Source: Deltaproteobacteria bacterium (GTDB lineage Bacteria; Desulfobacterota; Syntrophia; Syntrophales; UBA2210). From it: a stretch of 64,000 bases of DNA. Position numbers and translations under genes: made by a program. The stretch lies in assembly GCA_016935935.1 (NCBI GenBank), contig JAFGPZ010000038.1:1-64000 (forward strand), in the 5' to 3' direction. Every line of letters begins with the position of its first letter. Positions within the stretch are counted from its first letter, which is position 1. Shown here piece by piece: positions 1 to 64,000 of the stretch. The notes under the pieces were generated by a model, which worked only from the letters and a program-made list of their open reading frames with translations, searched no databases and was not told the DNA's origin.

Positions 1-1950
1 ATGTCACAGTTCCCGTTACTTTTTTCAGAAATAAAGATCGGTAGCGTAACACTAAAGAACAGAATTGTTATGTCGGCCGTAGCTACCAATGGCACGACAG
101 ATGGTACTGCATCTGACAGAATAATCGACTACTTCGTTGAGCGTGCCAGAGGTCAAACGGGGTTGCTAATTACAGAAGCCATGTCTGTTCACGTACCACC
201 GGAAGGGAAATTTGCAAATTATCATCTCAACATATCGGAAGACCGCTTCATTCCCTCTATGAAACGTCTGACCTGTGCCGTCCACAAGCACGATGCAAAG
301 ATTGCCCTCCAATTAAGTCATCTTGGAAGGCAAATCCATACCGATTTCTGGGGAACACAGCCCGTGGCGCCCTCCTCCATCGCATGCCCCGTCTGCAGAA
401 ATGTTCCGAAAGAATTGACCGTCGATGAAATTGAATCTATTGTAGAGGCCTTTGTCAAAGCCGCCAGGCGAGCCCGTGAGGCCGGCTTCGACATGGTTGA
501 ACTCCACGGCTGCCACGGATATCTGATCAGCCAGTTTTTTTCTCTCCGTTCAAACAGGCGCACCGATCAATATGGAGGTGATGTCAAGGGACGATCTCGG
601 TTCTGTGTGAAGATTATTCAGGGCATCAAAGGGGATCTGGGGGCATCATTCCCAGTCACTGTGAGAATGAACGGACATGACTACATAGACGGGGGGTCTG
701 ACCTGGAGGAAATGAAGAAGATCGCTCCCATCCTCGAGGAAGCCGGTGCTGATGCAATTCACGTTGCGGCAGGAGTGTATGGTTCCTACAAGGCCACAGT
801 TGCACCCATGTATGAGAAGTCCGGATGTTTTGTCGAACTCGCAGAAGGGATCAAAGAAATCGTTTCGGTTCCTGTTATTACTGTAGGAAGGATTACCGAC
901 CCCTTTATGGCAGAGGATATTATACGTTCGAAGAAGGCTGATCTCGTTGCCATGGGGAGAGGCCTGGTTGCCGATCCGGAATTACCTCTTAAGGCAATTT
1001 CAGGGAAGTCAGATGATATATGCAAATGTACCGGTTGCAATCAGGGTTGTATCGACAGGATCAATAACAGTATGATGACAGACAAAACAGAAATTGTTAC
1101 GTGCCTGGTGAATCCACGTGTTCTCAGGGAAGCAGAAACCGAATTATTGCTAACCGATAATCCCAAAAATATTCTTGTACTTGGTGGTGGCCCCGCCGGC
1201 TTGGAAGCGGCATTGATTGCAGCAAAAAGGGGACATAATGTTAGCCTGTGGGAAAAGGAAGATGTTCTGGGCGGCCAGTTGTTACTGGCCGGCGCACCTC
1301 CGGGAAGAGGATCCTTTAAGGAATACATCTCCTTTATGGAAAGACAGGTGACAAAGGCCGGTGTGAATGTGGTCTTGAATAAATCGGCAACGATAGATGC
1401 GATCTCAGAAATTTTACCCGATGCCGTCATTTATGCGATGGGTGCCCTTCCCGTCATTCCCACCTTTTTAAAGGACGTGAACGACAACATAACAAAGGCA
1501 TGGGAAGTCTTGAAGGGTAATATTCCGCAAGGTGAAAAGATAGTCGTCCTGGGTGGCGGCGCTGTAGGCCTTGAAACGGCTCATTTACTTGCCAGTAAAG
1601 GCAAACGCGTGACTGTCCTTGAGGCAACGGGACGTCTGGGAAGAGATATGGGTGCGATTTCGTCGTTTTATCTGAGAAGAATACTGAAAGATGCGGATGT
1701 TAACATTCTGAGATTTGCGGAAGTCAAAGAGGTAGAGAACGGCGAAGTCCTGATTTTACGGGATGGGAAAGAAGAAAGACTCAAGGACATAGATGCCGTT
1801 ATTCTTGCTTTGGGAGCCAGGTCCAACGATTTACTTTCCGGCGAAATTGCCGGAATCGTACCGGAGATCCACGTTATAGGTGATGCCCTGAAACCTAGAA
1901 AAGCACTGGAGGCCATTGCTGAAGGATTTGAAGCAGGGAGAACTGTGTAG
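1..1950 (+). CDS. NADH:flavin oxidoreductase / enoate or 2,4-dienoyl-CoA reductase-like (FMN, 4Fe-4S, FAD)
   Basis: A 649-residue protein with the three-part build of the 2,4-dienoyl-CoA reductase/enoate reductase/trimethylamine dehydrogenase family. The N-terminal old-yellow-enzyme TIM barrel (about residues 1-340, FMN) is followed by a 4Fe-4S motif (CxxCNQGC at about 343-350 and a fourth Cys near 368). An FAD domain follows (VLGGGPAGLEAA near 390) with a nested NAD(P) Rossmann fold (VVLGGGAVGLETA near 517). Family members reduce activated C=C bonds of enoates or unsaturated acyl-CoAs with NAD(P)H in the cytoplasm. The ATG lies on base 1, so an upstream start cannot be excluded, but the N-terminus (PLLFSEIKIGSVTLKNR) is where the family normally begins. 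The substrate is not determinable; the acyl-CoA context favours an enoyl-type substrate. Confidence 0.9.
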   Translation: MSQFPLLFSEIKIGSVTLKNRIVMSAVATNGTTDGTASDRIIDYFVERARGQTGLLITEAMSVHVPPEGKFANYHLNISEDRFIPSMKRLTCAVHKHDAKIALQLSHLGRQIHTDFWGTQPVAPSSIACPVCRNVPKELTVDEIESIVEAFVKAARRAREAGFDMVELHGCHGYLISQFFSLRSNRRTDQYGGDVKGRSRFCVKIIQGIKGDLGASFPVTVRMNGHDYIDGGSDLEEMKKIAPILEEAGADAIHVAAGVYGSYKATVAPMYEKSGCFVELAEGIKEIVSVPVITVGRITDPFMAEDIIRSKKADLVAMGRGLVADPELPLKAISGKSDDICKCTGCNQGCIDRINNSMMTDKTEIVTCLVNPRVLREAETELLLTDNPKNILVLGGGPAGLEAALIAAKRGHNVSLWEKEDVLGGQLLLAGAPPGRGSFKEYISFMERQVTKAGVNVVLNKSATIDAISEILPDAVIYAMGALPVIPTFLKDVNDNITKAWEVLKGNIPQGEKIVVLGGGAVGLETAHLLASKGKRVTVLEATGRLGRDMGAISSFYLRRILKDADVNILRFAEVKEVENGEVLILRDGKEERLKDIDAVILALGARSNDLLSGEIAGIVPEIHVIGDALKPRKALEAIAEGFEAGRTV

Positions 1951-2007
1951 CTGGTATTTTTTTAAACTGGTAACAATTGAAGAAAAATGTAGAACTGTCT
2001 TTTGAAG

Positions 2008-2124
2008 TTCCCCGCAACTTGTTACGGGGAATCTCCGAACGCACTTATCCCATTTGTTGGGATAAGGAATGTGTTTGTTTCTTATTCGCTTGCTATCCAC
2101 GACGCATGCAGCGGGGAATAGCTC
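2008..2124. repeat. Intergenic palindromic repeat, copy 1 (most complete)
   Basis: Intergenic element between two convergent genes. It opens with a near-perfect hairpin at 2008-2031 (arms TTCCCCGCAAC and GTTACGGGGAA). A second inverted repeat CTTATCCC/GGGATAAG lies at 2044-2066, then an ATTCGCTTGCT segment, and a closing GCGGGGAAT block at 2111-2119. Related hairpins occur at 15125, 25790 and, degenerate and inverted, 24051. It looks like a REP/MITE-type interspersed element; its hairpins could also end transcription of the flanking genes. Confidence 0.7.
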
Positions 2125-2175
2125 TCTGTTCAGTTCAATGAAAGATTTCATAATGCAATATATCTCAACTCCATA

Positions 2176-3030
2176 CTATCCCGCATTATAATTGCTGTTT
2201 ATCCACTCTCCATCCTCTTTATAATCTGATGTTATTCGCTTGAGTATTTCCTTTTTTTGTAAAAATTCATTTTTAATCAACTGCAAATTTTCTTTGTGTT
2301 TCAGTGCTTCATCGTAACTCATGTACCAGCTTCCTGCCCCGGGCTTTATTTGAACCTTCAGCGTTTCTTCATTTGAGGAAATGGTACCCACATTATTACA
2401 TACAGTACACCTTATTCGATCATCTGGGAAAAACTGGAAGGTGTCATTAAAGCAGACAGGACACACATGATCTCTCTGCTTGACTTCGTATCCTCCATCA
2501 AAAAGTATCCTTCCTAAATGGGCCGCCATTTCCTTGTTTTTATTATTTAAAAGGACTTCGCCAGGCGACGAGCCGACGAACTGGGCATTTTCTTTAACAT
2601 CAAGACCCATAAAATGGGCTATAATAGACAATGCCATTTTTGTATATCCTTCCTTGCCTGCCATGCCTGCTACGGTGATCGTAATCCCTGGTTTTTCATA
2701 CATCTGATTGAGAAATGAGTAGAATTGCAATCCTCGGTCCACGAATAATTTTACACTGGCATTAGGCCCAAGTATATACGTTGGTGCCGCAATGATAACG
2801 GCATCGGCTTCAACCAGACTCTCTATGATCACTTTGAAATCATCATCGATGGGACAGGGATTGTCGAATATGCACCTGTAGCATGCACGACAAGGCTTAA
2901 TATCCAAATCATGCAAACGAATCATCTTTAAGGTATGATCCTCTTCAATATTTCGGCAGACTTCCTTGACTAAAATCTCGCAGTTGCCTAACTTCCTGGG
3001 TGATCCTATGATACCGAGAACCTTCTTCAT
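2176..3030 (-). CDS. Iron-sulfur flavoprotein (flavodoxin-fold NAD(P)H-dependent reductase) with C-terminal zinc ribbon
   Basis: 284 residues. The N-terminus (VLGIIGSPRKLGNCEIL) is the FMN phosphate loop of the NADPH-dependent FMN reductase/iron-sulfur flavoprotein family. It is followed by the compact cysteine motif CRACYRC...CP at residues 47-59, which in this family binds a 4Fe-4S cluster. Such proteins shuttle electrons between ferredoxin and small acceptors in anaerobes. Unusual is an added C-terminal segment (about 189-216) with two CxxC pairs (CPVC and CTVC) typical of a zinc ribbon or rubredoxin-like knuckle, then a charged tail. GGGGGT upstream of the ATG serves as ribosome binding site. 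It is transcribed towards the reductase gene at the window start, with a repeat between them. The physiological partner is unknown. Confidence 0.85.
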   Translation of the reverse strand: MKKVLGIIGSPRKLGNCEILVKEVCRNIEEDHTLKMIRLHDLDIKPCRACYRCIFDNPCPIDDDFKVIIESLVEADAVIIAAPTYILGPNASVKLFVDRGLQFYSFLNQMYEKPGITITVAGMAGKEGYTKMALSIIAHFMGLDVKENAQFVGSSPGEVLLNNKNKEMAAHLGRILFDGGYEVKQRDHVCPVCFNDTFQFFPDDRIRCTVCNNVGTISSNEETLKVQIKPGAGSWYMSYDEALKHKENLQLIKNEFLQKKEILKRITSDYKEDGEWINSNYNAG

Positions 3031-3696
3031 CGCAATACCCCCTACTGTTTGATTTTAAAAGCATAATCTTTATAATTCGGTTAAGAATTTACATTTAGAA
3101 TAATTATAAAAGCAGCATAAATCAGCACCACATCTTTTGCAAGCGCTTTAGAGAAATGATTTTGCCCCAAATGAAATAGCGCCAAAAGATAATAGCAAAA
3201 AGAGCAGTTTTTCAGATGCCACAAATTCCGGAAGCATTGAGCAACTCATCTATATCTTTGAAAAGTTGCAGACCAGGGCGACGGAGGCTTAGCTGAATGG
3301 TCACCCTTAACTTGGAACCCTTAATATCGCATAGCTTAATAATTTAAAGTACAAGGATTTCCATAGAGTATTTAATTATTTTATTGACACACAAGGCCGT
3401 TTTCCTTATACTCCCCCTCGAAAAAAAGGAAGGGCTTGCAAGATTAGTAGATTGTTGTATTCAAAAAGATACAGGCAACGTGTTGATTGAAATAGTTAAA
3501 AAAGTTACATTTAAACTGTTCGGCTGCAATTACCAAACAGTTTCATTAATAAAACAGTCAATCTCCAGACACGCCTTGCCAACCCGCACGATGCCATGTG
3601 TATAGAATACTGGACAAGTCTCTTCCAATTTTCAACTTTTCCTGACATTTCAAAAGTAATCATTTTTTTGTCTAATATTAAATAGAAACTACTTGA
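3031..3696. other. Gene-free stretch between divergent genes
   Basis: About 670 bases between the divergent flavoprotein and hydrolase genes. The only clear element is the promoter at 3384-3412; 285 bases of leader follow before the hydrolase ATG. I see no convincing small gene or RNA gene. Confidence 0.6.
3384..3412 (+). promoter_or_regulatory. Sigma-70-type promoter P1 (paired with 21975)
   Basis: TTGACA at 3384-3389, 17-base spacer, TATACT at 3407-3412. The first spacer bases (CACAAGGCC) and a downstream A-run plus GGGCTT are shared with the promoter at 21975-22003. Likely drives the hydrolase-ferredoxin-aldehyde oxidoreductase genes. Confidence 0.75.
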
Positions 3697-4413
3697 ATGA
3701 AGATCGAACATTTTACCGCATTGAGTGAGGGTTTTGAGATAGAAGGAGTTATTCACATGCCGTTGGTTAAAGAGGCCCCGTGTGTGATCTGTTCCCACGG
3801 TCTTTTCAGCAGCAAGGAAAGCCCCAAGTTGATCGCAATTACAGAATATCTTGCCGGTGAAGGGTTCGTTGCCATTCGCTACGATCACCGGGGGTGCAAT
3901 GAAAGCCAGGGCAAAATTGAAGACACAACCGTCAGCGGCCGCATTAACGACCTGGAGGCTGTACTTCAAGTTGCAAGACGGCACCCAAGCGTAAAGGGTA
4001 AGATAGGATTAATGGGAAGCAGTATGGGAGGGTATATCTCACTTTTTACAGCTGCCCGAGATCCTGGCATAAAATCTCTTGTAGTCTGGGCAACACCATT
4101 TCAGTTGCGCGGCAAGAAAAAGGATTTTAAAGAAGAGGGATACCCCCTTCTGAAAGACGGTTTTTACGAAGACCTGGCCCGCTATAAACTGATGGATGTC
4201 ATCGGGGGAATAAGACATTGTCTGGTGTTGCACGGAGAAAACGATGAATTGGTTCCACTCTGGCATGCAAAAAGAAATCATGAAAACCTTGTAGAACCGA
4301 AAGGACTTGAAATATTTTCAAAGGGTGATCATCGCTTCAGCGATGAAAATCACAGAACCAGGGCCATTGAACTGAGTGCCCGATGGTTTAAAAAATATTT
4401 GATGAACGGATGA
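3697..4413 (+). CDS. Alpha/beta hydrolase (serine esterase/thioesterase-like)
   Basis: 238 residues, the usual size of a minimal alpha/beta hydrolase. Visible are the oxyanion segment CSHGLFSSKES near residue 33, the nucleophile elbow GSSMGG with Ser109, the acid loop HGENDELVP, and the C-terminal His in KGDHRFSDE. It resembles the YqkD/2-hydroxymuconate-hydrolase-like group and bacterial acyl esterases. No signal peptide, so cytoplasmic. It is the first gene behind promoter P1, 50 bases ahead of the ferredoxin/aldehyde oxidoreductase pair, so it could release the acid or acyl group handled by that enzyme, but this is inference from position. No strong Shine-Dalgarno precedes the ATG. Confidence 0.8.
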   Translation: MKIEHFTALSEGFEIEGVIHMPLVKEAPCVICSHGLFSSKESPKLIAITEYLAGEGFVAIRYDHRGCNESQGKIEDTTVSGRINDLEAVLQVARRHPSVKGKIGLMGSSMGGYISLFTAARDPGIKSLVVWATPFQLRGKKKDFKEEGYPLLKDGFYEDLARYKLMDVIGGIRHCLVLHGENDELVPLWHAKRNHENLVEPKGLEIFSKGDHRFSDENHRTRAIELSARWFKKYLMNG

Positions 4414-4463
4414 TGGCGTAATCTCAATAAATTGTGTTCGTCAGGCATGATGGAGAATGATAG

Positions 4464-4946
4464 ATGAAAAAATTTATTTTAGTCGATCCTGAGAAATGCA
4501 TTGGTTGTCGAACATGCGCACTGGCGTGTTCTTTTGAACATGAAGACGAGTTCAATCTCACACTTTCCAGGATTAATCCGCTCTGGCTACAGGAGATTGG
4601 CGTGTTCTTCCCCTTTACCTGTCAACAGTGCGAAGAACCTCTCTGTGCGGAGGCCTGTCCTCGTAATGCGATTACCAAAGACACTGAAACCGGAGCTATA
4701 ATTGTTGATGAGGCACTCTGTATAGGCTGTCGTTCCTGTTTTTATGCCTGCCCTTTTGGCATTCCGGTGATTAATACCCGGAAGGGATACATGATAAAAT
4801 GTAACCTTTGCGGAGGTTCTCCTCAGTGTGTACAGCATTGCCCACGTGAGGCTCTGAGCCTGGTCGAAACCGACGACGCTGCCCAGGAGAAGCGACGCGA
4901 AGCGGTAAGGAAAATACATGTATTAATCGAAAAAGCGGTAACATAG
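4464..4946 (+). CDS. Polyferredoxin subunit (four 4Fe-4S clusters), partner of the aldehyde oxidoreductase
   Basis: 160 residues with four cysteine groups: CIGCRTC near residue 12, CQQCEEPLC, CIGCRSC and CNLCGG. This is the HycB/NrfC/DmsB-like arrangement expected to bind four 4Fe-4S clusters. It is cytoplasmic, with no Tat or Sec signal. Its stop lies 26 bases before the aldehyde oxidoreductase start, the usual order for AOR gene pairs in which the small Fe-S subunit carries electrons to or from the tungsten enzyme. Directly upstream is the alpha/beta hydrolase. A similar ferredoxin sits at 8312-8776 with an FAD oxidoreductase, which suggests the two halves may form one electron chain. Confidence 0.9.
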   Translation: MKKFILVDPEKCIGCRTCALACSFEHEDEFNLTLSRINPLWLQEIGVFFPFTCQQCEEPLCAEACPRNAITKDTETGAIIVDEALCIGCRSCFYACPFGIPVINTRKGYMIKCNLCGGSPQCVQHCPREALSLVETDDAAQEKRREAVRKIHVLIEKAVT

Positions 4947-4972
4947 CGATCTTTTTCTGAATGGAGAAATGT

Positions 4973-6913
4973 ATGTTTGGATATGCGGGAAAAATACTGA
5001 CGATTGATCTTTCCTCGGGAGAAATTCAGGAGAGTTCCCTTGATGAAAAACTGGCAAGGAAATATCTGGGGGGGCTGGGGATTAATACCAAATTACTTTT
5101 TGATAATACAAAACCCAATATCGATCCTTTAGGCCCGGATAACGTTCTAATATTCGGAACGGGGCCTCTGGTTGGGACCTTTATGCCGACAGCGAGCAAA
5201 ACAGATGTATCTGCGAAATCCCCGATTACCGGTCTATTTGGAGCCACCAGCAGCGGCTATCAATTCGGCAGTGAATTGAAATATGCGGGCTATGATCACA
5301 TTATCATCAAGGGGAGGGCTAATCGCCCGGTGTATCTGGCGATTCGAAATGATTCTGTGGAAATACGTGATGCAGATCACCTCTGGGGTAAGGACGTATG
5401 GGACACCATAGATCAACTGGAAAAAGAATGGAACAGCGAAGACATTAAGGTTGCTGCTATCGGTCCCGGCGGTGAAAATCTCATCCGTTTTTCCGCTATT
5501 CAAAATGGCAAATATGATGCATGGGCCAGAACGGGTATGGGGGCTGTGATGGGCTCAAAACGCCTGAAGGCAATTGTGGTCAGAGGCAAAGGCGGCATCA
5601 AAGTGGCAAAAAAGGAGCCCTTTAGGCAACTGGCATTGGAATTGCGGCAGGAGATCATGAATTCCCCCTTTTTCCAGGCAGTCAGTAAATATGGATCAAT
5701 GGCTGCAACAGGGCCCTATGGTAAGTTTGGTGCACTTCCAGTTAAAAATTTTCAAAGCGGAGTTATCGAAGACTGGTTTGAAACCCGGGGGTACAAAGTA
5801 ACGGAGCTTTACAGTAACCGGATGATGGCCTGCCCCTCATGTCCCATTGCATGTGCTCACTGGGCGGTAATAAAGAAGGGTCCTTATGCAGGTCTTGAGA
5901 TGAAGGGGATAGAGGTCACCCCGATGTTTGAAATCGGGGCAAAGCTCTTCGTACACGACATGGACGGGGTTTTAAAATGTGTAGAGGTCTTTCATCGCTT
6001 CGGCGTTGATGTGGTTTCAGGTTGTGGGACCATCGCCATGTTAATGGAGCTTTATCAGCGGAAACTTATTGATGAAGAAAAAATCGGTTTTCCCATTCCG
6101 TGGGGTGATGTTGAGACAATCTGCAAGTTAGTAGAGATGATTGCCAAACGCGAGGGTATCGGAGATATGCTGGCCGAAGGATCCAAGCGGGCCAACATGG
6201 AATTAACCGGAAATGACAATTATGCCATTACCGTCAAAGGGTTGGAGATCCCCACCTTTGATCCCAGGAGTCGCTGGTCGGTTTGGACCTTTGGTTTTTT
6301 AACCAGCACTCGAGGCGGAGACAACCTCCGTAACAGAAGTCCCGTGGAAAATTTGAGATTTCCGTCCCTGCCGGATGATTACCGCAAAGAAGCCTTTGAA
6401 TTTCCGGAGGCATTCTACAAAAAAATTGACATGCCTGAAGATGTAAAAAAAAGGATTATAGATCCGGATCTGAAAACGGCCGATATTCTCCTTATGGAAA
6501 AGTGGTCCGAGGATTTGATTACCGTGTTCAACTCCATCGGTATATGTACTCGTCCGCCCTCATTGCAGACATTGGGGCCCACCAGGGTTGCAAAGATGTT
6601 TCAGACATGTGTGGGATGGGATATGGATGCGGAAGAAGTCATAAAGGCAGGAGAACGGATCTGGAATCTCCAACGCATATATAATCTCAGGGAAGGTGAG
6701 AGAAGAAAAGATACCGTTTTTCCCAGGCGTTTTTATAGTGAAAAGCTTCCCGACGGTCCAGCCAAGGGAATGGTGATTGACAAAGAATCTGTGGATCGAA
6801 TGCTCGATGACTATTACGAGGCAAGGGGATGGGACCGAAAGGAGGGGATACCCTTAAAAGAAAAAATTGTTGAGCTGGGTCTGGAAAAGGAGTGGGAAAG
6901 GGTTTCTTTATAG
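4973..6913 (+). CDS. aor: Aldehyde:ferredoxin oxidoreductase, tungstopterin-type
   Basis: 646 residues, within the normal AOR range of about 600-650. The start is set at the second ATG because GGAG lies six bases before it and the protein then begins MFGYAGKILTIDLS, the standard AOR N-terminus. The cluster-binding cysteines are present: CPSCPIAC near residue 287 and the distant Cys in GICTRPP near 524. AORs interconvert aldehydes and carboxylic acids with ferredoxin using a bis-tungstopterin; in anaerobic degraders they oxidise aldehydes or reduce acids such as benzoate. The gene follows its ferredoxin subunit and converges with the FAD oxidoreductase at 6991. The substrate is not readable from sequence. 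Confidence 0.93.
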   Translation: MFGYAGKILTIDLSSGEIQESSLDEKLARKYLGGLGINTKLLFDNTKPNIDPLGPDNVLIFGTGPLVGTFMPTASKTDVSAKSPITGLFGATSSGYQFGSELKYAGYDHIIIKGRANRPVYLAIRNDSVEIRDADHLWGKDVWDTIDQLEKEWNSEDIKVAAIGPGGENLIRFSAIQNGKYDAWARTGMGAVMGSKRLKAIVVRGKGGIKVAKKEPFRQLALELRQEIMNSPFFQAVSKYGSMAATGPYGKFGALPVKNFQSGVIEDWFETRGYKVTELYSNRMMACPSCPIACAHWAVIKKGPYAGLEMKGIEVTPMFEIGAKLFVHDMDGVLKCVEVFHRFGVDVVSGCGTIAMLMELYQRKLIDEEKIGFPIPWGDVETICKLVEMIAKREGIGDMLAEGSKRANMELTGNDNYAITVKGLEIPTFDPRSRWSVWTFGFLTSTRGGDNLRNRSPVENLRFPSLPDDYRKEAFEFPEAFYKKIDMPEDVKKRIIDPDLKTADILLMEKWSEDLITVFNSIGICTRPPSLQTLGPTRVAKMFQTCVGWDMDAEEVIKAGERIWNLQRIYNLREGERRKDTVFPRRFYSEKLPDGPAKGMVIDKESVDRMLDDYYEARGWDRKEGIPLKEKIVELGLEKEWERVSL

Positions 6914-6990
6914 ATCTTGAAGCAGATTATCAGCCAATGATTTCTATTGGCGGACTTTTTTCTTTTGATTTTTCTTAAGAGAATCAAAGG

Positions 6991-8250
6991 TTATGCTAGA
7001 TGCTTCAAAAGTTGCCTTTCAATTCCCTGTAATGCCCATATGTCGAGCCAGCCTGATGTTCGAGGGCCTTTCAAAGCAGCTTCCCGAAGATCCTGGCCAC
7101 GCAGAATGCTGCCGAATAGTCCTCCCACCCTTTCAGTTCGTCCCATTGCCTGAACGCCCGCGAGCCGATTTCCTTGAAGAACCAACCATATGGATCCCCA
7201 CCATTTCCTGCTGTGAAAAACATCAACCTCTTCTTCAGAAAATTCAGACGCGAGGCATCCTGCCGACGCAGCTGCATTACCAAAAAAACTGACAGTGGTG
7301 ATGTTGAAGCTTCCTGAGTACCGCTTGTCTGCGCCTGCCGCATTTGCACCGGCTGTCCGGCCTTGAAGGCGGGCATTATTCCAGAGCATGTAAAGCTTGC
7401 TTTTCCCTGTCACCAGATCTTTTGATTCCACGCAGTCACCGCAGGCCCATATTCCGGGGATGCTCGTTTCCATGCGGTCGTTTACACTAATGCCCCCCGA
7501 AGCTCCGAAGACAAGCCCGGCTTTTTTAGCCAGTTGGACTTCAGGAGCCATTCCAACAACCATTACAACGATATCCGCAGGGATTTCGCGCTTATTCGTT
7601 ATAACGACTTTAACGCGTTTGTTACCGGAAATCTCTAGAACTTTTTCATTAGGAAAGATGTTTATTCCTTCTTTCATCAGGCAATTCGTTAGTGCTTCCG
7701 TCAAAGGCACATCGAAAATTCGCGGAAGGATTCGGTCCAGAAGTTCCACGATAGAGACCGACCATCCAAGGTGTTGGAAGGCTACAGCCACTTCAATACC
7801 CACGGGACCCGATCCCACAACAACTGCGGATTTACCCTTAGCCGTCTTCATTTTTTCAGCATCGTCCAGCGTTTTAAGGGTCACCACCCCGTCTTTTTCA
7901 ACTCCGGGAATCGGCGGGATAAAGGATTTGCTTCCGGTTGCAAGAATCAATCGATCATAAGAAAGATTGCTCTCCTCGAAAAAAAGCATTTGTTCTTCGG
8001 CAGACCAATCCACAACGCGTCTTGACAGCATCAGTTCGATTCCTGCATCTTCGTAATCCTGCGCTTTTCTGAGTAAAACGCTATCCTTTGGAATTTCACC
8101 GGAGACATAATCGGCGAGGACGCAAGCACTGTAGAGCGCATGCGGCTCTCTTCCGATGAGCACAATACGTGCATTTGGATTTGTCTTCTTAGCGGCAAAA
8201 GCCGCTTCATCTCCGGCAATACCCGTTCCCAATATTGCAATTGTTTCCAT
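6991..8250 (-). CDS. FAD/NAD(P)-dependent oxidoreductase of the NADH oxidase/CoA-disulfide reductase group
   Basis: 419 residues. It has an FAD dinucleotide fold at the start (ILGTGIAGDEAA), a central NAD(P) fold (VVVGSGPVGIEVA) and the FAD-closing GIWACGDC motif. A cysteine falls at exactly residue 43 (YSACVLADY), where Nox/CoA-disulfide-reductase enzymes keep their redox-active Cys, although the usual CGLPYY surroundings are absent. It is transcribed with the ferredoxin gene 62 bases upstream and converges with the AOR gene. The likely role is NAD(P)H:ferredoxin or ferredoxin:NAD(P) electron transfer for the aldehyde oxidoreductase or the acyl-CoA reductions downstream; this role is inferred from position. 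Confidence 0.85.
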   Translation of the reverse strand: METIAILGTGIAGDEAAFAAKKTNPNARIVLIGREPHALYSACVLADYVSGEIPKDSVLLRKAQDYEDAGIELMLSRRVVDWSAEEQMLFFEESNLSYDRLILATGSKSFIPPIPGVEKDGVVTLKTLDDAEKMKTAKGKSAVVVGSGPVGIEVAVAFQHLGWSVSIVELLDRILPRIFDVPLTEALTNCLMKEGINIFPNEKVLEISGNKRVKVVITNKREIPADIVVMVVGMAPEVQLAKKAGLVFGASGGISVNDRMETSIPGIWACGDCVESKDLVTGKSKLYMLWNNARLQGRTAGANAAGADKRYSGSFNITTVSFFGNAAASAGCLASEFSEEEVDVFHSRKWWGSIWLVLQGNRLAGVQAMGRTERVGGLFGSILRGQDLREAALKGPRTSGWLDIWALQGIERQLLKHLA

Positions 8251-8311
8251 TATCTAAAATTGCCTCTTAAAAATGATGCATTTGTAAAAAGTCAGAGTCT
8301 TAAAAAAACCT

Positions 8312-8776
8312 CTAAATACCACAAGAAATCTTCATTGCTGAGGAATATCTTTTCTTACTTTCTGCCACATCACAATCCACAAACTGAATTGCCTTAGGTT
8401 CGCATACTTTTACACAGGCCGGATCGCCGTCACATAAATCGCATCGCATCACTCTATTTGTCATTGGATGAAACCTTATCGCACCGTGAGGGCAGGCAGA
8501 CACGCAGGACCGGCATTTTACGCAACGATCTGCGTCCGCAACAACCCGTCCCAGGGTTTCATCCCTATAGATGGCATTTACAGGGCAAACCGTTTCGCAA
8601 AGGGGGTTTTCACATTGATGGCAGACCAGGGGTAGGTAAGTTTCGTTATCCCATTCGTAGATGCGTATGCGCGATAGGGAAGCGTGGCTTAACCCCTCTT
8701 TTATGGCAGAGCATTCGAGTTCACATTTTCCACATCCATCGCATTTTTCAGCATCGATCATCAGTATTTTGATCAT
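8312..8776 (-). CDS. Polyferredoxin (four 4Fe-4S clusters)
   Basis: 154 residues starting MIKILMIDAEKC; the ATG at 8776 is preceded by AAGGTGAT. Four cysteine groups are visible (CDGCGKC, CHQCENPLC, CVKCRSC, CDLCDG), the same layout as the ferredoxin at 4464 but clearly a separate paralogue. It is the first gene of a two-gene - strand operon with the FAD oxidoreductase. A candidate promoter lies just upstream on the - strand, with TTGACA at 8850-8845 and a weak TAGGGT after 16 bases. It probably carries electrons between the FAD enzyme and a tungsten or iron-sulfur oxidoreductase. Confidence 0.88.
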   Translation of the reverse strand: MIKILMIDAEKCDGCGKCELECSAIKEGLSHASLSRIRIYEWDNETYLPLVCHQCENPLCETVCPVNAIYRDETLGRVVADADRCVKCRSCVSACPHGAIRFHPMTNRVMRCDLCDGDPACVKVCEPKAIQFVDCDVAESKKRYSSAMKISCGI

Positions 8777-8892
8777 TATAATCACCTTAACTGAGTTCTC
8801 CTAGTTCAAGCGCAATTTACCCTATCAGCACCCACCTGCCTGTCAATTGTTTCAAGTATATGAAGGCTATCTAAAATACGGGGAATGTCCCT

Positions 8893-9048
8893 CTATTTGC
8901 CCTGTGGTTCAGGCTCCTTTACTTTAAACTTGTGTCTATTAGCATTCAGTATTCTATCTTCAAATCCTGGTGAAGAAGCATCTTGAGATGAGTCATTCGA
9001 TGCCCCGAAACCTAAAATAACTTTCAATTTATCCCAAAATTCGCCCAT
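8893..9048 (-). CDS. Small hypothetical protein (51 residues)
   Basis: A complete small reading frame too short for ordinary gene finders. ATG at 9048 is preceded on the - strand by AAAAAGGGGG with good spacing, and the frame ends in TAG. The product begins MGEFWDKLKVILGFG, has a short amphipathic N-terminus, a Ser-rich middle and a charged C-terminus (NRHKFKVKEPEPQGK). No domain is recognised. The strong ribosome binding site and protein-like composition argue that it is real; it lies alone between the ferredoxin operon and the decayed gene. Confidence 0.5.
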   Translation of the reverse strand: MGEFWDKLKVILGFGASNDSSQDASSPGFEDRILNANRHKFKVKEPEPQGK

Positions 9049-9271
9049 AATTACCCCCTTTTTCAGAAAAATGCATTTGTTTTAACCCTATCCCCTAATA
9101 TTCAAACAATTCGGTATCGAATTGGTTTGATATAAGAACCTTTAAATAGAAGAAACAAATGAAGCATCTGTTTGTTTGCAGCAAGATGTAGGATAAATAT
9201 ATAATGTAATTCCTTCACAAGGACTTCTGATTTTTATTAGCCTCCTTACGACTGTCCGAACATAATTGCTT

Positions 9272-9722
9272 CTAGTGAAAAAGCTGTAGCCTCATGGCGC
9301 GATCAGGCTCGTGCAGGCAGGCTATCTTATAGTTTTCTATCGCCTCCATCGTTTCATAAGCTTAAGGCAGTCGGCGATCTCCAGTGTTCCATGAAGCAAG
9401 AACCCGGAACGCTTCTCTGTTGAGATACGGAACATCCACACAACATCCTCCGGTCGACCGATAAATTTCAAGCGCCGTCCTAAAAAGTGGGTAGTGTTTA
9501 GCTCTCGCACGGACATTGAGAATAATTAAGAACATGCTACTTGCTTTCAAGAGCTAGCAGAGCCACTATATCGAAGTAAGCAGGTGTGATGTCGAAGGCC
9601 TTGGCGATTCTGGTCCACTCTTCGAGGTAACGCAGGCCGGTCCAACCGAAAACGTTGTTGTCGACGATAGTGTGCCAGTGGATATAAAAAATCAAAAAAC
9701 CTGACAAATCAAATAACTCCAT
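9272..9722 (-). pseudogene. Decayed gene of unknown identity
   Basis: On the - strand three successive protein-like segments read as one broken gene. One frame runs 9722-9537 (includes WTGLRYLEEWTRIAKAF). A second frame, shifted by one, runs 9550-9362 (includes FRTALEIYRSTGG). After an in-frame TAA it continues in the same frame to a stop at 9272 (AYETMEAIENYKIA). One frameshift and one internal stop therefore separate the parts. I do not recognise the family. The alternative is two unrelated small genes, but neither has a convincing ribosome binding site. Confidence 0.4.
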
Positions 9723-10337
9723 GAGGAACGTTTGTCAAGAAGTTTTAAGAATATTGAATATTTCGAATGGTACTCATTGATTTCCTTCTGTCCAGGTTCC
9801 ACGGACTTATAGATACCCTTCTTATCCGCAATTATCGCTCACCTATTTGCCTGAATATATCTTAAGGTCCAATCTTTTCCCGCAAGCTCGCCAATATCTC
9901 TCTTTACAGGATTTAAAAAGAATCTTGACAAATATTGTTAAAGGTGTATTATCACACCACAAGTGCTGTTATTTTACATATAACTATTGATAATATAATC
10001 ACAGGAATAGGGACTTGTAGGCTGACTATAAAAAACATACCGTTTCACATATAGTGGTGGTTTTTTAGTAAGAAGTTTTTGTATACTCTAGAAAAGTCAG
10101 TTTTTTCATTTGGAGATTATTTTGGTGGGTGATTTAGCGGGATGGATGATAATCTAAAACTGATACTAACGCATTCATCCAATGAAATTTTCTTAACTCC
10201 AACCAACGTAGCCATTATTTTACCGAAATGCTTTAAATCCGTTCTTAGAAGGGCTTTTTATGAGATTGTCAATTTTGCACTGTGAAACGCACAAAGAGGT
10301 TGTTCACCTTTAACAACAAAACCATAAGGAGGGTAAC
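9723..10337. other. AT-rich gene-free stretch with promoter and long leader
   Basis: Contains promoter P3 at 9925-9952 and about 385 bases of leader before the MaoC-like gene. A 16-base sequence TTTTTATGAGATTGTC at 10255-10270 recurs inverted after the synthetase operon at 28129-28144. No small gene is evident. Confidence 0.5.
9925..9952 (+). promoter_or_regulatory. Sigma-70-type promoter P3 (paired with 46291)
   Basis: TTGACA at 9925-9930, a 16-base spacer and TATTAT at 9947-9952. The spacer (AATATTGTTAAAGG...) is almost identical to that of the promoter at 46291-46318, differing at two positions over the whole element including the -10 box. Likely drives the MaoC/crotonase genes. Confidence 0.75.
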
Positions 10338-10748
10338 ATGTTTTTTGAAGAAGTGGAGGTTGGTAAAATCTATAAGTCGGATGGTTCCAAAACCGTCACT
10401 GGAACTGAAATTGATCTTGTCGCTCAGCTTGCCGGGTTGGATCTTCCGGGATTTTTGGACCCGGAGGCTGCAAAGGGATGGGGTTTCAAAGATCGAGTGG
10501 CGCCTGGTCCCTATATTCTTGGCTGCGGAATCGGTCTAATGGCCAAACAGGGCTTTTTAGCAGATGCCGTATTGGTTAATGTAGATGGTCTCTCATTTAA
10601 GACGCCCGTTTATCCACGCGACAAAATTAAAGCTGAAACTGAAGTGACGGACAAAAAGCCTTCCAGTCGCGGTGGCGGCCGTGTTCTTTATAAGTTCAGG
10701 GTCCTCAATCAGGATGATCAAGTGGTACTAGAATCATCAAATACCTGA
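10338..10748 (+). CDS. MaoC-like hot-dog-fold dehydratase-family protein
   Basis: 136 residues with the N-terminal pattern of MaoC/R-specific enoyl-CoA hydratase domains (FFEEVEVGKIYKSDG) and the core VAPGPYILG. The reading is a single hot-dog domain. The usual catalytic Asp/His pair of R-hydratases (DxNPxHxD) is not obvious; the equivalent region reads LDLPGFLDPEAAKG, so it may be a catalytically different or thioesterase-like member. AAGGAGGG precedes the ATG. It is the first gene behind promoter P3 and is followed 160 bases later by the crotonase at 10910. Confidence 0.8.
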   Translation: MFFEEVEVGKIYKSDGSKTVTGTEIDLVAQLAGLDLPGFLDPEAAKGWGFKDRVAPGPYILGCGIGLMAKQGFLADAVLVNVDGLSFKTPVYPRDKIKAETEVTDKKPSSRGGGRVLYKFRVLNQDDQVVLESSNT

Positions 10749-10852
10749 CTCCTCCCAGGCAAACCATTATCTGTATGATGATGCTATTCTATTTTTGAAT
10801 CTTGCAGGGTTAATATTGTCCTGCTCCTTAGTACGTTAAATGTCTTTGATGA

Positions 10853-10876
10853 TACCCCGCCGGCTTCGGCGGGGTA
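10853..10876. repeat. GC-rich hairpin TACCCCGCCG/CGGCGGGGTA
   Basis: A perfect 10-bp stem with a GCTT loop between the MaoC-like and crotonase genes. There is no T-run, so it is not a standard terminator. The same TACCCCGCC/GGCGGGGTA core forms the palindrome at 36615-36650, and a half copy is at 28425-28434. It may be an mRNA processing or stabilising hairpin, or a short interspersed repeat. Confidence 0.55.
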
Positions 10877-10909
10877 GTTCATTAATAGATAAGAGAAAGG
10901 AGATCTTTC

Positions 10910-11704
10910 ATGGATTTTACAGCCATTCGCTATGAAAAAGTTGAGAGTATCGCCACCATTACCCTGAACCGTCCGGACAACATGAACACTTACAATATCG
11001 AAATGCTGAACGAACTTGATTCCGTTCTGGAGACGGTTGCACTTGATGAAGAGATACGGGCAGTGATCATAACAGGAGAGGGACGTGCGTTTTCGGCCGG
11101 AGCCGATGTAGCGGGGGTTGAGCAATTGCTCGGCCTGCAGCAGGAGTTGCCCGAAAATCAGGACATACTGAAGATGATCGTACGCGTGGTGATAGCAATT
11201 CGTAAGGTTCCTAAACCGGTCATTGCAGCACTGAATGGTGTGTGTGCAGGCGGTGCGGCGAATTTTGTACTGGCCTGCGATTTTGTGGTCGCTTCTGAAA
11301 AAGCTCGCATGGCGCAGAATTTCATTAATATCGGTCTGGTTCCGGACGGTGGCGGCACCTTTTTCCTTCCCTCCCAGATAGGATATCAGCGTACCGCTGA
11401 AATTCTCTTTACAGGGAAAATTTTAACTGCCCAGGAAGCGTTTAATCTCGGTTTGTACAATAAGGTGGTTCCAGCCGAAGAAGTGATGTCGGCAGCCCGC
11501 GAACTGGCCGATGAACTGGCCCATAAGCCCACGGCAGCCATTGCAGCTGGCAAAGCGATTCTTAACCGCGAAACAATTCCAAGATTACGGTTGTATCTGG
11601 AAGATGAGGTTAGCAACCAACGATGTATGGTGGCAACTCATGATGCCAAAGAAGGAATAACATCGTTTCTGGAAAAAAGAAAACCGAACTTTGTCGGAAA
11701 GTAA
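10910..11704 (+). CDS. Enoyl-CoA hydratase/isomerase family protein (PaaG-like crotonase)
   Basis: 264 residues with the crotonase fold: FSAGADVAG (oxyanion loop), AALNGVCAGGAAN, and IGLVPDGGGT. The two hydratase glutamates are missing. The first position reads Asn in GGAANFVLACD and the second is Phe in QNFINIG. The Asp in GLVPD, which serves in PaaG-type isomerases and related dehalogenases, is present. An isomerase or ring-modifying role is therefore more likely than simple hydration. GAAAGGAG precedes the ATG. Upstream neighbour is the MaoC-like protein; about 650 bases follow before the HMG-CoA-synthase-like gene. Confidence 0.85.
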   Translation: MDFTAIRYEKVESIATITLNRPDNMNTYNIEMLNELDSVLETVALDEEIRAVIITGEGRAFSAGADVAGVEQLLGLQQELPENQDILKMIVRVVIAIRKVPKPVIAALNGVCAGGAANFVLACDFVVASEKARMAQNFINIGLVPDGGGTFFLPSQIGYQRTAEILFTGKILTAQEAFNLGLYNKVVPAEEVMSAARELADELAHKPTAAIAAGKAILNRETIPRLRLYLEDEVSNQRCMVATHDAKEGITSFLEKRKPNFVGK

Positions 11705-12351
11705 ACGGGCATTCGAGAAGTTTCTTCATTTTCGATTGTACTATAACAATAAGCGACTCCATCGTATACACTCATTCGTGCGGGATCGTAGAGAAAGGGC
11801 AGGTTTTCTGATGTAAAAAGAGATATTTGATATTCGAAAACATTCGCCCAAATCAATATATGTCTCTTTCTCTACGATCACCAGTACATTCAGAGGGTAT
11901 ACGGTTGCGTTGCTGATCATTCATTTAGCCATTCCTAACAGCTTATAAAAAAACTCCTTGACACCAAAATGCTTAAAAAGCTGCGGCGTTCAATGGAGAA
12001 AAAAGGAATTTGCCGGAGTCGGCTACTAATCGAATCGTGACTATAACTCAGGAAGGGCGTGTTACCTTTATCCATATGTTTGGCGGATCAGATGAAAGTT
12101 ATTACCTCTCGCCAGCAGCTCTTTCGTGGGCAGATAAGCGTTAAATATATTTTGGAATTTTACAGAGAAAGGAAATTAAGCCTGGTGTCTTCGTCAGATA
12201 CCGCAGTGTTAGTCCGGCAAATTATAGCAAGGGACACTGGCTATATATAACGGAACGGAAAAATAAAGATACTCGGGACCTATCAGTACTGAAGAAATAG
12301 TGTCGGGGTCTTATTTCAAGGAAGAAAATAGAAAAGGAGGTTAGAGGGAGC
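11705..12351. other. Gene-free stretch with a long inverted repeat
   Basis: About 650 bases. The only clear structure is the 14-bp perfect inverted repeat at 11784-11797/11866-11879. A TTGACA at 11960 lacks a good -10 box. No plausible small gene is seen; the reading frames here lack ribosome binding sites. Confidence 0.5.
11784..11879. repeat. 14-bp perfect inverted repeat enclosing 68 bases
   Basis: GATCGTAGAGAAAG at 11784-11797 and its exact complement CTTTCTCTACGATC at 11866-11879. The enclosed DNA is AT-rich with no gene. It could be a very small MITE-like element or a long-range operator pair. Confidence 0.6.
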
Positions 12352-13809
12352 ATGATAGGGATAACATCGTATGGTGGATATGTACCGCGTTATCGGTTGG
12401 ACCGGAGTTTGATATTTGGAGCAATGGGCTGGTTCAACGGAGCGACAGCGGGAGTGGCGCGCGGGGAGAAGGCGGTAGCGAATTATGATGAGGATACGAT
12501 AACAATGGCGGTATCGGCGGCGATGGGTTGCCTTGGGGATATACCACGGAAAGAAGTGGACGGGATATATGCGTGTTCGACGACCTTTCCGTATATAGAG
12601 CGTCAGAATGCGGCGATATGTGCGTCAGCAATGGATTTTCGTCATGATGTTCGCTCGGCGGATTTCAGTTCATCCACGCGATCAGGGACAACTGCGCTGC
12701 TGTCGGCCTGCGAGGCGGTGTCATCGGGAAACGTGAACAATATCCTGGTAGCTGCATCGGACTCCCGGTTAGGGAAACCGGGGAGCAGTGACGAGCATAC
12801 CTTTGGAGACGGGGCGGGTGCACTTCTTATTGGTAATGAGGGCGTCATAGCGGAATTAAAGGGGAGCTACACGGTTACACGGGATTTTGCGGACTACCGT
12901 CGGATTCAGGGGGAACGTTTCCAGCACACATGGGAAGAGCGGTGGATACGAGACGAGGGATATGGCAAGATCATCCCGGAGGCCGCATTGGGATTAGCAC
13001 AGAAGTACAACGTGAAGGCGAGCGATTTTGCGAAGATCATAATTGCCTGTCCGGCGGCAGTTATCAAGGGTCTGACGAAGGTGTTGGGAGCGCAGCCCGA
13101 ACAGATGCAGGACAATCTGGGAATGAATGTTGGGAACACGGGTGCGGCACTGCCGTTAATGATGCTTGTGGCGGCGCTGGAAGAAGCGAAACCTGGTGAC
13201 AAACTTTTAGTGCTCAGCTACGGGAGCGGGAGTGACGCGCTGTATTTTGAAGTAACGGAAGAGATTGAGCAGGTTCGGAACAGGGCCGGTATCAGCGGGC
13301 ACCTGGCGATACGGAAGGAATTGGATAATTATGCGAAGTATCTGGTATTTCGGGACCTCCTGCCCGTGGAAATAGGCATACGCGGAGAAGAGACGGCGAT
13401 GGCGCGTATGTCTGTGATATACCGGGAGGACAGGACGATGGCGGTGCTATGCGGGTCGCGGTGTACGGTCTGCGGAACGCCCCAGTATCCGAAACAGCGC
13501 GTGTGTATCAATCCTGCCTGCGGTGCGACAGATCAGATGGAAGACTACTGTTTTTCTGACAAAGTTGGTCGGATCAACTCATATACCGGAGACAATCTTG
13601 CATTCAGTTTGGACCCACCCGCCATGTACGGCTTAATAGATTTTGAGGAAGGTGGGCGCCTTTACCTGGACATTACCGATGCGGAACTCGACGAACTTGC
13701 AGTGGGGACGCCGGTAAAGATGACCTTTCGGCGCAAGTTTTCGGATAAACGCAGGGGCACCTATTCCTATTTTTGGAAAGCGACACCGGTAACCCAGGAG
13801 AATAAATAG
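12352..13809 (+). CDS. HMG-CoA-synthase-like protein fused to a DUF35 (zinc ribbon/OB-fold) domain, catalytic Cys replaced
   Basis: 485 residues. Residues 1 to about 330 form a thiolase-fold domain like archaeal-type HMG-CoA synthases (start ITSYGGYVPRYRLDR; HTFGDGAGALL; NVGNTGAALPL). Residues about 363-485 are a DUF35 domain with a four-Cys zinc ribbon (CTVCGTPQ, CINPACG) and an OB fold. In archaea separate DUF35 proteins hold thiolase and HMG-CoA synthase together for channeling; here the linker is fused and the thiolase gene follows 17 bases later. The nucleophile position, Cys in archaeal FACKAGT, reads STRSGT, so Thr109 (or a neighbouring Ser) stands where Cys should be. Normal synthase chemistry is therefore unlikely. 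It may act as a hydrolase, decarboxylase-like enzyme or scaffold; this is inference. Confidence 0.85.
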   Translation: MIGITSYGGYVPRYRLDRSLIFGAMGWFNGATAGVARGEKAVANYDEDTITMAVSAAMGCLGDIPRKEVDGIYACSTTFPYIERQNAAICASAMDFRHDVRSADFSSSTRSGTTALLSACEAVSSGNVNNILVAASDSRLGKPGSSDEHTFGDGAGALLIGNEGVIAELKGSYTVTRDFADYRRIQGERFQHTWEERWIRDEGYGKIIPEAALGLAQKYNVKASDFAKIIIACPAAVIKGLTKVLGAQPEQMQDNLGMNVGNTGAALPLMMLVAALEEAKPGDKLLVLSYGSGSDALYFEVTEEIEQVRNRAGISGHLAIRKELDNYAKYLVFRDLLPVEIGIRGEETAMARMSVIYREDRTMAVLCGSRCTVCGTPQYPKQRVCINPACGATDQMEDYCFSDKVGRINSYTGDNLAFSLDPPAMYGLIDFEEGGRLYLDITDAELDELAVGTPVKMTFRRKFSDKRRGTYSYFWKATPVTQENK

Positions 13810-13826
13810 CAAGGAGGACGAAGACG

Positions 13827-15038
13827 ATGGCGAGTGGAATCAAGAATAAAGTAGCAATAATCGGGATGGGATGCACCAGATTCGGCGAGTTATGGGACAA
13901 GAGCGAGCAGGATTTGATAGTTGATGCCTACAAAGAGGCAATAGAAGATGCGGGCATAGAGACGAAAGACATAGGAGCGGCATGGTTTGCCAGCTGTTTT
14001 GACGAGGTGAATGCGGGCAAAGGAGGTATACCGCTGGCGCGGGCTTTGAAACTGCCGAACATTCCTGTTACCCGTGTAGAGAATTTCTGTACCAGCGGTA
14101 CGGAAGCGTTACGAGGTGCCTGTTATGCGGTGGCATCGGGAGCATGTGACATAGCGCTGGCCCTGGGGGCGGAGAAATTGAAAGACACCGGTTACGGCGG
14201 ATTGCCGGACTTTGGAACAGTAATGGGGACGGAGAATCTCTTTTATTATCCAAACCTGACAGCGCCGGGTATGTTTGCAATGGTGGCGAATGCATACTTT
14301 GCGAAATACGGATTAAGTGCGGAAGAAGGCAAGCGGGTTCTGGCTAGGATATCATCGAAGAGTCATGCGAACGGAGCCAGGAATCCCCGCGCACACCTTC
14401 GCCGGGAGGTAAGCGTTGATGCAATCATGAAGGCGCCTATAGTTGCCTGGCCCTTGGGTTTGTTTGACTGTTGTGGTGTCAGCGACGGGGCGGCGGCGGC
14501 AATTGTAGTCCGTGCCGACATGGCGAAAGACTTCAGGCTTGATCCCATATATGTCAAGGCATTACAATTATCGCTCACACCGGGGACAGGGATAGGTCAC
14601 CAGAGCTGGAACGGTGCACACCTGGCATCTACTATAGAGGCGGCGAAGGCGGCATATAAAGAGGCCGGGATAACGAAGCCCAGGGATGAGATACACCTGA
14701 TGGAGGTTCACGACTGTTTTTCAATAAGCGAATTGGTAACATACGAGAGTCTTCAGATATCTCCTGAAGGGAAAGCGCGTGTGGATATTGAGAACGGGTT
14801 TTATGATTTTGATGGGAAGATACCCTGTCAGAGCGACGGCGGATTAAAATGTTTTGGTCATCCTATCGGCGCATCGGGCATACGAATGGTCTACGAGATC
14901 TACAAACAGCTGCAGGGGAAAGCAGAACCTGCGGAGCGTCAGCTTCAGGGCAATCCTTCTGTTGGATTGACTCACAATCATGGCGGACTGTGCGGAAGCC
15001 TTGTATGTTCTGTGGCAATCTTCGGAAATGAGTTATAA
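13827..15038 (+). CDS. Thiolase family protein (SCP-x/archaeal type)
   Basis: 403 residues of the SCP-x-like thiolase group that pairs with DUF35 proteins. The nucleophile Cys is present in VENFCTSGTEAL (about residue 90), the MEVHDCFS motif typical of this group is near 295, and the His of CFGHPIGASG follows. It is cotranscribed with the HMG-CoA-synthase-like/DUF35 fusion (17-base gap, AAGGAGG start), which should dock onto it through the OB domain. Expected reaction: CoA-dependent cleavage or formation of a 3-oxoacyl-CoA. Substrate unknown. A second thiolase/DUF35 pair is at 22225-23910. Confidence 0.88.
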   Translation: MASGIKNKVAIIGMGCTRFGELWDKSEQDLIVDAYKEAIEDAGIETKDIGAAWFASCFDEVNAGKGGIPLARALKLPNIPVTRVENFCTSGTEALRGACYAVASGACDIALALGAEKLKDTGYGGLPDFGTVMGTENLFYYPNLTAPGMFAMVANAYFAKYGLSAEEGKRVLARISSKSHANGARNPRAHLRREVSVDAIMKAPIVAWPLGLFDCCGVSDGAAAAIVVRADMAKDFRLDPIYVKALQLSLTPGTGIGHQSWNGAHLASTIEAAKAAYKEAGITKPRDEIHLMEVHDCFSISELVTYESLQISPEGKARVDIENGFYDFDGKIPCQSDGGLKCFGHPIGASGIRMVYEIYKQLQGKAEPAERQLQGNPSVGLTHNHGGLCGSLVCSVAIFGNEL

Positions 15039-15124
15039 AGGGCGACGGAGAGATGCCGGGTAATCAGACAATTCCTTTTTTTGCTTGTCAGGTAAGTAGG
15101 GATTGAATTAAACAGCGGGCACAT

Positions 15125-15147
15125 TTTCCGCAACTTGTTGCGGGAAA
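15125..15147. repeat. Intergenic palindromic repeat, copy 2
   Basis: Hairpin with arms TTTCCGCAAC and GTTGCGGGAAA in the 256-base gap between the thiolase and the hydratase/dehydrogenase fusion. Same family as the copies at 2008 and 25790. Confidence 0.65.
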
Positions 15148-15294
15148 CTTCGGTAAATGTATCGTATAAATAGAGTTAAAAAGGTGTGTGATACCATGCT
15201 GGCAAGCAGGTAAAGTGTAAAAAAAGGTGTGCTGCAGTTAGGGGGCTGATGTTTTATGAGCGGCACACGCATAGAGCCAAGGAGGAAACTAATT

Positions 15295-17424
15295 ATGGTA
15301 CAACTAGTCACATACAACATTGACGAGAATGGGGTAGGTCATGTGGTGTTTGATAATCCCGATGAGCGGGTAAATTCCATTTCGGAACTGTTCATCGAGC
15401 AGTTCATGAGTATTCTTGATCAGGTTGAAAAGGATGCCAATGTAAAGGCACTTGTCCTGGAGAGTGCAAAACCCGGAGTTTTTGTAGCAGGTGCCGATAT
15501 CAAGTGGCTGCAGGATCTTAAAACCCCTGAAGACTGTCTGCAATTTGCACGGGCCGCACAGCCACCCTTTAGTCGTCTGGAAGATCTTCGCATACCAACC
15601 CTTGCGGTCATCAACGGGATCTGTCTGGGTGGCGGTCTGGAGTTGGCTCTTTCCTGCAAATGGCGGGTTGCCATGGATCATCCGTCCGTGCAACTCGGCT
15701 TACCTGAGGTTAACCTTGGTGTTATTCCCGGAGGAGGCGGTACGCAACGATTACCGGCGCTGATCGGCGTTGGGAACGCCCTGCCATTGATAACCACGGG
15801 GAAATCTTTACGGGTGAAAGACTCATTGGCGATGGGCCTGATTGATGCCGTTCTGCCGGCAGAGAATTTTGTCGAGGGGGCCACCCAATTTCTGCTCGAT
15901 AAAGTCAAAGCGAATGAAGATATAAGCCGGCCCTGGCTTGCCGAAGATTTCAGGTATGATATCGGTACCGAGGAATCTATTGAAAAGCTCTTTGACGCGA
16001 CCCGTCAGGCCGTCCTGAAGCAGACAAAGGGGCATTCGCCCGCGCACCTGAAAGTTATTGATGTTATAAGAGTGGGTGCAGAAGAGGGATTTAAAACGGG
16101 TATGAAAGCGGAAAATGATGCCTTTGCCGAAGTATTGGCGAGTACCGAAGCAAAGAGCCTGATCTACCTTTTCCTGACACAGGCGGTGATGAAAAAGGTA
16201 TACGGATCCGAGGACCGTTCCATCAAGCCGGTGGAGATTAAGAAGGTCGGAGTTCTGGGAGCCGGTCAGATGGGTCACGGTATAGCCCATAGTGCGATAA
16301 CGGCGGGATACAGGGTGGTTCTGAATGATGTCAAACAGGAATATGTTGACAAGGGTGTCAATGCAATCCGGGCCATACTATCGAAAGATGTCGAAAAGAA
16401 AAAAATGACGAGCGAAAAGATGGAGGGCTTGATGTCGCTCCTCAAGCCGACCATTGACTATAATGCCTTCAGAGATGTTGATATCGTTATCGAAGCGGTG
16501 TTCGAGGATGTTGACATCAAACATAAAGTGATCAGGGAAGTGGAAAAGTATATATCCGAGGATTGTATCTTTGCTTCCAACACATCATCGCTGGCTATTT
16601 CGGAACTGGCGAAGGCTTCAAACCGTCCCAAGAAATTTATCGGGATGCACTATTTTTCACCTGTCAACCGAATGCCGCTTCTGGAAATTATAAAGGGGCA
16701 AGAAACGTCGGACGAAACAGTTGTTACTGCAGTTGCGCTTGCCCACAAGACGGGGAAAACGCCGATCGTTGTGAATGACGGATATGGTTTCTATACGACA
16801 CGCTCTGTCGCTTCTTACCTTGCCGAAGCATTAAACTGTCTTAACGATGGAGCAACGATAGAGGATATTGATCGGTCAATGGCAGAATTCGGCATGCCGG
16901 TGGGTCCCATAACGCTTCTTGATGAGGTCGGTCACGATGTGGGTGCCCACGTGCTTGCGATCATGCAGAAGGTTTATCCCGAGCGATTTTCAGATGAACT
17001 GGCGCAATTGACCATTAAGGACAATCGTCTGGGGAGAAAAAACCAGAGAGGATATTATGCATATGAGAGCATCAGCAAAAAGACCGGGATAGATGAAAGC
17101 GTATATGCGCTTTTTACCGACAGGAAGAACCTGACACTTTCACGTGAAGAGATTCAGAAACGAATTATCATGGCACTCATAAACGAAGTGGGGTTCTGTT
17201 TGAGTGAAAATATCATTACCAGTTATAATGACGCGGAGATAGGGCTGATATATGGAATCGGCTTTCCTCCTTTCAGAGGTGGTCCCCTTCATTATATAGA
17301 TAATCTGGGGGCCGACGAGATTGTTACCTTGCTCAGAACCCTGGAGAGCAGGTGGGGGTCCCGATTCAAACCGTCCCCCTCCCTTGTGAAAGCTGCGCAA
17401 GAGGGCAAAGTGTTTTTCCCCTAG
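15295..17424 (+). CDS. Bifunctional enoyl-CoA hydratase/3-hydroxyacyl-CoA dehydrogenase (FadB/FadJ-like)
   Basis: 709 residues. The start at 15295 is chosen because AAGGAGG lies nine bases before this ATG; an earlier ATG at 15256 has none. The N-terminal crotonase domain keeps both catalytic glutamates (GGGLELALSC near 111 and LPEVNLGVIPGGGG). From about residue 318 comes the NAD-binding fold (GVLGAGQMGHGIA), with the dehydrogenase His/Glu motif HYFSPVNRMPLLE, then the paired C-terminal 3-hydroxyacyl-CoA dehydrogenase domains. The enzyme hydrates enoyl-CoA and oxidises the (S)-3-hydroxyacyl-CoA in beta-oxidation. It sits between the thiolase and the acyl-CoA dehydrogenase, so a full beta-oxidation round is encoded here. 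Confidence 0.93.
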   Translation: MVQLVTYNIDENGVGHVVFDNPDERVNSISELFIEQFMSILDQVEKDANVKALVLESAKPGVFVAGADIKWLQDLKTPEDCLQFARAAQPPFSRLEDLRIPTLAVINGICLGGGLELALSCKWRVAMDHPSVQLGLPEVNLGVIPGGGGTQRLPALIGVGNALPLITTGKSLRVKDSLAMGLIDAVLPAENFVEGATQFLLDKVKANEDISRPWLAEDFRYDIGTEESIEKLFDATRQAVLKQTKGHSPAHLKVIDVIRVGAEEGFKTGMKAENDAFAEVLASTEAKSLIYLFLTQAVMKKVYGSEDRSIKPVEIKKVGVLGAGQMGHGIAHSAITAGYRVVLNDVKQEYVDKGVNAIRAILSKDVEKKKMTSEKMEGLMSLLKPTIDYNAFRDVDIVIEAVFEDVDIKHKVIREVEKYISEDCIFASNTSSLAISELAKASNRPKKFIGMHYFSPVNRMPLLEIIKGQETSDETVVTAVALAHKTGKTPIVVNDGYGFYTTRSVASYLAEALNCLNDGATIEDIDRSMAEFGMPVGPITLLDEVGHDVGAHVLAIMQKVYPERFSDELAQLTIKDNRLGRKNQRGYYAYESISKKTGIDESVYALFTDRKNLTLSREEIQKRIIMALINEVGFCLSENIITSYNDAEIGLIYGIGFPPFRGGPLHYIDNLGADEIVTLLRTLESRWGSRFKPSPSLVKAAQEGKVFFP

Positions 17425-17614
17425 TAATGTCGGCAGTTTCCGGTCCTGTTATGGAAACTTTTGTAGGAGTTGGAGCCTTGTTTTGTGGCTATTTGTAACT
17501 AAAAAACTGTAAGATCGAATGGAAGAGGTTATTATTGTTTTCTATACCTGTTGAACGGTTTATGGCTGATTATATACTGAAGAATTAATTGTATTAAAGG
17601 AGGGAAGTTAAGCG

Positions 17615-18757
17615 ATGGATTTTGAGTTACCGGAAGAGATGAAAATGTTGAAGGACATGGCATATAAATTTGCCAGGCAGGAGATTGCACCCTATTCACA
17701 TGAATGCGACGAAGAGGAGAAGTACACTCCGGAGATCAGGAAGAAGGCGGCGGAACAGGGTCTTGTAGGAGCATGGATACCCGAGGAATATGGAGGTGCG
17801 GGAGTCGGAATATTAGGCAACACCATTGTGACTGAAGAGATGTCTAGAGTTGATATGGGGATAGGGTTGAATATAACTGCTGCCTGCTTTGGCGCTGAAT
17901 GCATATACAATTTCGGTACAGAAGAACAGAAGCTGCACTATCTGCCATCGGTGTGCAGCGGGGAGCATGTATGGGCCGGTGCGTACACGGAGCCCGATGC
18001 CGGGACCGATGTTGCAGGTTATAAGACACGAGCGGTGATAGACAAAGATGATTATGTCATAAACGGAACGAAAATGTTCATTACGAACGGAACTGTTTGT
18101 GATTATATGGTATGTCAGTGCATAACCCATCCCGAGGAAAAGACACATAAACGATTCAGTCAGATTATAGTTCCGGCGGATGCTCCGGGTGTGACCCGTA
18201 ATAAGATAAAAGGGAAGATGGGCATCAGGGCGAGCGACACGGCGGATATTTCACTTGAGGATGTCAGGGTTCCCCGGGAAAATTTGATAGGTGAAGAGAA
18301 ACGGGGTTTTTATCAGTTAATGAGTTTTTTTGACATTACAAGGGTAATGATAGGAGGTCAGGCGCTTGGCTTATCTCAGGCGTGCCTGGACGAATCTGTT
18401 AAGTACGCCAAGGAAAGGACGGCTTTTGGCTCGCCCCTGGGGAGTTTTCAGATTACGATGCAGAAGCTGACAGAGATGGCTATACGAATAGAGGCATTGC
18501 GAAACATGGTTTACAAGGCGGCCTGGTTGATCGATGCGGGGAGGCCCGATTATCATCTTGCAGCGATGGCTAAATACTACGGTGGTCAGACAGCCGTATT
18601 CTGTGCCAATGCTGCTGTGGAGATACACGGGGGGTACGGATACATAGACGAATACAACGTGCAGAAGTGGTACAGGGATGCCAAGATACTGGAACTTTAT
18701 GAGGGAACAAAGGAAGCAGAGATTCTGACAATCGGAAGATATATTCAGTCTCGGTAA
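17615..18757 (+). CDS. Acyl-CoA dehydrogenase
   Basis: 380 residues, the canonical size. Visible are the substrate-loop region AYTEPDAGTD, the TNGTVCDYMV strand, the FAD-contact motif EIHGGYGYIDEY and the catalytic base position Glu in LYEGTKEAEI (about residue 363), as in short/medium-chain and glutaryl-CoA-type dehydrogenases. It introduces an alpha,beta double bond with electrons going to ETF; no ETF genes are in the window. AAAGGAGGG precedes the ATG. It is flanked by the hydratase/dehydrogenase fusion and the BcrB/BcrC-like pair. Substrate chain length or ring structure cannot be called. Confidence 0.92.
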   Translation: MDFELPEEMKMLKDMAYKFARQEIAPYSHECDEEEKYTPEIRKKAAEQGLVGAWIPEEYGGAGVGILGNTIVTEEMSRVDMGIGLNITAACFGAECIYNFGTEEQKLHYLPSVCSGEHVWAGAYTEPDAGTDVAGYKTRAVIDKDDYVINGTKMFITNGTVCDYMVCQCITHPEEKTHKRFSQIIVPADAPGVTRNKIKGKMGIRASDTADISLEDVRVPRENLIGEEKRGFYQLMSFFDITRVMIGGQALGLSQACLDESVKYAKERTAFGSPLGSFQITMQKLTEMAIRIEALRNMVYKAAWLIDAGRPDYHLAAMAKYYGGQTAVFCANAAVEIHGGYGYIDEYNVQKWYRDAKILELYEGTKEAEILTIGRYIQSR

Positions 18758-18933
18758 ATGACATCTGGATAAACGTATACGTATAAAGCTTATCACGGGA
18801 ATTTGGAAGTGAGATGAGTATTTAAGTTACTGTTATTGATTTTTTCTATTGTCTATTCTGTATATGGCGTTTTGGAAGTATAAGGAGGTTAAACCTGAAA
18901 AATTAGAGGTTATGAGCACGAGGGGGTAGGGTA

Positions 18934-20289
18934 ATGACGGAAAAGAAGGAAAAAAGGACGTCGGGAAAGACTTTGCAGACTGCCCGTGATGCCGGATATT
19001 TTGGAAAGAAGGCGATCAAGAATGCGCTGACGGCGATGAAAGAAGGGCAGCCGATAGGGTGGTCGATGGTTACGTGGTATCAGGGGGAGTTGATTTGCAA
19101 GGCTATGGGGATAGAAATGCTCTTTCCGGAGAACTACGGTGCCTTTTGCGCGGCGGTACGAGGGGCAGAACCGCATCTGAAAATCAGCGAGGAGGAGGGA
19201 TTTCCCTCTACAATATGCGGGTATGCACGTAACTGTTTTGGTTATACCAAGCGCATGATGGATAACAATATGCTTCCACCGGCAGATGCCCCCGGGGGCG
19301 GATTGGCGAAGCCGACATTATTGGTAGCATCGAATGCTGCCTGTGATGCCCGTTTCAAGTGGTTTCAGGCTCTTGCGCGGTACATGGATGTGCCGATATG
19401 GTTTCTTGAACTGCCGCATACGGGGGTTAAAGAGTTTTATCTGCCCGATAACAAAGATCTTAACATAAAATTTATGGTGAGTGAACTGCGACAGTTTGTC
19501 GAGTTTCTGGAGGGAGTTCTCGGAAAGAAGATGGACTGGGCTCGACTTGAAGAAGTTGTGGATCAGAGTTTAAAGACCATTCGTCTGGCGAACGAGGTTG
19601 ATCTTCTTCGACGGGCGGTTCCGTCGCCGATGGTTTCAACCGATTTCTGGGCGATCATGCTCGCGCACCTGTATTTTTCCGATGATCCCGAGGCCTATGC
19701 CTTTTATCAGAAGGTCTATGACGAGGTGAAGCACCGAGTCGACAACGGGATTCCAGCGATCCCCAACGAGAAGTACCGGCTGCTCTTCTCGGAGCTGCCG
19801 CCGTGGCACACATTAGGTTTCTTTGACATCATAGCAGAAAGGCACGGAATTGCCATGGTGAAGGAGAGTTATGCCTACGAAGCGCCCCGTATCCTGGGGG
19901 TCGAGGAATTCGAAGGGAAGGTGACGGACCCTCTGGAACTCATTGCGCGTCTCACCTACCAGTGGCTTACCGGTTATTTTGATACTGCACGGAAGTATAA
20001 CGTGGGACCGGGTTTTATCATGGCCCCCTACCTGCAGTGGGCCGAGGAGTACAAGGCGGACGGGATTTTCTGTCATGTTCTGATGTCCTGCCGTCCGGCG
20101 ACGTATACGCTGTTGCATCAGCGTAACATGATGGAGGAGAAAGTTAAAGTGCCAGGCGTGGTTGTGGATGGCGATATCGTGGACGTGCGTGTTTTCAATG
20201 AAGAAGAAGCGCTGTCCAAGGTAGAGGCATTTGTTGAGACGATGGATTATTACCGGGAAAAGCGAAAAGAGGCAGGGATGGCCTGGTAA
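18934..20289 (+). CDS. Benzoyl-CoA reductase / 2-hydroxyacyl-CoA dehydratase family subunit (BcrB/HgdA-like)
   Basis: 451 residues of the 2-hydroxyglutaryl-CoA dehydratase D-component family. Likely 4Fe-4S ligands are the Cys in TICGYARNC (near 90), the Cys in NAACDARFKWF and the Cys in VLMSCRPATY near the C-terminus. The length fits BcrB (about 440) and HgdA-type subunits. Family members carry out ATP-driven one-electron chemistry: dehydration of 2-hydroxyacyl-CoAs or reductive dearomatisation of benzoyl-CoA. It is followed 20 bases later by the second subunit. Both need an ASKHA ATPase activator (HgdC or BcrA/D), and no such gene is present in this window. Confidence 0.88.
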   Translation: MTEKKEKRTSGKTLQTARDAGYFGKKAIKNALTAMKEGQPIGWSMVTWYQGELICKAMGIEMLFPENYGAFCAAVRGAEPHLKISEEEGFPSTICGYARNCFGYTKRMMDNNMLPPADAPGGGLAKPTLLVASNAACDARFKWFQALARYMDVPIWFLELPHTGVKEFYLPDNKDLNIKFMVSELRQFVEFLEGVLGKKMDWARLEEVVDQSLKTIRLANEVDLLRRAVPSPMVSTDFWAIMLAHLYFSDDPEAYAFYQKVYDEVKHRVDNGIPAIPNEKYRLLFSELPPWHTLGFFDIIAERHGIAMVKESYAYEAPRILGVEEFEGKVTDPLELIARLTYQWLTGYFDTARKYNVGPGFIMAPYLQWAEEYKADGIFCHVLMSCRPATYTLLHQRNMMEEKVKVPGVVVDGDIVDVRVFNEEEALSKVEAFVETMDYYREKRKEAGMAW

Positions 20290-20309
20290 CCGAGAAAGGA
20301 GACTGTTCC

Positions 20310-21470
20310 ATGACATCAGACGAGACAAAAGGATTGGCTAAAGCAACAGAGATCTACAATGATCGTAATAAACGTGCTCTGGAACTGAAAGCTGACGGGA
20401 AGAAGATATTTGGGTATTTTTGTTGTTATGCTCCCCTGGAGCTTTTGACAACTTTAGATATTGTACCCTTTCGGGTTTTGGGGGATATGGAAGAGCCGAT
20501 AACATTGGGTGAAGCTCATTTGCCGTCGGTGATGTGTGTGTTCTACCGCAGTTGTCTCGATATCGCCTTGAAGGGGCGCTATGAGTTCTTCGAAGGATTT
20601 GTGGGTACCCATGCATGTGATGCCGCACAGCGAGTGGGCCAGATGTGGAATAACCTTATGGTTACCCCCTATGATTTCTTTCTCGATCTTCCCCATACGA
20701 AGCGCGATACGGCGATAAATTTTTTTAGAGATCAGATAGGGTATTTCAAAGAATCACTGGAGGAATATACGGGGAACCGGATAACCGATTCGGCCCTTTC
20801 GGAATCCATCGCGCTTCACAACAGGCAAAGAGCTCTGGTTCGTGAACTGTACGATTTACGGAAAGGTGATCCTCCTCTGGTTACAGGATCGGAGATTTTA
20901 CAGGTGATGATTTCTCTTATGTGTATTCCTGTCGATGAGGGTATTGAGCTTCTGGAGCAAGTAATCGCGGAAGTCCGGGAACGTAAGAATTTACCAGAGA
21001 AGCGGGCTGGGCGTTTGCTTGTCTGGGGATCGTTAATCGACAATATAGCAATAACGGAACTTGTAGAGAGTTCGGGACTTAACATAGTGATGGATGATAC
21101 CGCAATAGGTTTTCGTCCTTTCATGCATGATGTAGAGATAGACGGGGATTCGCTGCATAATTTGGCAAGACACTATCTGGAGGATATTATGTGTCCCCGT
21201 ACCTTCATTGAAACGAGTCTTTCATACCGGGAACATCTTGAAGACCGATTCGGTTATCTAAAGAATTTTATCAAAAAGTGGAACGTCAACGGCGTTTATC
21301 TGAATCTCGTAAGGAACTGTGATCCTCACGGGTATGAGATACCCGCGATAAGGGATTATCTTGACGCTCTGGGTATACCGGTTCTGTTTATTGAACAGGA
21401 TTATTCGACGGCATCTTTGGAGCCGCTTCGGACCAGGGTTCAGGCATTCAGAGAAAGTATCGAAGGATAA
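20310..21470 (+). CDS. Benzoyl-CoA reductase / 2-hydroxyacyl-CoA dehydratase family subunit (BcrC/HgdB-like)
   Basis: 386 residues, the same family fold as the preceding gene and the size of BcrC (about 385) or HgdB (about 379). Candidate cluster ligands are the Cys in MCVFYRSC (near 75), the Cys in GTHACDAAQR and the Cys in LVRNCDPHGYE. It should form the heterodimer with the upstream gene product. AAAGGAG precedes the ATG and a strong terminator follows at 21497. Between the two functional options, the neighbouring beta-oxidation genes fit both, so I do not choose. The lack of an activator gene next door is atypical for complete Bcr operons. Confidence 0.88.
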   Translation: MTSDETKGLAKATEIYNDRNKRALELKADGKKIFGYFCCYAPLELLTTLDIVPFRVLGDMEEPITLGEAHLPSVMCVFYRSCLDIALKGRYEFFEGFVGTHACDAAQRVGQMWNNLMVTPYDFFLDLPHTKRDTAINFFRDQIGYFKESLEEYTGNRITDSALSESIALHNRQRALVRELYDLRKGDPPLVTGSEILQVMISLMCIPVDEGIELLEQVIAEVRERKNLPEKRAGRLLVWGSLIDNIAITELVESSGLNIVMDDTAIGFRPFMHDVEIDGDSLHNLARHYLEDIMCPRTFIETSLSYREHLEDRFGYLKNFIKKWNVNGVYLNLVRNCDPHGYEIPAIRDYLDALGIPVLFIEQDYSTASLEPLRTRVQAFRESIEG

Positions 21471-21496
21471 TCTAAATCAATTAAAGACATCCTTAA

Positions 21497-21540
21497 GGCC
21501 CTCTTTGCATTCAGCGATACGTGCGGAGGGCCATTTTTTT
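21497..21540 (+). terminator. Rho-independent terminator after the BcrB/BcrC-like pair
   Basis: GGCCCTC at 21497-21503 pairs with GAGGGCC at 21526-21532, followed directly by ATTTTTTT. The loop is long (22 bases) but the stem and T-run are clear. Confidence 0.8.
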
Positions 21541-21582
21541 AACATCTTATTGCAGGGCAGGCATCTGCTACATCTAGGGGGA

Positions 21583-21834
21583 TCAGTCCCTTCTTACCCA
21601 GATTCTGTACATTACTTCTTCCCCCTCTTCAAAGCACTTGAACCCGCTTGGGTCGGCCTCTTCGACATCTATATTTTCTTTTCCGTAGATTTCTTCGTAT
21701 TGCTGAAGCCAGTTTTTAAAATGATCTCCTCCGCCAAAATAAACCTTTTCCCATCTACTGCCTTGATTATCCCTTTTTTCAAGCACCTGTTCTTCCTTTC
21801 TTATACCTGTCAAAAGCGCGGATTTATCCGTCAT
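21583..21834 (-). CDS. Small acidic hypothetical protein (83 residues)
   Basis: Start set at 21834 because AGGAG precedes this ATG on the - strand. A longer frame to 21981 has no ribosome binding site. The product (starting MTDKSALLTGIRKEEQV, ending VMYRIWVRRD) is charged and soluble, with one Cys. No domain is recognised. It lies opposite in orientation to both flanking operons and ends close to the terminator of the BcrC-like gene. Confidence 0.6.
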   Translation of the reverse strand: MTDKSALLTGIRKEEQVLEKRDNQGSRWEKVYFGGGDHFKNWLQQYEEIYGKENIDVEEADPSGFKCFEEGEEVMYRIWVRRD

Positions 21835-21974
21835 ATTTTCCTCTCCTATTCTTTTGGACCTAACGACCCGGGTCTTTAATAATGAAGTATTGAAAAGAGC
21901 AAAAGGATGTACTGGAAAGGAGTATAAAAAAACACCTTGTGAGTCAATCAAATAATGACCACAGCATAATTTGA

Positions 21975-22003
21975 TTGACACGCAAGGCCTTTCTTCTTAT
22001 ACT
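21975..22003 (+). promoter_or_regulatory. Sigma-70-type promoter P2 (paired with 3384)
   Basis: TTGACA at 21975-21980, 17-base spacer, TATACT at 21998-22003. The spacer starts CGCAAGGCC, and an A-run plus GGGGGGCTT follows the -10 box, closely matching P1 at 3384. About 220 bases of leader precede the thiolase start; that leader and the rest of 21835-22224 contain no visible gene. Confidence 0.75.
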
Positions 22004-22224
22004 TCTCACACAAAAAAGGGGGGCTTATCGGATTGAGAATAACATAAAGCATAACCGCCTGTTAATACAGGGAAAGCCAGACCTGATAGAGACTCAGGTA
22101 GATTAAGGGATTTCCTTATGTGGACGGTAGTAATGTTTGTTTTCTTATTCCAAACTATGCCTGTCATTTTAATTTTGCTTCTGTATTATTTGTAGTTTTA
22201 TATCCCTTAAAAGGAGGACTTTAA

Positions 22225-23490
22225 ATGCAGAGAAAAAGAAAGCTGGGCAGAGGAGTCGCTGTCGTCGGAGCTGGCATGTCAAATTTCGGCATGTTTCCCG
22301 AGAAAGACTCCAAAGATTTATTTGTAGAGGCCTTCAACGAGATGGCAGGATCGGTTGACAAGGGGCTTGATCCCAATGAGATCGATGCCATGTACGTAGG
22401 TAATTTTACAAATGATTTTTTTGTGCATCAGGCACACTGGGGACCAATTGTTTCAGAATTAATTGGAATTAATCCCAAGCCGTCAACAAGAACCGAAGGG
22501 GCTTGTGCATCGAGCGCACTTGCATTCAGAGAGGGTTGTTTTGCCATAGCCTCCGGTTTTTATGACATGGTTCTTGTTGGTGGTGTCGAGGAAATGTCAA
22601 AATGCACAACCGAAGAAGTAGCCGAGGGTTTGGCAATGGCAGCTGTGCCATACGAACACCAGGTTGGTTTTACGTTCCCGGGGGTTTTTGGCGTAATAGC
22701 AACTGCATATTTCGAAAAATACGGGGCCTCTCATGAGGATCTTATGAATGTGACTATAAAAAGCCACAACAATGCCCCTCTCAACCCGAAAGCTCAGTTT
22801 AAACTCACCATACGCGACCTGATGAATGCAAGAATCGAACGTCTCAAGAAGAAGGGCGCTCCTGTTCCGCAATGGGAGGATGAAAAAGATTTTCTCCGTG
22901 ATCCCGGTGCAAATCCCGTTGTTTCATGGCCCATGCACCTCTATGACTGCTGTCCAATCAGTGACGGAGCAGCCTGTATGTTGCTGGTGGCAGAGGACAT
23001 CGCACGGAACTTTACAGATAATCCATTATATGTTGCGGGATTGGGACAGGGAAGTGGCAGGGGGTTAAACAGTGCCGATGATATGACATATATGGAGGCT
23101 ACGAGATACGCGGCACAGGAGGCCTACGGAATGTCAGGACTTTCACCGGCAGATATCCAGTTTGCCGAAGTACATGACTGCTTCTCCATGGCCGAAATTC
23201 TTCATATTGAAGATCTAGGGTTCTTCAAGCCTGGAGAAGGATACAAGGCCGTCAGAGATGGATTGACGAGAAGAGACGGCCCCAAACCGATCAACACTTC
23301 AGGTGGTCTTAAGTGCAAGGGGCACCCGGTAGGGGCAACGGGAACAGGACAACTCTTTGAAGTCTGGAAACAACTCCGAGGTGAAGCGGGTGAGCGCCAG
23401 CTTCCCATAAAGGATTTACATATCGGCGCAGCTCATAACCTGGGAGGAACAGGGGGTACCTGTACACTCACAATACTGGAAAGGAGGTAA
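22225..23490 (+). CDS. Thiolase family protein (SCP-x/BbsB-like)
   Basis: 421 residues. The nucleophile Cys is in EGACASSALAF (about residue 93), the AEVHDCFSMAE motif near 315, the His in KCKGHPVGATG and the C-terminal HNLGGTGGTC. This is the thiolase group that works with a DUF35 partner, such as BbsB with BbsA in anaerobic toluene degradation or the archaeal acetoacetyl-CoA thiolase. The DUF35 gene follows after 3 bases. AAAGGAGG precedes the ATG; promoter P2 lies upstream. A CoA-dependent cleavage of a 3-oxoacyl-CoA is expected. It is diverged from the thiolase at 13827, so the window encodes at least three thiolase-type enzymes. Confidence 0.9.
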   Translation: MQRKRKLGRGVAVVGAGMSNFGMFPEKDSKDLFVEAFNEMAGSVDKGLDPNEIDAMYVGNFTNDFFVHQAHWGPIVSELIGINPKPSTRTEGACASSALAFREGCFAIASGFYDMVLVGGVEEMSKCTTEEVAEGLAMAAVPYEHQVGFTFPGVFGVIATAYFEKYGASHEDLMNVTIKSHNNAPLNPKAQFKLTIRDLMNARIERLKKKGAPVPQWEDEKDFLRDPGANPVVSWPMHLYDCCPISDGAACMLLVAEDIARNFTDNPLYVAGLGQGSGRGLNSADDMTYMEATRYAAQEAYGMSGLSPADIQFAEVHDCFSMAEILHIEDLGFFKPGEGYKAVRDGLTRRDGPKPINTSGGLKCKGHPVGATGTGQLFEVWKQLRGEAGERQLPIKDLHIGAAHNLGGTGGTCTLTILERR

Positions 23491-23493
23491 ACC

Positions 23494-23910
23494 ATGCAAA
23501 ATAGACCGATCAGCGATATATCTTTTGCCCAATATCTTAATGAAGACAAACTGATGGGCTCCAAGTGTAATAAGTGCGGTACTATTGCAACACCGCCACG
23601 CCAAATATGTAAAAAATGCCACGACTCGAATGTTGAGTGGCTTGAAATGAGTGGCAAAGGAAAGCTTGCAGCCTTTACATGTACAGCGATAGCTCCGCGC
23701 ATCATGATTGAAGAAGGTTTTGGAAGAGCAAATCCGTATTGCGTGGGTGTAGTTGAACTGAAAGAAGGAACAAGGGTAGACGCCCGGATTGAGGGGGTCG
23801 ATGCAAAAAACCCTGAAACGATAAAGGTCGGTATGCCACTTTCCGTAACGTTTCTTCACAGGGGTGAAGGAGAAAAAATGAAAACTTTCCTTGCATTCAA
23901 ACCTGAATAA
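23494..23910 (+). CDS. DUF35 zinc-ribbon/OB-fold protein (thiolase partner, BbsA-like)
   Basis: 138 residues. A rubredoxin-like zinc ribbon with two CxxC pairs (CNKCGT near 28 and CKKCHD near 42) is followed by an OB fold. This is the classic stand-alone DUF35 architecture. It overlaps the thiolase ribosome region: AAAGGAGG sits at the thiolase 3' end with only 3 bases between genes, so the two are translationally linked and should make one complex. In described systems the OB domain binds the thiolase dimer and can help form the acyl-CoA channel. A strong terminator follows at 23930. Confidence 0.9.
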   Translation: MQNRPISDISFAQYLNEDKLMGSKCNKCGTIATPPRQICKKCHDSNVEWLEMSGKGKLAAFTCTAIAPRIMIEEGFGRANPYCVGVVELKEGTRVDARIEGVDAKNPETIKVGMPLSVTFLHRGEGEKMKTFLAFKPE

Positions 23911-23929
23911 AAAGTAGTATTTCGAGATT

Positions 23930-23983
23930 AAGAGCCTCCTGTTTGATGTTCAAGTTTGTTCCGAACGGGAGGCTCTTTTTTTA
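23930..23983 (+). terminator. Rho-independent terminator after the thiolase/DUF35 pair
   Basis: AAGAGCCTCC at 23930-23939 pairs with GGAGGCTCTT at 23968-23977 (10 bp), followed by a T-run to 23982. Confidence 0.85.
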
Positions 23984-24050
23984 TTTAAATAAAACCATGT
24001 AGTAACTTGACAATTTCTCAGAATAATGTAAAGGAATCGCTGAATAGAAT

Positions 24051-24120
24051 CTCGCTGCGACAAGTTGCGTGGAATCTTTACCGGTAAGGGGATTTTTTAT
24101 TCACTTGCTGTTCAGTTCAA
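24051..24120. repeat. Intergenic palindromic repeat, degenerate copy
   Basis: GCTGCGACAAGTTGCGTGGAATC at about 24054-24076 is a decayed version of the hairpin at 2008 (the spelled core being ACAAGTTGCG). It is followed by a TTCACTTGCT segment and GTTCAGTTCAA, which correspond to parts of copy 1 near 2092-2138. It lies just before the YcaO gene. Confidence 0.5.
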
Positions 24121-24143
24121 TTACATGCGGGAATCAGTATATT

Positions 24144-25586
24144 ATGAATATTAGTTCAAATATTTCTCTGAAGTCGTCTCCCAAAACCTATACTCAGGAT
24201 CTAGACAAAGCTATTCCACCTGCTGAAACGGTAAAGAATGTCAAAGCCGTCCTGCAACGTATCGATCTTAAACTGGTAAATGATATCAGCCGAATCGATT
24301 ATCGGCGTCTCGATATACCCGTCTATGTATGTGAGGCCGGGAAGGACTGTAACACTCCCGGCAGAAAGACGATGGGTAAAGGTTCGTCACCGGAGCAGGC
24401 AGAGGCTAGCGCTTTAATGGAACTGATTGAAAGATTCAGCCACGCAAACTATCCCCATTCCCATAAGTTTCGGACAGGTCGATATTCTGACTTTGAGCAG
24501 TTCTCTATTCCCTTTGACAGGATATTTCATGTTCCCCACAGAAAATCTTTCGTTCCCGAGGAAAACAAGGAGAAATTTAAAGAGCTTTCTTTCTGCTGGC
24601 TTCCAGCGTACAGCCTGCTTCAAAAAAAAGACTTTATGATTCCTTATGAGTGGTTTGCAGATATTCAGGGTACCAATGGCCTCTCTGCCGGCAACACACT
24701 TGAAGAAGCCGTCCTTCAGGGACTTTCCGAAGTCATAGAAAGGCATGTATCTTCTGTAATAAACTGCGAACGGCGATCTGTTCCTACAATCGATCTCGCA
24801 AGCGTGAGAGATCCTGTTGCACGGGATCTCATCAGAAAATACATTTATAATGGGATAGAGTTATTTATTAAAGACTTCAGCATGAACATCGGTATTCCTA
24901 CAATAGCCGGAATCGCCTTTGATCCTTCAAGTTACCCGCAAAGCATGGTCGTTATGTGTGCAGCAACGGCGACTCATCCCGAAAAAGCACTTATAAGGGT
25001 TCTTACGGAAATACAGCAAATGGCCATCGATTACTTCAAACAGGATTACTATGCAGGAGGCATATTACCTAAATTCTACGATATTCGCGAAGCTGAATAT
25101 TTAATCAGTAACAATAAGACAGTTTCCATTGACGAACTCCCCGACGTGTCTGACAATGACATACTTATTGAATTGGAAAACTATACAAAGGCCTTGGATG
25201 CCATTGATTTTGAACCGATTGTGATAGATACCACTCACCCCGTTCTACGCATACCGAGCGTATTCGTTCTTGTTCCCGGCTCGGAACTGTATGACAATTC
25301 AAAATGCGATTTAAACTCGTATTATTATCTTGCACGGCGTATGCAGCATACAGGAAATTTCGAAAAGGCCATCGAAAATTATCGACTATCAATTTCAAGA
25401 CACCCGGCTTCATCGTGTCATGCCAATTTTGAAATGGGAGAATGCTTCAGACATTTAAAAGAATATCAGGAAGCATCTGACTGCTACAAGACGAGCCTGC
25501 GTTACAGTCCTGACCGTAATATGCAGTATCGAATTTTTGATTCTCTGACTAAATGTAATCAATTGCTTCAGCCTGCTTCACTTTGA
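24144..25586 (+). CDS. YcaO-domain protein with C-terminal TPR repeats
   Basis: 480 residues from the ATG at 24144; an upstream GTG at 24069 would add 25 residues across a repeat and is less likely. The YcaO ATP-binding signature is intact: GKGSSPEQAEASALMELIER and, later, GNTLEEAVLQGLSEVIERH, supplying the Mg-binding glutamates. The C-terminal strand PSVFVLVPG follows, and then about 100 residues with two TPR units (YYYLARRMQHTGNFEKAIEN, FRHLKEYQEASDCY). YcaO enzymes activate peptide amides with ATP to make azolines or thioamides; the YcaO-TPR subgroup, including E. coli YcaO, modifies proteins. There is no TfuA, precursor peptide or dehydrogenase gene nearby, so its target may be a host enzyme. 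Function unproven. Confidence 0.88.
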   Translation: MNISSNISLKSSPKTYTQDLDKAIPPAETVKNVKAVLQRIDLKLVNDISRIDYRRLDIPVYVCEAGKDCNTPGRKTMGKGSSPEQAEASALMELIERFSHANYPHSHKFRTGRYSDFEQFSIPFDRIFHVPHRKSFVPEENKEKFKELSFCWLPAYSLLQKKDFMIPYEWFADIQGTNGLSAGNTLEEAVLQGLSEVIERHVSSVINCERRSVPTIDLASVRDPVARDLIRKYIYNGIELFIKDFSMNIGIPTIAGIAFDPSSYPQSMVVMCAATATHPEKALIRVLTEIQQMAIDYFKQDYYAGGILPKFYDIREAEYLISNNKTVSIDELPDVSDNDILIELENYTKALDAIDFEPIVIDTTHPVLRIPSVFVLVPGSELYDNSKCDLNSYYYLARRMQHTGNFEKAIENYRLSISRHPASSCHANFEMGECFRHLKEYQEASDCYKTSLRYSPDRNMQYRIFDSLTKCNQLLQPASL

Positions 25587-25923
25587 TGAAAGTATAGTAG
25601 TGACTTTCCAGCCTGACTTTTTTATTGATTTTTTTTGCCCGTACTATTATATTTGTCCGCGATAGCGTGAACGAACGTAAAACTTCAAATAAAGAGACAC
25701 GGTGAGATAATACTTATACAGCAAGCTGGAGGGGCGTAGGTTTTTATATCTTTGTTATGCCAGTGACTTTAAACTGATCAGCGAGTGCATTCCCCGCAAC
25801 TTATTGCGGGGAGTTTCAATTGATGATAACCGGTTCTTTAAGATGTAGATTATATTAGCCTTTTCAGTATGACAGGTTCTGTTTAAATGATTTATAGCGA
25901 ATATAATTAAAAAAGGAGGAATC
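25587..25923. other. Gene-free stretch containing repeat copy 3
   Basis: 337 bases between the YcaO gene and the synthetase operon. The clear element is the palindromic repeat at 25790. No small gene or recognisable promoter. Confidence 0.5.
25790..25813. repeat. Intergenic palindromic repeat, copy 3
   Basis: Hairpin with arms TTCCCCGCAAC and TTGCGGGGAG around a TTA centre, same family as copies at 2008 and 15125. Confidence 0.65.
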
Positions 25924-27318
25924 ATGGCTGGAAACCTGGAAACTTTTTTTCAACCTAACAGTGTTGTTGTTATTGGTGCATCTGCCACGCCACACAAACC
26001 CGGTAATGATGTTATTGAAAATATCCTGGCCAATGAGTATGGAGGAAAGATTTACCTGGTAAACCCTAAAGGGGGGAAAATTCTTGGAATAGATGTCCAC
26101 AGTTCAATTCAGGAACTTCCGGAAAACATTGACCTGGCTATCATAATTTTGCCGGCCGCAGACAATGTAAGGATAATTAGTGAATGTGTTGAAAAAGGAA
26201 TTAAATATTTTGTTCTTGCGGCGGGGGGGTTTTCAGAGGTAAATAAAGAGGGAGAGGTCTTACAGGATGAGCTGACAAATCTCATTCGAGAGAAAGGAAT
26301 TCGGGTTATAGGCCCCAATACTTCCGGTCATTCTTCTCTTCCGCATAATTTCACGTCAAGCTTTTTTCCGCTTCGTAAAATTCCCAGAGGTCACATCTCA
26401 TATATTACTCAAACAGGAAATTTTGCTACCCACACCATGCGTTACATCATAACGGGTGAAAATTTTGGTATAGCTCGCTTTGTGGGCATGGGCAATAAGC
26501 TGGATGTAGAGGAAAGTGAATTGCTTGAATATCTGGCAGAAGACCGGGAAACAAAAGCTATCATCATGTACCTTGAAAGCATTAAATATCCGAAGAAATT
26601 TTTGCAGGTTGCCAGTGAAGTGACGAAAATTAAACCTGTCATCCTGCTTAAAGGGGGAAGTACAAAAGAAGGTGCAACTGCTGCAATAGCACATACCGCT
26701 GCTCTCGCTTCAGACGACAGGATTACAGATGGTGCTCTCAGGCAGGCAGGTGTAACACGTGTGGAAAAATATTCACACCTGATATGGACAGCCAAGGCCT
26801 TATCATGCATGCCTCTACCCCAGGGAAACCGTGTCAGTTTCATGGCTCCCTCGGGAGCTATGCTCGTAATCCTCACAGACCTGTGTAAACGGCGTTACGG
26901 CCTCGACATTCCCACCATAGAAGAAAGTACACGTGAACGTTTACAGGAAATCAGTCCACCTTATATCAGAATGCGTAATCCTGTTGATATCTGGCCATCT
27001 GCCGGAATTCATGGCGTAGAGTTTGCCTATGGAGAGGCTATGGAAGCCGTATTGCGTGATCCTAATATAGATGCAGTAGTACCCGTTTTAATGCTTACCG
27101 AGCATACGAGCGTACCGCCTCTCGATTTTATCGTGAATCTTGCCAGAAAATATCCTGAGAAACCCGTCTACGTTACATTCAGCGCTGACAAGAAATATAT
27201 GGAAGAAGCAAAGGCTTTTCTGGAACCCAGAGGCGTGCCGACTTTTCCAATGATAGAAGAACCTTTTGAAACGTTATCGATACTTACTCGATGCCGAGAG
27301 GCTTTAAAAAGGAAATGA
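25924..27318 (+). CDS. ADP-forming acyl-CoA synthetase, alpha subunit
   Basis: 464 residues, matching the about 460-residue alpha subunit of archaeal-type ADP-forming acetyl-CoA synthetase. The N-terminal CoA-binding Rossmann domain (VVVIGASATPHKPG) is followed by two succinyl-CoA-ligase-like domains. The phosphorylated histidine is His257 (AIAHTAALAS), the same number as the catalytic His of the Pyrococcus enzyme. The complex converts acyl-CoA + ADP + Pi to acid + CoA + ATP, or the reverse. AAAAGGAGG precedes the ATG. The beta subunit is 121 bases downstream. In a degrader it could conserve ATP from acetyl-CoA or another acyl-CoA, or activate the growth substrate cheaply. Confidence 0.92.
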   Translation: MAGNLETFFQPNSVVVIGASATPHKPGNDVIENILANEYGGKIYLVNPKGGKILGIDVHSSIQELPENIDLAIIILPAADNVRIISECVEKGIKYFVLAAGGFSEVNKEGEVLQDELTNLIREKGIRVIGPNTSGHSSLPHNFTSSFFPLRKIPRGHISYITQTGNFATHTMRYIITGENFGIARFVGMGNKLDVEESELLEYLAEDRETKAIIMYLESIKYPKKFLQVASEVTKIKPVILLKGGSTKEGATAAIAHTAALASDDRITDGALRQAGVTRVEKYSHLIWTAKALSCMPLPQGNRVSFMAPSGAMLVILTDLCKRRYGLDIPTIEESTRERLQEISPPYIRMRNPVDIWPSAGIHGVEFAYGEAMEAVLRDPNIDAVVPVLMLTEHTSVPPLDFIVNLARKYPEKPVYVTFSADKKYMEEAKAFLEPRGVPTFPMIEEPFETLSILTRCREALKRK

Positions 27319-27439
27319 GGCCGTCAAAAGCTCAGACTTGAAGAACATATTGGAACAATGTTTTCGAGATATCATGTAAACTCATCATAAAAACATACGA
27401 TAAATGCTTCGATATTAACCTTAGGAGGTCTGAAAAGTC

Positions 27440-28126
27440 ATGAAAAAGGCTTACGAAATTCTTAAAACAGCTCGAGAAAATAAACAACGAACCCTCTCCG
27501 AATATGAAAGCAAGCTTATTCTTGCAGAGTATGGTATTCCTGTTGTCAGTGAAACCATTGTGAGCAGTTGGGACGAAGCTCGAAAGTCTGCATCGGAAAT
27601 TGGCTATCCCGTTGTTTTAAAAGTTTGCTCACCGGAGGTAACACACAAAACCGAACAAAAATTAATCGAGATTAATCTTCGTGATGAAAGAGATTTAGAG
27701 ACGGCATTTAAAAGACTTTATGAACAGGCACAGAATATAAAGGGGGAGATCCTTGTTCAGAAAATGATAACAGGTGCCCGGGAACTGGTCATCGGCCTGA
27801 TTCGAGATCCTCAATTTGGGCCCTGCGTGATGTTTGGCCTCGGTGGCATATTTACAGAGATTCTTCATGACGTTTCTTTTCGAGTGGCACCTTTCGGAAT
27901 GCAGGATGCTATGGAGATAATGGAAGAGATCAAGGCAAAATCAATTCTTAATGCTATACGTGGCATGGATGCGGTAGATAGAAATGTTCTAGGAAAAAGC
28001 CTTGTCGCACTGGGAAATATAGGATTGGAACACGAGTCTGTTAAAGAAATAGATGTAAATCCAATGATCGTTCACGGAAGTAAGCCCGTAGCAGTGGATG
28101 CCCTGGTGGTTTTAAATGATTTATAA
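27440..28126 (+). CDS. ADP-forming acyl-CoA synthetase, beta subunit (ATP-grasp)
   Basis: 228 residues, the length of separate archaeal-type beta subunits (about 230). ATP-grasp features are seen: SEYESKLILAEYGIPVV at the start, YPVVLKVCSPEVTHKTE, then LVQKMITGARELVIGLIRDPQFGP and the C-terminal VKEIDVNPMIV loop. It transfers phosphate between the phospho-His of the alpha subunit and ADP. TAAGGAGG precedes the ATG. Most bacteria have alpha and beta fused in one chain of about 700 residues; separate genes in this order are less common in bacteria. Confidence 0.92.
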   Translation: MKKAYEILKTARENKQRTLSEYESKLILAEYGIPVVSETIVSSWDEARKSASEIGYPVVLKVCSPEVTHKTEQKLIEINLRDERDLETAFKRLYEQAQNIKGEILVQKMITGARELVIGLIRDPQFGPCVMFGLGGIFTEILHDVSFRVAPFGMQDAMEIMEEIKAKSILNAIRGMDAVDRNVLGKSLVALGNIGLEHESVKEIDVNPMIVHGSKPVAVDALVVLNDL

Positions 28127-28921
28127 CGGACAATCTCATAAAAAACCTTTTTTGAAGTGTATTCGAGCATTTTGGGGAAAAGATGGTTGCGGTGGTTGTC
28201 ATTAAGAAAATCTAATTGTTTGAGTTCCTTAGTACGAGCTTTTGGATTTTTAGCCAGGCACCGAAATCATCCCCAAAATGGTCTTCAAGCGAGAAAACCT
28301 GGCTTTTTGCAAGTACATCATAATTATTTTCTGATAACGAATTCTGTATTTAGCGGCACAGTGTGATACTTCTTGCCTCCAAACCTCTTTTAACTGAAGA
28401 GCCATCGCCTTCCATGCTTCTTGTGGCGGGGTAGTTTGTCTGGCATTTTACCCTTTATGTGTGGGTTGGAGGATAGACACTGCGAAGGGGAAAGTGCATC
28501 TTTTTAAACCTTTATTGGTTTAAACTATCTATGTAATTATACTAATTACATAATGTAAAAAATGCTTGACATTTATTCGATCTGAGGGTAAGTAACACCA
28601 TCCATCGTGGGGGGGAATACTCAGTTTCTACATTTCAAACGCAGTATTTCTAATATTGATGGCTTCGTAAAAATTTCCACATGTATGTTGCATTGCAGCA
28701 TTATAACGGTAAGTAACTTGAACTTTTAGCAGATGTCAACAAGTTTGAGTTACTTAGGAATCGGATTGCCCTTCCTCTTGCGTAAAGATACAGAGGGGGG
28801 GAGTGTAAGTGGTTGAAATGATGCTGTATTGACCCTGCCCCACACCCGCCAAGGGAGAATTTTATTTTTACGAAAACGTCGATATTAAAGTAAATTAAGA
28901 AAAAGAGGGGGTTACTAATTA
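28127..28921. other. Long upstream region of the mutase operon
   Basis: About 800 bases without a convincing gene. On the - strand 28157-28290 reads without stops for about 45 codons (includes ELKQLDFLNDNHRNH) and may be a fragment of a lost gene. Two palindromes lie at 28503-28551, a TTGACA with a weak -10 follows at 28566, and a GGCGGGGTAG half-repeat is at 28425. Confidence 0.5.
28503..28551. promoter_or_regulatory. Two adjacent perfect palindromes, candidate operators of the mutase operon
   Basis: TTTAAACC (28503-28510), six-base spacer, GGTTTAAA (28517-28524); seven bases later ATGTAATTA (28531-28539), three-base centre, TAATTACAT (28543-28551). They end 14 bases before TTGACA at 28566-28571, a -35 box whose -10 (TAAGTA at 28589) is weak, as expected for an activator-dependent promoter. 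About 330 bases of leader follow. Confidence 0.6.
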
Positions 28922-30478
28922 ATGAATGCAAGTGATGGTTTGCGGTTAAGTGCTTGGAAGTTTCCAGACAAGACAGCTGCGGTTTATTTTGATGAACGAT
29001 TGACATACAAAGAAATGGACAATCGAGTGAATCGGCTGGCAAATGGAATGCTGAAGAAGGGAATCAAAAAGGGAGATAAGGTAGCCTATATGATGTTCAA
29101 TTGCCTGGAGGCGCTTGAGATTATCCAGGCATTGCTGAGGATTGGTGCTATTCTGGTTCCCATAAATTTCCGTCTTGATGCCGAGCGGACGGAATTTATT
29201 ATTAATCATTGTGACGCTACGTACATTTTCGTGGGCGGCAATCTGCTTGATACGATAGAGCCCATGATGCCCAACCTTAAAAACATAGCCAAGGAAAATT
29301 ATATCGTTGTAGGCGAAGGTGGAGATGGATATACCAGATACGAGGATATGATTTCCGATGTGGACATCAATCCCGAAGCGGATATACGACCTGAGGATAC
29401 TGCCTATCTAGCCTATACTTCGGGAACAACGGGATTGCCCAAAGGCGTTATTACGTCTTCAAAGGCTCTTATGTATAATATGCAGAATGCCATGATGCGC
29501 GGTTACGGCAGAAAAGGAGTCACGCCGGAAGACAGGGCTCTTCTTGTCCTTATGCCCCTGGTACACTCCAATTCAATCTGGAGTACGTCGATTACGTTAT
29601 GGTATGGCGGAACAAACGTAATATACAAATCGAAGGGTTTCGATGCGGAAGAAGTCCTGATGCTGATGGACAAAGAGAAGGTCAGTACCTCTTCACTGGT
29701 GCCCTTCATGCTGGCTAAGATACTCGATCTGCCTGAGGAAGTCCGTGATAAGTACGATGTGAGCAGCGTTACTTCGCTGGGAAGCGGATCGGCGATGTTG
29801 TATCCTACGGTTATCGAAAAAATGCTGAATTATTTCCAGGGTGTCAGGTTGAGCAACAGTTACGGCTCATCCGAAACAGGGCCTGCTACTACACTGAGGC
29901 ATCATGAGTTGAGTACTAATCCGACCAGCATAGGTAAGGTTATCCCCGGGGTCGAGGTAAAGGTTACCGATGATGATTTTAATGAATTACCTCCCGGAGA
30001 GGTAGGACATATCTGGATTAAGAGCGACGTAGCTTTTGACGGATACTATAAGGATCCCGAGAGAACGGCAAAATCCAAAAAGGGTGAATGGGCGTGTGCC
30101 GGAGATCTGGGGTATTATGATGAAGAGGGGTATTTCTATCTTGCGGACAGAAGTGATGATATGATCATAAGCGCCGGCGAGCATATAGCGCCTCCTGAAG
30201 TGGAGAACATTCTTCTTGAAAATCCCAAGATTGATGAAGTTGCCGTTATCGGTATTCCCGATGAACTGTACGGGCAGATCGTGGGTGCGATTATCAAGCT
30301 TAGAGAAGGTCAGGAAATGACTGTTGACGAAGTTAAGGAACACTGCCGCGGCACCGGAATGGCCGGGTTTAAGCTTCCCCGAAGGGTTGAATTTGTCGAT
30401 GACTTCCCCAAGACCCTGACAGGAAAGATTCTGAAGAGGGAGCTGCGCGAGAAGTATAAGAAGGAATCCGGGCTATAA
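28922..30478 (+). CDS. AMP-forming acyl-CoA ligase
   Basis: 518 residues of the ANL superfamily. The P-loop-like A3 motif AYTSGTTGLPKG is near residue 164, the YGSSETGPATT motif near 310, the GEWACAGDLGYYDEEGY hinge region near 400 and the catalytic Lys in the C-terminal TLTGKILKREL. It activates a carboxylic acid to its CoA ester with ATP giving AMP and PPi. It is the first gene of the operon leading into the B12-dependent mutase, so it most likely makes the mutase substrate or a precursor. GAGGGGG precedes the ATG. Its last 68 bases are duplicated 110 bases downstream. Substrate not predictable from sequence. Confidence 0.92.
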   Translation: MNASDGLRLSAWKFPDKTAAVYFDERLTYKEMDNRVNRLANGMLKKGIKKGDKVAYMMFNCLEALEIIQALLRIGAILVPINFRLDAERTEFIINHCDATYIFVGGNLLDTIEPMMPNLKNIAKENYIVVGEGGDGYTRYEDMISDVDINPEADIRPEDTAYLAYTSGTTGLPKGVITSSKALMYNMQNAMMRGYGRKGVTPEDRALLVLMPLVHSNSIWSTSITLWYGGTNVIYKSKGFDAEEVLMLMDKEKVSTSSLVPFMLAKILDLPEEVRDKYDVSSVTSLGSGSAMLYPTVIEKMLNYFQGVRLSNSYGSSETGPATTLRHHELSTNPTSIGKVIPGVEVKVTDDDFNELPPGEVGHIWIKSDVAFDGYYKDPERTAKSKKGEWACAGDLGYYDEEGYFYLADRSDDMIISAGEHIAPPEVENILLENPKIDEVAVIGIPDELYGQIVGAIIKLREGQEMTVDEVKEHCRGTGMAGFKLPRRVEFVDDFPKTLTGKILKRELREKYKKESGL

Positions 30479-30588
30479 GCAATTTTAACATAGTTAGGAA
30501 GAAATAAGAGATCAGATCCGAGACCCTGACAGGAAAAATGCAGAAGCAGAGGCTGCGCGATACTTATGAAAAAGAATCGGGGCTATAA
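30411..30588 (+). repeat. Diverged direct repeat of the ligase gene 3' end (30411-30478 and 30521-30588)
   Basis: The last 68 bases of the ligase gene (30411-30478, from the A10 catalytic Lys motif to the stop) recur at 30521-30588 with about 54 of 68 bases identical and no length change. The second copy still reads in frame to a stop (TLTGKMQKQRLRDTYEKESGL). Differences are mostly conservative at protein level, so the copy looks like the remaining tail of a second, related ligase gene whose body was deleted by recombination. Confidence 0.75.
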
Positions 30589-30720
30589 CTGATGAGTCTG
30601 TGCGATGGAGAGATAGGGCAGTGTTGAAGAATCGGGTGGCTTCATGCTTCTGGGTTTCGGGGAAGTGATGATGATTTTGTTATACAGACCAGAAAATTAT
30701 GGAAAGGAGAGGATATTTTT

Positions 30721-32424
30721 ATGTCTGAGAAAGTAGAGAAGAGTTTATTTGGTAACGAGGCTATCAATCTGATAGAAAAGGGATATCAGGATTGGTTTAA
30801 CAACAGTTTACGGGAAGCGGACAGAGAATCGGAGGGGAACTTTTTTACGCATTCAGGAATTCCGATTAAATTACTCTATACTCCTGTCGATGTTAAAGAC
30901 TTTGACTACGGTGAGGATTTGGGATTTTCCGGAGAGGCTCCCTATGTGCGCGGCGTATACCCGAACATGTACCGTGGGCGATTATTCACGGTTCGTCAGC
31001 TGGCGGGTCTGGGATCACCGGAGGACTGTAACAAGAGGATCAAATATCTGCTTGATCACGGGGCGACAGGTATAAGCATATTATTCGACCTGCCTACGAT
31101 TCGCGGGTACAATTCAGATGATCCCGAGGCGGAAGGAAACGTCGGTGCCTGTGGCGCGGCAGTTGATTCCATCTGGGACATTGACGCATTTTTCAAGGAT
31201 ATTGATTTGGGAGAGGTAAGCACATCGATCGTGACACATCTTCCCAGTACAAGCATCGTAATCCCGGGCATGTATTTTGCCGTAGCACAGCAGAGGGGAA
31301 CACCGATAGAGAATGTGGCGGGCACCTCCCAGAACGACTTTATCATGGAAACCTGCGTGGGTAGTGCTCCTGAAATTCTCCCCCCGGCAGCGTCATTCAG
31401 GCTCCAGTGTGACGTAGTGGAATGGATCTGCAAGAATGCACCTCGCTTTAATCCTATCAGCTATAACGGTTACAACCTCAGAGAGGCGGGTACGGATGCA
31501 GTTACAGAGGTGGGTATTGCAATATCAAACGCTATAGCGACAGCAGAAGAGCTGATCGGCAGAGGAATGAGCATAGACGATTTTGCACCACGGATGTCCT
31601 TCTTCTGGGATCTGCACAATGATTTCTTTGAAGAGATTGCGAAGTGTCGTGCAAGTCGTAAGGTATGGTATAAACTCATGAAGGAACGCTTTGGTGCAAA
31701 GAACAAAAAAACGTTGCTCATGCGTTACCATGTTCAAACTGCAGGTGTAACACTCCCGGCGACCGAACCCTACAATAATATAGCACGTTCAGCGATTCAG
31801 GGTCTGGCAGCGGTTTTAGGTGGATGCCAGTCGTTGCACATAGACTCTTATGACGAGGCATACTCGGCACCTACAGAAGAAGCGGCCCTCGTATCCCTGC
31901 GTTCGCAGCAGATTATTCAGGCTGAAACTGGTATTGTCAACACAGTAGATCCCCTTGCAGGATCATACTATGTTGAGCACCTTACAGACGAGATGGCCAA
32001 ACGGATCGAGGCCTACATTAAGAAGATCGAAGGTATGGGCGGTCTGGTTGCAGCCGTAGAGAGTGGCTGGCTGCATCGTGAAATCAGTTCATACAACATG
32101 AAATACCAGAGGGCGATTGAGACAGGCGAATATAAGGTAGTAGGTGTGAATTACCAGAAGGCCGCAGAAGGTGCGGCTACCGATATCGAAGTATTTAAAT
32201 ATCCCGAGACCTACTCAAGGCAGAAAGCGAAACTGGAAAAACTGTATAAAGAACGTGATGATAAGAAAGTCAAGGAATGCATGGACATCCTGCGCGAGAA
32301 GTGTCACAGTGACGAGAATCTCTATCCCTACACAATAGAAGCGGTGAAGAATCTCGTGACTTTAGGGGAGATCGAGGAACTCTTCCGCGAGGAATTCGGG
32401 CTCTGGTCATTCCCGCTAATCTAA
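30721..32424 (+). CDS. Adenosylcobalamin-dependent acyl-CoA mutase, large (catalytic) subunit
   Basis: 567 residues: the substrate-binding TIM barrel of the methylmalonyl-CoA mutase family without the B12 domain, as in two-subunit isobutyryl-CoA and 2-hydroxyisobutyryl-CoA mutases. Recognisable are PYVRGVYPNMYRGR, ILFDLPTIRGYNSDDP, AGTSQND and ISYNGYNLREAG. The selector position after RQ (Tyr89 in methylmalonyl-, Phe80 in isobutyryl-, Ile90 in 2-hydroxyisobutyryl-CoA mutase) is Leu94. The Arg207 position of methylmalonyl-CoA mutase is about Gly214, arguing against a dicarboxylic substrate. The Asp117 position of the hydroxyisobutyryl enzyme is Leu121. The active-site His244 is Asn252, while Gln197 is kept as Gln204. 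A carbon-skeleton rearrangement of a branched acyl-CoA is likely, but the substrate is open. GAAAGGAGAGG precedes the ATG. Confidence 0.9.
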   Translation: MSEKVEKSLFGNEAINLIEKGYQDWFNNSLREADRESEGNFFTHSGIPIKLLYTPVDVKDFDYGEDLGFSGEAPYVRGVYPNMYRGRLFTVRQLAGLGSPEDCNKRIKYLLDHGATGISILFDLPTIRGYNSDDPEAEGNVGACGAAVDSIWDIDAFFKDIDLGEVSTSIVTHLPSTSIVIPGMYFAVAQQRGTPIENVAGTSQNDFIMETCVGSAPEILPPAASFRLQCDVVEWICKNAPRFNPISYNGYNLREAGTDAVTEVGIAISNAIATAEELIGRGMSIDDFAPRMSFFWDLHNDFFEEIAKCRASRKVWYKLMKERFGAKNKKTLLMRYHVQTAGVTLPATEPYNNIARSAIQGLAAVLGGCQSLHIDSYDEAYSAPTEEAALVSLRSQQIIQAETGIVNTVDPLAGSYYVEHLTDEMAKRIEAYIKKIEGMGGLVAAVESGWLHREISSYNMKYQRAIETGEYKVVGVNYQKAAEGAATDIEVFKYPETYSRQKAKLEKLYKERDDKKVKECMDILREKCHSDENLYPYTIEAVKNLVTLGEIEELFREEFGLWSFPLI

Positions 32425-32468
32425 GAAATAACATAATTATACTATCAGACAGGAGGTAAAGAAGGATT

Positions 32469-32873
32469 ATGGAACGTAAAGTAAGGGTGGTTATGGCCAA
32501 GTTAGGACTTGATATACACTGGCGTGGGGTCTACCTCATCTCACAATTTTTGAAGGATGCTGGGATGGAAGTAGTTTATGTAGGAAACAAATTTCCGGAG
32601 CAGATCGTTGAATCAGCGATAGAAGAAGACGCAGATGTCGTTGGATTAAGCTCGCTGAGCGGCAATCACATGGTACTTGGTCCAAAGGTAGTAAAACTGC
32701 TTAAAGAGAAGAAGATGGACAACGTAAAGGTATTCATGGGTGGTGTTATGGCGCCTGCCGATGCAGTGGAACTGGAAGAGAAACACGGTGTACACAAGGT
32801 ATACCTGCCGGATACTCCCATGGAGACTATCATTAACGGCATATATGACAGTGTTGGTGTAAAGCGCCAGTAG
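32469..32873 (+). CDS. Acyl-CoA mutase, small B12-binding subunit
   Basis: 134 residues, a single cobalamin-binding domain. The base-off signature DxHxxG is intact (AKLGLDIHWRG near residue 15), along with GLSSLSGNHM and GGVMAPAD, which hold the nucleotide tail of B12. The His of DIHWRG should replace dimethylbenzimidazole as lower cobalt ligand. It forms the functional mutase with the large subunit 44 bases upstream. CAGGAGG precedes the ATG. The bulky DIHWRG in place of the more usual DGHDRG is a further sign that this mutase belongs to a diverged subtype. Confidence 0.93.
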   Translation: MERKVRVVMAKLGLDIHWRGVYLISQFLKDAGMEVVYVGNKFPEQIVESAIEEDADVVGLSSLSGNHMVLGPKVVKLLKEKKMDNVKVFMGGVMAPADAVELEEKHGVHKVYLPDTPMETIINGIYDSVGVKRQ

Positions 32874-32897
32874 AAAAAGATACAAACGAGGCGATAC

Positions 32898-33881
32898 ATG
32901 CAGGAAGTAGAGAGGCTGGTTGAAAAGTCGCTACAGGGTGACAAACTTTCGACAGCTAGGCTGATATCATTTGTGGAGCGTGGGGATAAGCGGACGCCAT
33001 ATATACTGGAGAAGATGGATCCCTACGCTGGAAATGCCTACTACATCGGGATAACGGGGCCGCCCGGGGCCGGGAAGAGTACCTTAATCGACCGTCTCGT
33101 GAAGACCTTTTGCGAGAATAAATATTCGGTTGGGGTTATTGCTGTAGATCCGACGAGTCCATTCAGCGGTGGAGCGTTGCTGGGCGACCGTGTCCGGATG
33201 AATATAGAAAGTGGGAAGTATGACTATTTTTTCCGGAGCATGAGCGCAGGGAAGGTCATGGGGGGGCTTTCGAGAACGACGAAAGAGACCTCGAGAATTC
33301 TTGATGCAAGCGGCCGCCAGATAATCATAATTGAGACGGTGGGCGTCGGACAGTCGGAACTGGACATAGCGAAAGCTACAGACACGGTACTGGTGGTCCT
33401 GACGCCTGACGCGGGTGACGCCATACAAACCATGAAGGCGGGCCTGATAGAGATAGCGGACGTTTTTGCAGTGAACAAATCAGACCGGCCTGGGGCGGAA
33501 AATATATCACTGTCGCTGGAGGGAATGCTTGATCGGAAAGAGAAGATTCACGATATGCAGGGATGGCGCCCTCCAATATATCTGACAGCGTCATCTCTGA
33601 ACAAAGGCGTAGAAGCTCTGTACGAAGGCCTGTGGAAGCACTACCACTATCTGCAAAAGGAAGGGAAGCTTGAAGAAAGGCGAAGGAAGCAGCTCAGGGA
33701 GGAGTTGCGTTCCCAGATAGAAATGGAGTTTGTAAGAGTAATCTGGGAAGATATTTTAGATGCCGAGAACATTGACAACTTGGCAGAGGCAATGTGGAAG
33801 AGCAAAACAAGTCCGCGGACAGTGGCTCGTAAGATAGTAGAGAAAAGAGTAGCGGACAAAATATTGGCAAAAGAAATATAG
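32898..33881 (+). CDS. MeaB/ArgK-type P-loop GTPase, mutase chaperone
   Basis: 327 residues. Walker A is GPPGAGKST near residue 57, the family-specific VDPTSPFSGGALLGDRVRM follows, then the Mg-binding ETVGVGQSE and the guanine motif NKSD. MeaB-family proteins gate delivery of adenosylcobalamin to acyl-CoA mutases and eject damaged cofactor. It follows the small mutase subunit by 24 bases, the standard neighbourhood, so it should serve this mutase. A stand-alone GTPase, rather than an IcmF-type fusion, fits the two-subunit mutase. Confidence 0.93.
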   Translation: MQEVERLVEKSLQGDKLSTARLISFVERGDKRTPYILEKMDPYAGNAYYIGITGPPGAGKSTLIDRLVKTFCENKYSVGVIAVDPTSPFSGGALLGDRVRMNIESGKYDYFFRSMSAGKVMGGLSRTTKETSRILDASGRQIIIIETVGVGQSELDIAKATDTVLVVLTPDAGDAIQTMKAGLIEIADVFAVNKSDRPGAENISLSLEGMLDRKEKIHDMQGWRPPIYLTASSLNKGVEALYEGLWKHYHYLQKEGKLEERRRKQLREELRSQIEMEFVRVIWEDILDAENIDNLAEAMWKSKTSPRTVARKIVEKRVADKILAKEI

Positions 33882-34289
33882 AAGGACGCAGATCGGAATA
33901 AGAAGAATAAAAGTAACAGAGAGAGTATAGGGAAACATTTGTCTGTGTCTTTGTTTGATGGGGTTAAAGGGGGTGGTTCGTAGGCGCCTTCATAAGTAAT
34001 GAATAAAAAAAAGAATATAACATCCGAGGAAATGTGGTTAGGAATAGCTATCTGTGTATGTGTATATGGTAAAATTTGATGACGTTGAGAATAACCAACA
34101 TTCGGCGGTGCAAGAGTTACTCGTTGTTAGGGTGAGGAGCATTTCTGAAATGCTGATGTGTATTGATAGTAAATGAGAGAAGGGTTGTTTGTATCAGTAA
34201 TTTTTCAAAAAATGCTTTGTGGTAAGGTAAGAGAAACATATTAAAAAATGTTAATTAAGAAAAAACTGTAACAAAGAGTGGAGGTAAGG
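33882..34289. other. Gene-free gap inside the operon
   Basis: About 400 bases between the GTPase and lyase genes, G-rich at the start and AT-rich at the end. I see no terminator hairpin, strong promoter or small gene; cotranscription across it is possible but not shown. Confidence 0.45.
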
Positions 34290-35663
34290 ATGAAAGAAGA
34301 GAAGTTAAAAGTAGATAAAATCGAAAATCTTGGACAGCTAGCACGTTTGCTGGATGTAAAACTCAAAGATTTACTGCCTGAGAAAGTTGATATGTTGGAG
34401 CTTTTTCTGAGGGATGGTCTTCAGCACTCACCAAAATACATACCTGTTCAGGCGAAGTTATGGTATGCCGATCAGATTGTGAAGGCAGGATACAAGAAGA
34501 TTGAAGTAACCAACTTCAGCCACCCGGTTCTTATGCCGCAGAGTCGCGATGCGGAAGAGATGATGTACCAGGTATACAATCTTCAGTCTGTGAGAGAAAA
34601 TAAGCCTGAACTAAAGGTTTATGGAATGACAGTTCCCGCTTTTGAAAGAATAGCGGAGTGTTGTCAGAAGGGTTTCGGACCAGACAGTGTTGCCTTTACA
34701 ATATCTGCGGAAGATCTTCATGGGAGGAGAAATTCAGGGAGAACTAGGAGTGAATACTGGAAGGAAATTCCCGAGTTTGTTCGAATTGGAAAGGAAAACG
34801 GCTTCAAGGTCGATTGTGCTTTGGCGAGTGTGTATGGATCGGGCATGGCTGGTCTTGTACCAATTGAAAATACAATTGAGATTATGGACCGTTGCCTCGA
34901 TATGGGTATCAAGGATTTTACTCCCTGTGATTCCACCGGCGAATGTAACCCGTTGAGGGCATTTTTATATATGGCGGCGCTCGTCGACCGATACAGCAAG
35001 TATGATGATGAGATCACTTACCGGCTCGCGCATTTTCATGAAGCCAGAGGCATGGCAGTGGCCAATACTATAGCTGCAGTGCTTGGTGGGGCGAGAATCG
35101 TGGAAACCGCCATTGGTGAAGGCGGAGGGCAGCCGGCATTTTTCGTTGACGGTGTTCCTGGAACCGGAAGCGGACCGCTTTATACAAATTCATGGGAAGT
35201 AGGAAACTGTTCCACAGAAGATGTTCTTGTTGCGTTAGATGAGATAGGAATAGATACCGGTGTGGATATTGACCATGTCCTTGCGATAGGAAGGTGCTTT
35301 GAGTGGACGATGGGAACCAGTCTCAAACCGTGGTGTACGAAATCGGGAAGACCGATCAAGCAACCGGTTGAGTGGAACAATTCCGAGCTCAATCTGGCAT
35401 ATATACCGCCCTATCCGCCTGAGGTATCATGGGCAGATCCATCCAGATACAAACCCGCTTCGGCTGACTTTATAGCGAAACAGCTTGAAGGTCGCGAATA
35501 TAAAGGTTCTTGGGAAGAGAAAGTGAAACAAGTTGATGAAATGATGAAAGGGAAGACGGCCGTGCTGTCGCATGGCGGTAATGTTCCGGGTAAGGAAGGA
35601 TTTGTTTTCGAGAACAATCCTGCCAAGAAGAGATGGTTCCTCCTGCCAAAGAGGCAGAAGTAA
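34290..35663 (+). CDS. HMG-CoA lyase-like DRE-TIM metallolyase
   Basis: 457 residues; the start at 34290 follows GGAGGTAAGG, so an upstream in-frame GTG at 34278 is rejected. The DRE-TIM signature is LFLRDGLQ near residue 43, the metal-binding HFHEARG stands for HxHDTxG of HMG-CoA lyase, and DSTGECNP for the DTIG loop. The mobile-loop Cys of HMG-CoA lyase (GGCPYA) is replaced: the loop reads GEGGGQPAFFVDGVPG. The protein is about 150 residues longer than HMG-CoA lyase (about 300), with an N-terminal lead and a basic C-terminal extension. It should cleave or form a C-C bond on a 3-hydroxyacyl-CoA or 2-oxoacid-type substrate, and sits between the mutase genes and the dehydrogenase. Confidence 0.85.
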   Translation: MKEEKLKVDKIENLGQLARLLDVKLKDLLPEKVDMLELFLRDGLQHSPKYIPVQAKLWYADQIVKAGYKKIEVTNFSHPVLMPQSRDAEEMMYQVYNLQSVRENKPELKVYGMTVPAFERIAECCQKGFGPDSVAFTISAEDLHGRRNSGRTRSEYWKEIPEFVRIGKENGFKVDCALASVYGSGMAGLVPIENTIEIMDRCLDMGIKDFTPCDSTGECNPLRAFLYMAALVDRYSKYDDEITYRLAHFHEARGMAVANTIAAVLGGARIVETAIGEGGGQPAFFVDGVPGTGSGPLYTNSWEVGNCSTEDVLVALDEIGIDTGVDIDHVLAIGRCFEWTMGTSLKPWCTKSGRPIKQPVEWNNSELNLAYIPPYPPEVSWADPSRYKPASADFIAKQLEGREYKGSWEEKVKQVDEMMKGKTAVLSHGGNVPGKEGFVFENNPAKKRWFLLPKRQK

Positions 35664-35678
35664 TAATCGGGCAAGTGA

Positions 35679-35740
35679 AGCTTTCAGGGATACCGTGAAC
35701 TCAGTGAACGGTACGGATTTATCGTAGTACCCTGAAAGCT
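35679..35740 (+). other. Long imperfect hairpin between lyase and dehydrogenase genes
   Basis: AGCTTTCAGGG at 35679-35689 pairs with CCCTGAAAGCT at 35730-35740 (11 bp), and an inner ACCGT/ACGGT pair lies between. There is no T-run except GAAAAAT after it. It could stabilise the lyase mRNA end or attenuate the SDR gene. Confidence 0.55.
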
Positions 35741-35777
35741 GAAAAATGGGGACAAAGCAAGAAAGGAGGAGGGAGAC

Positions 35778-36572
35778 ATGTTGGATATTAAGGGATCTGT
35801 TGCCGTTATTACCGGAGGAGGAAGCGGAATCGGCGAGAGTTTGGCGAAATTCTGGGTACAGAACGGTGGAAAAGTAGTTCTTGGCGATGTAGTTCCAGAA
35901 GGTCTTGCTCGTGTGGAAGCAGACATAAAGAAGATGGGTGGAGAGGTAGCCACCATAGTGGGAGATATTACTAAAGATGAGGATTGTGCGGCCCTGGCGA
36001 AGCTGGCGATAGACAAATTCGGTGCCATAAATCTGGTGGTTCCCTGTGCGGGAATCATAAAGGATGGAATGATGGTGTCGCCGGACAGAGAAACGGGGAA
36101 AGTGACGAAGAAGATGAGCACGGACCAGTTTCAGGCGGTAATCAACATTAACCTGACGGGTGTGTTTCTGACGGTAAGAGAATGTGCCGAGCAGATGATC
36201 AACAACAACTGCAAGGGGCTCATCTGCCTGATTTCATCGACGGGATCACTGGGAACGGCAGGTCAGATAAACTACTCATCGACGAAGGCGGCCATGTCTG
36301 TTATGCCTAAGGTCATCACGGCAGAGTTTTTCAGGCGAGGTCTTGCCGATAAGATTCGTTGTGTTGCTATTGCTCCCGGGTATGTTGGAACGGCAATGGT
36401 CAAGGGTATGAATCAGAAAGCCCTTGACATGATTCTAGAAAATGTACCCATCGGTCGACTGGTGGAACCTGAAGAGGTGGCTTCCTTAGTCGCTGAGCTG
36501 TACAGAAATGAAGCGATAAATGCAGATGTATACTTCATTCACGGCGGACTTAGACTGGGCTCTAAGGGTTAA
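35778..36572 (+). CDS. Short-chain dehydrogenase/reductase
   Basis: 264 residues of the classical SDR type. The cofactor loop is VITGGGSGIGES near residue 9. An Asp at the end of the second strand (VLGDVVPEG) favours NAD over NADP. Catalytic residues are Ser in LISSTGS and YSSTK. AAAGGAGG precedes the ATG. Given its place after ligase, mutase and lyase, it likely oxidises a 3-hydroxyacyl-CoA (for example 3-hydroxybutyryl-CoA to acetoacetyl-CoA) or the alcohol produced by the rearrangement; this is inference. The operon ends here, with a long palindrome 43 bases downstream. Confidence 0.9.
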   Translation: MLDIKGSVAVITGGGSGIGESLAKFWVQNGGKVVLGDVVPEGLARVEADIKKMGGEVATIVGDITKDEDCAALAKLAIDKFGAINLVVPCAGIIKDGMMVSPDRETGKVTKKMSTDQFQAVININLTGVFLTVRECAEQMINNNCKGLICLISSTGSLGTAGQINYSSTKAAMSVMPKVITAEFFRRGLADKIRCVAIAPGYVGTAMVKGMNQKALDMILENVPIGRLVEPEEVASLVAELYRNEAINADVYFIHGGLRLGSKG

Positions 36573-36614
36573 AAGAAGTTCTCTCTTGATGCTTCTAATA
36601 AATAATACAGTGTG

Positions 36615-36650
36615 ACGTAAAATACCCCGCCAAGGCGGGGTATTTTACGT
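36615..36650. terminator. Perfect 17-bp palindrome, likely bidirectional terminator
   Basis: The 17-base arm at 36615-36631 (starting ACGTAAAATACCCC) pairs exactly with 36634-36650 around a two-base centre AA. The GC core sits next to A/T tracts on both sides, as in bidirectional terminators. The core TACCCCGCC is shared with the hairpin at 10853. Confidence 0.75.
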
Positions 36651-36940
36651 AGTAGCAGGAAATAAAACTTCACTTCTTTCGAATTTTAAGTTGATGAACT
36701 ACAGGATATAACACCTTTTCGTTTTTCAAGAGGTTTTTAGAATAAATCTAAGGTTTGCTGCAGGCTGTTCCAAAATTCGCCTTTCGGGCTAAGATAGTTG
36801 AAATCGGTATAAAATTAATCCTTCCGCTTCGCCAGGAGTTATTCGTAAAACCATCTTAATGACTGCTCAAAGGTATTTATGCTTGGACAACGTTATTACG
36901 AAAGAACCCATACTTTATCAGTAAAAATTGTGGAAGAGAT
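36651..36940. other. Gene-free stretch before the MBL genes
   Basis: About 290 AT-rich bases after the palindrome; no promoter with both boxes and no small gene are evident. Confidence 0.45.
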
Positions 36941-37831
36941 GTGGTAAGAGTAGAAAAAGTTGATTCAAGAATAGATGCTATTACTATAGACGAAAAAAGA
37001 ACCGTCTGGTTGATAAAAGGTGAAAGAAATGTACTGATCGATGCCGGATACCCTTCTGATATTGATGATCTATGTTTAGGGCTGGAAAGTGTGTCTATGA
37101 AACCTCAAGATATTCATTATCTTGTGTTGACCCATATTCATATTGATCATGCCGGGGGTGCTGGAAGCATAGCGCTGAAAAACCCTGCACTGAAAATATT
37201 TGTACATGAAAAAGGGGCGAGTGCTATCGTAAATCCGGAAAAATTGATATTCAGCGTAAGAAGGGTCTACGGGAAACAGTATGAGGAAATGGGGGAAATC
37301 TTGCCCTTATCATGCAGTGATATGGTGGTTCCTGTAAAAACAGGAGACAGGATAGATCTGGGAGATTCGGTGCTGGAGGTCTATTATACTCCGGGACATG
37401 CAAAACATCATGTCGTCTATTTTGACAGAATATCTGAATCGATTTTTTCAGGAGACGCATTGGGGAGTAAATACAAAAATCTGCCCAACTTTGTGCTGTC
37501 TCCACCTTCTGATTATGACAGGGAATCAGCAAAGAAATCTATCGATTTGATAGAAAGTCTCAAACCGAAGAGGATAAATTTTGCCCACTGCGGGTCATAT
37601 TATATAGGAAATAAAAAAAATATTTATAATGAGCTGAAAAAAAAGCATGATGTCTGGACACAGTGTGTGATAGGGATTATTAAGGAAATTGGTAACTTAA
37701 ACGAAGATGAAATCTTCAAAAGATTCCTGGAGAAAGTGCCTGGTCTTAAAAAGTATCCCGATCAATATCTTTCATTTCATATGAGCGTCAGAGGGATCCT
37801 GTTATATTTAAAGAGAAAGGGCATCATGTAG
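36941..37831 (+). CDS. Metallo-beta-lactamase-fold hydrolase
   Basis: 296 residues starting at GTG. The metal-binding motif THIHIDHAGG is near residue 64, further ligands are in YTPGHAKHH (His) and SGDALG (Asp), and the late His is in NFAHCGSY. The last about 80 residues form a helical domain (KSIDLIESL onwards), the layout of the MBL proteins related to thioesterase/lactonase-like enzymes. The nearest functional guess is a hydrolase of a CoA thioester or lactone. GGAAGAG lies very close to the GTG. The second MBL gene starts 12 bases after it. Confidence 0.82.
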   Translation: MVRVEKVDSRIDAITIDEKRTVWLIKGERNVLIDAGYPSDIDDLCLGLESVSMKPQDIHYLVLTHIHIDHAGGAGSIALKNPALKIFVHEKGASAIVNPEKLIFSVRRVYGKQYEEMGEILPLSCSDMVVPVKTGDRIDLGDSVLEVYYTPGHAKHHVVYFDRISESIFSGDALGSKYKNLPNFVLSPPSDYDRESAKKSIDLIESLKPKRINFAHCGSYYIGNKKNIYNELKKKHDVWTQCVIGIIKEIGNLNEDEIFKRFLEKVPGLKKYPDQYLSFHMSVRGILLYLKRKGIM

Positions 37832-37843
37832 GGGGATAATAAT

Positions 37844-38503
37844 ATGTTTTTTCATCAGATGGAAGTCGGATTTCATGCGGTTTACGCCTATCTTATCGGT
37901 GATTCGGAAACGGGTGATGCAGTTATAGTGGATCCGGCCGACGATGTGGATGGAATCATAATTCTGGCAGAGGACAATAATCTGAATATAAAATATATAC
38001 TCAATACTCACGGGCATGTGGATCATATTATGGGAAATGCCGAGATGAAGGAGAAAACAGGGGCTCAGATTATAATTCATAAAGATGAGGCAGACTATCT
38101 TGAAAAGATAGGAGATATATGGCTTGATATGTTTAATGCCCGAAGATCTCCACCGGCTGATAAGGTTATTGAAGAGGGAGATATACTCCACATAGGAAAG
38201 TTTAAATGGCGTGTAATTCACACTCCCGGTCATACACCAGGAGGCATTTGTCTTTATAATGAAGCAGAGGGAATCTGTTTGACGGGAGATACATTGTTCG
38301 TTGGATCTGTAGGGAGAACTGACGGACCCAAGGCATCCTGGCCACAACTATCCAATTCGATAAAGACAAAGCTGCTGGTGTTGCCTGATGATACCCAGGT
38401 GTTTCCGGGGCACAACTATGGTTTCTATCCCAGTTCAACCATTGGTTACGAGCGTGAACATAATCCATTTGTAAACGGGTCTTGTGATATTGATATGTTT
38501 TGA
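37844..38503 (+). CDS. Metallo-beta-lactamase-fold hydrolase (glyoxalase II-like)
   Basis: 219 residues, close to the 200-220 of short glyoxalase-II-like proteins. Ligands: THGHVDHIMG near residue 57, HTPGHTPGG near 128, LTGDTLF near 147 and FPGHNYG near 187. Such proteins hydrolyse S-acyl thiols. It is cotranscribed with the MBL gene 12 bases upstream (GGGGGAT before ATG) and precedes the large TPR gene. Both MBL genes are placed so that they could act as CoA-recycling thioesterases for the acyl-CoA pathway, but I have no direct evidence for a substrate. Confidence 0.87.
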   Translation: MFFHQMEVGFHAVYAYLIGDSETGDAVIVDPADDVDGIIILAEDNNLNIKYILNTHGHVDHIMGNAEMKEKTGAQIIIHKDEADYLEKIGDIWLDMFNARRSPPADKVIEEGDILHIGKFKWRVIHTPGHTPGGICLYNEAEGICLTGDTLFVGSVGRTDGPKASWPQLSNSIKTKLLVLPDDTQVFPGHNYGFYPSSTIGYEREHNPFVNGSCDIDMF

Positions 38504-38628
38504 CGGTGTTATGGTTATGATTATGATGTGTTTTATGAAAACGATATATGCAGGATAATGGCAATAAGACGACATTATTGCTGCTGAATATAGAAAGAAC
38601 AGACTAAATATAAAATTGGGGTGATTTC

Positions 38629-41514
38629 ATGAACATGCAAAAGAATGAGTTGAGAGAAGCTAACTTACAGGCACTATCCGATTTTTATCGGTCCGGAACT
38701 GAAAAAATATATTTGATTATCGGAAATGATGACCATGCAATACATGATTTCTATGAAGAGTGTATGGCAAGGGCTTCAGAAAACAATAATCTCATATTAC
38801 GTTTTGAGATAAGACACAAGGAACACTCGAAGCACTTTCTTTATCGATGGTTGTATGAAATGGTGTCGGGGAAATCCTTTTTTGATGTTGGGTCATGGTC
38901 GGATATTACTGCAGAAGACCCGAATCTGAAAAAGAAACTGGAGCTGTTATTGGAAAAAGATATTCGTCCGCTGGAAATCAGGTTTCTGGAAGGCGTAAGA
39001 TTCATTGCTGATAAATTAAAACAGAGACAGAAATTACTCCTTTCAATATTACCCGGAACAGACCTTAACGACAGGGTTTTCGTGGATTTCTTCCGATCTA
39101 TAATTAATGTATTACCTGTTAGCGTAAAGATGATTATATGGCAGGCTGAAAAGGATGTCGTAGCGCAGCAGGAAGATTTTTCACCATCAAACCGTATTAT
39201 CCTGGAAGATGGTATAGATGAAAAAAGAATAACGATCGGAAAGAAATATGAAACGTATTACCGGACTGATGAGGGAATCGAGGGTCGTATAATTCGGGCG
39301 ATGTCACACTTTGTATATCCGGTGGATCTTGAATTTCTATCCGATGTTCTTGATGAGGATAAGAAACTTTTACAAAAGGCAGTGCAGTCGGACGAATTAT
39401 CGGATTTGATAGAAGTTGATTCCGGAAATTGTTTCAGGCTGACCTATCCTCGCACTGTCCAGAGTGAAGATACGAGTCAATACAGCTTTGATGATCATGA
39501 TAAGCGTGCAATCGAATATATAGAGAGAAGATTTTTGAGTGAATCGGGTACATATTCCGATCTGCTGTACCATTCATATATTATGTCTCACATCAGTGAT
39601 CCTGACTTTGTTGCCGAACATATTATGAAAACGTGCCGCACTAAGATGGATATGGGAGGTGCCGATGTATGCGAACTGGAGTTCGAATATTCCCTGTCTC
39701 TTATGGGTGAAAATAATGAACATCAGAAGGCAGCGTTGCTTCTCAAATTGGGAGAGTTGCGAGAATCAAAGATGCGTAATGCAGAAGCAATAGAAGTTAT
39801 TGATAAGTCTATTGAAATATTCAGAAAAACGGGGAATAAGCAGGACCTTCAGCGTGCGCTTGAATTAAAGGGTCAGGCTGCCTTTTCTATGAGGGAGATT
39901 GATACAGCCCGAGTGTCACTTGAAGAGTCATTAAATATTGCGCGTGATATGGGCAAGGATGTTTTGTCTGCCGATATATTAAGTCAGTTGGGATATCTGT
40001 TTTATTCTATGAAAAAGCTTGATGAGGCCGAACGAGCTTACAGTGGATCACTAGATATTTATAGAAACATTGGAAAAACGAACGAAGAGGAAGGCAGAAA
40101 AGGAGAGGCGGCACAGTTGGCAAATCTGGGCCACACAAACTATGCAAAAGGCGAATTCATAAAAGCGGACGAGTTTCATCGCAAGGCCCTTGAAATATAT
40201 GAATCTCTGGGTGACCAGGATGCCCAGACGAAACAGTGGGGTTACCTTGGGCATACATATTTTGCGAAAGGGGATTTTGATAAAGCTGTTGAAGCCTATG
40301 AGAAATCAGCGGATATCGAGGAAAAATACGGTGATCCTCAGAAAGCAATACAGCGATATGCCAGTATCGGTCATGCTTTATATGCACAAAGAAAACCAGA
40401 ACTTGCAATAGAATCTTTTCAGAAGGCGTTAGACAGATACCGGGAATCGGGTGACATCGAAGGACAGGCAGCTCAGCTTTCGAACCTCGGACTCGTCAAG
40501 GGGGACCGTGGGGAGCACGATCGAGCGATTGAATATTTTGAGCAGGCGGCAGAATTGTTTAAGAGCATTGGTGATCCTCTGAACGAGACCTCACAGATTG
40601 TTCGAATGGGTCATATTAGATTGGCACAGAAAAAATATGAAGATGCTGAAAATTTATACAAAAAGGCACTGGATCAATATGAAGTCGTTCAGTACCCGAT
40701 TGGTAAGGCCGAAACTCACCTTAACCTGGGGCAGTTTTATTACGAAAGAAATCGCTGGGAAGAAGCGACAGACTGTTTCAAAAATGCGAGCACGGTTTAC
40801 TCCGAAATGAGGAACAGTGAAAGAGAGGCATCATGCCTCGTATCGCAGGGTTATGCGGAAGCGGCTTCAGGAGACATGGATTCTGCAATTAATACGATCG
40901 ATCGGGCCATAGAGATATACGCTAATATTCATGACCAGTCTGGTATTGCCAATGCTAAATCCAAGAAGGGTCTCATATACTTTGAGAAGAGAAATTTTGA
41001 AGATGCCGAGAGGCTTTACCGGGAAGCCCTGGAAGAATATCAGAAAATGGAAGACAGGGGAGGCGAGTCAAGTCAACTGGCAAATCTGGGAACGTTATAT
41101 TATGAAACCGAACAGTTGGCAAAGGCACGAAAGGAATACGAGAAGGCGTTGCTCATTCTGCGAGGCATGAGCAATCCGCTTGGACTTGCAGGTGTTCTTA
41201 CTAGCATGAGCTATGTATATGAACAGGAGAAAAAATATGGCGAGGCAAGTTCCAGTTTGAAAGAGGCCCGTAAGATTTACGAAAACCTTAATATGGAAGC
41301 AGAGGTGAATATGCTGGATACCCGCATTTCATTTCTGGAGAAGGAGGCCGAAAAATCCCTGGAAAATATCAGGGCTGAACTATTCTCGGGACTATCCGAT
41401 AAGAGCAAGTCCACATCTCGCAAGAAACAGTCTAAGAAAAATGCAAAGATCGGGCGTAATGATCCATGTCCGTGCGGAAGCGGTAAAAAATATAAAAATT
41501 GCTGCGGTGCTTAA
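38629..41514 (+). CDS. Large TPR protein with N-terminal degenerate ATPase-like domain and C-terminal SEC-C zinc motif
   Basis: 961 residues. Residues 1 to about 270 look like a STAND/AAA-type ATPase domain that has lost its Walker A: where a GxxGxGKT loop would be, the sequence reads IIGNDDHAIHDF, and the Walker-B-like strand is KLLLSILPGTD. From about 360 to 920 at least a dozen TPR units follow, several with the NLG/LGxxxYxxG pattern (AQLANLGHTNYAKGEF, GYLGHTYFAKGDF). After a Lys/Ser-rich linker the protein ends with a SEC-C motif, NDPCPCGSGKKYKNCC, a zinc site also found at the SecA C-terminus. No signal peptide. A protein-interaction or scaffold role is likely; GGGGTGAT precedes the ATG. 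Confidence 0.8.
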   Translation: MNMQKNELREANLQALSDFYRSGTEKIYLIIGNDDHAIHDFYEECMARASENNNLILRFEIRHKEHSKHFLYRWLYEMVSGKSFFDVGSWSDITAEDPNLKKKLELLLEKDIRPLEIRFLEGVRFIADKLKQRQKLLLSILPGTDLNDRVFVDFFRSIINVLPVSVKMIIWQAEKDVVAQQEDFSPSNRIILEDGIDEKRITIGKKYETYYRTDEGIEGRIIRAMSHFVYPVDLEFLSDVLDEDKKLLQKAVQSDELSDLIEVDSGNCFRLTYPRTVQSEDTSQYSFDDHDKRAIEYIERRFLSESGTYSDLLYHSYIMSHISDPDFVAEHIMKTCRTKMDMGGADVCELEFEYSLSLMGENNEHQKAALLLKLGELRESKMRNAEAIEVIDKSIEIFRKTGNKQDLQRALELKGQAAFSMREIDTARVSLEESLNIARDMGKDVLSADILSQLGYLFYSMKKLDEAERAYSGSLDIYRNIGKTNEEEGRKGEAAQLANLGHTNYAKGEFIKADEFHRKALEIYESLGDQDAQTKQWGYLGHTYFAKGDFDKAVEAYEKSADIEEKYGDPQKAIQRYASIGHALYAQRKPELAIESFQKALDRYRESGDIEGQAAQLSNLGLVKGDRGEHDRAIEYFEQAAELFKSIGDPLNETSQIVRMGHIRLAQKKYEDAENLYKKALDQYEVVQYPIGKAETHLNLGQFYYERNRWEEATDCFKNASTVYSEMRNSEREASCLVSQGYAEAASGDMDSAINTIDRAIEIYANIHDQSGIANAKSKKGLIYFEKRNFEDAERLYREALEEYQKMEDRGGESSQLANLGTLYYETEQLAKARKEYEKALLILRGMSNPLGLAGVLTSMSYVYEQEKKYGEASSSLKEARKIYENLNMEAEVNMLDTRISFLEKEAEKSLENIRAELFSGLSDKSKSTSRKKQSKKNAKIGRNDPCPCGSGKKYKNCCGA

Positions 41515-41582
41515 TTTGGCGGGCTTCAATAGCTTACATATTCAGGTAATTGTGCAAAGCTTTGATATATAGGGAGGGTATT

Positions 41583-42002
41583 ATGGAAGAAGATCGAGTC
41601 AAGAGTATTGTGCAACAGGCAGTTGGTATTACGAACGAAGACTGGGAGATCTTTAAAGCGGGGAGTCCCGGTGTCTATAAATTCTTTACACGAATCGAAG
41701 AAGTTGCCAGGAGCAGAATTATTGCTGAGGTTATTGAATCAAAATATTGTGCGGCCGGCCTTAAAAAGGGACAAAAAATTGTTATTGAAGGGGGTGCGCT
41801 AATCCCTGAAAAATCAACCGCTCCGCTGTGCATGCGTGCAATAGGGCCGCTTACGGATTTTGTCAATACCATTTTAGAGAAGATTGTTGCCGGAGAAGAT
41901 CCCAACGAAAGAGTGTTTATGGTAGCAGAGTGTTTGGATCCAGGGCTGCAATCAGGCGGTCTCGGCAAGGTTAAATTCAGGGTTCGTGTGGAATCCTTAT
42001 AG
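41583..42002 (+). CDS. Small conserved protein, TIGR04076-like
   Basis: 139 residues from the ATG at 41583, which GGGAGGG precedes; an in-frame start at 41550 has no ribosome site. The core (EVIESKYCAAGLKKGQ, APLCMRAIGPL, and the closing KVKFRVRVESL) resembles the uncharacterised TIGR04076 family of small anaerobe proteins with a conserved Cys next to a Gly-Lys-Gly turn. I recall these near anaerobic oxidoreductase and radical enzyme genes, but the assignment is from memory and the function is unknown. It converges with the radical SAM gene on the opposite strand. Confidence 0.6.
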   Translation: MEEDRVKSIVQQAVGITNEDWEIFKAGSPGVYKFFTRIEEVARSRIIAEVIESKYCAAGLKKGQKIVIEGGALIPEKSTAPLCMRAIGPLTDFVNTILEKIVAGEDPNERVFMVAECLDPGLQSGGLGKVKFRVRVESL

Positions 42003-42054
42003 GAATTTATTGGTTTCCGTGTGATAATTATAGAAGTCAGCGGATAAGCATGTT

Positions 42055-43278
42055 TTAAAAATCTTCGGAGCCTATGGCAAGGTCAAGAGGATCGGTAGCA
42101 AGTGGTATCCCCGGTCCTCCCTGTACGACAACCTTACGAAGACCCGCTGCCTCGACTGCTTTTTGTGCCGCCTCAAGATCATCACTGCTGACAAAGGGTA
42201 AATTACGCAGGCGAAAAGCAGGCTGATATTCGACGAGCGTGACGGGAATATCTTTGCTTATATCTGCCAGGGTTAGTGCCATCTCTTTCAACTCTTCCAG
42301 TGTATGAATGGCAGGAAAGTAGGGAAAGCTCACCGCCATGAAGAGTTTTTCCTTATATCTCTCGTTTATATAGCGAACCGCTTCCCACGATGTTTCCAGA
42401 TATTGTCGTGCTTTTTCTTCCGACTTCACACCGCACAGCTCCATAAAAGTCTTCAGATGTAAGGCTTTAATATCGGGCGATATATGAGTAATTCCGGATT
42501 CTATCAGATCATCGATGTAATCGGTAGTTAAAAGGGATGCGTTTGTGTCGAGCTGAATACGAATATTCGGGACCGTTTTTCGAAGCTCGTGAACCGTCTC
42601 CAGAAGCCATCTGCGGTTCAGAGTTGGCTCTCCACCGGAAATGCCAACCCAACTATCCTCTTTCTGGTCAAGATGAAGTTTCGAAACAGCTTCACGAGGG
42701 TTCATGGCCCGTCCGTTCGATGCAAATGTCATGTCCCAGTTGTGGCAGATGCCGCAGGAGTAATTACAGCCGTGAGTAAAAACGGAAGGATCGTAATGGG
42801 GGTGAGGACGCATAAGGGTGATAATTCGGACTGCTTCAGAGTTTTCTTTAATGGTGTCATCGTCGGTTACGATATCCATACCCTCTTGCAGGGGTGTAAC
42901 GCAACTTCGGGTTAGCACACCGTTGATCAGAACGGCGCAGTCCCAGCACCCGCCTGTTTCGCACAGTGCTTCATAATTTCTTTCTGTCAGGTTGTTTTTG
43001 CTGATTGCCCCCTCTTTTCCCAATGCTCTTATCAGATTCAAAACGGAGACAGGACCGCTCGCCGTAAAAGCCTGCCCGTCAACTGTGCACCGAATAGACT
43101 CGCTGGTTTCGCCTATCATGAGCGATATGGCTTCCTGGGGACAACCTTTTATACAGGCACCGCATCCGATACAGATGCCTGTTTCCTTCTGTGGGCAATT
43201 AATTTCATGATTACAGAAACCGCAGTGCAGGCAACTTTCATTCCTGACCGCAAAAAAGCGATCTATATCTATTCCCAT
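42055..43278 (-). CDS. Radical SAM protein fused to 2[4Fe-4S] ferredoxin and [2Fe-2S] domains
   Basis: 407 residues from ATG 43278; a TTG at 43308 would add ten residues. Domains in order: two ferredoxin clusters (CLHCGFC...CP and CIGCGACIKGCP, residues about 10-45); a plant-type or succinate-dehydrogenase-like 2Fe-2S segment (CETGGCWDC then RSC, about 105-130); then a radical SAM core with CNYSCGIC (CxxxCxxC, near 170) and GISGGEPTLN for SAM binding. The core is nearest the PFL-activase/AmrS-like group. Glycyl radical activases often carry inserted ferredoxins, but the additional 2Fe-2S domain is not something I know from that group. No glycyl radical enzyme is in the window. It overlaps the 133-residue gene by 10 bases, downstream of the thiamine-diphosphate enzyme. 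Confidence 0.85.
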   Translation of the reverse strand: MGIDIDRFFAVRNESCLHCGFCNHEINCPQKETGICIGCGACIKGCPQEAISLMIGETSESIRCTVDGQAFTASGPVSVLNLIRALGKEGAISKNNLTERNYEALCETGGCWDCAVLINGVLTRSCVTPLQEGMDIVTDDDTIKENSEAVRIITLMRPHPHYDPSVFTHGCNYSCGICHNWDMTFASNGRAMNPREAVSKLHLDQKEDSWVGISGGEPTLNRRWLLETVHELRKTVPNIRIQLDTNASLLTTDYIDDLIESGITHISPDIKALHLKTFMELCGVKSEEKARQYLETSWEAVRYINERYKEKLFMAVSFPYFPAIHTLEELKEMALTLADISKDIPVTLVEYQPAFRLRNLPFVSSDDLEAAQKAVEAAGLRKVVVQGGPGIPLATDPLDLAIGSEDF

Positions 43279-43670
43279 ATTACTTTTACACCGTCTGCAG
43301 TTTCGCAAAATTGAAATTCATATTCATTCCAGAACAAGTCTTCTGCCCACGGTGTTACGTCCTCCATCTTATCCACACCCAGCCTTGACAGGAACTCTTC
43401 CTTGGTTGGCAGGTTTGTTATAAGATCATCAATCCTGGGAAGAGGAATGAAATCATGAGGATGCTCGCAATCATGACTTGCAAAAACCACATCTCCTTTA
43501 TTAACTTGAGTTGCAAAGCCGAGCGCCACGAAGATTTCCTGAGGAAAATCGGCACGCTTGAAGAGCTGCTTTACATATCCTATAACTACGCTTCGTGTCA
43601 TAGTAGTTTCTTCTATCCTGTCATGAAAGGGACGTCCTGCCTGAAAAAGCATGTTTAAACGGTTATCCAT
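43269..43670 (-). CDS. Hypothetical protein of the TPP/radical-SAM operon (133 residues)
   Basis: Start at 43670 after GAGGAGG; longer frames lack a ribosome site. The protein (start MDNRLNMLFQAGRPFHD) is acidic, soluble and aromatic-rich, with a Cys-His pair (HDCEHPHDF) near residue 68 and one more Cys (FQFCETADG) near the end. No family is recognised. It lies between the thiamine-diphosphate enzyme (110 bases upstream, with a terminator-like hairpin between) and the radical SAM gene (overlapping). This suggests a small partner subunit or carrier for one of them. Confidence 0.7.
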   Translation of the reverse strand: MDNRLNMLFQAGRPFHDRIEETTMTRSVVIGYVKQLFKRADFPQEIFVALGFATQVNKGDVVFASHDCEHPHDFIPLPRIDDLITNLPTKEEFLSRLGVDKMEDVTPWAEDLFWNEYEFQFCETADGVKVIWE

Positions 43671-43692
43671 GATAGGTCCTCCTCTGTCACAA

Positions 43693-43731
43693 TTAAAAAA
43701 TGAGGGGGCCATGCCGGAGCATGGACCCCCT
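43693..43731 (-). terminator. Terminator or attenuator between TPP enzyme and 133-residue gene
   Basis: On the - strand AGGGGG and CCATGC pair with GCATGG and CCCCT around a four-base loop (43731-43703), followed by CATTTTTTAATT. As it precedes the 133-residue gene, it should cut transcription of the downstream radical SAM pair to a fraction of the TPP gene level. Confidence 0.75.
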
Positions 43732-43780
43732 GTTGTGGTTTTTATATCAGATGTTCACATTGTTCCAACGCAAATTCACA

Positions 43781-45832
43781 CTATTTAAACATGTCATATT
43801 TGCACGGATATGTGAATTCATCTTCCTTCAGAGGTTCCCAGTTGTCATAAATGGGCATCTCAGGCAGAGAATCCAGAGTGGGGAACCACCTCTTCAGCGT
43901 GCTGCGGCGTGAATGCTGGCCTCTCTTGGGCAGCTCATCCCACGGAATATGGGCATACATGAGCGAGTAGACAGGTCCGATAACCGCTTTGTTAACGAGG
44001 TGCTGATCAATGATGCAGTCCATGATGACCGGGCCGTCTTTCTCGGCAATGGCGAATGCCTTCTTCAGGTCTTCTCTGAAGTTTGCCTCGGCGAAACACC
44101 TCATGCCCGTACCACCGAACACCTTGGTCAGTGCTGATATATCCGTTCCTTCGCGTGGACGTTCCTCACCCTGCATCGTTACGCCCAGCCATTCGTTACC
44201 ATAGACATCCTGATCACCCAGGATGTCCCATTGCGGTCCGTACCAGGGGTACTTCATTCCGGGCATCCAGCCGCCATTGTTAAATACCATGTAAACAATG
44301 GGGAGCTTGTACATAACTGCAACGTGCATATCCATGCCTGCGTTAAAGACACCGGAGTCACCCATCAGTGCGAGGAAGGGGATCTTCGAACCGTTCTCGA
44401 GGTCGCCGATCGCTGCTCCGATCGCCTGACCTACGCCGTGGCCAACACCCGCCTGGTCATTGGCCGTGATACAGGATGCCGGTCTGGTAAACTGAAGGTA
44501 AGGCATCACGAAATCACTCATCGAGTATGCGTCTATGGCAACACGGACGGCGCTTCCGTAGAGCTCTTCGTTGACCTCACGGATAATCTGTGACATGTAT
44601 CCCATGTGTAGGAATTTTCCGTCTTTATAGCGCGGATGGTCGGGGCCGTACTTGTAGGCTCTCGCTTCGCGGGCCACTGTACCTTCCGCAGTTGATTTCG
44701 CGCATTTCGCAGCCCAGGCCTCTCTCTCGGCGCTGACTGTGTATCCGTTCTTCTTGATACATTCATTCAGCTGCTTAATAACAACCTTGGTATTGCCCAT
44801 TAATGCTGCCTTGGTGTTGATGTAGGTCCATACATAATCCTGAGAGGGAGCAATCTGTATGGCTTGAGGCCAGCCACCTGCATATCCGTCAAAGAAACCG
44901 ACCTTCAGGCCGACGGGAATCATGAGGTCAATCTCGTTTCTGAATCTCGGGAATCCCCGGTGAGCCTGCGGGTGTTTCTCGCTGACGGCAGCTCGCCCAA
45001 GACGTCGTGTGTTGAAGGGAATTTTTGTAAGGTTAAAAAATTCTTCGAGTTCAGGTCCAGCCTGATCCCATGCTGCATAGTCCCCCAGAACAGCAAATGG
45101 CGCTTTTGACTCAAATATCGCTTTTGCTGCCTTTTCGATCTGTATCGGATCCGCTCCGGATGAGATGGGATAGGGTGTTTCTTCCTGTCGCCAGTTGGGA
45201 ACCCAGTCTGAATTTTCTGCAAAGAAACCGCCCCAGTAATGTTCTCTCACTTCGGTTTTGGTGAAGAGACAGTCGCAATCCAGTTCGAGAAGGACCGGAC
45301 CCTTTGGCGCTGCCTGAGCGAGGCGGAATGCACGGCTGCCGAACTGTTTGACCGACCATGGATAGAGGACTCTCTGTGCCCACTTGGTGACATGTGTCAT
45401 GAATTCAGCGGCGACACTGTCCTGAATGGTATTATAGAGCTTGTCATGCTCCTGCTCAGCGCCACCCGCTAGGTAGACAATGGGTGAATTGCTGAGATAA
45501 GCCTGCTGCATCGGGCTGAAAGCATTTCCAGCGCCGGGACCAACGGTACCGAAGCATACAGATGCCTTCTGAGTAACCTGTGAGTAACCTTCAGCCGCAT
45601 AGACTGAATTCTGCTCGTGACCGAAAATAATTAACTTTACACCAATACGCGATATGGCGTCAACAAAATGCCAGATATGGCCGCCGGGGACACCCCATGC
45701 TATCGTTACGCCCTGCTCACGAAGAATCTCAGCAATGTACTGCCCGGTATTTGGAAAAATTTCACGCTTCCCCAGGGGAATTTCCAAACTTTTCTGAGCT
45801 TCCACATCAAATTCAATTCCTAGTTTCGGCAT
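43781..45832 (-). CDS. Thiamine-diphosphate-dependent enzyme (acetolactate synthase / 2-hydroxyacyl-CoA lyase superfamily)
   Basis: 683 residues with the three-domain layout of the superfamily. The PYR domain carries the catalytic Glu73 (FGHEQNSVYAAEGYS); the central domain is about 215-380; the PP domain has the ThDP/Mg motif MGDSG...NN near 489-518. It is about 100 residues longer than usual, with a C-terminal extension rich in aromatics (PKRGQHSRRSTLKRWFPTLD). Related enzymes make or break 2-hydroxyacyl-CoA (oxalyl-CoA decarboxylase, 2-hydroxyacyl-CoA lyase) or condense 2-oxoacids. In acetone-degrading sulfate reducers a ThDP enzyme is reported, from memory, to join acetone to a formyl unit upstream of a B12 mutase; this gene would fit that role. 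AAAGGAGG precedes the ATG. The specificity is inference. Confidence 0.88.
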   Translation of the reverse strand: MPKLGIEFDVEAQKSLEIPLGKREIFPNTGQYIAEILREQGVTIAWGVPGGHIWHFVDAISRIGVKLIIFGHEQNSVYAAEGYSQVTQKASVCFGTVGPGAGNAFSPMQQAYLSNSPIVYLAGGAEQEHDKLYNTIQDSVAAEFMTHVTKWAQRVLYPWSVKQFGSRAFRLAQAAPKGPVLLELDCDCLFTKTEVREHYWGGFFAENSDWVPNWRQEETPYPISSGADPIQIEKAAKAIFESKAPFAVLGDYAAWDQAGPELEEFFNLTKIPFNTRRLGRAAVSEKHPQAHRGFPRFRNEIDLMIPVGLKVGFFDGYAGGWPQAIQIAPSQDYVWTYINTKAALMGNTKVVIKQLNECIKKNGYTVSAEREAWAAKCAKSTAEGTVAREARAYKYGPDHPRYKDGKFLHMGYMSQIIREVNEELYGSAVRVAIDAYSMSDFVMPYLQFTRPASCITANDQAGVGHGVGQAIGAAIGDLENGSKIPFLALMGDSGVFNAGMDMHVAVMYKLPIVYMVFNNGGWMPGMKYPWYGPQWDILGDQDVYGNEWLGVTMQGEERPREGTDISALTKVFGGTGMRCFAEANFREDLKKAFAIAEKDGPVIMDCIIDQHLVNKAVIGPVYSLMYAHIPWDELPKRGQHSRRSTLKRWFPTLDSLPEMPIYDNWEPLKEDEFTYPCKYDMFK

Positions 45833-46576
45833 ACAACAATACCTCCTTTTTTTATTTAGAACTTGTTTATTAAAAGATAGCTTTTTTAAAATAGCCCCCG
45901 ATGCCCATACAGCGATTCAATTTAAAACTCATCACCACCTCTCCTCGTCATTTTTATGGCTCATGTCCGGGTCTACAAAGAGCCTTTAACAACAAATGTA
46001 ACTTCCATCAAAGACTCCCTACCTTCGCCCCTTAGTTATAAGGTTCTTGAAAAATGGCGACACTATACATCACCGTGCACGCAAACCCTTTCTTGCAAAG
46101 GTCTTACGACATTTTCAGCAAAAATTCAATTTTAAAAACTAATTATTTACGGCTTGTCCATTTTGGGCTTACCATTGGACAGCTTATCATCTAAGTCGAT
46201 TAATCGCGTCGTGGCCATATAACCTAAGATAAAATGACAGTACTGTCAAGAAATATTTTGAATTTTAACTTTAAAAAGTATTTCAAAAGCTTGACAAATA
46301 TTGTTAAAGGCGTATTGTCGCTTTAATAATAGGTTATTTGGGATATAATCATAGATCATGATCCGAAAAAACCAAAAAATAAGAGAGATTTATGGGCTGC
46401 TTTTAATGGTAGTGCAATTGTCTTCCCTGTATTCTTGGCATTGGTAATAATATTTAGTGAACATTATTATCCAATATATTCCTGTGTATTACCCGTTCCA
46501 TGTCTTGAGATTTTAGAATCGAAATAGTAGTTTATAAGAGTGTGAGGAACATATATATCTTAAGAGGAGATAATTT
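45833..46576. other. Divergent intergenic region with promoter P4
   Basis: About 740 bases between the divergent TPP and crotonase genes. It contains promoter P4 at 46291. After it, an open frame 46333-46527 encodes a short hydrophobic segment (AIVFPVFLALVIIF) with charged ends but has no ATG, GTG or TTG at a sensible position, so it is not listed as a gene. The TPP-side promoter could not be identified with confidence. Confidence 0.5.
46291..46318 (+). promoter_or_regulatory. Sigma-70-type promoter P4 (paired with 9925)
   Basis: TTGACA at 46291-46296, 16-base spacer, TATTGT at 46313-46318. Nearly identical to P3 at 9925-9952 over the entire element. Likely drives the crotonase-MtnA-like-hydrolase-thiolase genes after a 260-base leader. 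Confidence 0.75.
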
Positions 46577-47359
46577 ATGTCTGCGGAACCTGTATTGTTT
46601 GAGAAAGACGGTCATGTGGGTTATCTGGTATTAAACCGGGGAGAACAGAGAAACGCCCTTTCTCTGGAAATGATGAAGGAAATAATGAACAGATTGAACA
46701 TGCTGGCTGAAGATAAGGATGTTAAAGTCGTTGTAATACGTGCGAACGGGCCCGCCTTCTGTGCCGGCCACGATTTAGTGGAAATGGTGGGTCCAGATAA
46801 GGATATTCATCATTACAGGAATATCTTTTCCACCTGTTCGCAGATGATGCAGCGAATTCACGAGATTCCTCAACCAGTCATTGCCCAGGTTAAGGGAATT
46901 GCAACAGCAGCGGGGTGTCAGCTTGTAGCTGGTTGTGATCTGGCTATTGCAGAAAAGGGCGCAAAATTTCAAACTCCGGGTGTATTAATCGGTCTTTTCT
47001 GCATTACTCCCATGGTGCCCCTTGTGAGGGCTGTGGGAAGAAAACGTGCACTCGAAATGCTCCTTACGGGACGGTTCATTTCTGCTGAGGAAGCGGAGCG
47101 TTTCGGATTGATCAATTTTAGTGTACCGCTCGATCAACTGGAGAATGAAACTCGCAAATTGGCCCAGAATATCGCCCAGTACAGTCGTCATACCCTTGCT
47201 TCGGGAAAACAGGCATTTTACGGACAGGTTGATCTCGACGAAGCATCTGCATATGACTATGCAAAAGAATTAATAGCACTGAACTGTCTTGCAGAGGATG
47301 CCAGAGAAGGGATTTCAGCGTTTATTGAGAAGCGAAAACCGGAGTGGAAGGACAGGTAA
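46577..47359 (+). CDS. Enoyl-CoA hydratase/isomerase family protein (ECHDC3-like crotonase)
   Basis: 260 residues, the canonical crotonase length. Seen are FCAGHDLVEM (oxyanion loop), KGIATAAGCQLVAGCD and FQTPGVLIGLFCITP. Both hydratase Glu positions are changed: Gln in AAGCQLV and Gly in TPGVLIG. This pattern is that of the ECHDC3-like group, whose reaction is not well defined, so classical hydration is unlikely. AGAGGAG precedes the ATG. It is the first gene after promoter P4 and is followed 86 bases later by the MtnA-like gene. Confidence 0.87.
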   Translation: MSAEPVLFEKDGHVGYLVLNRGEQRNALSLEMMKEIMNRLNMLAEDKDVKVVVIRANGPAFCAGHDLVEMVGPDKDIHHYRNIFSTCSQMMQRIHEIPQPVIAQVKGIATAAGCQLVAGCDLAIAEKGAKFQTPGVLIGLFCITPMVPLVRAVGRKRALEMLLTGRFISAEEAERFGLINFSVPLDQLENETRKLAQNIAQYSRHTLASGKQAFYGQVDLDEASAYDYAKELIALNCLAEDAREGISAFIEKRKPEWKDR

Positions 47360-47445
47360 GTGTGCGAAAGGGACTTTTTTACGATTTTGTTAAATGGCGA
47401 TTCGTTTTTCAATTTCTTTTAATCTTAATCTAAGGAGGTTTTGTT

Positions 47446-48438
47446 TTGAAGGAACCCCTGTTGATGAATCTTGAAAACAGCGTATACCTTGAGGGTGAAA
47501 AACTGGTTGTGATTGACCGGCGGAAGATTCCTCAGGAATTAGTACCTGTTATTTGTAACAATTATGAGGAAGTGGCCCGCGCCATAGAAGATATGGTCGT
47601 TCAGGGTGCCGGGGACATCGCAATCACAGCGGGTTTCGGTCTTTATCTTGCCGCTTTGGAACTGGAGGGAGCTGGGAAAGTTTTAGATATTGGAAAATTG
47701 GAAAATGCTGCAGCTCGTCTTCGATCAACCCGTCCGACAGGCTTTCACCTGGCAGCACTCCTGAATAGAATCCTGGAACGTCTTAGGGGGGATAAATTCC
47801 CTGCTTCCGCAGAAATCCTGGTCTTTCTCAATGAAGTTCTTGCCAGGCAGAGGGAGATTGCTCGGGATACCGGCAGATATGGTGAAACCATACTTGAATC
47901 TGAAGACACTATCCTGACACATTGTTTTGCCGGGTCAGGTCTTCTTTATATGCTGCAATATGCAAAAGAAAATGGCAAAAACATAAAGGTGATCTGTACG
48001 GAGACAAGGCCCTATCTTCAGGGGGCAAGGCTTACAGCATGGTCGGTGAGTCAGCTTGGCCTCGATACGAACCTTATTACGGACAATATGGCTGCCCATT
48101 GCATGTCCCGCGGTATGATCGATAAGGTATTCACGGCCGCCGATCGTATCGCAATGGATGGAACTGTTGCCAATAAAGTAGGAACGCTGCAGCTTGCCAT
48201 ATCGGCCCGATATTATGATATTCCCTTTTATATTCTCGGGTATGGGGGACCTGACCGTCGCACACTCAGGGGGGATGACATACCGATTGAAGAGAGGGAC
48301 CCTGGGGAAGTCCTAGAGTTCCAGGGGATTCCGATCAGCGGTCCCGATGTGAACGCCTATTATCCTGCATTTGATCTGACTCCATCTGACCTGATAACGG
48401 GGGTTGTCACAAGGAAGGGGATTCAGCTTCGAAAATAG
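47446..48438 (+). CDS. MtnA-like aldose-1-phosphate isomerase family protein (eIF-2B fold)
   Basis: 330 residues of the methylthioribose-1-phosphate isomerase/eIF2B-alpha family. TTG start, with AAGGAGG seven bases upstream. The catalytic pair is kept: Cys160 in THCFAGSG (the same number as in Bacillus MtnA) and Asp233 in AADRIAMDG. The ETRPYLQGARLTAW, ITDNMAAH and VANKVGT motifs are also kept. Changed is the first substrate loop, usually RGAPAIG and here QGAGDIA (Gln53 for Arg). That Arg contacts the sugar phosphate in MtnA, so the substrate may differ. There are no methionine-salvage genes nearby. It lies between a crotonase and a cysteine hydrolase in the P4 operon; function in this pathway is unexplained. 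Confidence 0.85.
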   Translation: MKEPLLMNLENSVYLEGEKLVVIDRRKIPQELVPVICNNYEEVARAIEDMVVQGAGDIAITAGFGLYLAALELEGAGKVLDIGKLENAAARLRSTRPTGFHLAALLNRILERLRGDKFPASAEILVFLNEVLARQREIARDTGRYGETILESEDTILTHCFAGSGLLYMLQYAKENGKNIKVICTETRPYLQGARLTAWSVSQLGLDTNLITDNMAAHCMSRGMIDKVFTAADRIAMDGTVANKVGTLQLAISARYYDIPFYILGYGGPDRRTLRGDDIPIEERDPGEVLEFQGIPISGPDVNAYYPAFDLTPSDLITGVVTRKGIQLRK

Positions 48439-48548
48439 CATGGAATGGAGTGATCGAATCCGATCAAAAAAGACTTTTTAAGGACTTGTCAATTTTGGTA
48501 AACCGGTTCCATCGAAATGAAAATGTTATTCCTGAAAGGAGGAATGTC

Positions 48549-49103
48549 ATGCGTCACAAATTCATAGCGGAGCGGGAAGACAGTTTGCTCCTCATCGTAG
48601 ATGTCCAGCAAGTCATGTTGAAAGTTATCGATGTATGGAAAGAAATTGCTGACAGAATAGACCAATTGATTCGGGCAGCCAATTTGCTGGGAGTTCCAAT
48701 TTTAGTTACCGAGCATTATAAGAAAGGCCTGGGAGAAACCATCCCGGATATCAGCGGAAAGCTGAAGGACGCCACCATTTTTCAGAAAGAATACTTTAGC
48801 GCATGCATGGAAGACAGCTTTTTAGATACGGTTCGCAAGTTTGGCCGACGCAAAATTATTGTCACGGGCATGGAAACCCATGTTTGCGTGTTGCAAACCT
48901 CACTGGATCTTGCTGCGTCCGGTTTCCAGCTGCAAGTGGTCAAAAATGCAGTTGCATCGCGCCGTAAGCAGGACTGGGTAACTGCTCTGGATATCTTCAG
49001 AGAGGCAGGCGCCGTGATTACCACTGCTGAAACCGTCATTTTTCAATGGGCCTGCCGCTCCAACACCGACGAGTTTAGAAAGATATTACCGATTGTCAAG
49101 TAG
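48549..49103 (+). CDS. Isochorismatase-like cysteine hydrolase
   Basis: 184 residues; the ATG at 48549 follows AAAGGAGG, so an earlier start at 48450 is rejected. The triad of the family is present: Asp in LIVDVQ near residue 18, Lys in HYKKGLGET near 60 and the nucleophile Cys in GMETHVCVLQT near 115. Members hydrolyse nicotinamide, N-carbamoyl compounds or other amides, or cleave isochorismate. Residues after the Asp that set nicotinamidase metal binding (DxH) are absent, so nicotinamidase is unlikely. It follows the MtnA-like gene by 110 bases and precedes the thiolase. No substrate can be proposed from context. Confidence 0.85.
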   Translation: MRHKFIAEREDSLLLIVDVQQVMLKVIDVWKEIADRIDQLIRAANLLGVPILVTEHYKKGLGETIPDISGKLKDATIFQKEYFSACMEDSFLDTVRKFGRRKIIVTGMETHVCVLQTSLDLAASGFQLQVVKNAVASRRKQDWVTALDIFREAGAVITTAETVIFQWACRSNTDEFRKILPIVK

Positions 49104-49395
49104 CATAATAAACGAGGGGTGACTTTGGTTCAAGGGAAAGATACTGTTTCTGTATTTGCCCTGGATGCAGGTTTATTATGCATGCCACGTTATTTTAAAT
49201 CACCTTGAAACAATCTAATCGTTATGGTATGTTGCATCGTTTATTTGAGTGGGGGGCCAGGTTAAGGATGGGAATGCAAATACAGGAATCGTGTTTGAAC
49301 CATACCTGTTGTTAATATCCGTCCAGAACATCTCTTATTTATTAAAGATATGAACATTACCCATAATTAAACAAATATATAAAAGGAGGATTTTA

Positions 49396-50757
49396 ATGGA
49401 AAGAGTAGTGCAGAAGCCGTCTAGAAAGAAAAAAGAAGTTTACGCTAATGCGAAACCAACAGGATTCGGGGAGAGAAAACCTGATTTTTCAACCATGGGA
49501 AAAAAGATAAAGAATCCAGCAAAGAATCTGAGAGAGGTCGTGTGCGTAGAAGCCTGTAGAACTCCTTACGGTAAATTCGGAGGCCAGCTTGCGGAATATG
49601 AAGCAGTAGAACTGGGTGCAATGGCGATTCAGGAAGTTCTCAGAAGAACAGAAGGCAAAGTAAAACCCGAAGACGTGGATTACGTTATTATGGGGCAGGT
49701 TGTTCCTGCAGGTTGCGGTCAGGTACCCAGCAGACAGGCATCTATTCTTTCCGGAATACCTGAATATGTTCCTTCTATCACAGTTAATAAGGTATGTTCA
49801 TCGGGTGTTAAGACAGTAGATCTGGGTGTTCAGATGATTCAGTCAGGAAGGGCTGAAATCGTTGTGGCCGGTGGACAGGAAAGCATGAGCAATTGTCCCT
49901 TTGTCCTTAAAGACATGAGATGGGGAGCAAAAATGGGGGTACCTTCAAAAGACGTTGTTGATAGTATGGTATACGATGGTCTATGGGATGCCTTTTATAA
50001 CCGTCATATGGCCATTCATGGAACGGAAGTTGCTGATGAATTCGGTTTTACGCGAGAAGATCAAGATGAATGGGCGTATCATTCCCAGATGGCGGCAAAA
50101 GACGCCATGGAAAACGGAAGAATGGATGACGAGACCTTCCCCGTTGAATATCATCAAGGCAAAAAAGCATTGGTAATGGAAAAGGATGAGTTCCCAAGAC
50201 CGGAAACAACAATGGAAGGTCTGGCGAAACTGCCCCAGGTCTTCGGCCATGTTAGCGCAGTAACCGGGAAACCCGGGGCCGTAACAGCAGGAAACGCGCC
50301 CGGTGTTAACGACGGTGGAGATGTCTGCCTGATAATGAGCAGGGAAAAGGCGGATGAACTTGGGATCAAGCCTCTGTTTACTATAATTGATTATGCGGAA
50401 GTTTCTCAGCCCACAAAGGATATTGCCACGGTACCAGGTCTTTCCATTAAAAAGGTGCTTGATCAGAATGATATGACCGTGGATGATATGGATTTGATCG
50501 AGATCAATGAGGCTTTTGCCGCTGTTGTCCTGGTAAGCGCTCAAAAGATACTGGGATTGTCCAAGGAGGAGATGATTAAGAAGGTGAATGTCAATGGAAG
50601 CGCCATTGCCTACGGTCATCCCATCGGAGCAACAGGAGCCAGAATTGTCATGACCCTGGCATATGAGCTTAAACGCAGGGGCGGCGGTATAGGCGTATGC
50701 GGTATATGCTCAGGCCACGCTCAGGGTGACGCAATGTTGATCAAAGTAGAACCATAA
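49396..50757 (+). CDS. Acetyl-CoA acetyltransferase (biosynthetic/degradative thiolase)
   Basis: 453 residues. The three thiolase catalytic positions are intact: nucleophile Cys in NKVCSSGVKT (about residue 134), His in YGHPIGATGAR, and the second Cys in CGICSGHAQG (this last reads CSGHAQG rather than CIGGGQG). It carries about 46 extra residues at the N-terminus, Lys-rich (KPSRKKKEVYANAKP), before the usual VVCVEACRTPYGKFGG. AAAGGAGG precedes the ATG at 49396, so the extension is translated. It should split acetoacetyl-CoA or a 3-oxoacyl-CoA to acetyl-CoA, a suitable last step for the pathway encoded around it. Confidence 0.9.
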   Translation: MERVVQKPSRKKKEVYANAKPTGFGERKPDFSTMGKKIKNPAKNLREVVCVEACRTPYGKFGGQLAEYEAVELGAMAIQEVLRRTEGKVKPEDVDYVIMGQVVPAGCGQVPSRQASILSGIPEYVPSITVNKVCSSGVKTVDLGVQMIQSGRAEIVVAGGQESMSNCPFVLKDMRWGAKMGVPSKDVVDSMVYDGLWDAFYNRHMAIHGTEVADEFGFTREDQDEWAYHSQMAAKDAMENGRMDDETFPVEYHQGKKALVMEKDEFPRPETTMEGLAKLPQVFGHVSAVTGKPGAVTAGNAPGVNDGGDVCLIMSREKADELGIKPLFTIIDYAEVSQPTKDIATVPGLSIKKVLDQNDMTVDDMDLIEINEAFAAVVLVSAQKILGLSKEEMIKKVNVNGSAIAYGHPIGATGARIVMTLAYELKRRGGGIGVCGICSGHAQGDAMLIKVEP

Positions 50758-50916
50758 TAAGTCGTAAATTATTCCGTATGTCAAATATGCAGTATGATGC
50801 TTGGTATCTTTATCAAGTTTCATGCTGCATATAAAATATTTTGCCATTTTTACAAAAAGCGACAAAACAAGGGTATTTTTAGGGGGTAGTTCATTCAAAT
50901 GAAGGGGGGAATGTTT

Positions 50917-52098
50917 ATGAAAAGGTCTGTCGCTATAGTGCGTCATAATCCTGGTGCAAAATCTGTCGAAGAAGCAATTTCATTATGTAACGGTGCAAAA
51001 GATTTAAAACCTTATTCCAAAGTCATGATCAAGCCGAATGTCGTCATTGGCGGAAAAATATACAAGCCCTTTCTGAAAGGAACGGTTGTTAATGCCGACA
51101 TTATTGAAGAAATTATCACATTTCTAAGGGATTTTGGATGTTCTGACATTTGTATCGGAGAAGGCTCTGTCCTTCTACCGGAATTAGGGGCAACAACGGA
51201 AACGGCATTTGAAACCGCAGGGATCACGGAACTTGCAAAGCGTTATCAGATCAAATTACTTGACTTTTATCAACACCCCTTCAAAAAGGTTGAAATCGGG
51301 GGTAAACAGGTTGAAGTATCGGTTCCCGTTCTGGAATCGGACTATATTATAAATGTGCCTGTCCTGAAAACACATTTACAGACGAAGGTAAGCTTGAGCA
51401 TTAAGAATATGAAAGGGTCGCTTAATTTTCCAAGTAAAAAGAATTTCCACGGATATGATCTTGAAAAGTATATTGCCATGCTCGGTGCTTACCTGAAACC
51501 ACACCTTAATATCGTTGATGGTCTGTATACCATAAATTATGGTCCAGTCAGCCTTGAATCACAGCAGGTTGGAATTATTATAGCCGGTACCGATTCTCTG
51601 GCAGTGGATATGGTTGGTTCATCAATTTTGGGACAGGATTTTTCAGATGTCGAACATATAGTGGAATATGCAAAAATAACAAATGGCTCACTCGACATGG
51701 ACACAATTGACGTACGGGGTAATTCGATTGATGATGTTAAAGTAAAAACTTCATGGGATCGCGATTGGGGTATCTTTATCCCTGAACTTTTCAAAATAAA
51801 AGGTGTAAAAATAACCCAGTCGGGGAAAACTCTTTGTTCCAGCTGCGGATTCGCCATGGCTCAGGCGTTTATCATGACTTTCAATAAAATGGCCGGAAAG
51901 ACCTTTAAGCCTGTGGAATTCTGCGTTGGGTCGGTGGCTTCGGCAAACGGACAAGGACCATGTTTTCTTCTTGGCAAATGCGCCATTGAAAGCAATAAAG
52001 ATCTCGTCGATGCAATAAAAATAAAGGGCTGTCCTCCCGACGTCAATAATTTTCATAAAATCGTCAGTGAATTTCTGGATTCCTCAGTTGTTGAGTAA
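50917..52098 (+). CDS. DUF362 domain protein (putative iron-sulfur protein)
   Basis: 393 residues. Start at 50917, six bases after AAGGGGGGA; two earlier in-frame ATGs overlap that site and are rejected. The DUF362 core is clear: SVAIVRHNPGAKS at the start, VMIKPNVVIGGK, NVPVLKTHLQTKVSLSIKNMKG and the IIAGTDSLAVDMV segment. Four or more cysteines near the C-terminus (LCSSCGFAMA, FCVG, GPCFLLGKC, GCPP) could bind a cluster. DUF362 proteins are common in anaerobes and mostly uncharacterised. This is the last host gene before the tRNA remnant. Confidence 0.85.
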   Translation: MKRSVAIVRHNPGAKSVEEAISLCNGAKDLKPYSKVMIKPNVVIGGKIYKPFLKGTVVNADIIEEIITFLRDFGCSDICIGEGSVLLPELGATTETAFETAGITELAKRYQIKLLDFYQHPFKKVEIGGKQVEVSVPVLESDYIINVPVLKTHLQTKVSLSIKNMKGSLNFPSKKNFHGYDLEKYIAMLGAYLKPHLNIVDGLYTINYGPVSLESQQVGIIIAGTDSLAVDMVGSSILGQDFSDVEHIVEYAKITNGSLDMDTIDVRGNSIDDVKVKTSWDRDWGIFIPELFKIKGVKITQSGKTLCSSCGFAMAQAFIMTFNKMAGKTFKPVEFCVGSVASANGQGPCFLLGKCAIESNKDLVDAIKIKGCPPDVNNFHKIVSEFLDSSVVE

Positions 52099-52275
52099 AC
52101 CTGCATCTGATTAATCGCAAGGGACTGAAGATATTAATAGATTTATACGATTGACAATCTTATGAAAAGTTTTTTCAGAAAAGGTCCGAACATTTTTGTA
52201 GGGAAAACGTAGAGTGGTGGAGGGGAGTGCACCACGGAAGTGAAGCGTTGGGCGGAGTGTTATTAAACCACATAA

Positions 52276-52313
52276 GAAAAAAGGGATGTTTACCATAACC
52301 GGCAAACATCCCT
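52276..52313 (-). terminator. Rho-independent terminator downstream of the tRNA-Phe remnant
   Basis: On the - strand AGGGATGTTT pairs with AAACATCCCT (10 bp, 12-base loop), followed by a T-run (52282-52277). It starts 11 bases after the tRNA CCA end, as expected for the original tRNA gene terminator on the host side. Confidence 0.8.
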
Positions 52314-52323
52314 CTAATATTCA

Positions 52324-52373
52324 TGGTGGGTCAGGACAGAATCGAACTGTCGACACCGGGATTTTCAGTCCCG
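52324..52373 (-). tRNA. tRNA-Phe(GAA) 3' half, prophage attachment site remnant
   Basis: On the - strand the sequence runs from the anticodon arm to the CCA end. A 5-bp anticodon stem CGGGA/TCCCG surrounds loop CTGAAAA (anticodon GAA). Next come variable loop GTGTC, T-stem GACAG/CTGTC with loop TTCGATT, acceptor 3' strand CTGACCC and ACCA. The 5' half (acceptor 5' strand and D-arm) is absent; the sequence departs at 52374. This is the footprint left when a phage using the tRNA 3' end as attB integrates. The intact gene should lie at the far end of the prophage, beyond the window. Confidence 0.88.
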
Positions 52374-52619
52374 AAACGGTATTATCAATAAATATAACAG
52401 CTTAATTATATTAATAATGTTTTAACAGAATTCATAAAAATAGCTCAAAATCGCATATCAGGTGTAGACAGGTGTAGACTGTATCCATGACCTTTTTGTT
52501 GCGGTTCATCAGGTTCTTGCGTACTTCCTGAAGTTCATAAAATCATCAAAGGGGAAAAAGTGAGGAATTTCTTTCTGTAATCATCAGAAAAACAGTCGCT
52601 GTTACTATTTTTTATATTT
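52374..52619. other. Prophage left-end non-coding segment with tandem decamer
   Basis: About 250 AT-rich bases between the attachment site and the first prophage gene. AGGTGTAGAC occurs twice in tandem at 52460-52479, some 90 bases from the core, where integrase arm-type sites are usually found. No integrase gene is present on this side. Confidence 0.5.
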
Positions 52620-53039
52620 TTATTTTGACCGTTTCAACACAATGACTACATTACCATAATGCTCGCCTGAAACACCATCAATGTCGTGTGAGATATCCTC
52701 CAACTGACCCAATTTACTTGTCCATATTCCTGATTCTAATTGCCTTACAGCATGGGTTGGTTTTCCATATTTGTCTGCATAAATGGCAATTTTCTCAAAT
52801 CCTTCCTCAAGTTCAGGGCCATCACATTCAATGTAACCGAAAGTCTCGAAGGCTTTTACGAAATTATCAACAGATTCACCTCTTGGTATTTCGGGGGGCC
52901 AATAATATTGAGAATAAATATTGGGATCGGGCCACCACCAACGTTTATCGTCACCCAGAGCCCATGCGATACAATTATATTCTATGGTTGGAGGACTGGT
53001 TATTTCGTATGTTTTTAAATTGGGAAATATTTTTTTCAT
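52620..53039 (-). CDS. Uncharacterised protein with NCIAWA motif (cassette gene 3)
   Basis: 139 residues from ATG 53039; a TTG at 53087 would overlap the upstream gene more deeply. The conserved block EYNCIAWALGDDKRWWWPDP near residue 20, followed by YYWPPEIPRGESVDNFVKAF and KPTHAVRQLESGIWTSKLG with a late His, defines a small family that I recall as widespread but uncharacterised (DUF7689-like, from memory). The invariant Cys and two His residues recall a papain-like or NlpC-type hydrolase, but no fold is proven. It is the last gene of a coupled three-gene set in the prophage and lies next to the attachment site. Confidence 0.65.
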   Translation of the reverse strand: MKKIFPNLKTYEITSPPTIEYNCIAWALGDDKRWWWPDPNIYSQYYWPPEIPRGESVDNFVKAFETFGYIECDGPELEEGFEKIAIYADKYGKPTHAVRQLESGIWTSKLGQLEDISHDIDGVSGEHYGNVVIVLKRSK

Positions 53040-53050
53040 CGTATTGTTTA

Positions 53051-53479
53051 TCAAAGATACCCTTGTTTCTGCCCCCACTTTATCCAAGCAGCAGTCATAT
53101 CTTTAATGATGCCCCTTTGCTCATGATCAACCGGGTCTTCGCCAGTTATAGACTTTAACGCCCAAAACCAGTGGTTTGGTTTTTGGGTCATCTCATACAT
53201 GATAAAAGGTATGGCAACAGGTCCCATCCCTATGATTTGCTGGTAAGAAGGATGCATTGAAATCTCAGTGATGGATGATAACCAAGCGGTGTTTTCCTCC
53301 CAATCGTCTTTAAGATCATAAAACCGCAAGGTAGGATTTGACCACCGTCTTGACATAGGACTAAAATAATCCGCCAACAGTTTCTCCTTATATATTTCGA
53401 GGAACTTAGATTCTTCACCAACACCCCTGTTAATATCCATAAACCTTTTTGGATGAGTCGATGTAATTAAATATGTCAT
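53051..53479 (-). CDS. Uncharacterised protein with HWFWAL motif (cassette gene 2)
   Basis: 142 residues. The C-terminal half has the signature HPSYQQIIGMGPVAIPFI, then NHWFWALKSITGEDPV and AWIKWGQKQGY, which I recall from a widespread small family often encoded beside NCIAWA proteins; no function is known to me. The ATG overlaps the stop of the TIGR04255-like gene (ATGA), and the next gene begins 11 bases after its stop, so the three are translationally coupled. Likely a soluble helical-repeat-like protein. Possible roles: antitoxin, adaptor or defence component; none shown. Confidence 0.65.
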   Translation of the reverse strand: MTYLITSTHPKRFMDINRGVGEESKFLEIYKEKLLADYFSPMSRRWSNPTLRFYDLKDDWEENTAWLSSITEISMHPSYQQIIGMGPVAIPFIMYEMTQKPNHWFWALKSITGEDPVDHEQRGIIKDMTAAWIKWGQKQGYL

Positions 53480-54222
53480 GAAAAGAGCTCCCTTGTTTTT
53501 TGAGTTATGCTTTTGAAAAAAAATTCGTTTTTCAAATTTCGCAATTTTTCAAAATCATCCCACATTTTATCCATACTGTTAGTATAGTCATGGTTACATA
53601 TAACATCTATGTCCAAAATTAATGGTAATTTATTTGAGGCGGTTGGTTGCTCCATGGCGACTATGATCACTGCGTTTGCAGGAATGTCTTCCTTTAGTAT
53701 TTCGAACCTCATAAAAAAGTTGGATACTCCCTGAGGTAGTCCTGGAGCTATTTCAGGATTTGTAAGAATAAATTCACTAAAGTCACTTATTGGAAGGGGA
53801 ACTTCAATACGGTTAATATAGCGTAAACTGATGCGAGATATTTTTATTGGGTTGGCTATCGAAAGATATAATTTCCAAAGTTCACGGGATTCTTTGGAAA
53901 AAGTTGACCAGTTTTCATAAGGGTTTAATTTATTAAATGCAAATCCATCAACTCTTGTTTGAATCACTTTCTTTTCTGTGGGAGATCGAAGAATAAATCC
54001 GTCAGTTCCTCCAGTAGTAGGAAGGAGAATAGGTTTACCTTTATCGTGCAAATCAAGACCACCCTTAACATACTTCCTTTCCTTTATCTCTGGATATCTC
54101 TCTTTAATTTGATCGTGGATTGTTTTGAGGTTAGTTATCTCAAAACCATCTTTAAGCTGAACCATTATTTCCAAAACTGCCTCTGCAATAGGAGCGTTTT
54201 TTAAGGTTGCGTATTTGCTCAT
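53476..54222 (-). CDS. TIGR04255-like protein (cassette gene 1)
   Basis: 248 residues from ATG 54222, which GGGAGGA precedes. The opening KNAPIAEAVLEIMV, YPEIKERKYVKG, and the central VDGFAFNKLNPYENWSTF and RISLRYINRIEVPLP match my memory of the sporadically distributed TIGR04255 family, about 250-270 residues, function unknown. The patchy distribution of that family suits a mobile accessory gene. It is the first gene of the three-gene cassette between the tail module and the attachment site, the usual place for lysogenic-conversion genes. Low-GC codon use relative to the tail genes supports separate acquisition (by eye). Confidence 0.65.
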   Translation of the reverse strand: MSKYATLKNAPIAEAVLEIMVQLKDGFEITNLKTIHDQIKERYPEIKERKYVKGGLDLHDKGKPILLPTTGGTDGFILRSPTEKKVIQTRVDGFAFNKLNPYENWSTFSKESRELWKLYLSIANPIKISRISLRYINRIEVPLPISDFSEFILTNPEIAPGLPQGVSNFFMRFEILKEDIPANAVIIVAMEQPTASNKLPLILDIDVICNHDYTNSMDKMWDDFEKLRNLKNEFFFKSITQKTRELFS

Positions 54223-54500
54223 TCTTCCTCCCAACTTTCTTTTTTACCAATATCACATTTATCGTATTTTGCAATGATATTTTAACTTCTACCCAATCGA
54301 AAAATGCAATGCAACAGTTTTCGATAACGTCTATATTGCTGCTGCTTGCAAATAATACATACCTTCTTAAACAACTGAATTAAAAACCTATAATCAGTAA
54401 TAATCGGATTTCTCCTGAAACCATCTTGAGAAGTTGTAGGTGGAGGAGATAAAAGTACGCATCAACCGGATGAACCTTTATTGTGTTCTGAAATTCATAC

Positions 54501-54689
54501 CTATTTCAATTGAATCTCTTCCCATCTCGCAACTTCATCTGTGACATCGGTCAAAACAAAGAAAGCATTGCTTTCCCTGTTCAACCACAGATGCGGAGGG
54601 GTGAAATAGTTATCATCAGGCGTCGGATCTGTGTCACGAAGAACAAATGAAATTTTCTTTGTTAATCGTGATTCCAGAGATGTGACCAT
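54501..54689 (-). CDS. Small tail-fibre-like protein, C-terminal fragment type (62 residues)
   Basis: The frame starts at ATG 54689 with GAGG seven bases upstream and ends near the left edge of the tail module. The product ends with FVLTDVTDEVARWEEIQLK and contains FTPPHLWLNRESNAF. This strand pattern resembles the repeated beta domain found in tail fibre proteins of phages from related bacteria (from memory). It overlaps the 38-residue gene at 54662 in another frame. The two may be one gene broken by a frameshift: the upstream frame ends 28 bases into this one. Confidence 0.5.
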   Translation of the reverse strand: MVTSLESRLTKKISFVLRDTDPTPDDNYFTPPHLWLNRESNAFFVLTDVTDEVARWEEIQLK

Positions 54690-54778
54690 GCCTTTGCCTC
54701 TATCCGCTTGTCTGTGTCCGATCCGTCGCCAATACGAAAAGTATTCTTCAACGTCCCGAACAGATTCTTGAAGATCAT
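54662..54778 (-). CDS. Very small tail-module protein (38 residues), possibly part of a frameshifted gene
   Basis: ATG at 54778 follows AAAAGGAGG with ideal spacing. The product begins MIFKNLFGTLKNTFRIGDG and contains DGSDTDKRIEAKAW. The RIGDG-DTDK pattern is seen at the start of phage tail fibre-like proteins (from memory). It stops at 54662 while the next frame (54689-54501) continues with a fibre-like strand pattern, so the pair may represent a short fibre gene with a one-base indel. Confidence 0.5.
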   Translation of the reverse strand: MIFKNLFGTLKNTFRIGDGSDTDKRIEAKAWSHLWNHD

Positions 54779-54790
54779 AATAGCCTCCTT

Positions 54791-55195
54791 TTATGCGTCT
54801 GCAATGTACCCGAATACATCAAACGTAACTGTTGCAGCACCTGTAGATCCTGTTGTTATTTTGACTCCAAAAATATCTCCGGCTGCATATATCGTCTTCT
54901 TCGTTGGAACGATTGGAGGGCCTGCGGCCTGTGCAGGCTGTGTCAATATTCCATGGTCCGTAGTTTCCGTATAACTATCCAGCGAAATCTGCTGGAGCCA
55001 ATCGTCCGCGTTTTCACCGGCGCCAACGTCAAAATCTGTCATCCCCGCCAATGAGGCGGACGGTTGTCTTATTGCTATCAGGACGGGAACGAAGACTTTA
55101 CCCGCAGGCACTGTGAAGAGGCCCTGTTTATCCGTATCCTGGCAATCCACAGATATAGAAGATATCAGTGTCAACACATTTTCTCTCGCATCCAT
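54791..55195 (-). CDS. Tail-module structural protein (134 residues)
   Basis: Start at 55195 after AAGGAGA. The protein (start MDARENVLTLISSISVDCQ) is beta-rich and has alternating hydrophobic strands, such as VFVPVLIAIRQPSASL and AATVTFDVFGYIADA. It fits a small tail-tip, fibre or decoration protein. No specific family is recognised. It lies one base from the upstream 60-residue gene, within the coupled tail operon, downstream of the hub genes where receptor-binding or accessory tip proteins are normally found. Confidence 0.65.
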   Translation of the reverse strand: MDARENVLTLISSISVDCQDTDKQGLFTVPAGKVFVPVLIAIRQPSASLAGMTDFDVGAGENADDWLQQISLDSYTETTDHGILTQPAQAAGPPIVPTKKTIYAAGDIFGVKITTGSTGAATVTFDVFGYIADA

Positions 55196-55196
55196 T

Positions 55197-55379
55197 TTAA
55201 TCTCCTTCCAGGGACAGGACATTATCGTTTAGGCAGAGCACTTGATTATCTAAGCACAATATCCTATCGTGGTTTAGTTTATTGTTAATCCATGTTTCTA
55301 TCTTTTCAAAATTGGTTTGAACCAATCCGTTCCATCCTGTTGTGCCGTAATTGACATCGTCCAGAGATATATTGTCCAT
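55197..55379 (-). CDS. Small tail-module protein (60 residues)
   Basis: Start at 55379: AAGGAGG precedes an ATG that overlaps the stop of the hub C-terminal gene (TGATG). The product begins MDNISLDDVNYGTTGWNGL and has an amphipathic helix (NFEKIETWINNKLN), followed by a repeat of the phrase CL-N-V-L (LCLDNQVLCLNDNVLSL). Small proteins with this NYGTTGWN start occur in tail tip regions of siphoviruses (from memory). Structural role presumed. Confidence 0.6.
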   Translation of the reverse strand: MDNISLDDVNYGTTGWNGLVQTNFEKIETWINNKLNHDRILCLDNQVLCLNDNVLSLEGD

Positions 55380-56782
55380 CACACCCTCCTTACCGTTAAT
55401 TCGAGTCGATCGGATTTTGCCTGATCCCACTCTTCATAATCAATGAAGTTAGTCAGCTTGAAAGTTACTTCTTCCGCCAGGGACCCGTTGTCGGCGATGT
55501 TCATCGCTTCCGTGTAGGTCCAGGTGAAGTCGTCGACTTTGTCTTTAGTCCTTACTAAAACGTCAGACACGTAAACCCCGATTTCGAAGTATCCTTCCCA
55601 AGTCGGATATGCGTCTGTCTTAGAGGGGATATAATATCCCGCTCCTGTTCCCCGGACTCGCGGAGACCAGGTTAAAACTATATCGTCTGAGTAAGTGGGG
55701 TCTTTTTTTAGACCGTTTGCACGGAAGTTTTCGGGATTATATGGATTTCTGGCTGTACTTGAAAAAATCAAATCTGTAACCAGAGATTCAGAAAGCTCAC
55801 CCGTCACTTTTGCACTGAAAGGGACGAATTTGAACTTTCTTTCCGATGATGGAAGAAAGGCGCTGTCTTTTATAAAGATGAGGCTGTTGCCATCTATGAG
55901 ATATATGCCATCCCCAGCAGAATGAGCTTCTTTTCCAGTACCGAAACGCGCCCTGTAGATTCCTGTGAGGCGATATCTGATACCGCTTCCTCCGTTTATT
56001 GGAGTGAGTTTCTGGATTGTCATAATTTCGTTTCCGACAATGGCCAGATTGGACACACCCAGCAAAGCCTGCCTGGTTAAATTATCAAATTTTGAAATAT
56101 CGCTGTTCACAAAATCAATTGTGATACCCACCTCATCGTCTATGTTGTATGTATCTTTCGGATAATCTTCCACGAGGGTGCCGCAGGGATTAAACTTCCC
56201 GACCGACTTGAGAAACTCATAAGAACTGCCGCCATCAGAACTCATATAGAGTAGATATCCCAGCTCATAATTACCGACTCTGGCAGCCATGGGAATAACA
56301 GCCAGATCTTCATCCCCGGAAAGCGCGAAAAAAGACTCAATCACATTCTGGTGGACCAGGGGGGTAACAGAAAAATCAGTCTTAGCTATGGAATGCTTCA
56401 CTGGATCGTCGGCTTCGGCATAAGAATTTACTTTTGAATAGGGATCTTCCATCGCCGTAATGACAATGCTTTCCGTATCCAGATTGTTTTCTTCAACTGC
56501 CAGGACCCGATAGATCATGTTGGAAATATCATAAGGAGAGTACGTAAACTTGAAGCAGTCTCCAACCTGGAGGCGAAACAGATTCCGATTAACTGTTATC
56601 GTTAAATTTGCGAAGGGATAAGACGCCTTTCTTAAAGCCAGATCTCCGGCCCATACGGCATTTCTGTTCGTCGTAAACAACGCCATCTGGATTGTTTTAG
56701 ACACCACCCGGCCCTGGACTTCTTTATTCCCGATATCTCTTGATACGGGAACCCCTTCTGATTCTCTAAAGTCTAACGCCAT
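55379..56782 (-). CDS. Phage tail hub, C-terminal part (separate gene)
   Basis: 467 residues. The opening reads like the middle of a tail hub/host-specificity protein (Phage-tail_3, lambda J or GTA hub type): KEVQGRVVSKTIQMALFTTN, then ASYPFANLTITVNRN, LQVGDCFKFTY and IYRVLAVEENNLDTE. In other hubs this block directly follows the TINEIxVxYT segment, which here ends the folded part of the gene at 57119-58828. Later domains are fibronectin-like (DIVLTWSPRVRGTGAGYY, DDFTWTYTEA). GAGG precedes the ATG two bases after the preceding stop, so it is now expressed as its own gene. Confidence 0.75.
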   Translation of the reverse strand: MALDFRESEGVPVSRDIGNKEVQGRVVSKTIQMALFTTNRNAVWAGDLALRKASYPFANLTITVNRNLFRLQVGDCFKFTYSPYDISNMIYRVLAVEENNLDTESIVITAMEDPYSKVNSYAEADDPVKHSIAKTDFSVTPLVHQNVIESFFALSGDEDLAVIPMAARVGNYELGYLLYMSSDGGSSYEFLKSVGKFNPCGTLVEDYPKDTYNIDDEVGITIDFVNSDISKFDNLTRQALLGVSNLAIVGNEIMTIQKLTPINGGSGIRYRLTGIYRARFGTGKEAHSAGDGIYLIDGNSLIFIKDSAFLPSSERKFKFVPFSAKVTGELSESLVTDLIFSSTARNPYNPENFRANGLKKDPTYSDDIVLTWSPRVRGTGAGYYIPSKTDAYPTWEGYFEIGVYVSDVLVRTKDKVDDFTWTYTEAMNIADNGSLAEEVTFKLTNFIDYEEWDQAKSDRLELTVRRV

Positions 56783-56783
56783 C

Positions 56784-57122
56784 TTACGCCTCTAACAATT
56801 CGCCTGTAACCTTTTCCGACAGATCGTAATAACCGCACCGGACACATTTAATGACCGATATATAGTCTCCCGCTCCCATACCGCTGCATCTCTGCCTGAC
56901 AGACAAGGCTCCGTCACATTCAGGGCATCTTTCTTTCAGAATATTTGAAGGTATTTCTTTGCCGGAGATAAACGCCGCCATCTCTTCTTCAGCAAATATA
57001 TCCTGATATAGCTGAAAAGCATGAGTAACATTCTTGGTAAGCCCCGAATTGATGAAGATTTTACGGGCCTTTGCCACCTCGTTTAATCTGTTCTGAAATT
57101 CTTTTAAGTTCATCTGTTTCAT
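56784..57122 (-). CDS. Zinc-ribbon protein inserted between the hub gene parts (112 residues)
   Basis: Start at 57122, where the ATG overlaps the upstream stop (ATGA). The N-terminal half is helical (MKQMNLKEFQNRLNEVAKAR onwards), and the C-terminal half has two CxxC knuckles (RCPECDG and KCVRCGYYD), a zinc ribbon. No family recognised. It lies exactly between the two parts of what is one hub gene in related phages, so it probably arrived with the rearrangement, as a small homing-type or regulatory protein might. No nuclease motif is visible. Confidence 0.65.
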   Translation of the reverse strand: MKQMNLKEFQNRLNEVAKARKIFINSGLTKNVTHAFQLYQDIFAEEEMAAFISGKEIPSNILKERCPECDGALSVRQRCSGMGAGDYISVIKCVRCGYYDLSEKVTGELLEA

Positions 57123-58828
57123 AATAACAATTCCGCACAGCACCCTGCCGCTGTCATTGGTCCTGTTCTCTTATCTATTATTTCGCCAGCACTATATCCA
57201 GAAGCAGCTACCGATGCCCATACATCGGCTTCAGACAAGCCATTGTCGTCCATATAGGAGTAGCAATCATCACAACTGTAGGTAAACCATGGTGCAACAG
57301 ACCCTCCCCATGTCTGAATAATACCCAGATATTCGCCCTTACAGTTATATGATTTCATATATACATGTCGGAGGCAGAAATACCTGTCAGGATCATAATA
57401 GTAACAGTCTTCTGTTATCGCTGAATCAACCTTCCAGTATGCTACATCCGCATCTACCCCGTAGGCATTTATAACAATCTCTAAAGTATCACAAACTTCG
57501 CCACCACAACTGAGTGTAATTGTAGGGTTCTGCTCACAATTAGGATTCGTATGGGGCGCAGTGTAGGTTACAGATATTCCTGTTTCTGCCGATAATGACC
57601 CTCCGCCGGAAGCTATGGCCCAATTGTAAACACACCCTTCTACTGCCCCGACAACGGTAAGTTCCTGTTCCTCATCTGCAGACATGCCTTGAGTGGTATA
57701 GCCTATTGATACTTCTTCACAGCTGCAAAAAACTTCTTCAAAATTTATTATCTCGGTGTATTGAACCTTTATTTCATTGATTGTTTCGATCCAGCTTTTT
57801 CTGGCAAAGGTGGGATCTTCCAGTAGATTGTCTTCATCCACGGATAAAAGATCTCCCGCGGCATAATCCTCTCTCAGTAATTTAGGATGGAATTTAGCGT
57901 CTATATCGTAGCGGAGAAGGGCGTCTATGTGGTTATTGATGTTTTCTATGTAAGCTAAAGCGGGCTGAGATCTGTCGAAAAGAAGGCTGATTCCCCGGGC
58001 TTCATCACAGACAGTTTCGGCCGCGGTCAGAAAATCAGCTTCTGATAACCAAGATGATGATAACCCTGTTAATGTATTCAAAATATACCAGATTGCATGT
58101 ACAGGATTATAATTCAGAATCTGAATCGTCTTAAAGGAATCATCAGAGTCAAATGGGCATGTCGGTTCTTTCTTTAAAACAAATTTCATTGTGGGAGCCC
58201 GATTGTAGTCACCTATGTAGCAATCGTTAAAGAAGGCCCAGCACAATCCGCGATAAGGCGGATTCAACGTGGGATCGTTTAAGGCTGCCCCAAGTGTTGA
58301 ATTGGCGGCCTGATCGGAAGTGCCGAAGTAGAATGTCAAAGAGCCCATGCCGGTTAGTACTATTGTCTCTTCCCCTCCTGATCCGGGGCGATCTAATTTT
58401 CCTTCCCAGACAACGTCATCGTTCTTATAGACGGCGTATAAAGTGTCGACGGGCCCCAGACACAGCCCCATAGCCCAGGACATATAATATTTGTAACCGG
58501 TGACGGTGGTTGTTTCCGATCCGCCCCCCTTGCCGGTTTTTGTTGTCTGGGTCTGCGCGACGCTTCGTTCAAGCCCGAACCATAGAAGATTCCCTGTAAT
58601 CTTTACCGCCCCGAGAGCGTCCAGTATCGGAGTTCCCACGGAGTTTGTCATTATCTGCAGTTCGCTTTGCAGAGGATTGCCGGGAGTTGCAACATCGGGC
58701 GTTGCGGGATCGATGTACATTCCCAGGCCAAATCCTATGGCAGCTCCGTACATCGCTCCCGTGGGTCCGCCTATGGCAAAACCGATTGCTCCGCCTACGA
58801 CTGCCCCAACTATTGATCCTGTAGACAT
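57119..58828 (-). CDS. Phage tail hub/tip protein, N-terminal part with added Ig-like and Cys-rich domains
   Basis: 569 residues. The N-terminus is a Gly-rich membrane-like stretch (GAVVGGAIGFAIGG), usual in tail hubs. A Phage-tail_3-like region follows with NSVGTPILDALGAVKI, GLCLGPVDTLYAVYKN and NRAPTMKFVLKKE, ending at SWIETINEIKVQYTEI near residue 330. Then come about 100 residues of an Ig/PKD-like domain (YNWAIASGGGSLSAETG, NPTITLSCGG) and a Cys/Tyr-rich C-terminus. The expected continuation of the hub is encoded separately at 55379-56782. The 5' end overlaps the peptidase gene by 19 bases. Confidence 0.78.
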   Translation of the reverse strand: MSTGSIVGAVVGGAIGFAIGGPTGAMYGAAIGFGLGMYIDPATPDVATPGNPLQSELQIMTNSVGTPILDALGAVKITGNLLWFGLERSVAQTQTTKTGKGGGSETTTVTGYKYYMSWAMGLCLGPVDTLYAVYKNDDVVWEGKLDRPGSGGEETIVLTGMGSLTFYFGTSDQAANSTLGAALNDPTLNPPYRGLCWAFFNDCYIGDYNRAPTMKFVLKKEPTCPFDSDDSFKTIQILNYNPVHAIWYILNTLTGLSSSWLSEADFLTAAETVCDEARGISLLFDRSQPALAYIENINNHIDALLRYDIDAKFHPKLLREDYAAGDLLSVDEDNLLEDPTFARKSWIETINEIKVQYTEIINFEEVFCSCEEVSIGYTTQGMSADEEQELTVVGAVEGCVYNWAIASGGGSLSAETGISVTYTAPHTNPNCEQNPTITLSCGGEVCDTLEIVINAYGVDADVAYWKVDSAITEDCYYYDPDRYFCLRHVYMKSYNCKGEYLGIIQTWGGSVAPWFTYSCDDCYSYMDDNGLSEADVWASVAASGYSAGEIIDKRTGPMTAAGCCAELLL

Positions 58829-59277
58829 GCCTTTACCCTGAAAATATGCGTCATGCGCTTCTTGGTTTCTGAATCATCGGAGGAAATCCTCCTTACGCCT
58901 ACATCTGTAATCGACTGATAAAAGTACCTGTCGAAGTATAACGCCGCGTGCGCCGATGCTCTTCCGTATCGAAAAAGACAAATATCCCCATTCTTCAGGT
59001 CCGGATATTCCACTTTTTCAACATTCAATTCCCTGAGAATCCCGTCCATTAAAAGCTCTTTCGTTCTGTGCAGGTGCCAGTCTCTCGGGTAGTCCAGGAT
59101 CAGGCTTTTTCTCCATTTGAAAACGCCCATTTCTTCAAGGACTTTTCCAACAAAATGGATACAATCGCACCCTTTGCCTTTGACGCCGCACCTGTGTCGG
59201 AAGGGTGTATTCAGCCAGGAGTCCAAAACATCTTTCAGTTTTTTCTGTTTTTCTGCATCATCAAAATAGCAAGCCAT
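58810..59277 (-). CDS. NlpC/P60-family tail peptidase
   Basis: 155 residues. The Cys nucleophile is in KGCDCIHFVGKVL near residue 37 and the His in ASAHAALYFDRYF near 112, with DICLFRYG before it: the NlpC/P60 core as used in siphovirus and GTA tail-tip proteins to open peptidoglycan during DNA delivery. The gene lies between the DUF2163-like gene and the hub, the normal order for this module. It starts 3 bases after the preceding stop and overlaps the hub start. Confidence 0.88.
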   Translation of the reverse strand: MACYFDDAEKQKKLKDVLDSWLNTPFRHRCGVKGKGCDCIHFVGKVLEEMGVFKWRKSLILDYPRDWHLHRTKELLMDGILRELNVEKVEYPDLKNGDICLFRYGRASAHAALYFDRYFYQSITDVGVRRISSDDSETKKRMTHIFRVKACLQDQ

Positions 59278-59279
59278 AT

Positions 59280-60092
59280 TCAGAACCTTGTTGCCGGATT
59301 TTCCAGCGGGATATAGGGGAAACCCAGAAATTGATTTACGTTCGAAAACTTATCCCTGCATGTTTCGATTTCACCGTCACACCCGGGATAGACATCTACA
59401 CTGTTGCCTGTTTCCAGGGTTATGAACTTGTACGCCAGGGTCACCGTGTTTCCTGAGTGGCTTATGATTGTCCGATAGGTATTGTTGAACTCAACTCTGC
59501 CATAGGTAAAATATCCTTCATCGAAGGCTCCAAAATCAGCGCTCGTCAGAATACATCCGGTGGCATCCAGGGAAACCGTTGTTGTGTTTTTATATGACGC
59601 CTTTACGACCTTACACTTCTCGTCAAAAAGGTTGTGATTACAACTCAGCTGATAACGGAAAACGGGAACGGGCATTTTCAGGAAGTGCTCGAAACCGACG
59701 CATTCGACGCCGGCCTGCACTCCTTTGAAGGAAACATTCTTAATCTGCCCTATGAAAATGACTCCTGCTTCCAGAGGATCCTGATCTCTGAAGAGTTTCG
59801 ATATCTGTATCCAGAAAGTCTCTATGGGATTGTTCGCGATGAACTGTATGAAGGGGGTCTCGGCGTATTGAGCCTCGACGGTCATTGTGGTGACTTCCAA
59901 CTGGCTGTCGTATTTGGCAACGCCTCTCTTGAGCGTTGCCGGCGCGTAGGTGTTCCCTCCAAAGGAGACGGAAACGTCGCCGCTGGTGTAGCGCCAGTTT
60001 TCCCCGCCGTCTCTCCAGATGTGATACAATTCAACGGGCTTCCTCTGGCTGGATTCCTCTTTTGCGATATAGTCTGCTGACGCGCTTTTCAT
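59280..60092 (-). CDS. DUF2163 / BR0599-type phage tail protein
   Basis: 270 residues. The N-terminal half contains VSFGGNTYAPATLKRG and TTMTVEAQYAETPFI; the C-terminal half has the characteristic cysteines CNHNLFDEKCKV near residue 155 and YPGCDGEIETCRDKFSN, followed by NQFLGFPYIP. This is the Phage_BR0599 pattern, a tail-tip baseplate-like component found before NlpC/P60 in GTA and siphovirus modules. The ATG overlaps the upstream stop by four bases. Confidence 0.88.
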   Translation of the reverse strand: MKSASADYIAKEESSQRKPVELYHIWRDGGENWRYTSGDVSVSFGGNTYAPATLKRGVAKYDSQLEVTTMTVEAQYAETPFIQFIANNPIETFWIQISKLFRDQDPLEAGVIFIGQIKNVSFKGVQAGVECVGFEHFLKMPVPVFRYQLSCNHNLFDEKCKVVKASYKNTTTVSLDATGCILTSADFGAFDEGYFTYGRVEFNNTYRTIISHSGNTVTLAYKFITLETGNSVDVYPGCDGEIETCRDKFSNVNQFLGFPYIPLENPATRF

Positions 60093-61291
60093 GTAATCTC
60101 TTCTCCAACCAGGCTGCTGAATGTTAATTTTACGTCGGCTACCTGTTCGTTTCCTTCGAGATAATCAAGCCGGATTTCATCCACGGCGAACCGGGACAAT
60201 ACAAGAAAGCTCACCAGCAGTTTATCGAGATCCGCGGGGGCGGCCGCTTTTCCTATGGCAGAATCTATAACTATGCTTTCACTGGAGGGAGCCAGGGTAA
60301 TTTCTCTGCAGACCTTAGTCCCGTCGGGAAACTGAAATAGGATGTATTTTCCTATGATGTCGTCTGCGTTCCAGTATGTTGTATATTCAATGTCGCTGAT
60401 GTCGAAAACGGAGGCGTCGGCTCCAAAGGCCGATGTTATCTGAATGTCCGGAGACCAGGTGGGAACCCAGAAATCACCGTATCTTCCCTGGTGGGCGTCA
60501 AAGAAATTGAGCAAACTCCAGATTGAGGCCCTGCCGTTCTCCTGCAGTGATAACTCATGTCGTAAAACAGCCTCGTCGTAGGATGTCCAGGATTTCCCGA
60601 TTCCCAAAAACTGACGCAGTTCGTAGGGGTGCGTAAACCCGAGCTTCAACGCTTTGTAGGGCACGAACAGGAACAGATCCTTGCCCTGGTACGTGTCCGC
60701 TCCGGATGCAGGCAAGGAATATGAAAACGACCGTGCCGACTCGAATTGCTCCGATGCCGTGAATGACAGTTCCTGTTCCGTATGCAGATTAAAATCGATT
60801 GACTGGCTGTCGTCTATGGTGAAATCATAATGCGGGATGACGTATTGTCTCGAAGCCCAGGTATTTGCAAGATTGTCTTCCAGCGTTATCTGCGTGTCGG
60901 AGTCTACGGAAGCTATTGTCCCGACCTCATAAGAGGTGTAATCAGAGGGATCCAGTATGATCAGATTCCGGTCCGCGTAAAAATGCCTGTAAGATGTCTT
61001 GGCCACTGTCAACACTTTCTGCCCCGATGCCGCCTGGGCTGTCAGTTGCGTTTTGTCCGGCCACAGGGGTATGCCCCAGGAATCACTCAGATGCCTGTAG
61101 AGATTTCTTTTCACCCAGTTAAATTCTGAAATACTGGTCAGCCAGAATGTATTGTCCAATGTGACACGGGGCCAGGTATAGAGTGCTGACCTCTTCTCCC
61201 CGCCTTTAACTCCGGCCTGTATTGAAGTCTTCCAGACGTGGGAAAGGGACTGTTTTTTCCTGGGCGGAATCGTTAAGTCTATATCGGCCAT
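60089..61291 (-). CDS. Distal tail protein (Dit/DUF2460-like), 400 residues
   Basis: Start at 61291 (GGAGGG upstream, ATG sharing one base with the tape-measure stop, TAATG). A longer in-frame extension to 61840 overlaps the tape-measure gene and is a shadow. The product begins MADIDLTIPPRKKQSL, has a central DSQSIDFNLHTEQELSF and SFSYSLPAS, and RYGDFWVPTWSPDI near residue 265, a phrase typical of proteins between tape measure and DUF2163 in this type of module. It probably forms the ring at the distal tail tube. Confidence 0.75.
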   Translation of the reverse strand: MADIDLTIPPRKKQSLSHVWKTSIQAGVKGGEKRSALYTWPRVTLDNTFWLTSISEFNWVKRNLYRHLSDSWGIPLWPDKTQLTAQAASGQKVLTVAKTSYRHFYADRNLIILDPSDYTSYEVGTIASVDSDTQITLEDNLANTWASRQYVIPHYDFTIDDSQSIDFNLHTEQELSFTASEQFESARSFSYSLPASGADTYQGKDLFLFVPYKALKLGFTHPYELRQFLGIGKSWTSYDEAVLRHELSLQENGRASIWSLLNFFDAHQGRYGDFWVPTWSPDIQITSAFGADASVFDISDIEYTTYWNADDIIGKYILFQFPDGTKVCREITLAPSSESIVIDSAIGKAAAPADLDKLLVSFLVLSRFAVDEIRLDYLEGNEQVADVKLTFSSLVGEEIT

Positions 61292-63273
61292 TATCTCAGC
61301 ACCCTCCTCACTGAAGATGCCTTGCTTGAGATTACGTTTATGATTGCGTCCTGCCCTCTGCTTGACGCCAGATACTGGTCGATTACTGAGGGATCCGTTA
61401 TGTTGATCAGGTTTATCTCCTGTTTTTCCCTTTCTATAACAACCGGAACCGATCCTTTTTCCAGAGGGATATGCGCTTCCGGCACTCCCGAATAGTAAAT
61501 TCCCGGAGAAGTGCTGATTCCGCCCTGGTCGTATGACGGCGGTGTTGCGGCCGCTATCATGGCCACATTTAACATGGCCTGCCCGTACACCATTGCCGAA
61601 AGGGGTATCCCGAACATTCCGGTCTGGCCGAGCACTTTGGCCGCCGCCAGATTCGCCGCTATTATTGCCTCGCTGATTGCCAGGGCCTGATATATCCGGA
61701 ATGCCGCTATGCTCTGTTTCCCTCCCGCCTGAGAGATCTGCAGGAAGGTGTTTGCCACCTGGCCAGCCATGTCGGCGTACATCTGCTGAACGGCTATCGT
61801 CTCGCTGCGTTTGATTTCCTGAATTCTCTGGCTCGTCCACCGCGCAACATCCAACTGGTCCGCGCCTGCCTGCCGCCAGGCCTCCGCCATGGTGTTGACG
61901 TTCTCGATTTCCAACTCGTAGGTGGATTTTCCCAAGGCGGCATATTTGCGGGCGAATTCGGCGCGTTTGGCGATATTTTCCTCTTCTATCTCCTGAAGTC
62001 TGTTCAGTCTGTATTCCCGGGCCAGCAGATCTTCATCGCCGTTCATGGCCGCAGGTAATACCGATGTCGCCATCCCTAAAAGACGCTGCCCCGTTGTCTC
62101 AAAACCCAGCACAGCGGTTTCACCCGTTGCAGGTGCAGGCGTGGTTTTTACCGCCCGTGGGTTCTCCGGTTCCACCGGCCGCAGATAGCTTAGAATGCCT
62201 GCCTCGAATCCTTTTCCCGGAGGCTGGATCTGCGATTGGGGAGGTTTTTTCACAGACATCTTGTAGATATCGGACAATATGCCGTAGAGGGTGGCCAGCC
62301 TCCCCGTCGCATAGGTCAGGACTCCCAGCAGCACGCCCGCCTGAGGTCCGAAGAGTATTGTTCCCAGAAGACCCACGCCGGCAGCTCCTATGACGCCGTC
62401 AGGCAAGGCGTTATATATATCGACCATCTTTGTAATGGCGGACTTGATCTTCTCAATATATTCGGGGACTTTCTGCTTGATTATATCATCATTGTTTTTG
62501 ATCCATCGACCGAAGCGGTCGTTGATTTCTGAGAGCTGCTTTTTCAACTCATCGTAAACGCCAGCTTCCATGATAAGGTTGCGGAACTGGTACCACTTGT
62601 CGGAGATCATGGACATCATCCCGTCCCAGGTGGTGGCGAGCTTTTCCGTGGCGCCTCTGAACTGGCTGCCTGCCGCGTTCCAGGACTCCATCAGCTTTTT
62701 CCGTGTCTCTTCTGCAGAGTAACTGACGCCTGCCTGAAACCCCAGCATTGCCAGTATCCCGCGTTCGCGGAAGAGGTCCGCCGATGCCGCTCCGGCGGAG
62801 TACATGCGTATGACCTGCTCCGTCGTCTTGTCGATGCCCAGCCCGGCGGCTGCCGCCAGATCGCCGATCATGGGCATCCAGGTCTTGATCTCGTCTACGC
62901 CGCCTTTCATGACGCCGGAAAGCATCGTAGCCGAGCCCATAACCTTCTCAAACTCGAAGGGCACACGGCCGGCGTATATCTCCATTTCCTGAAAGAGCCG
63001 GTTTCCCTCTTCCACGCTTCCCAGGAGAACCTCAAGGCGGACACGGAAATTTTCCGACGTCTTTGCGGCTTCAAGAAAGGTGCCTCCCAGCTTGACGGCG
63101 CCATACAGAGACGCGGCGGCGGCCAAAACACCGCCCAGGGCCGCTGTCACACCCTTCCAGTGTGATGTAAGCGTCTGCGATGTCCTCTTCGATGCAAGCT
63201 GCACATTACGCATGGAGCGCTCGTATTTTGAGCTGTCGCCGTATATTTCGACCTTTGTTTTTTTAGTCGCCAT
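61291..63273 (-). CDS. Phage tail tape measure protein
   Basis: 660 residues. The order is: N-terminal coil (YERSMRNVQLASKRT), hydrophobic segment GVTAALGGVLAAAASLYG, the tape-measure core (GVMKGGVDEIKTWMPMIG, ATEKLATTWDGMMSMI), a second hydrophobic block near 290-330, then a coiled-coil and a last hydrophobic block near 520-580. The start shares a base with the preceding stop (TAATG). At roughly 1.5 angstrom per residue the length predicts a tail near 100 nm, a moderate siphovirus tail; this is a rule-of-thumb inference. Confidence 0.9.
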   Translation of the reverse strand: MATKKTKVEIYGDSSKYERSMRNVQLASKRTSQTLTSHWKGVTAALGGVLAAAASLYGAVKLGGTFLEAAKTSENFRVRLEVLLGSVEEGNRLFQEMEIYAGRVPFEFEKVMGSATMLSGVMKGGVDEIKTWMPMIGDLAAAAGLGIDKTTEQVIRMYSAGAASADLFRERGILAMLGFQAGVSYSAEETRKKLMESWNAAGSQFRGATEKLATTWDGMMSMISDKWYQFRNLIMEAGVYDELKKQLSEINDRFGRWIKNNDDIIKQKVPEYIEKIKSAITKMVDIYNALPDGVIGAAGVGLLGTILFGPQAGVLLGVLTYATGRLATLYGILSDIYKMSVKKPPQSQIQPPGKGFEAGILSYLRPVEPENPRAVKTTPAPATGETAVLGFETTGQRLLGMATSVLPAAMNGDEDLLAREYRLNRLQEIEEENIAKRAEFARKYAALGKSTYELEIENVNTMAEAWRQAGADQLDVARWTSQRIQEIKRSETIAVQQMYADMAGQVANTFLQISQAGGKQSIAAFRIYQALAISEAIIAANLAAAKVLGQTGMFGIPLSAMVYGQAMLNVAMIAAATPPSYDQGGISTSPGIYYSGVPEAHIPLEKGSVPVVIEREKQEINLINITDPSVIDQYLASSRGQDAIINVISSKASSVRRVLR

Positions 63274-63575
63274 TATCGCCTTCCCCTGCGGGGTATCCGC
63301 TGTTTCGGCAGGCTGTTCAGAAATTCCTGTCGCTCCCTGTCTCGCCCGGCGTCACGCTCAGCACGCTCCGTCATCTCACCAAAATAGTAGCCTTCCATCA
63401 CGCGGTGGTAGTGCAGTAATCTCTTGTCGAACCTGGACAGGTTTTTCCACTGGCCCGGAGTCATGCCGAAATCCTTCATCGTGGCTATGGACTGATAGAG
63501 GTCTGTAGTCTCCGGCCGGCCCTTCTTCTGCTTTTTCCGGATGGCTGACAGGACATCGTCGGTGAGCCCTGTCAA
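63273..63575 (-). CDS. Tail assembly chaperone, downstream (T-like) part, -1 frame
   Basis: 100 residues if read from the TTG at 63575; more likely translated as a -1 frameshift extension of the upstream gene, since its frame is open back through the slippery site at 63590-63584. The product is basic, with a typical chaperone middle (IATMKDFGMTPGQWKNLSRF, KRLLHYHRVMEGYY). It is the analogue of lambda gpT and precedes the tape measure, which it should coat before tail assembly. Confidence 0.75.
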   Translation of the reverse strand: MTGLTDDVLSAIRKKQKKGRPETTDLYQSIATMKDFGMTPGQWKNLSRFDKRLLHYHRVMEGYYFGEMTERAERDAGRDRERQEFLNSLPKQRIPRRGRR

Positions 63576-64000
63576 CTGCCGGGCAAAAAATCGGCCTCTT
63601 CCTCCTCGATCCGTGTGAGAGTCCGTACATCCTTATAAATCTGGTCGACGTGGGAACCCGTTATGCCGTTGGTCTGCAGGATCTCTTTCCGCTCTCCGAA
63701 AGTTTCAGCCTCTGATCCATCCTTTTTTGTCCATGTGATGTCGAGGGCGAAGATGCATATCTGCCAGACGAAATCGCTGGTATGCCTCTCCAAAGCGGCA
63801 ATGTATGTTTCATCTGTGGTATCGAAGACCTGCATCAGCCTGTCATGGATAAGGCCCATCGCCTTACCTTCTTTTGAGTCCTTCCTTACCAGCTCCTTTT
63901 TAACGGGAGGTTTGGGCGCCTTCCCGGAGAGTTCTTCCTCAAACTCTGCCACGCCTGTTGATTTTATGGGAAGCTCCAGCAGCTCCTCGACGCCGCCCTT
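63572..64000 (-). CDS. Tail assembly chaperone, upstream (G-like) part, truncated by the window edge
   Basis: The frame is open from 64000 to the stop at 63572; the true start is outside the window (an internal GTG at 63952 is possible but not needed). Visible is an acidic protein with GLIHDRLMQVFDTTDETYI and a C-terminus rich in Glu (RIEEEEADFLPG). It is followed by the T-like frame. The sequence T TTT TTG at 63590-63584, read in the gene's own frame, is a standard -1 slippery heptamer near its 3' end, as in lambda G/GT. Confidence 0.75.
   Translation of the reverse strand, partial: KGGVEELLELPIKSTGVAEFEEELSGKAPKPPVKKELVRKDSKEGKAMGLIHDRLMQVFDTTDETYIAALERHTSDFVWQICIFALDITWTKKDGSEAETFGERKEILQTNGITGSHVDQIYKDVRTLTRIEEEEADFLPGS
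63584..63590 (-). promoter_or_regulatory. Programmed -1 ribosomal frameshift site
   Basis: On the - strand T TTT TTG is in register with the G-like frame (codons TTT at 63589-63587 and TTG at 63586-63584). A -1 slip continues as FFARQLTG into the T-like frame with no stop. This X XXY YYZ layout and its place at the G/T junction match known tail chaperone frameshifts. Confidence 0.75.

Follow-up and report, generated by a model that had tools for sequence, protein, structure and literature searches.

What does a B12-dependent acyl-CoA mutase act on, and what pathway does it serve, when the residues by which its subtypes are recognised have been replaced? The question is raised by six genes at positions 28922 to 36572 of the window, the 64,000-nucleotide stretch of DNA analysed here. 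The initial annotation read them as a route that activates an acid, rearranges its skeleton, oxidises it and cleaves it, with a mutase for a new substrate class. All six open reading frames are present at those positions, and their domains agree with the names given to them (Table 1). We consider the locus, with high confidence, to be an acetone or short-ketone degradation cluster of a sulfate reducer, of the type found in Desulfosarcina cetonica and Desulfococcus biacutus, its mutase being an orthologue with an altered active site.

Gene content and the acetone cluster of Desulfosarcina cetonica

Table 1. Features of the window discussed in the text (MCM, methylmalonyl-CoA mutase; HCM, 2-hydroxyisobutyryl-CoA mutase; TDP, thiamine diphosphate)
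Feature	Coordinates	Strand	Basis or remark
HGD-D subunit (2-hydroxyglutaryl-CoA dehydratase/benzoyl-CoA reductase-type)	18934..20289	+	domain match
Second HGD-D subunit	20310..21470	+	domain match
AMP-forming acyl-CoA ligase, 518 aa	28922..30478	+	ORF and domain match
B12-dependent acyl-CoA mutase large subunit, 567 aa, proposed HCM	30721..32424	+	PF01642
Codon of Leu94	31000..31002	+	MCM Tyr89; Ile in canonical HCM
Codon of Leu121	31081..31083	+	HCM Asp117; MCM Ala116
Codon of His173	31237..31239	+	MCM Asn168, end of predicted beta-strand 2
Codon of Asn252	31474..31476	+	MCM His244
B12-binding small subunit, 134 aa	32469..32873	+	PF02310; motif KLGLDIHWRG
MeaB-type GTPase chaperone	32898..33881	+	PF03308; TIGR00750, 301 bits (cut-off 241)
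HMGL-like protein	34278..35663	+	PF00682; Gln replaces Cys of GGCP motif
SDR, proposed 3-hydroxybutyryl-CoA dehydrogenase	35778..36572	+	domain match; 77% to D. cetonica
Metallo-beta-lactamase-fold protein 1	36941..37831	+	domain match; relatives in loci L009, L010, L013 (51-55%)
Metallo-beta-lactamase-fold protein 2	37844..38503	+	domain match; 62% to D. cetonica
Radical SAM/Fe-S protein adjoining TDP enzyme	42055..43308	-	domain match
Small protein between TDP enzyme and radical SAM gene	43269..43667	-	no Pfam match; relatives in 7 places
TDP enzyme, 683 aa, proposed acetone-activating 2-hydroxyacyl-CoA synthase/lyase	43781..45832	-	TPP_enzyme N/M/C
Thiolase, candidate for final acetoacetyl-CoA cleavage	49396..50757	+	PF00108, PF02803

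With gaps of 242, 44, 24, 396 and 114 bases between the six genes, a single transcript is plausible. Promoter- and terminator-like sites were rarer in the sequence than in shuffled controls and are therefore uninformative on operon limits. A search of the whole window at Rfam gathering scores gave no match, and hence no known riboswitch.

The six genes have orthologues in the acetone-induced D. cetonica cluster: counterparts of all six, and of one metallo-beta-lactamase-fold protein, occur in a single locus of that organism (L007). Identities range from 47 to 79%: mutase large subunit, 79%; SDR, 77%; small subunit, 76%; HMGL-like protein, 65%; MeaB, 59%; and ligase, 47%. Further mutase matches in the D. 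cetonica genome are weaker and lie on contigs other than that of the acetone-type mutase. The window and the D. cetonica and D. biacutus clusters (Frey et al., PMC7888143; Gutierrez Acosta et al., PMC4103992) have in common a TDP enzyme, two mutase subunits, MeaB, SDR, HMGL-like protein and ligase. The gene order differs from that of D. cetonica: in the window the ligase gene comes ahead of the mutase genes, the HMGL-like gene sits between those for MeaB and the SDR, and the set of TDP enzyme, small protein and radical SAM protein is on the opposite strand, starting some 5.5 kb beyond the SDR gene. The initial annotation was right to note a likeness to ketone pathways of sulfate reducers.

According to excerpts of PMC7888143, extracts of acetone-grown D. 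cetonica contain an acetone-inducible 2-hydroxyisobutyryl-CoA mutase activity; mutase and dehydrogenase activities are both reported for D. cetonica extracts, and those of D. biacutus were confirmed with heterologously produced enzymes. A 2-hydroxyisobutyryl-type substrate, one of the candidates first listed, is in line with this orthologue, and by analogy the window copy would be expected to have the same activity. In the pathway suggested by published work, the TDP enzyme would extend acetone by a one-carbon acyl unit, yielding 2-hydroxyisobutyryl-CoA, the two-subunit mutase, kept active by MeaB, would convert this to 3-hydroxybutyryl-CoA, the SDR would oxidise the product to acetoacetyl-CoA, and a thiolase would cleave it. 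The HGD-D protein class is also described as acetone-inducible (excerpts of PMC7888143 and PMC8084838). The pathway is already known, and the window mainly contributes one more member.

Origin of the CoA ester

The TDP enzyme, key to the acetone cluster, sits in the window beyond the six genes. It is 76% identical to its D. cetonica counterpart (C52:28328-30379), which shares a contig with the D. cetonica mutase, and its relatives in the PDB include 2-hydroxyacyl-CoA lyases and acetolactate synthases. Genes for the TDP enzyme, MeaB and the SDR are all found near the window mutase, as would be expected of an acetone-type mutase of a sulfate reducer. Most likely the CoA ester of the cluster is made from a ketone by this TDP enzyme.

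A second line of evidence for this reading of the locus comes from 17 genomes with acetone-type mutases, of which 8 have a close TDP enzyme; in the other nine the mutase is accompanied by an acid-activating ligase (three), a CoA-transferase pair (five) or neither (one, L019). The three adjoining ligases are 50 to 55% identical to ligases of two aerobic HCM operons, and the only one compared with the PDB, that of L008, matched the 2-hydroxyisobutyryl-CoA synthetase 6hdw best (E 5e-155). The nearest tree rows to the window (L001, L003, L006 and L012) come from genomes, perhaps incomplete, that have no close TDP enzyme, so that membership of the clade does not by itself imply acetone use.

It is very unlikely that the cluster uses free 2-hydroxyisobutyrate or another acid through its own ligase, with the TDP enzyme unrelated or acting in cleavage. 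The ligase gene does directly precede the mutase, three relatives have an acid-activating ligase by their mutase and five a CoA-transferase, and an actinobacterial TDP lyase is reversible (excerpts of PMC8760513). However, none of the 2-hydroxyisobutyrate (2-HIB-CoA) ligases matched that of the window in blastp at E 1e-5, the D. cetonica counterpart of the window ligase (L007 18890-20434), a "long-chain acyl-CoA synthetase", is acetone-inducible and more abundant on acetone (excerpts of PMC7888143), and the window retains the set of TDP enzyme, small protein and radical SAM protein.

On this blastp result we reject the reading of the gene at 28922 as a ligase for 2-hydroxyisobutyrate. The HMGL-like protein retains the metal-binding HxH as HFH and scores 124.9 against an NCBIfam cut-off of 246 for hydroxymethylglutaryl-CoA lyase. 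The Cys of the GGCP motif is catalytic in HMG-CoA lyase, and its replacement by Gln led us to reject a true HMG-CoA lyase here. With such a ligase and such a putative lyase, the scheme of acid activation and final cleavage proposed initially is probably wrong.

Active-site residues and phylogeny of the mutase

MCM numbering was anchored by PDB titles (Y89F for 5req and H244A for 1e1c), and the 1req and 5req sequences differ as Tyr and Phe at the aligned Tyr89 place. Alignment puts Leu94 at MCM Tyr89, Leu121 at HCM Asp117 and Asn252 at MCM His244, confirming equivalences first drawn by eye. The fourth of these, Gly214 for Arg207, holds insofar as the residue is not Arg; HMMER places Gly214 there and MAFFT places Ser215. 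Leu94, Leu121 and Asn252 recur unchanged in all 119 further homologues among the best 120 of 7784 matches, near relatives all at least 74% identical, and are therefore not chance. The D. cetonica mutase has the same Leu, Leu and Asn, as well as Ser in the MAFFT column of Arg207 and His173.

Canonical HCM (4r3u; Methylibium WP_011831864 and Xaut_5021) has Ile, Asp, Gln and His where the window mutase has Leu, Leu, Gly or Ser, and Asn; it has Asn at the 173 position where the window has His, and its small-subunit motif reads HDRG rather than HWRG. Canonical HCM is characterised by Ile90 and Asp117, the latter for the substrate hydroxyl; both are absent from the window mutase, as is His at 244. 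The absence of canonical Asp117 and His counts against the acetone reading. The MCM set of Tyr89, Arg207 and His244 is not found either. An AF2 model of the large subunit has 4r3u as its nearest structure.

The window mutase and the D. cetonica enzyme fall in one clade (14 rows, 100/100) in a tree without P rows (the near homologues), IcmF, L019, L024, L040, L056, L071, L072 and L073; they also stand together in both other trees, and the window mutase is separate from 4r3u-type enzymes in all three. AU tests of canonical HCM and the window as one clade gave p 0.0025 without the haloarchaeal L036, and 0.034 and 0.0565 with it; an earlier test, with p 9e-6, covered neither the sister Asn rows nor L036, and we give it no weight. 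Judged by its sequence, the window-type mutase appears to lie outside the canonical 2-hydroxyisobutyryl-CoA mutases, whose Asp117 it does not have.

It is highly improbable that the substrate of the mutase belongs to a new class of acyl-CoA, whether of pivalyl type or some other tertiary acyl-CoA. The suggestion draws on the lack of Asp117 for a hydroxyl and on Xaut_5043, which we take to be a pivalyl-CoA mutase and which aligns with Leu at the Tyr89 position and again at that of Asp117; Leu94 is thus not unlike all known subtypes, as had been supposed from their Tyr, Phe or Ile. The Asn clade and the Xaut_5043 pair also share one side of a branch (99/93 on 46 rows; 97/95 in the tree that took 10 of the 119 P rows), the 46-row trees including 12 of the 30 loci L104-L133. 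Xaut_5043 differs, however, in keeping His244, with Gln at 243 and Pro at the His173 position, where the window has Tyr251, Asn252 and His. The 23 kb around Xaut_5043 contain MeaB and ligase genes next to it, no annotated TDP gene, and two SDR genes about 6 kb away beside a 2-hydroxypropyl-CoM lyase gene; the window mutase has a TDP enzyme and an SDR nearby, and in three relatives genes resembling 2-HIB-CoA ligases adjoin the mutase. The initial annotation held that clustering inside a characterised subtype with the same residues would speak against a new class, and this is what the alignment and trees give: the D. cetonica mutase, 79% identical, in the same clade and with the same Leu, Leu and Asn, comes from an organism whose acetone-grown extract is active on 2-hydroxyisobutyryl-CoA.

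MCM His244 mutants are strongly impaired and one (H244A) is in the PDB, but loss of all or most activity through the change of this residue to Asn is scarcely credible, given Asn252 in all those near homologues and, from another bacterial class, in 9 of 30 loci (L104-L133) at 44 to 64% identity, the small subunit's intact Lys and axial-His motif in a motif survey, and the activities described for D. cetonica extract and for the enzyme of D. biacutus.

Exchange of His and Asn at positions 173 and 252

His244 is regarded as essential in acyl-CoA mutases. In 145 of 145 acetone-type rows examined, its replacement by Asn252 is matched by a reciprocal replacement of Asn168 by His173. Five MAFFT settings align His173 with the canonical HCM Asn; the HMMER pairwise alignment instead gaps His173 and pairs Leu174 with that Asn, which counts against a swap. 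The MAFFT comparison and a column filter were based on 67 rows (25 acetone-type, 8 other Asn-type and 34 His-type). This set leaves out L019, eight others (L024, L039, L040, L056, L072, L073, Xaut_5043 and IcmF), the four exceptions at 173 being among these omitted rows, and 15 of the 21 His-type loci from the 30-locus set. His173 is one of 25 columns passing the same filter, so that divergence alone may account for a large part of the difference; positions 173 and 252 are singled out by the reciprocal exchange and by their placement at strand ends. Eight sister rows have Asn252 without His173, and Asn252 therefore does not require it. The state at 252 changes once on the 46-row tree, so many rows are not independent events.

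We tentatively propose, judging the case to fall somewhat short of even, that acetone-type mutases arrived independently at a way of carrying out the same reaction, in which His244 was given up, His173 on strand 2 binds the thioester or the 2-hydroxyl, and the B12 subunit changed from HDRG to HWRG. His173 replaces an Asn conserved in other subtypes, and strand 2 would lie beside the strand bearing Asp117 in the canonical enzyme; His173 may fulfil part of the role of His244 or Asp117. That it faces inward is predicted from strand alternation and the MCM channel residues rather than from coordinates. No earlier remark on the exchange was seen in the literature searched, which was available in part, and Frey 2018 could contain one.

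If the proposal is true, His244 would be dispensable in the acyl-CoA mutase family, and the rule of Ile90 and Asp117 for recognising 2-hydroxyisobutyryl-CoA mutases would overlook those of anaerobes. The active site is of greater interest here than the pathway: a mutase group with reported activity has Asn for His244, His elsewhere in the barrel and no Asp117. The signature of Leu94, His173 and Asn252 could find degraders of ketones or 2-hydroxyisobutyrate whose enzymes are annotated as methylmalonyl-CoA mutase.

Acetone clusters of a second type are described for Desulfotomaculum arcticum and geothermicum, in which the TDP enzyme adjoins PFL-activase-like and HMGL-like genes (excerpts of PMC8084838). 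Two genomes, G319 and G321, fit this type, with a TDP enzyme 53% and a mutase 46 to 48% identical to those of the window, both on one contig. Unlike the window enzyme, to which identity is only about 47%, their mutases have Arg at position 214 and the small-subunit motif CLGPETHNRG; they also carry His173 and Asn252.

Gene content and likeness to the Desulfosarcina cetonica cluster

All six open reading frames that the initial annotation had described in the mutase cluster are present with coordinates unchanged, separated by gaps of 242, 44, 24, 396, and 114 bases, and domain searches agree with the assignments made then (AMP-ligase, MM_CoA_mutase, B12-binding, MeaB, HMGL-like, and SDR). Two metallo-beta-lactamase (MBL)-fold genes lie downstream. 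Outside the range of that annotation the window encodes three thiolase-domain proteins, as well as a thiamine-diphosphate (TDP) enzyme with its neighbors.

Features of the window
Feature	Position	Strand	Remark
DUF35/ACP-synthase-like and thiolase pair	12352-15038		relatives (52%, 67%) beside the mutase of locus L098
Two HGD-D subunits	18934-21470		domain search
YcaO-domain protein with TPR repeats	24069-25586		adjoins acyl-CoA genes
Mutase cluster, six genes	28922-36572		
HMGL-like protein	34278-35663		within the mutase cluster
961-aa TPR protein	38629-41514		Cys-rich C-terminal tail
TDP enzyme, small protein, and radical SAM protein	42055-45832	-	
Radical SAM/Fe-S protein	42055-43308	-	belongs to TDP enzyme set
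Small protein		-	between TDP enzyme and radical SAM protein; no Pfam match
TDP enzyme, 683 aa	43781-45832	-	beyond range of initial annotation
Phage-tail-like protein (Rcc01698_C, Phage-tail_3)	55379-56782	-	close to window end

A search with patterns from the window protein, one genome per species, recovered 24 relatives of the large subunit. Locus L007, from Desulfosarcina cetonica JCM 12296, matches the window in the large subunit (79% identity), small subunit (76%), MeaB (59%), SDR (77%), one MBL-fold protein (62%), HMGL-like protein (65%), and ligase (47%). Its TDP enzyme, 76% identical to that of the window, is on the same contig as its mutase; other mutase matches in that genome are weaker and on different contigs. 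According to the available text of PMC7888143, growth of D. cetonica on acetone raised the acyl-CoA synthetase, HMGL-like protein, and reductase along with the TDP enzyme and both mutase subunits, and extract of such cells showed 2-hydroxyisobutyryl-CoA mutase activity. For D. biacutus, that study cites heterologous production of the mutase and the dehydrogenase as confirmation of both; the TDP step could not be demonstrated. We read the tags Ga0122881_1052xx of that study as contig 1052, gene xx, corresponding to NZ_BBCC01000052, and the gene order agrees. Excerpts of two further reports describe higher scores for HMGL-like, ligase, and thiolase proteins in acetone-grown D. biacutus (PMC4103992) and a similar gene set in two Desulfotomaculum species, with a hypothetical and a PFL-activase-like protein next to the TDP enzyme (PMC8084838).

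Active-site residues of the two subunits

Alignments place Leu94, Leu121, Gly214/Ser215, and Asn252 of the large subunit at Tyr89, Ala116 (Asp117 in 2-hydroxyisobutyryl-CoA mutase, HCM), Arg207, and His244 of methylmalonyl-CoA mutase (MCM). Leu94, Leu121, and Asn252 recur in D. cetonica and in 119/119 near relatives (the best 120 of 7,784 matches minus the window, all at least 74% identical). At these four positions MCM has Tyr, Ala, Arg, and His; canonical HCM (Methylibium, 99.6% identical to 4r3u over 527 residues, and Xaut_5021) has Ile, Asp, Gln, and His; and Xaut_5043, which we take to be pivalyl-CoA mutase, has Leu, Leu, His, and His, with Gln243. Position 252 is Asn in 26, His in 35, and Gln in 1 of the 62 aligned rows outside the 119 near relatives, and among 30 further loci (including L104, the place of L015 fetched again) it is Asn in 9 and His in 21.

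A filter applied with no prior choice of position, retaining columns at least 95% fixed in acetone-type rows (those of the D. cetonica kind) and at most 3% in His-type rows (His at 252), yielded 25 columns, His173 among them; His-type rows carry Asn there (MCM Asn168). His173 and Asn252 occur together in the window, all 119 near relatives, 19/19 of L001 to L019, and 6/6 Desulfotomaculum-class rows (L105, L106, L108, L109, L110, and L112), a total of 145 rows, in which some proteins are counted in duplicate. Of the 36 rows left in the first alignment, 32 pair Asn173 with His252, as do 6/6 His-type rows inspected in the second; the pair differs in L024 (Thr/His), L039 and Xaut_5043 (Pro/His), and L056 (Ala/Gln). 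The register of His173, directly followed by a two-residue insertion, is identical under five MAFFT settings; a HMMER pairwise alignment gives a different one. In the AlphaFold model (mean pLDDT, 84.1), strand 2 spans residues 167 to 173. His173 would be expected to point into the channel provided that residues 169 and 171 do so, as presumably holds for their MCM equivalents Ser164 and Thr166.

The small subunits agree with this large-subunit change. Directly following the axial His, Trp is present in the window and L001 to L019 (20/20) and in a small subunit of all eight other Asn-type loci, Asn in four Desulfotomaculum-type subunits read by hand, and Asp in 50/50 further matches (re-fetched acetone-type loci excluded, and one stray match in a different reading of L018 disregarded). 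L055, L098, and L099 each have a second small subunit, likewise with Asp. The motif search gave no match in L106 and L112. This coordinated active-site change is the part of the cluster that deserves pursuit.

Feeder genes and proposed pathway

The TDP enzyme was sought in 18 genomes behind the loci and separately in D. cetonica; L020 and L021, with a His-type mutase and TDP matches of just 32 to 33%, were left out. A close TDP enzyme is present in 8 of the resulting 17 acetone-type genomes, that of L004 being a 315-residue piece. Among those lacking one, L008, L016, and L017 have a ligase adjoining the mutase, 50 to 55% identical to Methylibium and Xanthobacter HCM-operon ligases (best PDB match of the L008 ligase, the one searched: 2-hydroxyisobutyryl-CoA synthetase 6hdw), and L001, L003, L006, L012, and L018 have a CoA-transferase pair upstream, assigned by domains in L003 and by similarity in the others. 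Neither gene type was found beside the L019 mutase, nor did either match in the window at E 1e-10. The sample is mostly metagenome bins, and some loci are short. As judged from gene neighborhoods, the same mutase type is fed in some genomes by a TDP enzyme and in others by an acid ligase or a CoA-transferase, a pattern consistent with 2-hydroxyisobutyryl-CoA as its one substrate. The new substrate class suggested initially is not supported, given these feeders and a D. cetonica orthologue 79% identical with the same residues.

In the proposed pathway, the TDP enzyme would join a ketone and a C1 unit into 2-hydroxyisobutyryl-CoA, which the mutase with MeaB would convert to 3-hydroxybutyryl-CoA; the SDR would oxidize this to acetoacetyl-CoA, and thiolase would yield two acetyl-CoA. 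The ligase, HMGL-like, radical SAM, and small proteins recur as accessories, possibly for C1 supply. The HMGL-like protein, with relatives in L007, L015, L103, L136, and L137 (41 to 65%), has Gln for the Cys of GGCP and an insertion at that place. At 7/11 distinct TDP-enzyme places, D. cetonica included, the TDP enzyme is accompanied by both the small protein and the radical SAM protein; at three others the radical SAM gene is present but no small-protein match, and one has neither. D. arcticum has two such neighbors of the TDP enzyme, according to the available text of PMC8084838. The radical SAM and small proteins may supply or activate the C1 unit.

Related mutases and neighboring genes

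L050 to L055, L107, and L111 form a sister clade of Asn252 type, with Cys or Ser at 173, Ile, Thr, or Val at the Arg207 position, and the small-subunit motif DxHWRG; an SDR match was absent from the six neighborhoods read (L094 to L099). L098 additionally encodes another mutase, whose small subunit carries DGHDRG, and, at a short distance, a thiolase/DUF35 pair. In the Desulfotomaculum-type acetone mutases L105, L108, L109, and L110, the B12 motif is CLGPETHNRG, in which the conserved Lys and Asp of KxxxDxHxxG are replaced by Cys and Glu. On a haloarchaeal plasmid (L036, 2734-9196), genes for a TPP enzyme, a ligase, an Asp117-type mutase, and MeaB are consecutive, possibly an archaeal 2-hydroxyisobutyrate or ketone module. 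The Cys-rich tail of the 961-aa TPR protein resembles what we take to be a SEC-C motif, and relatives of this protein (45 to 48%) are encoded close to the TDP enzyme in L010, L013, L101, and L103.
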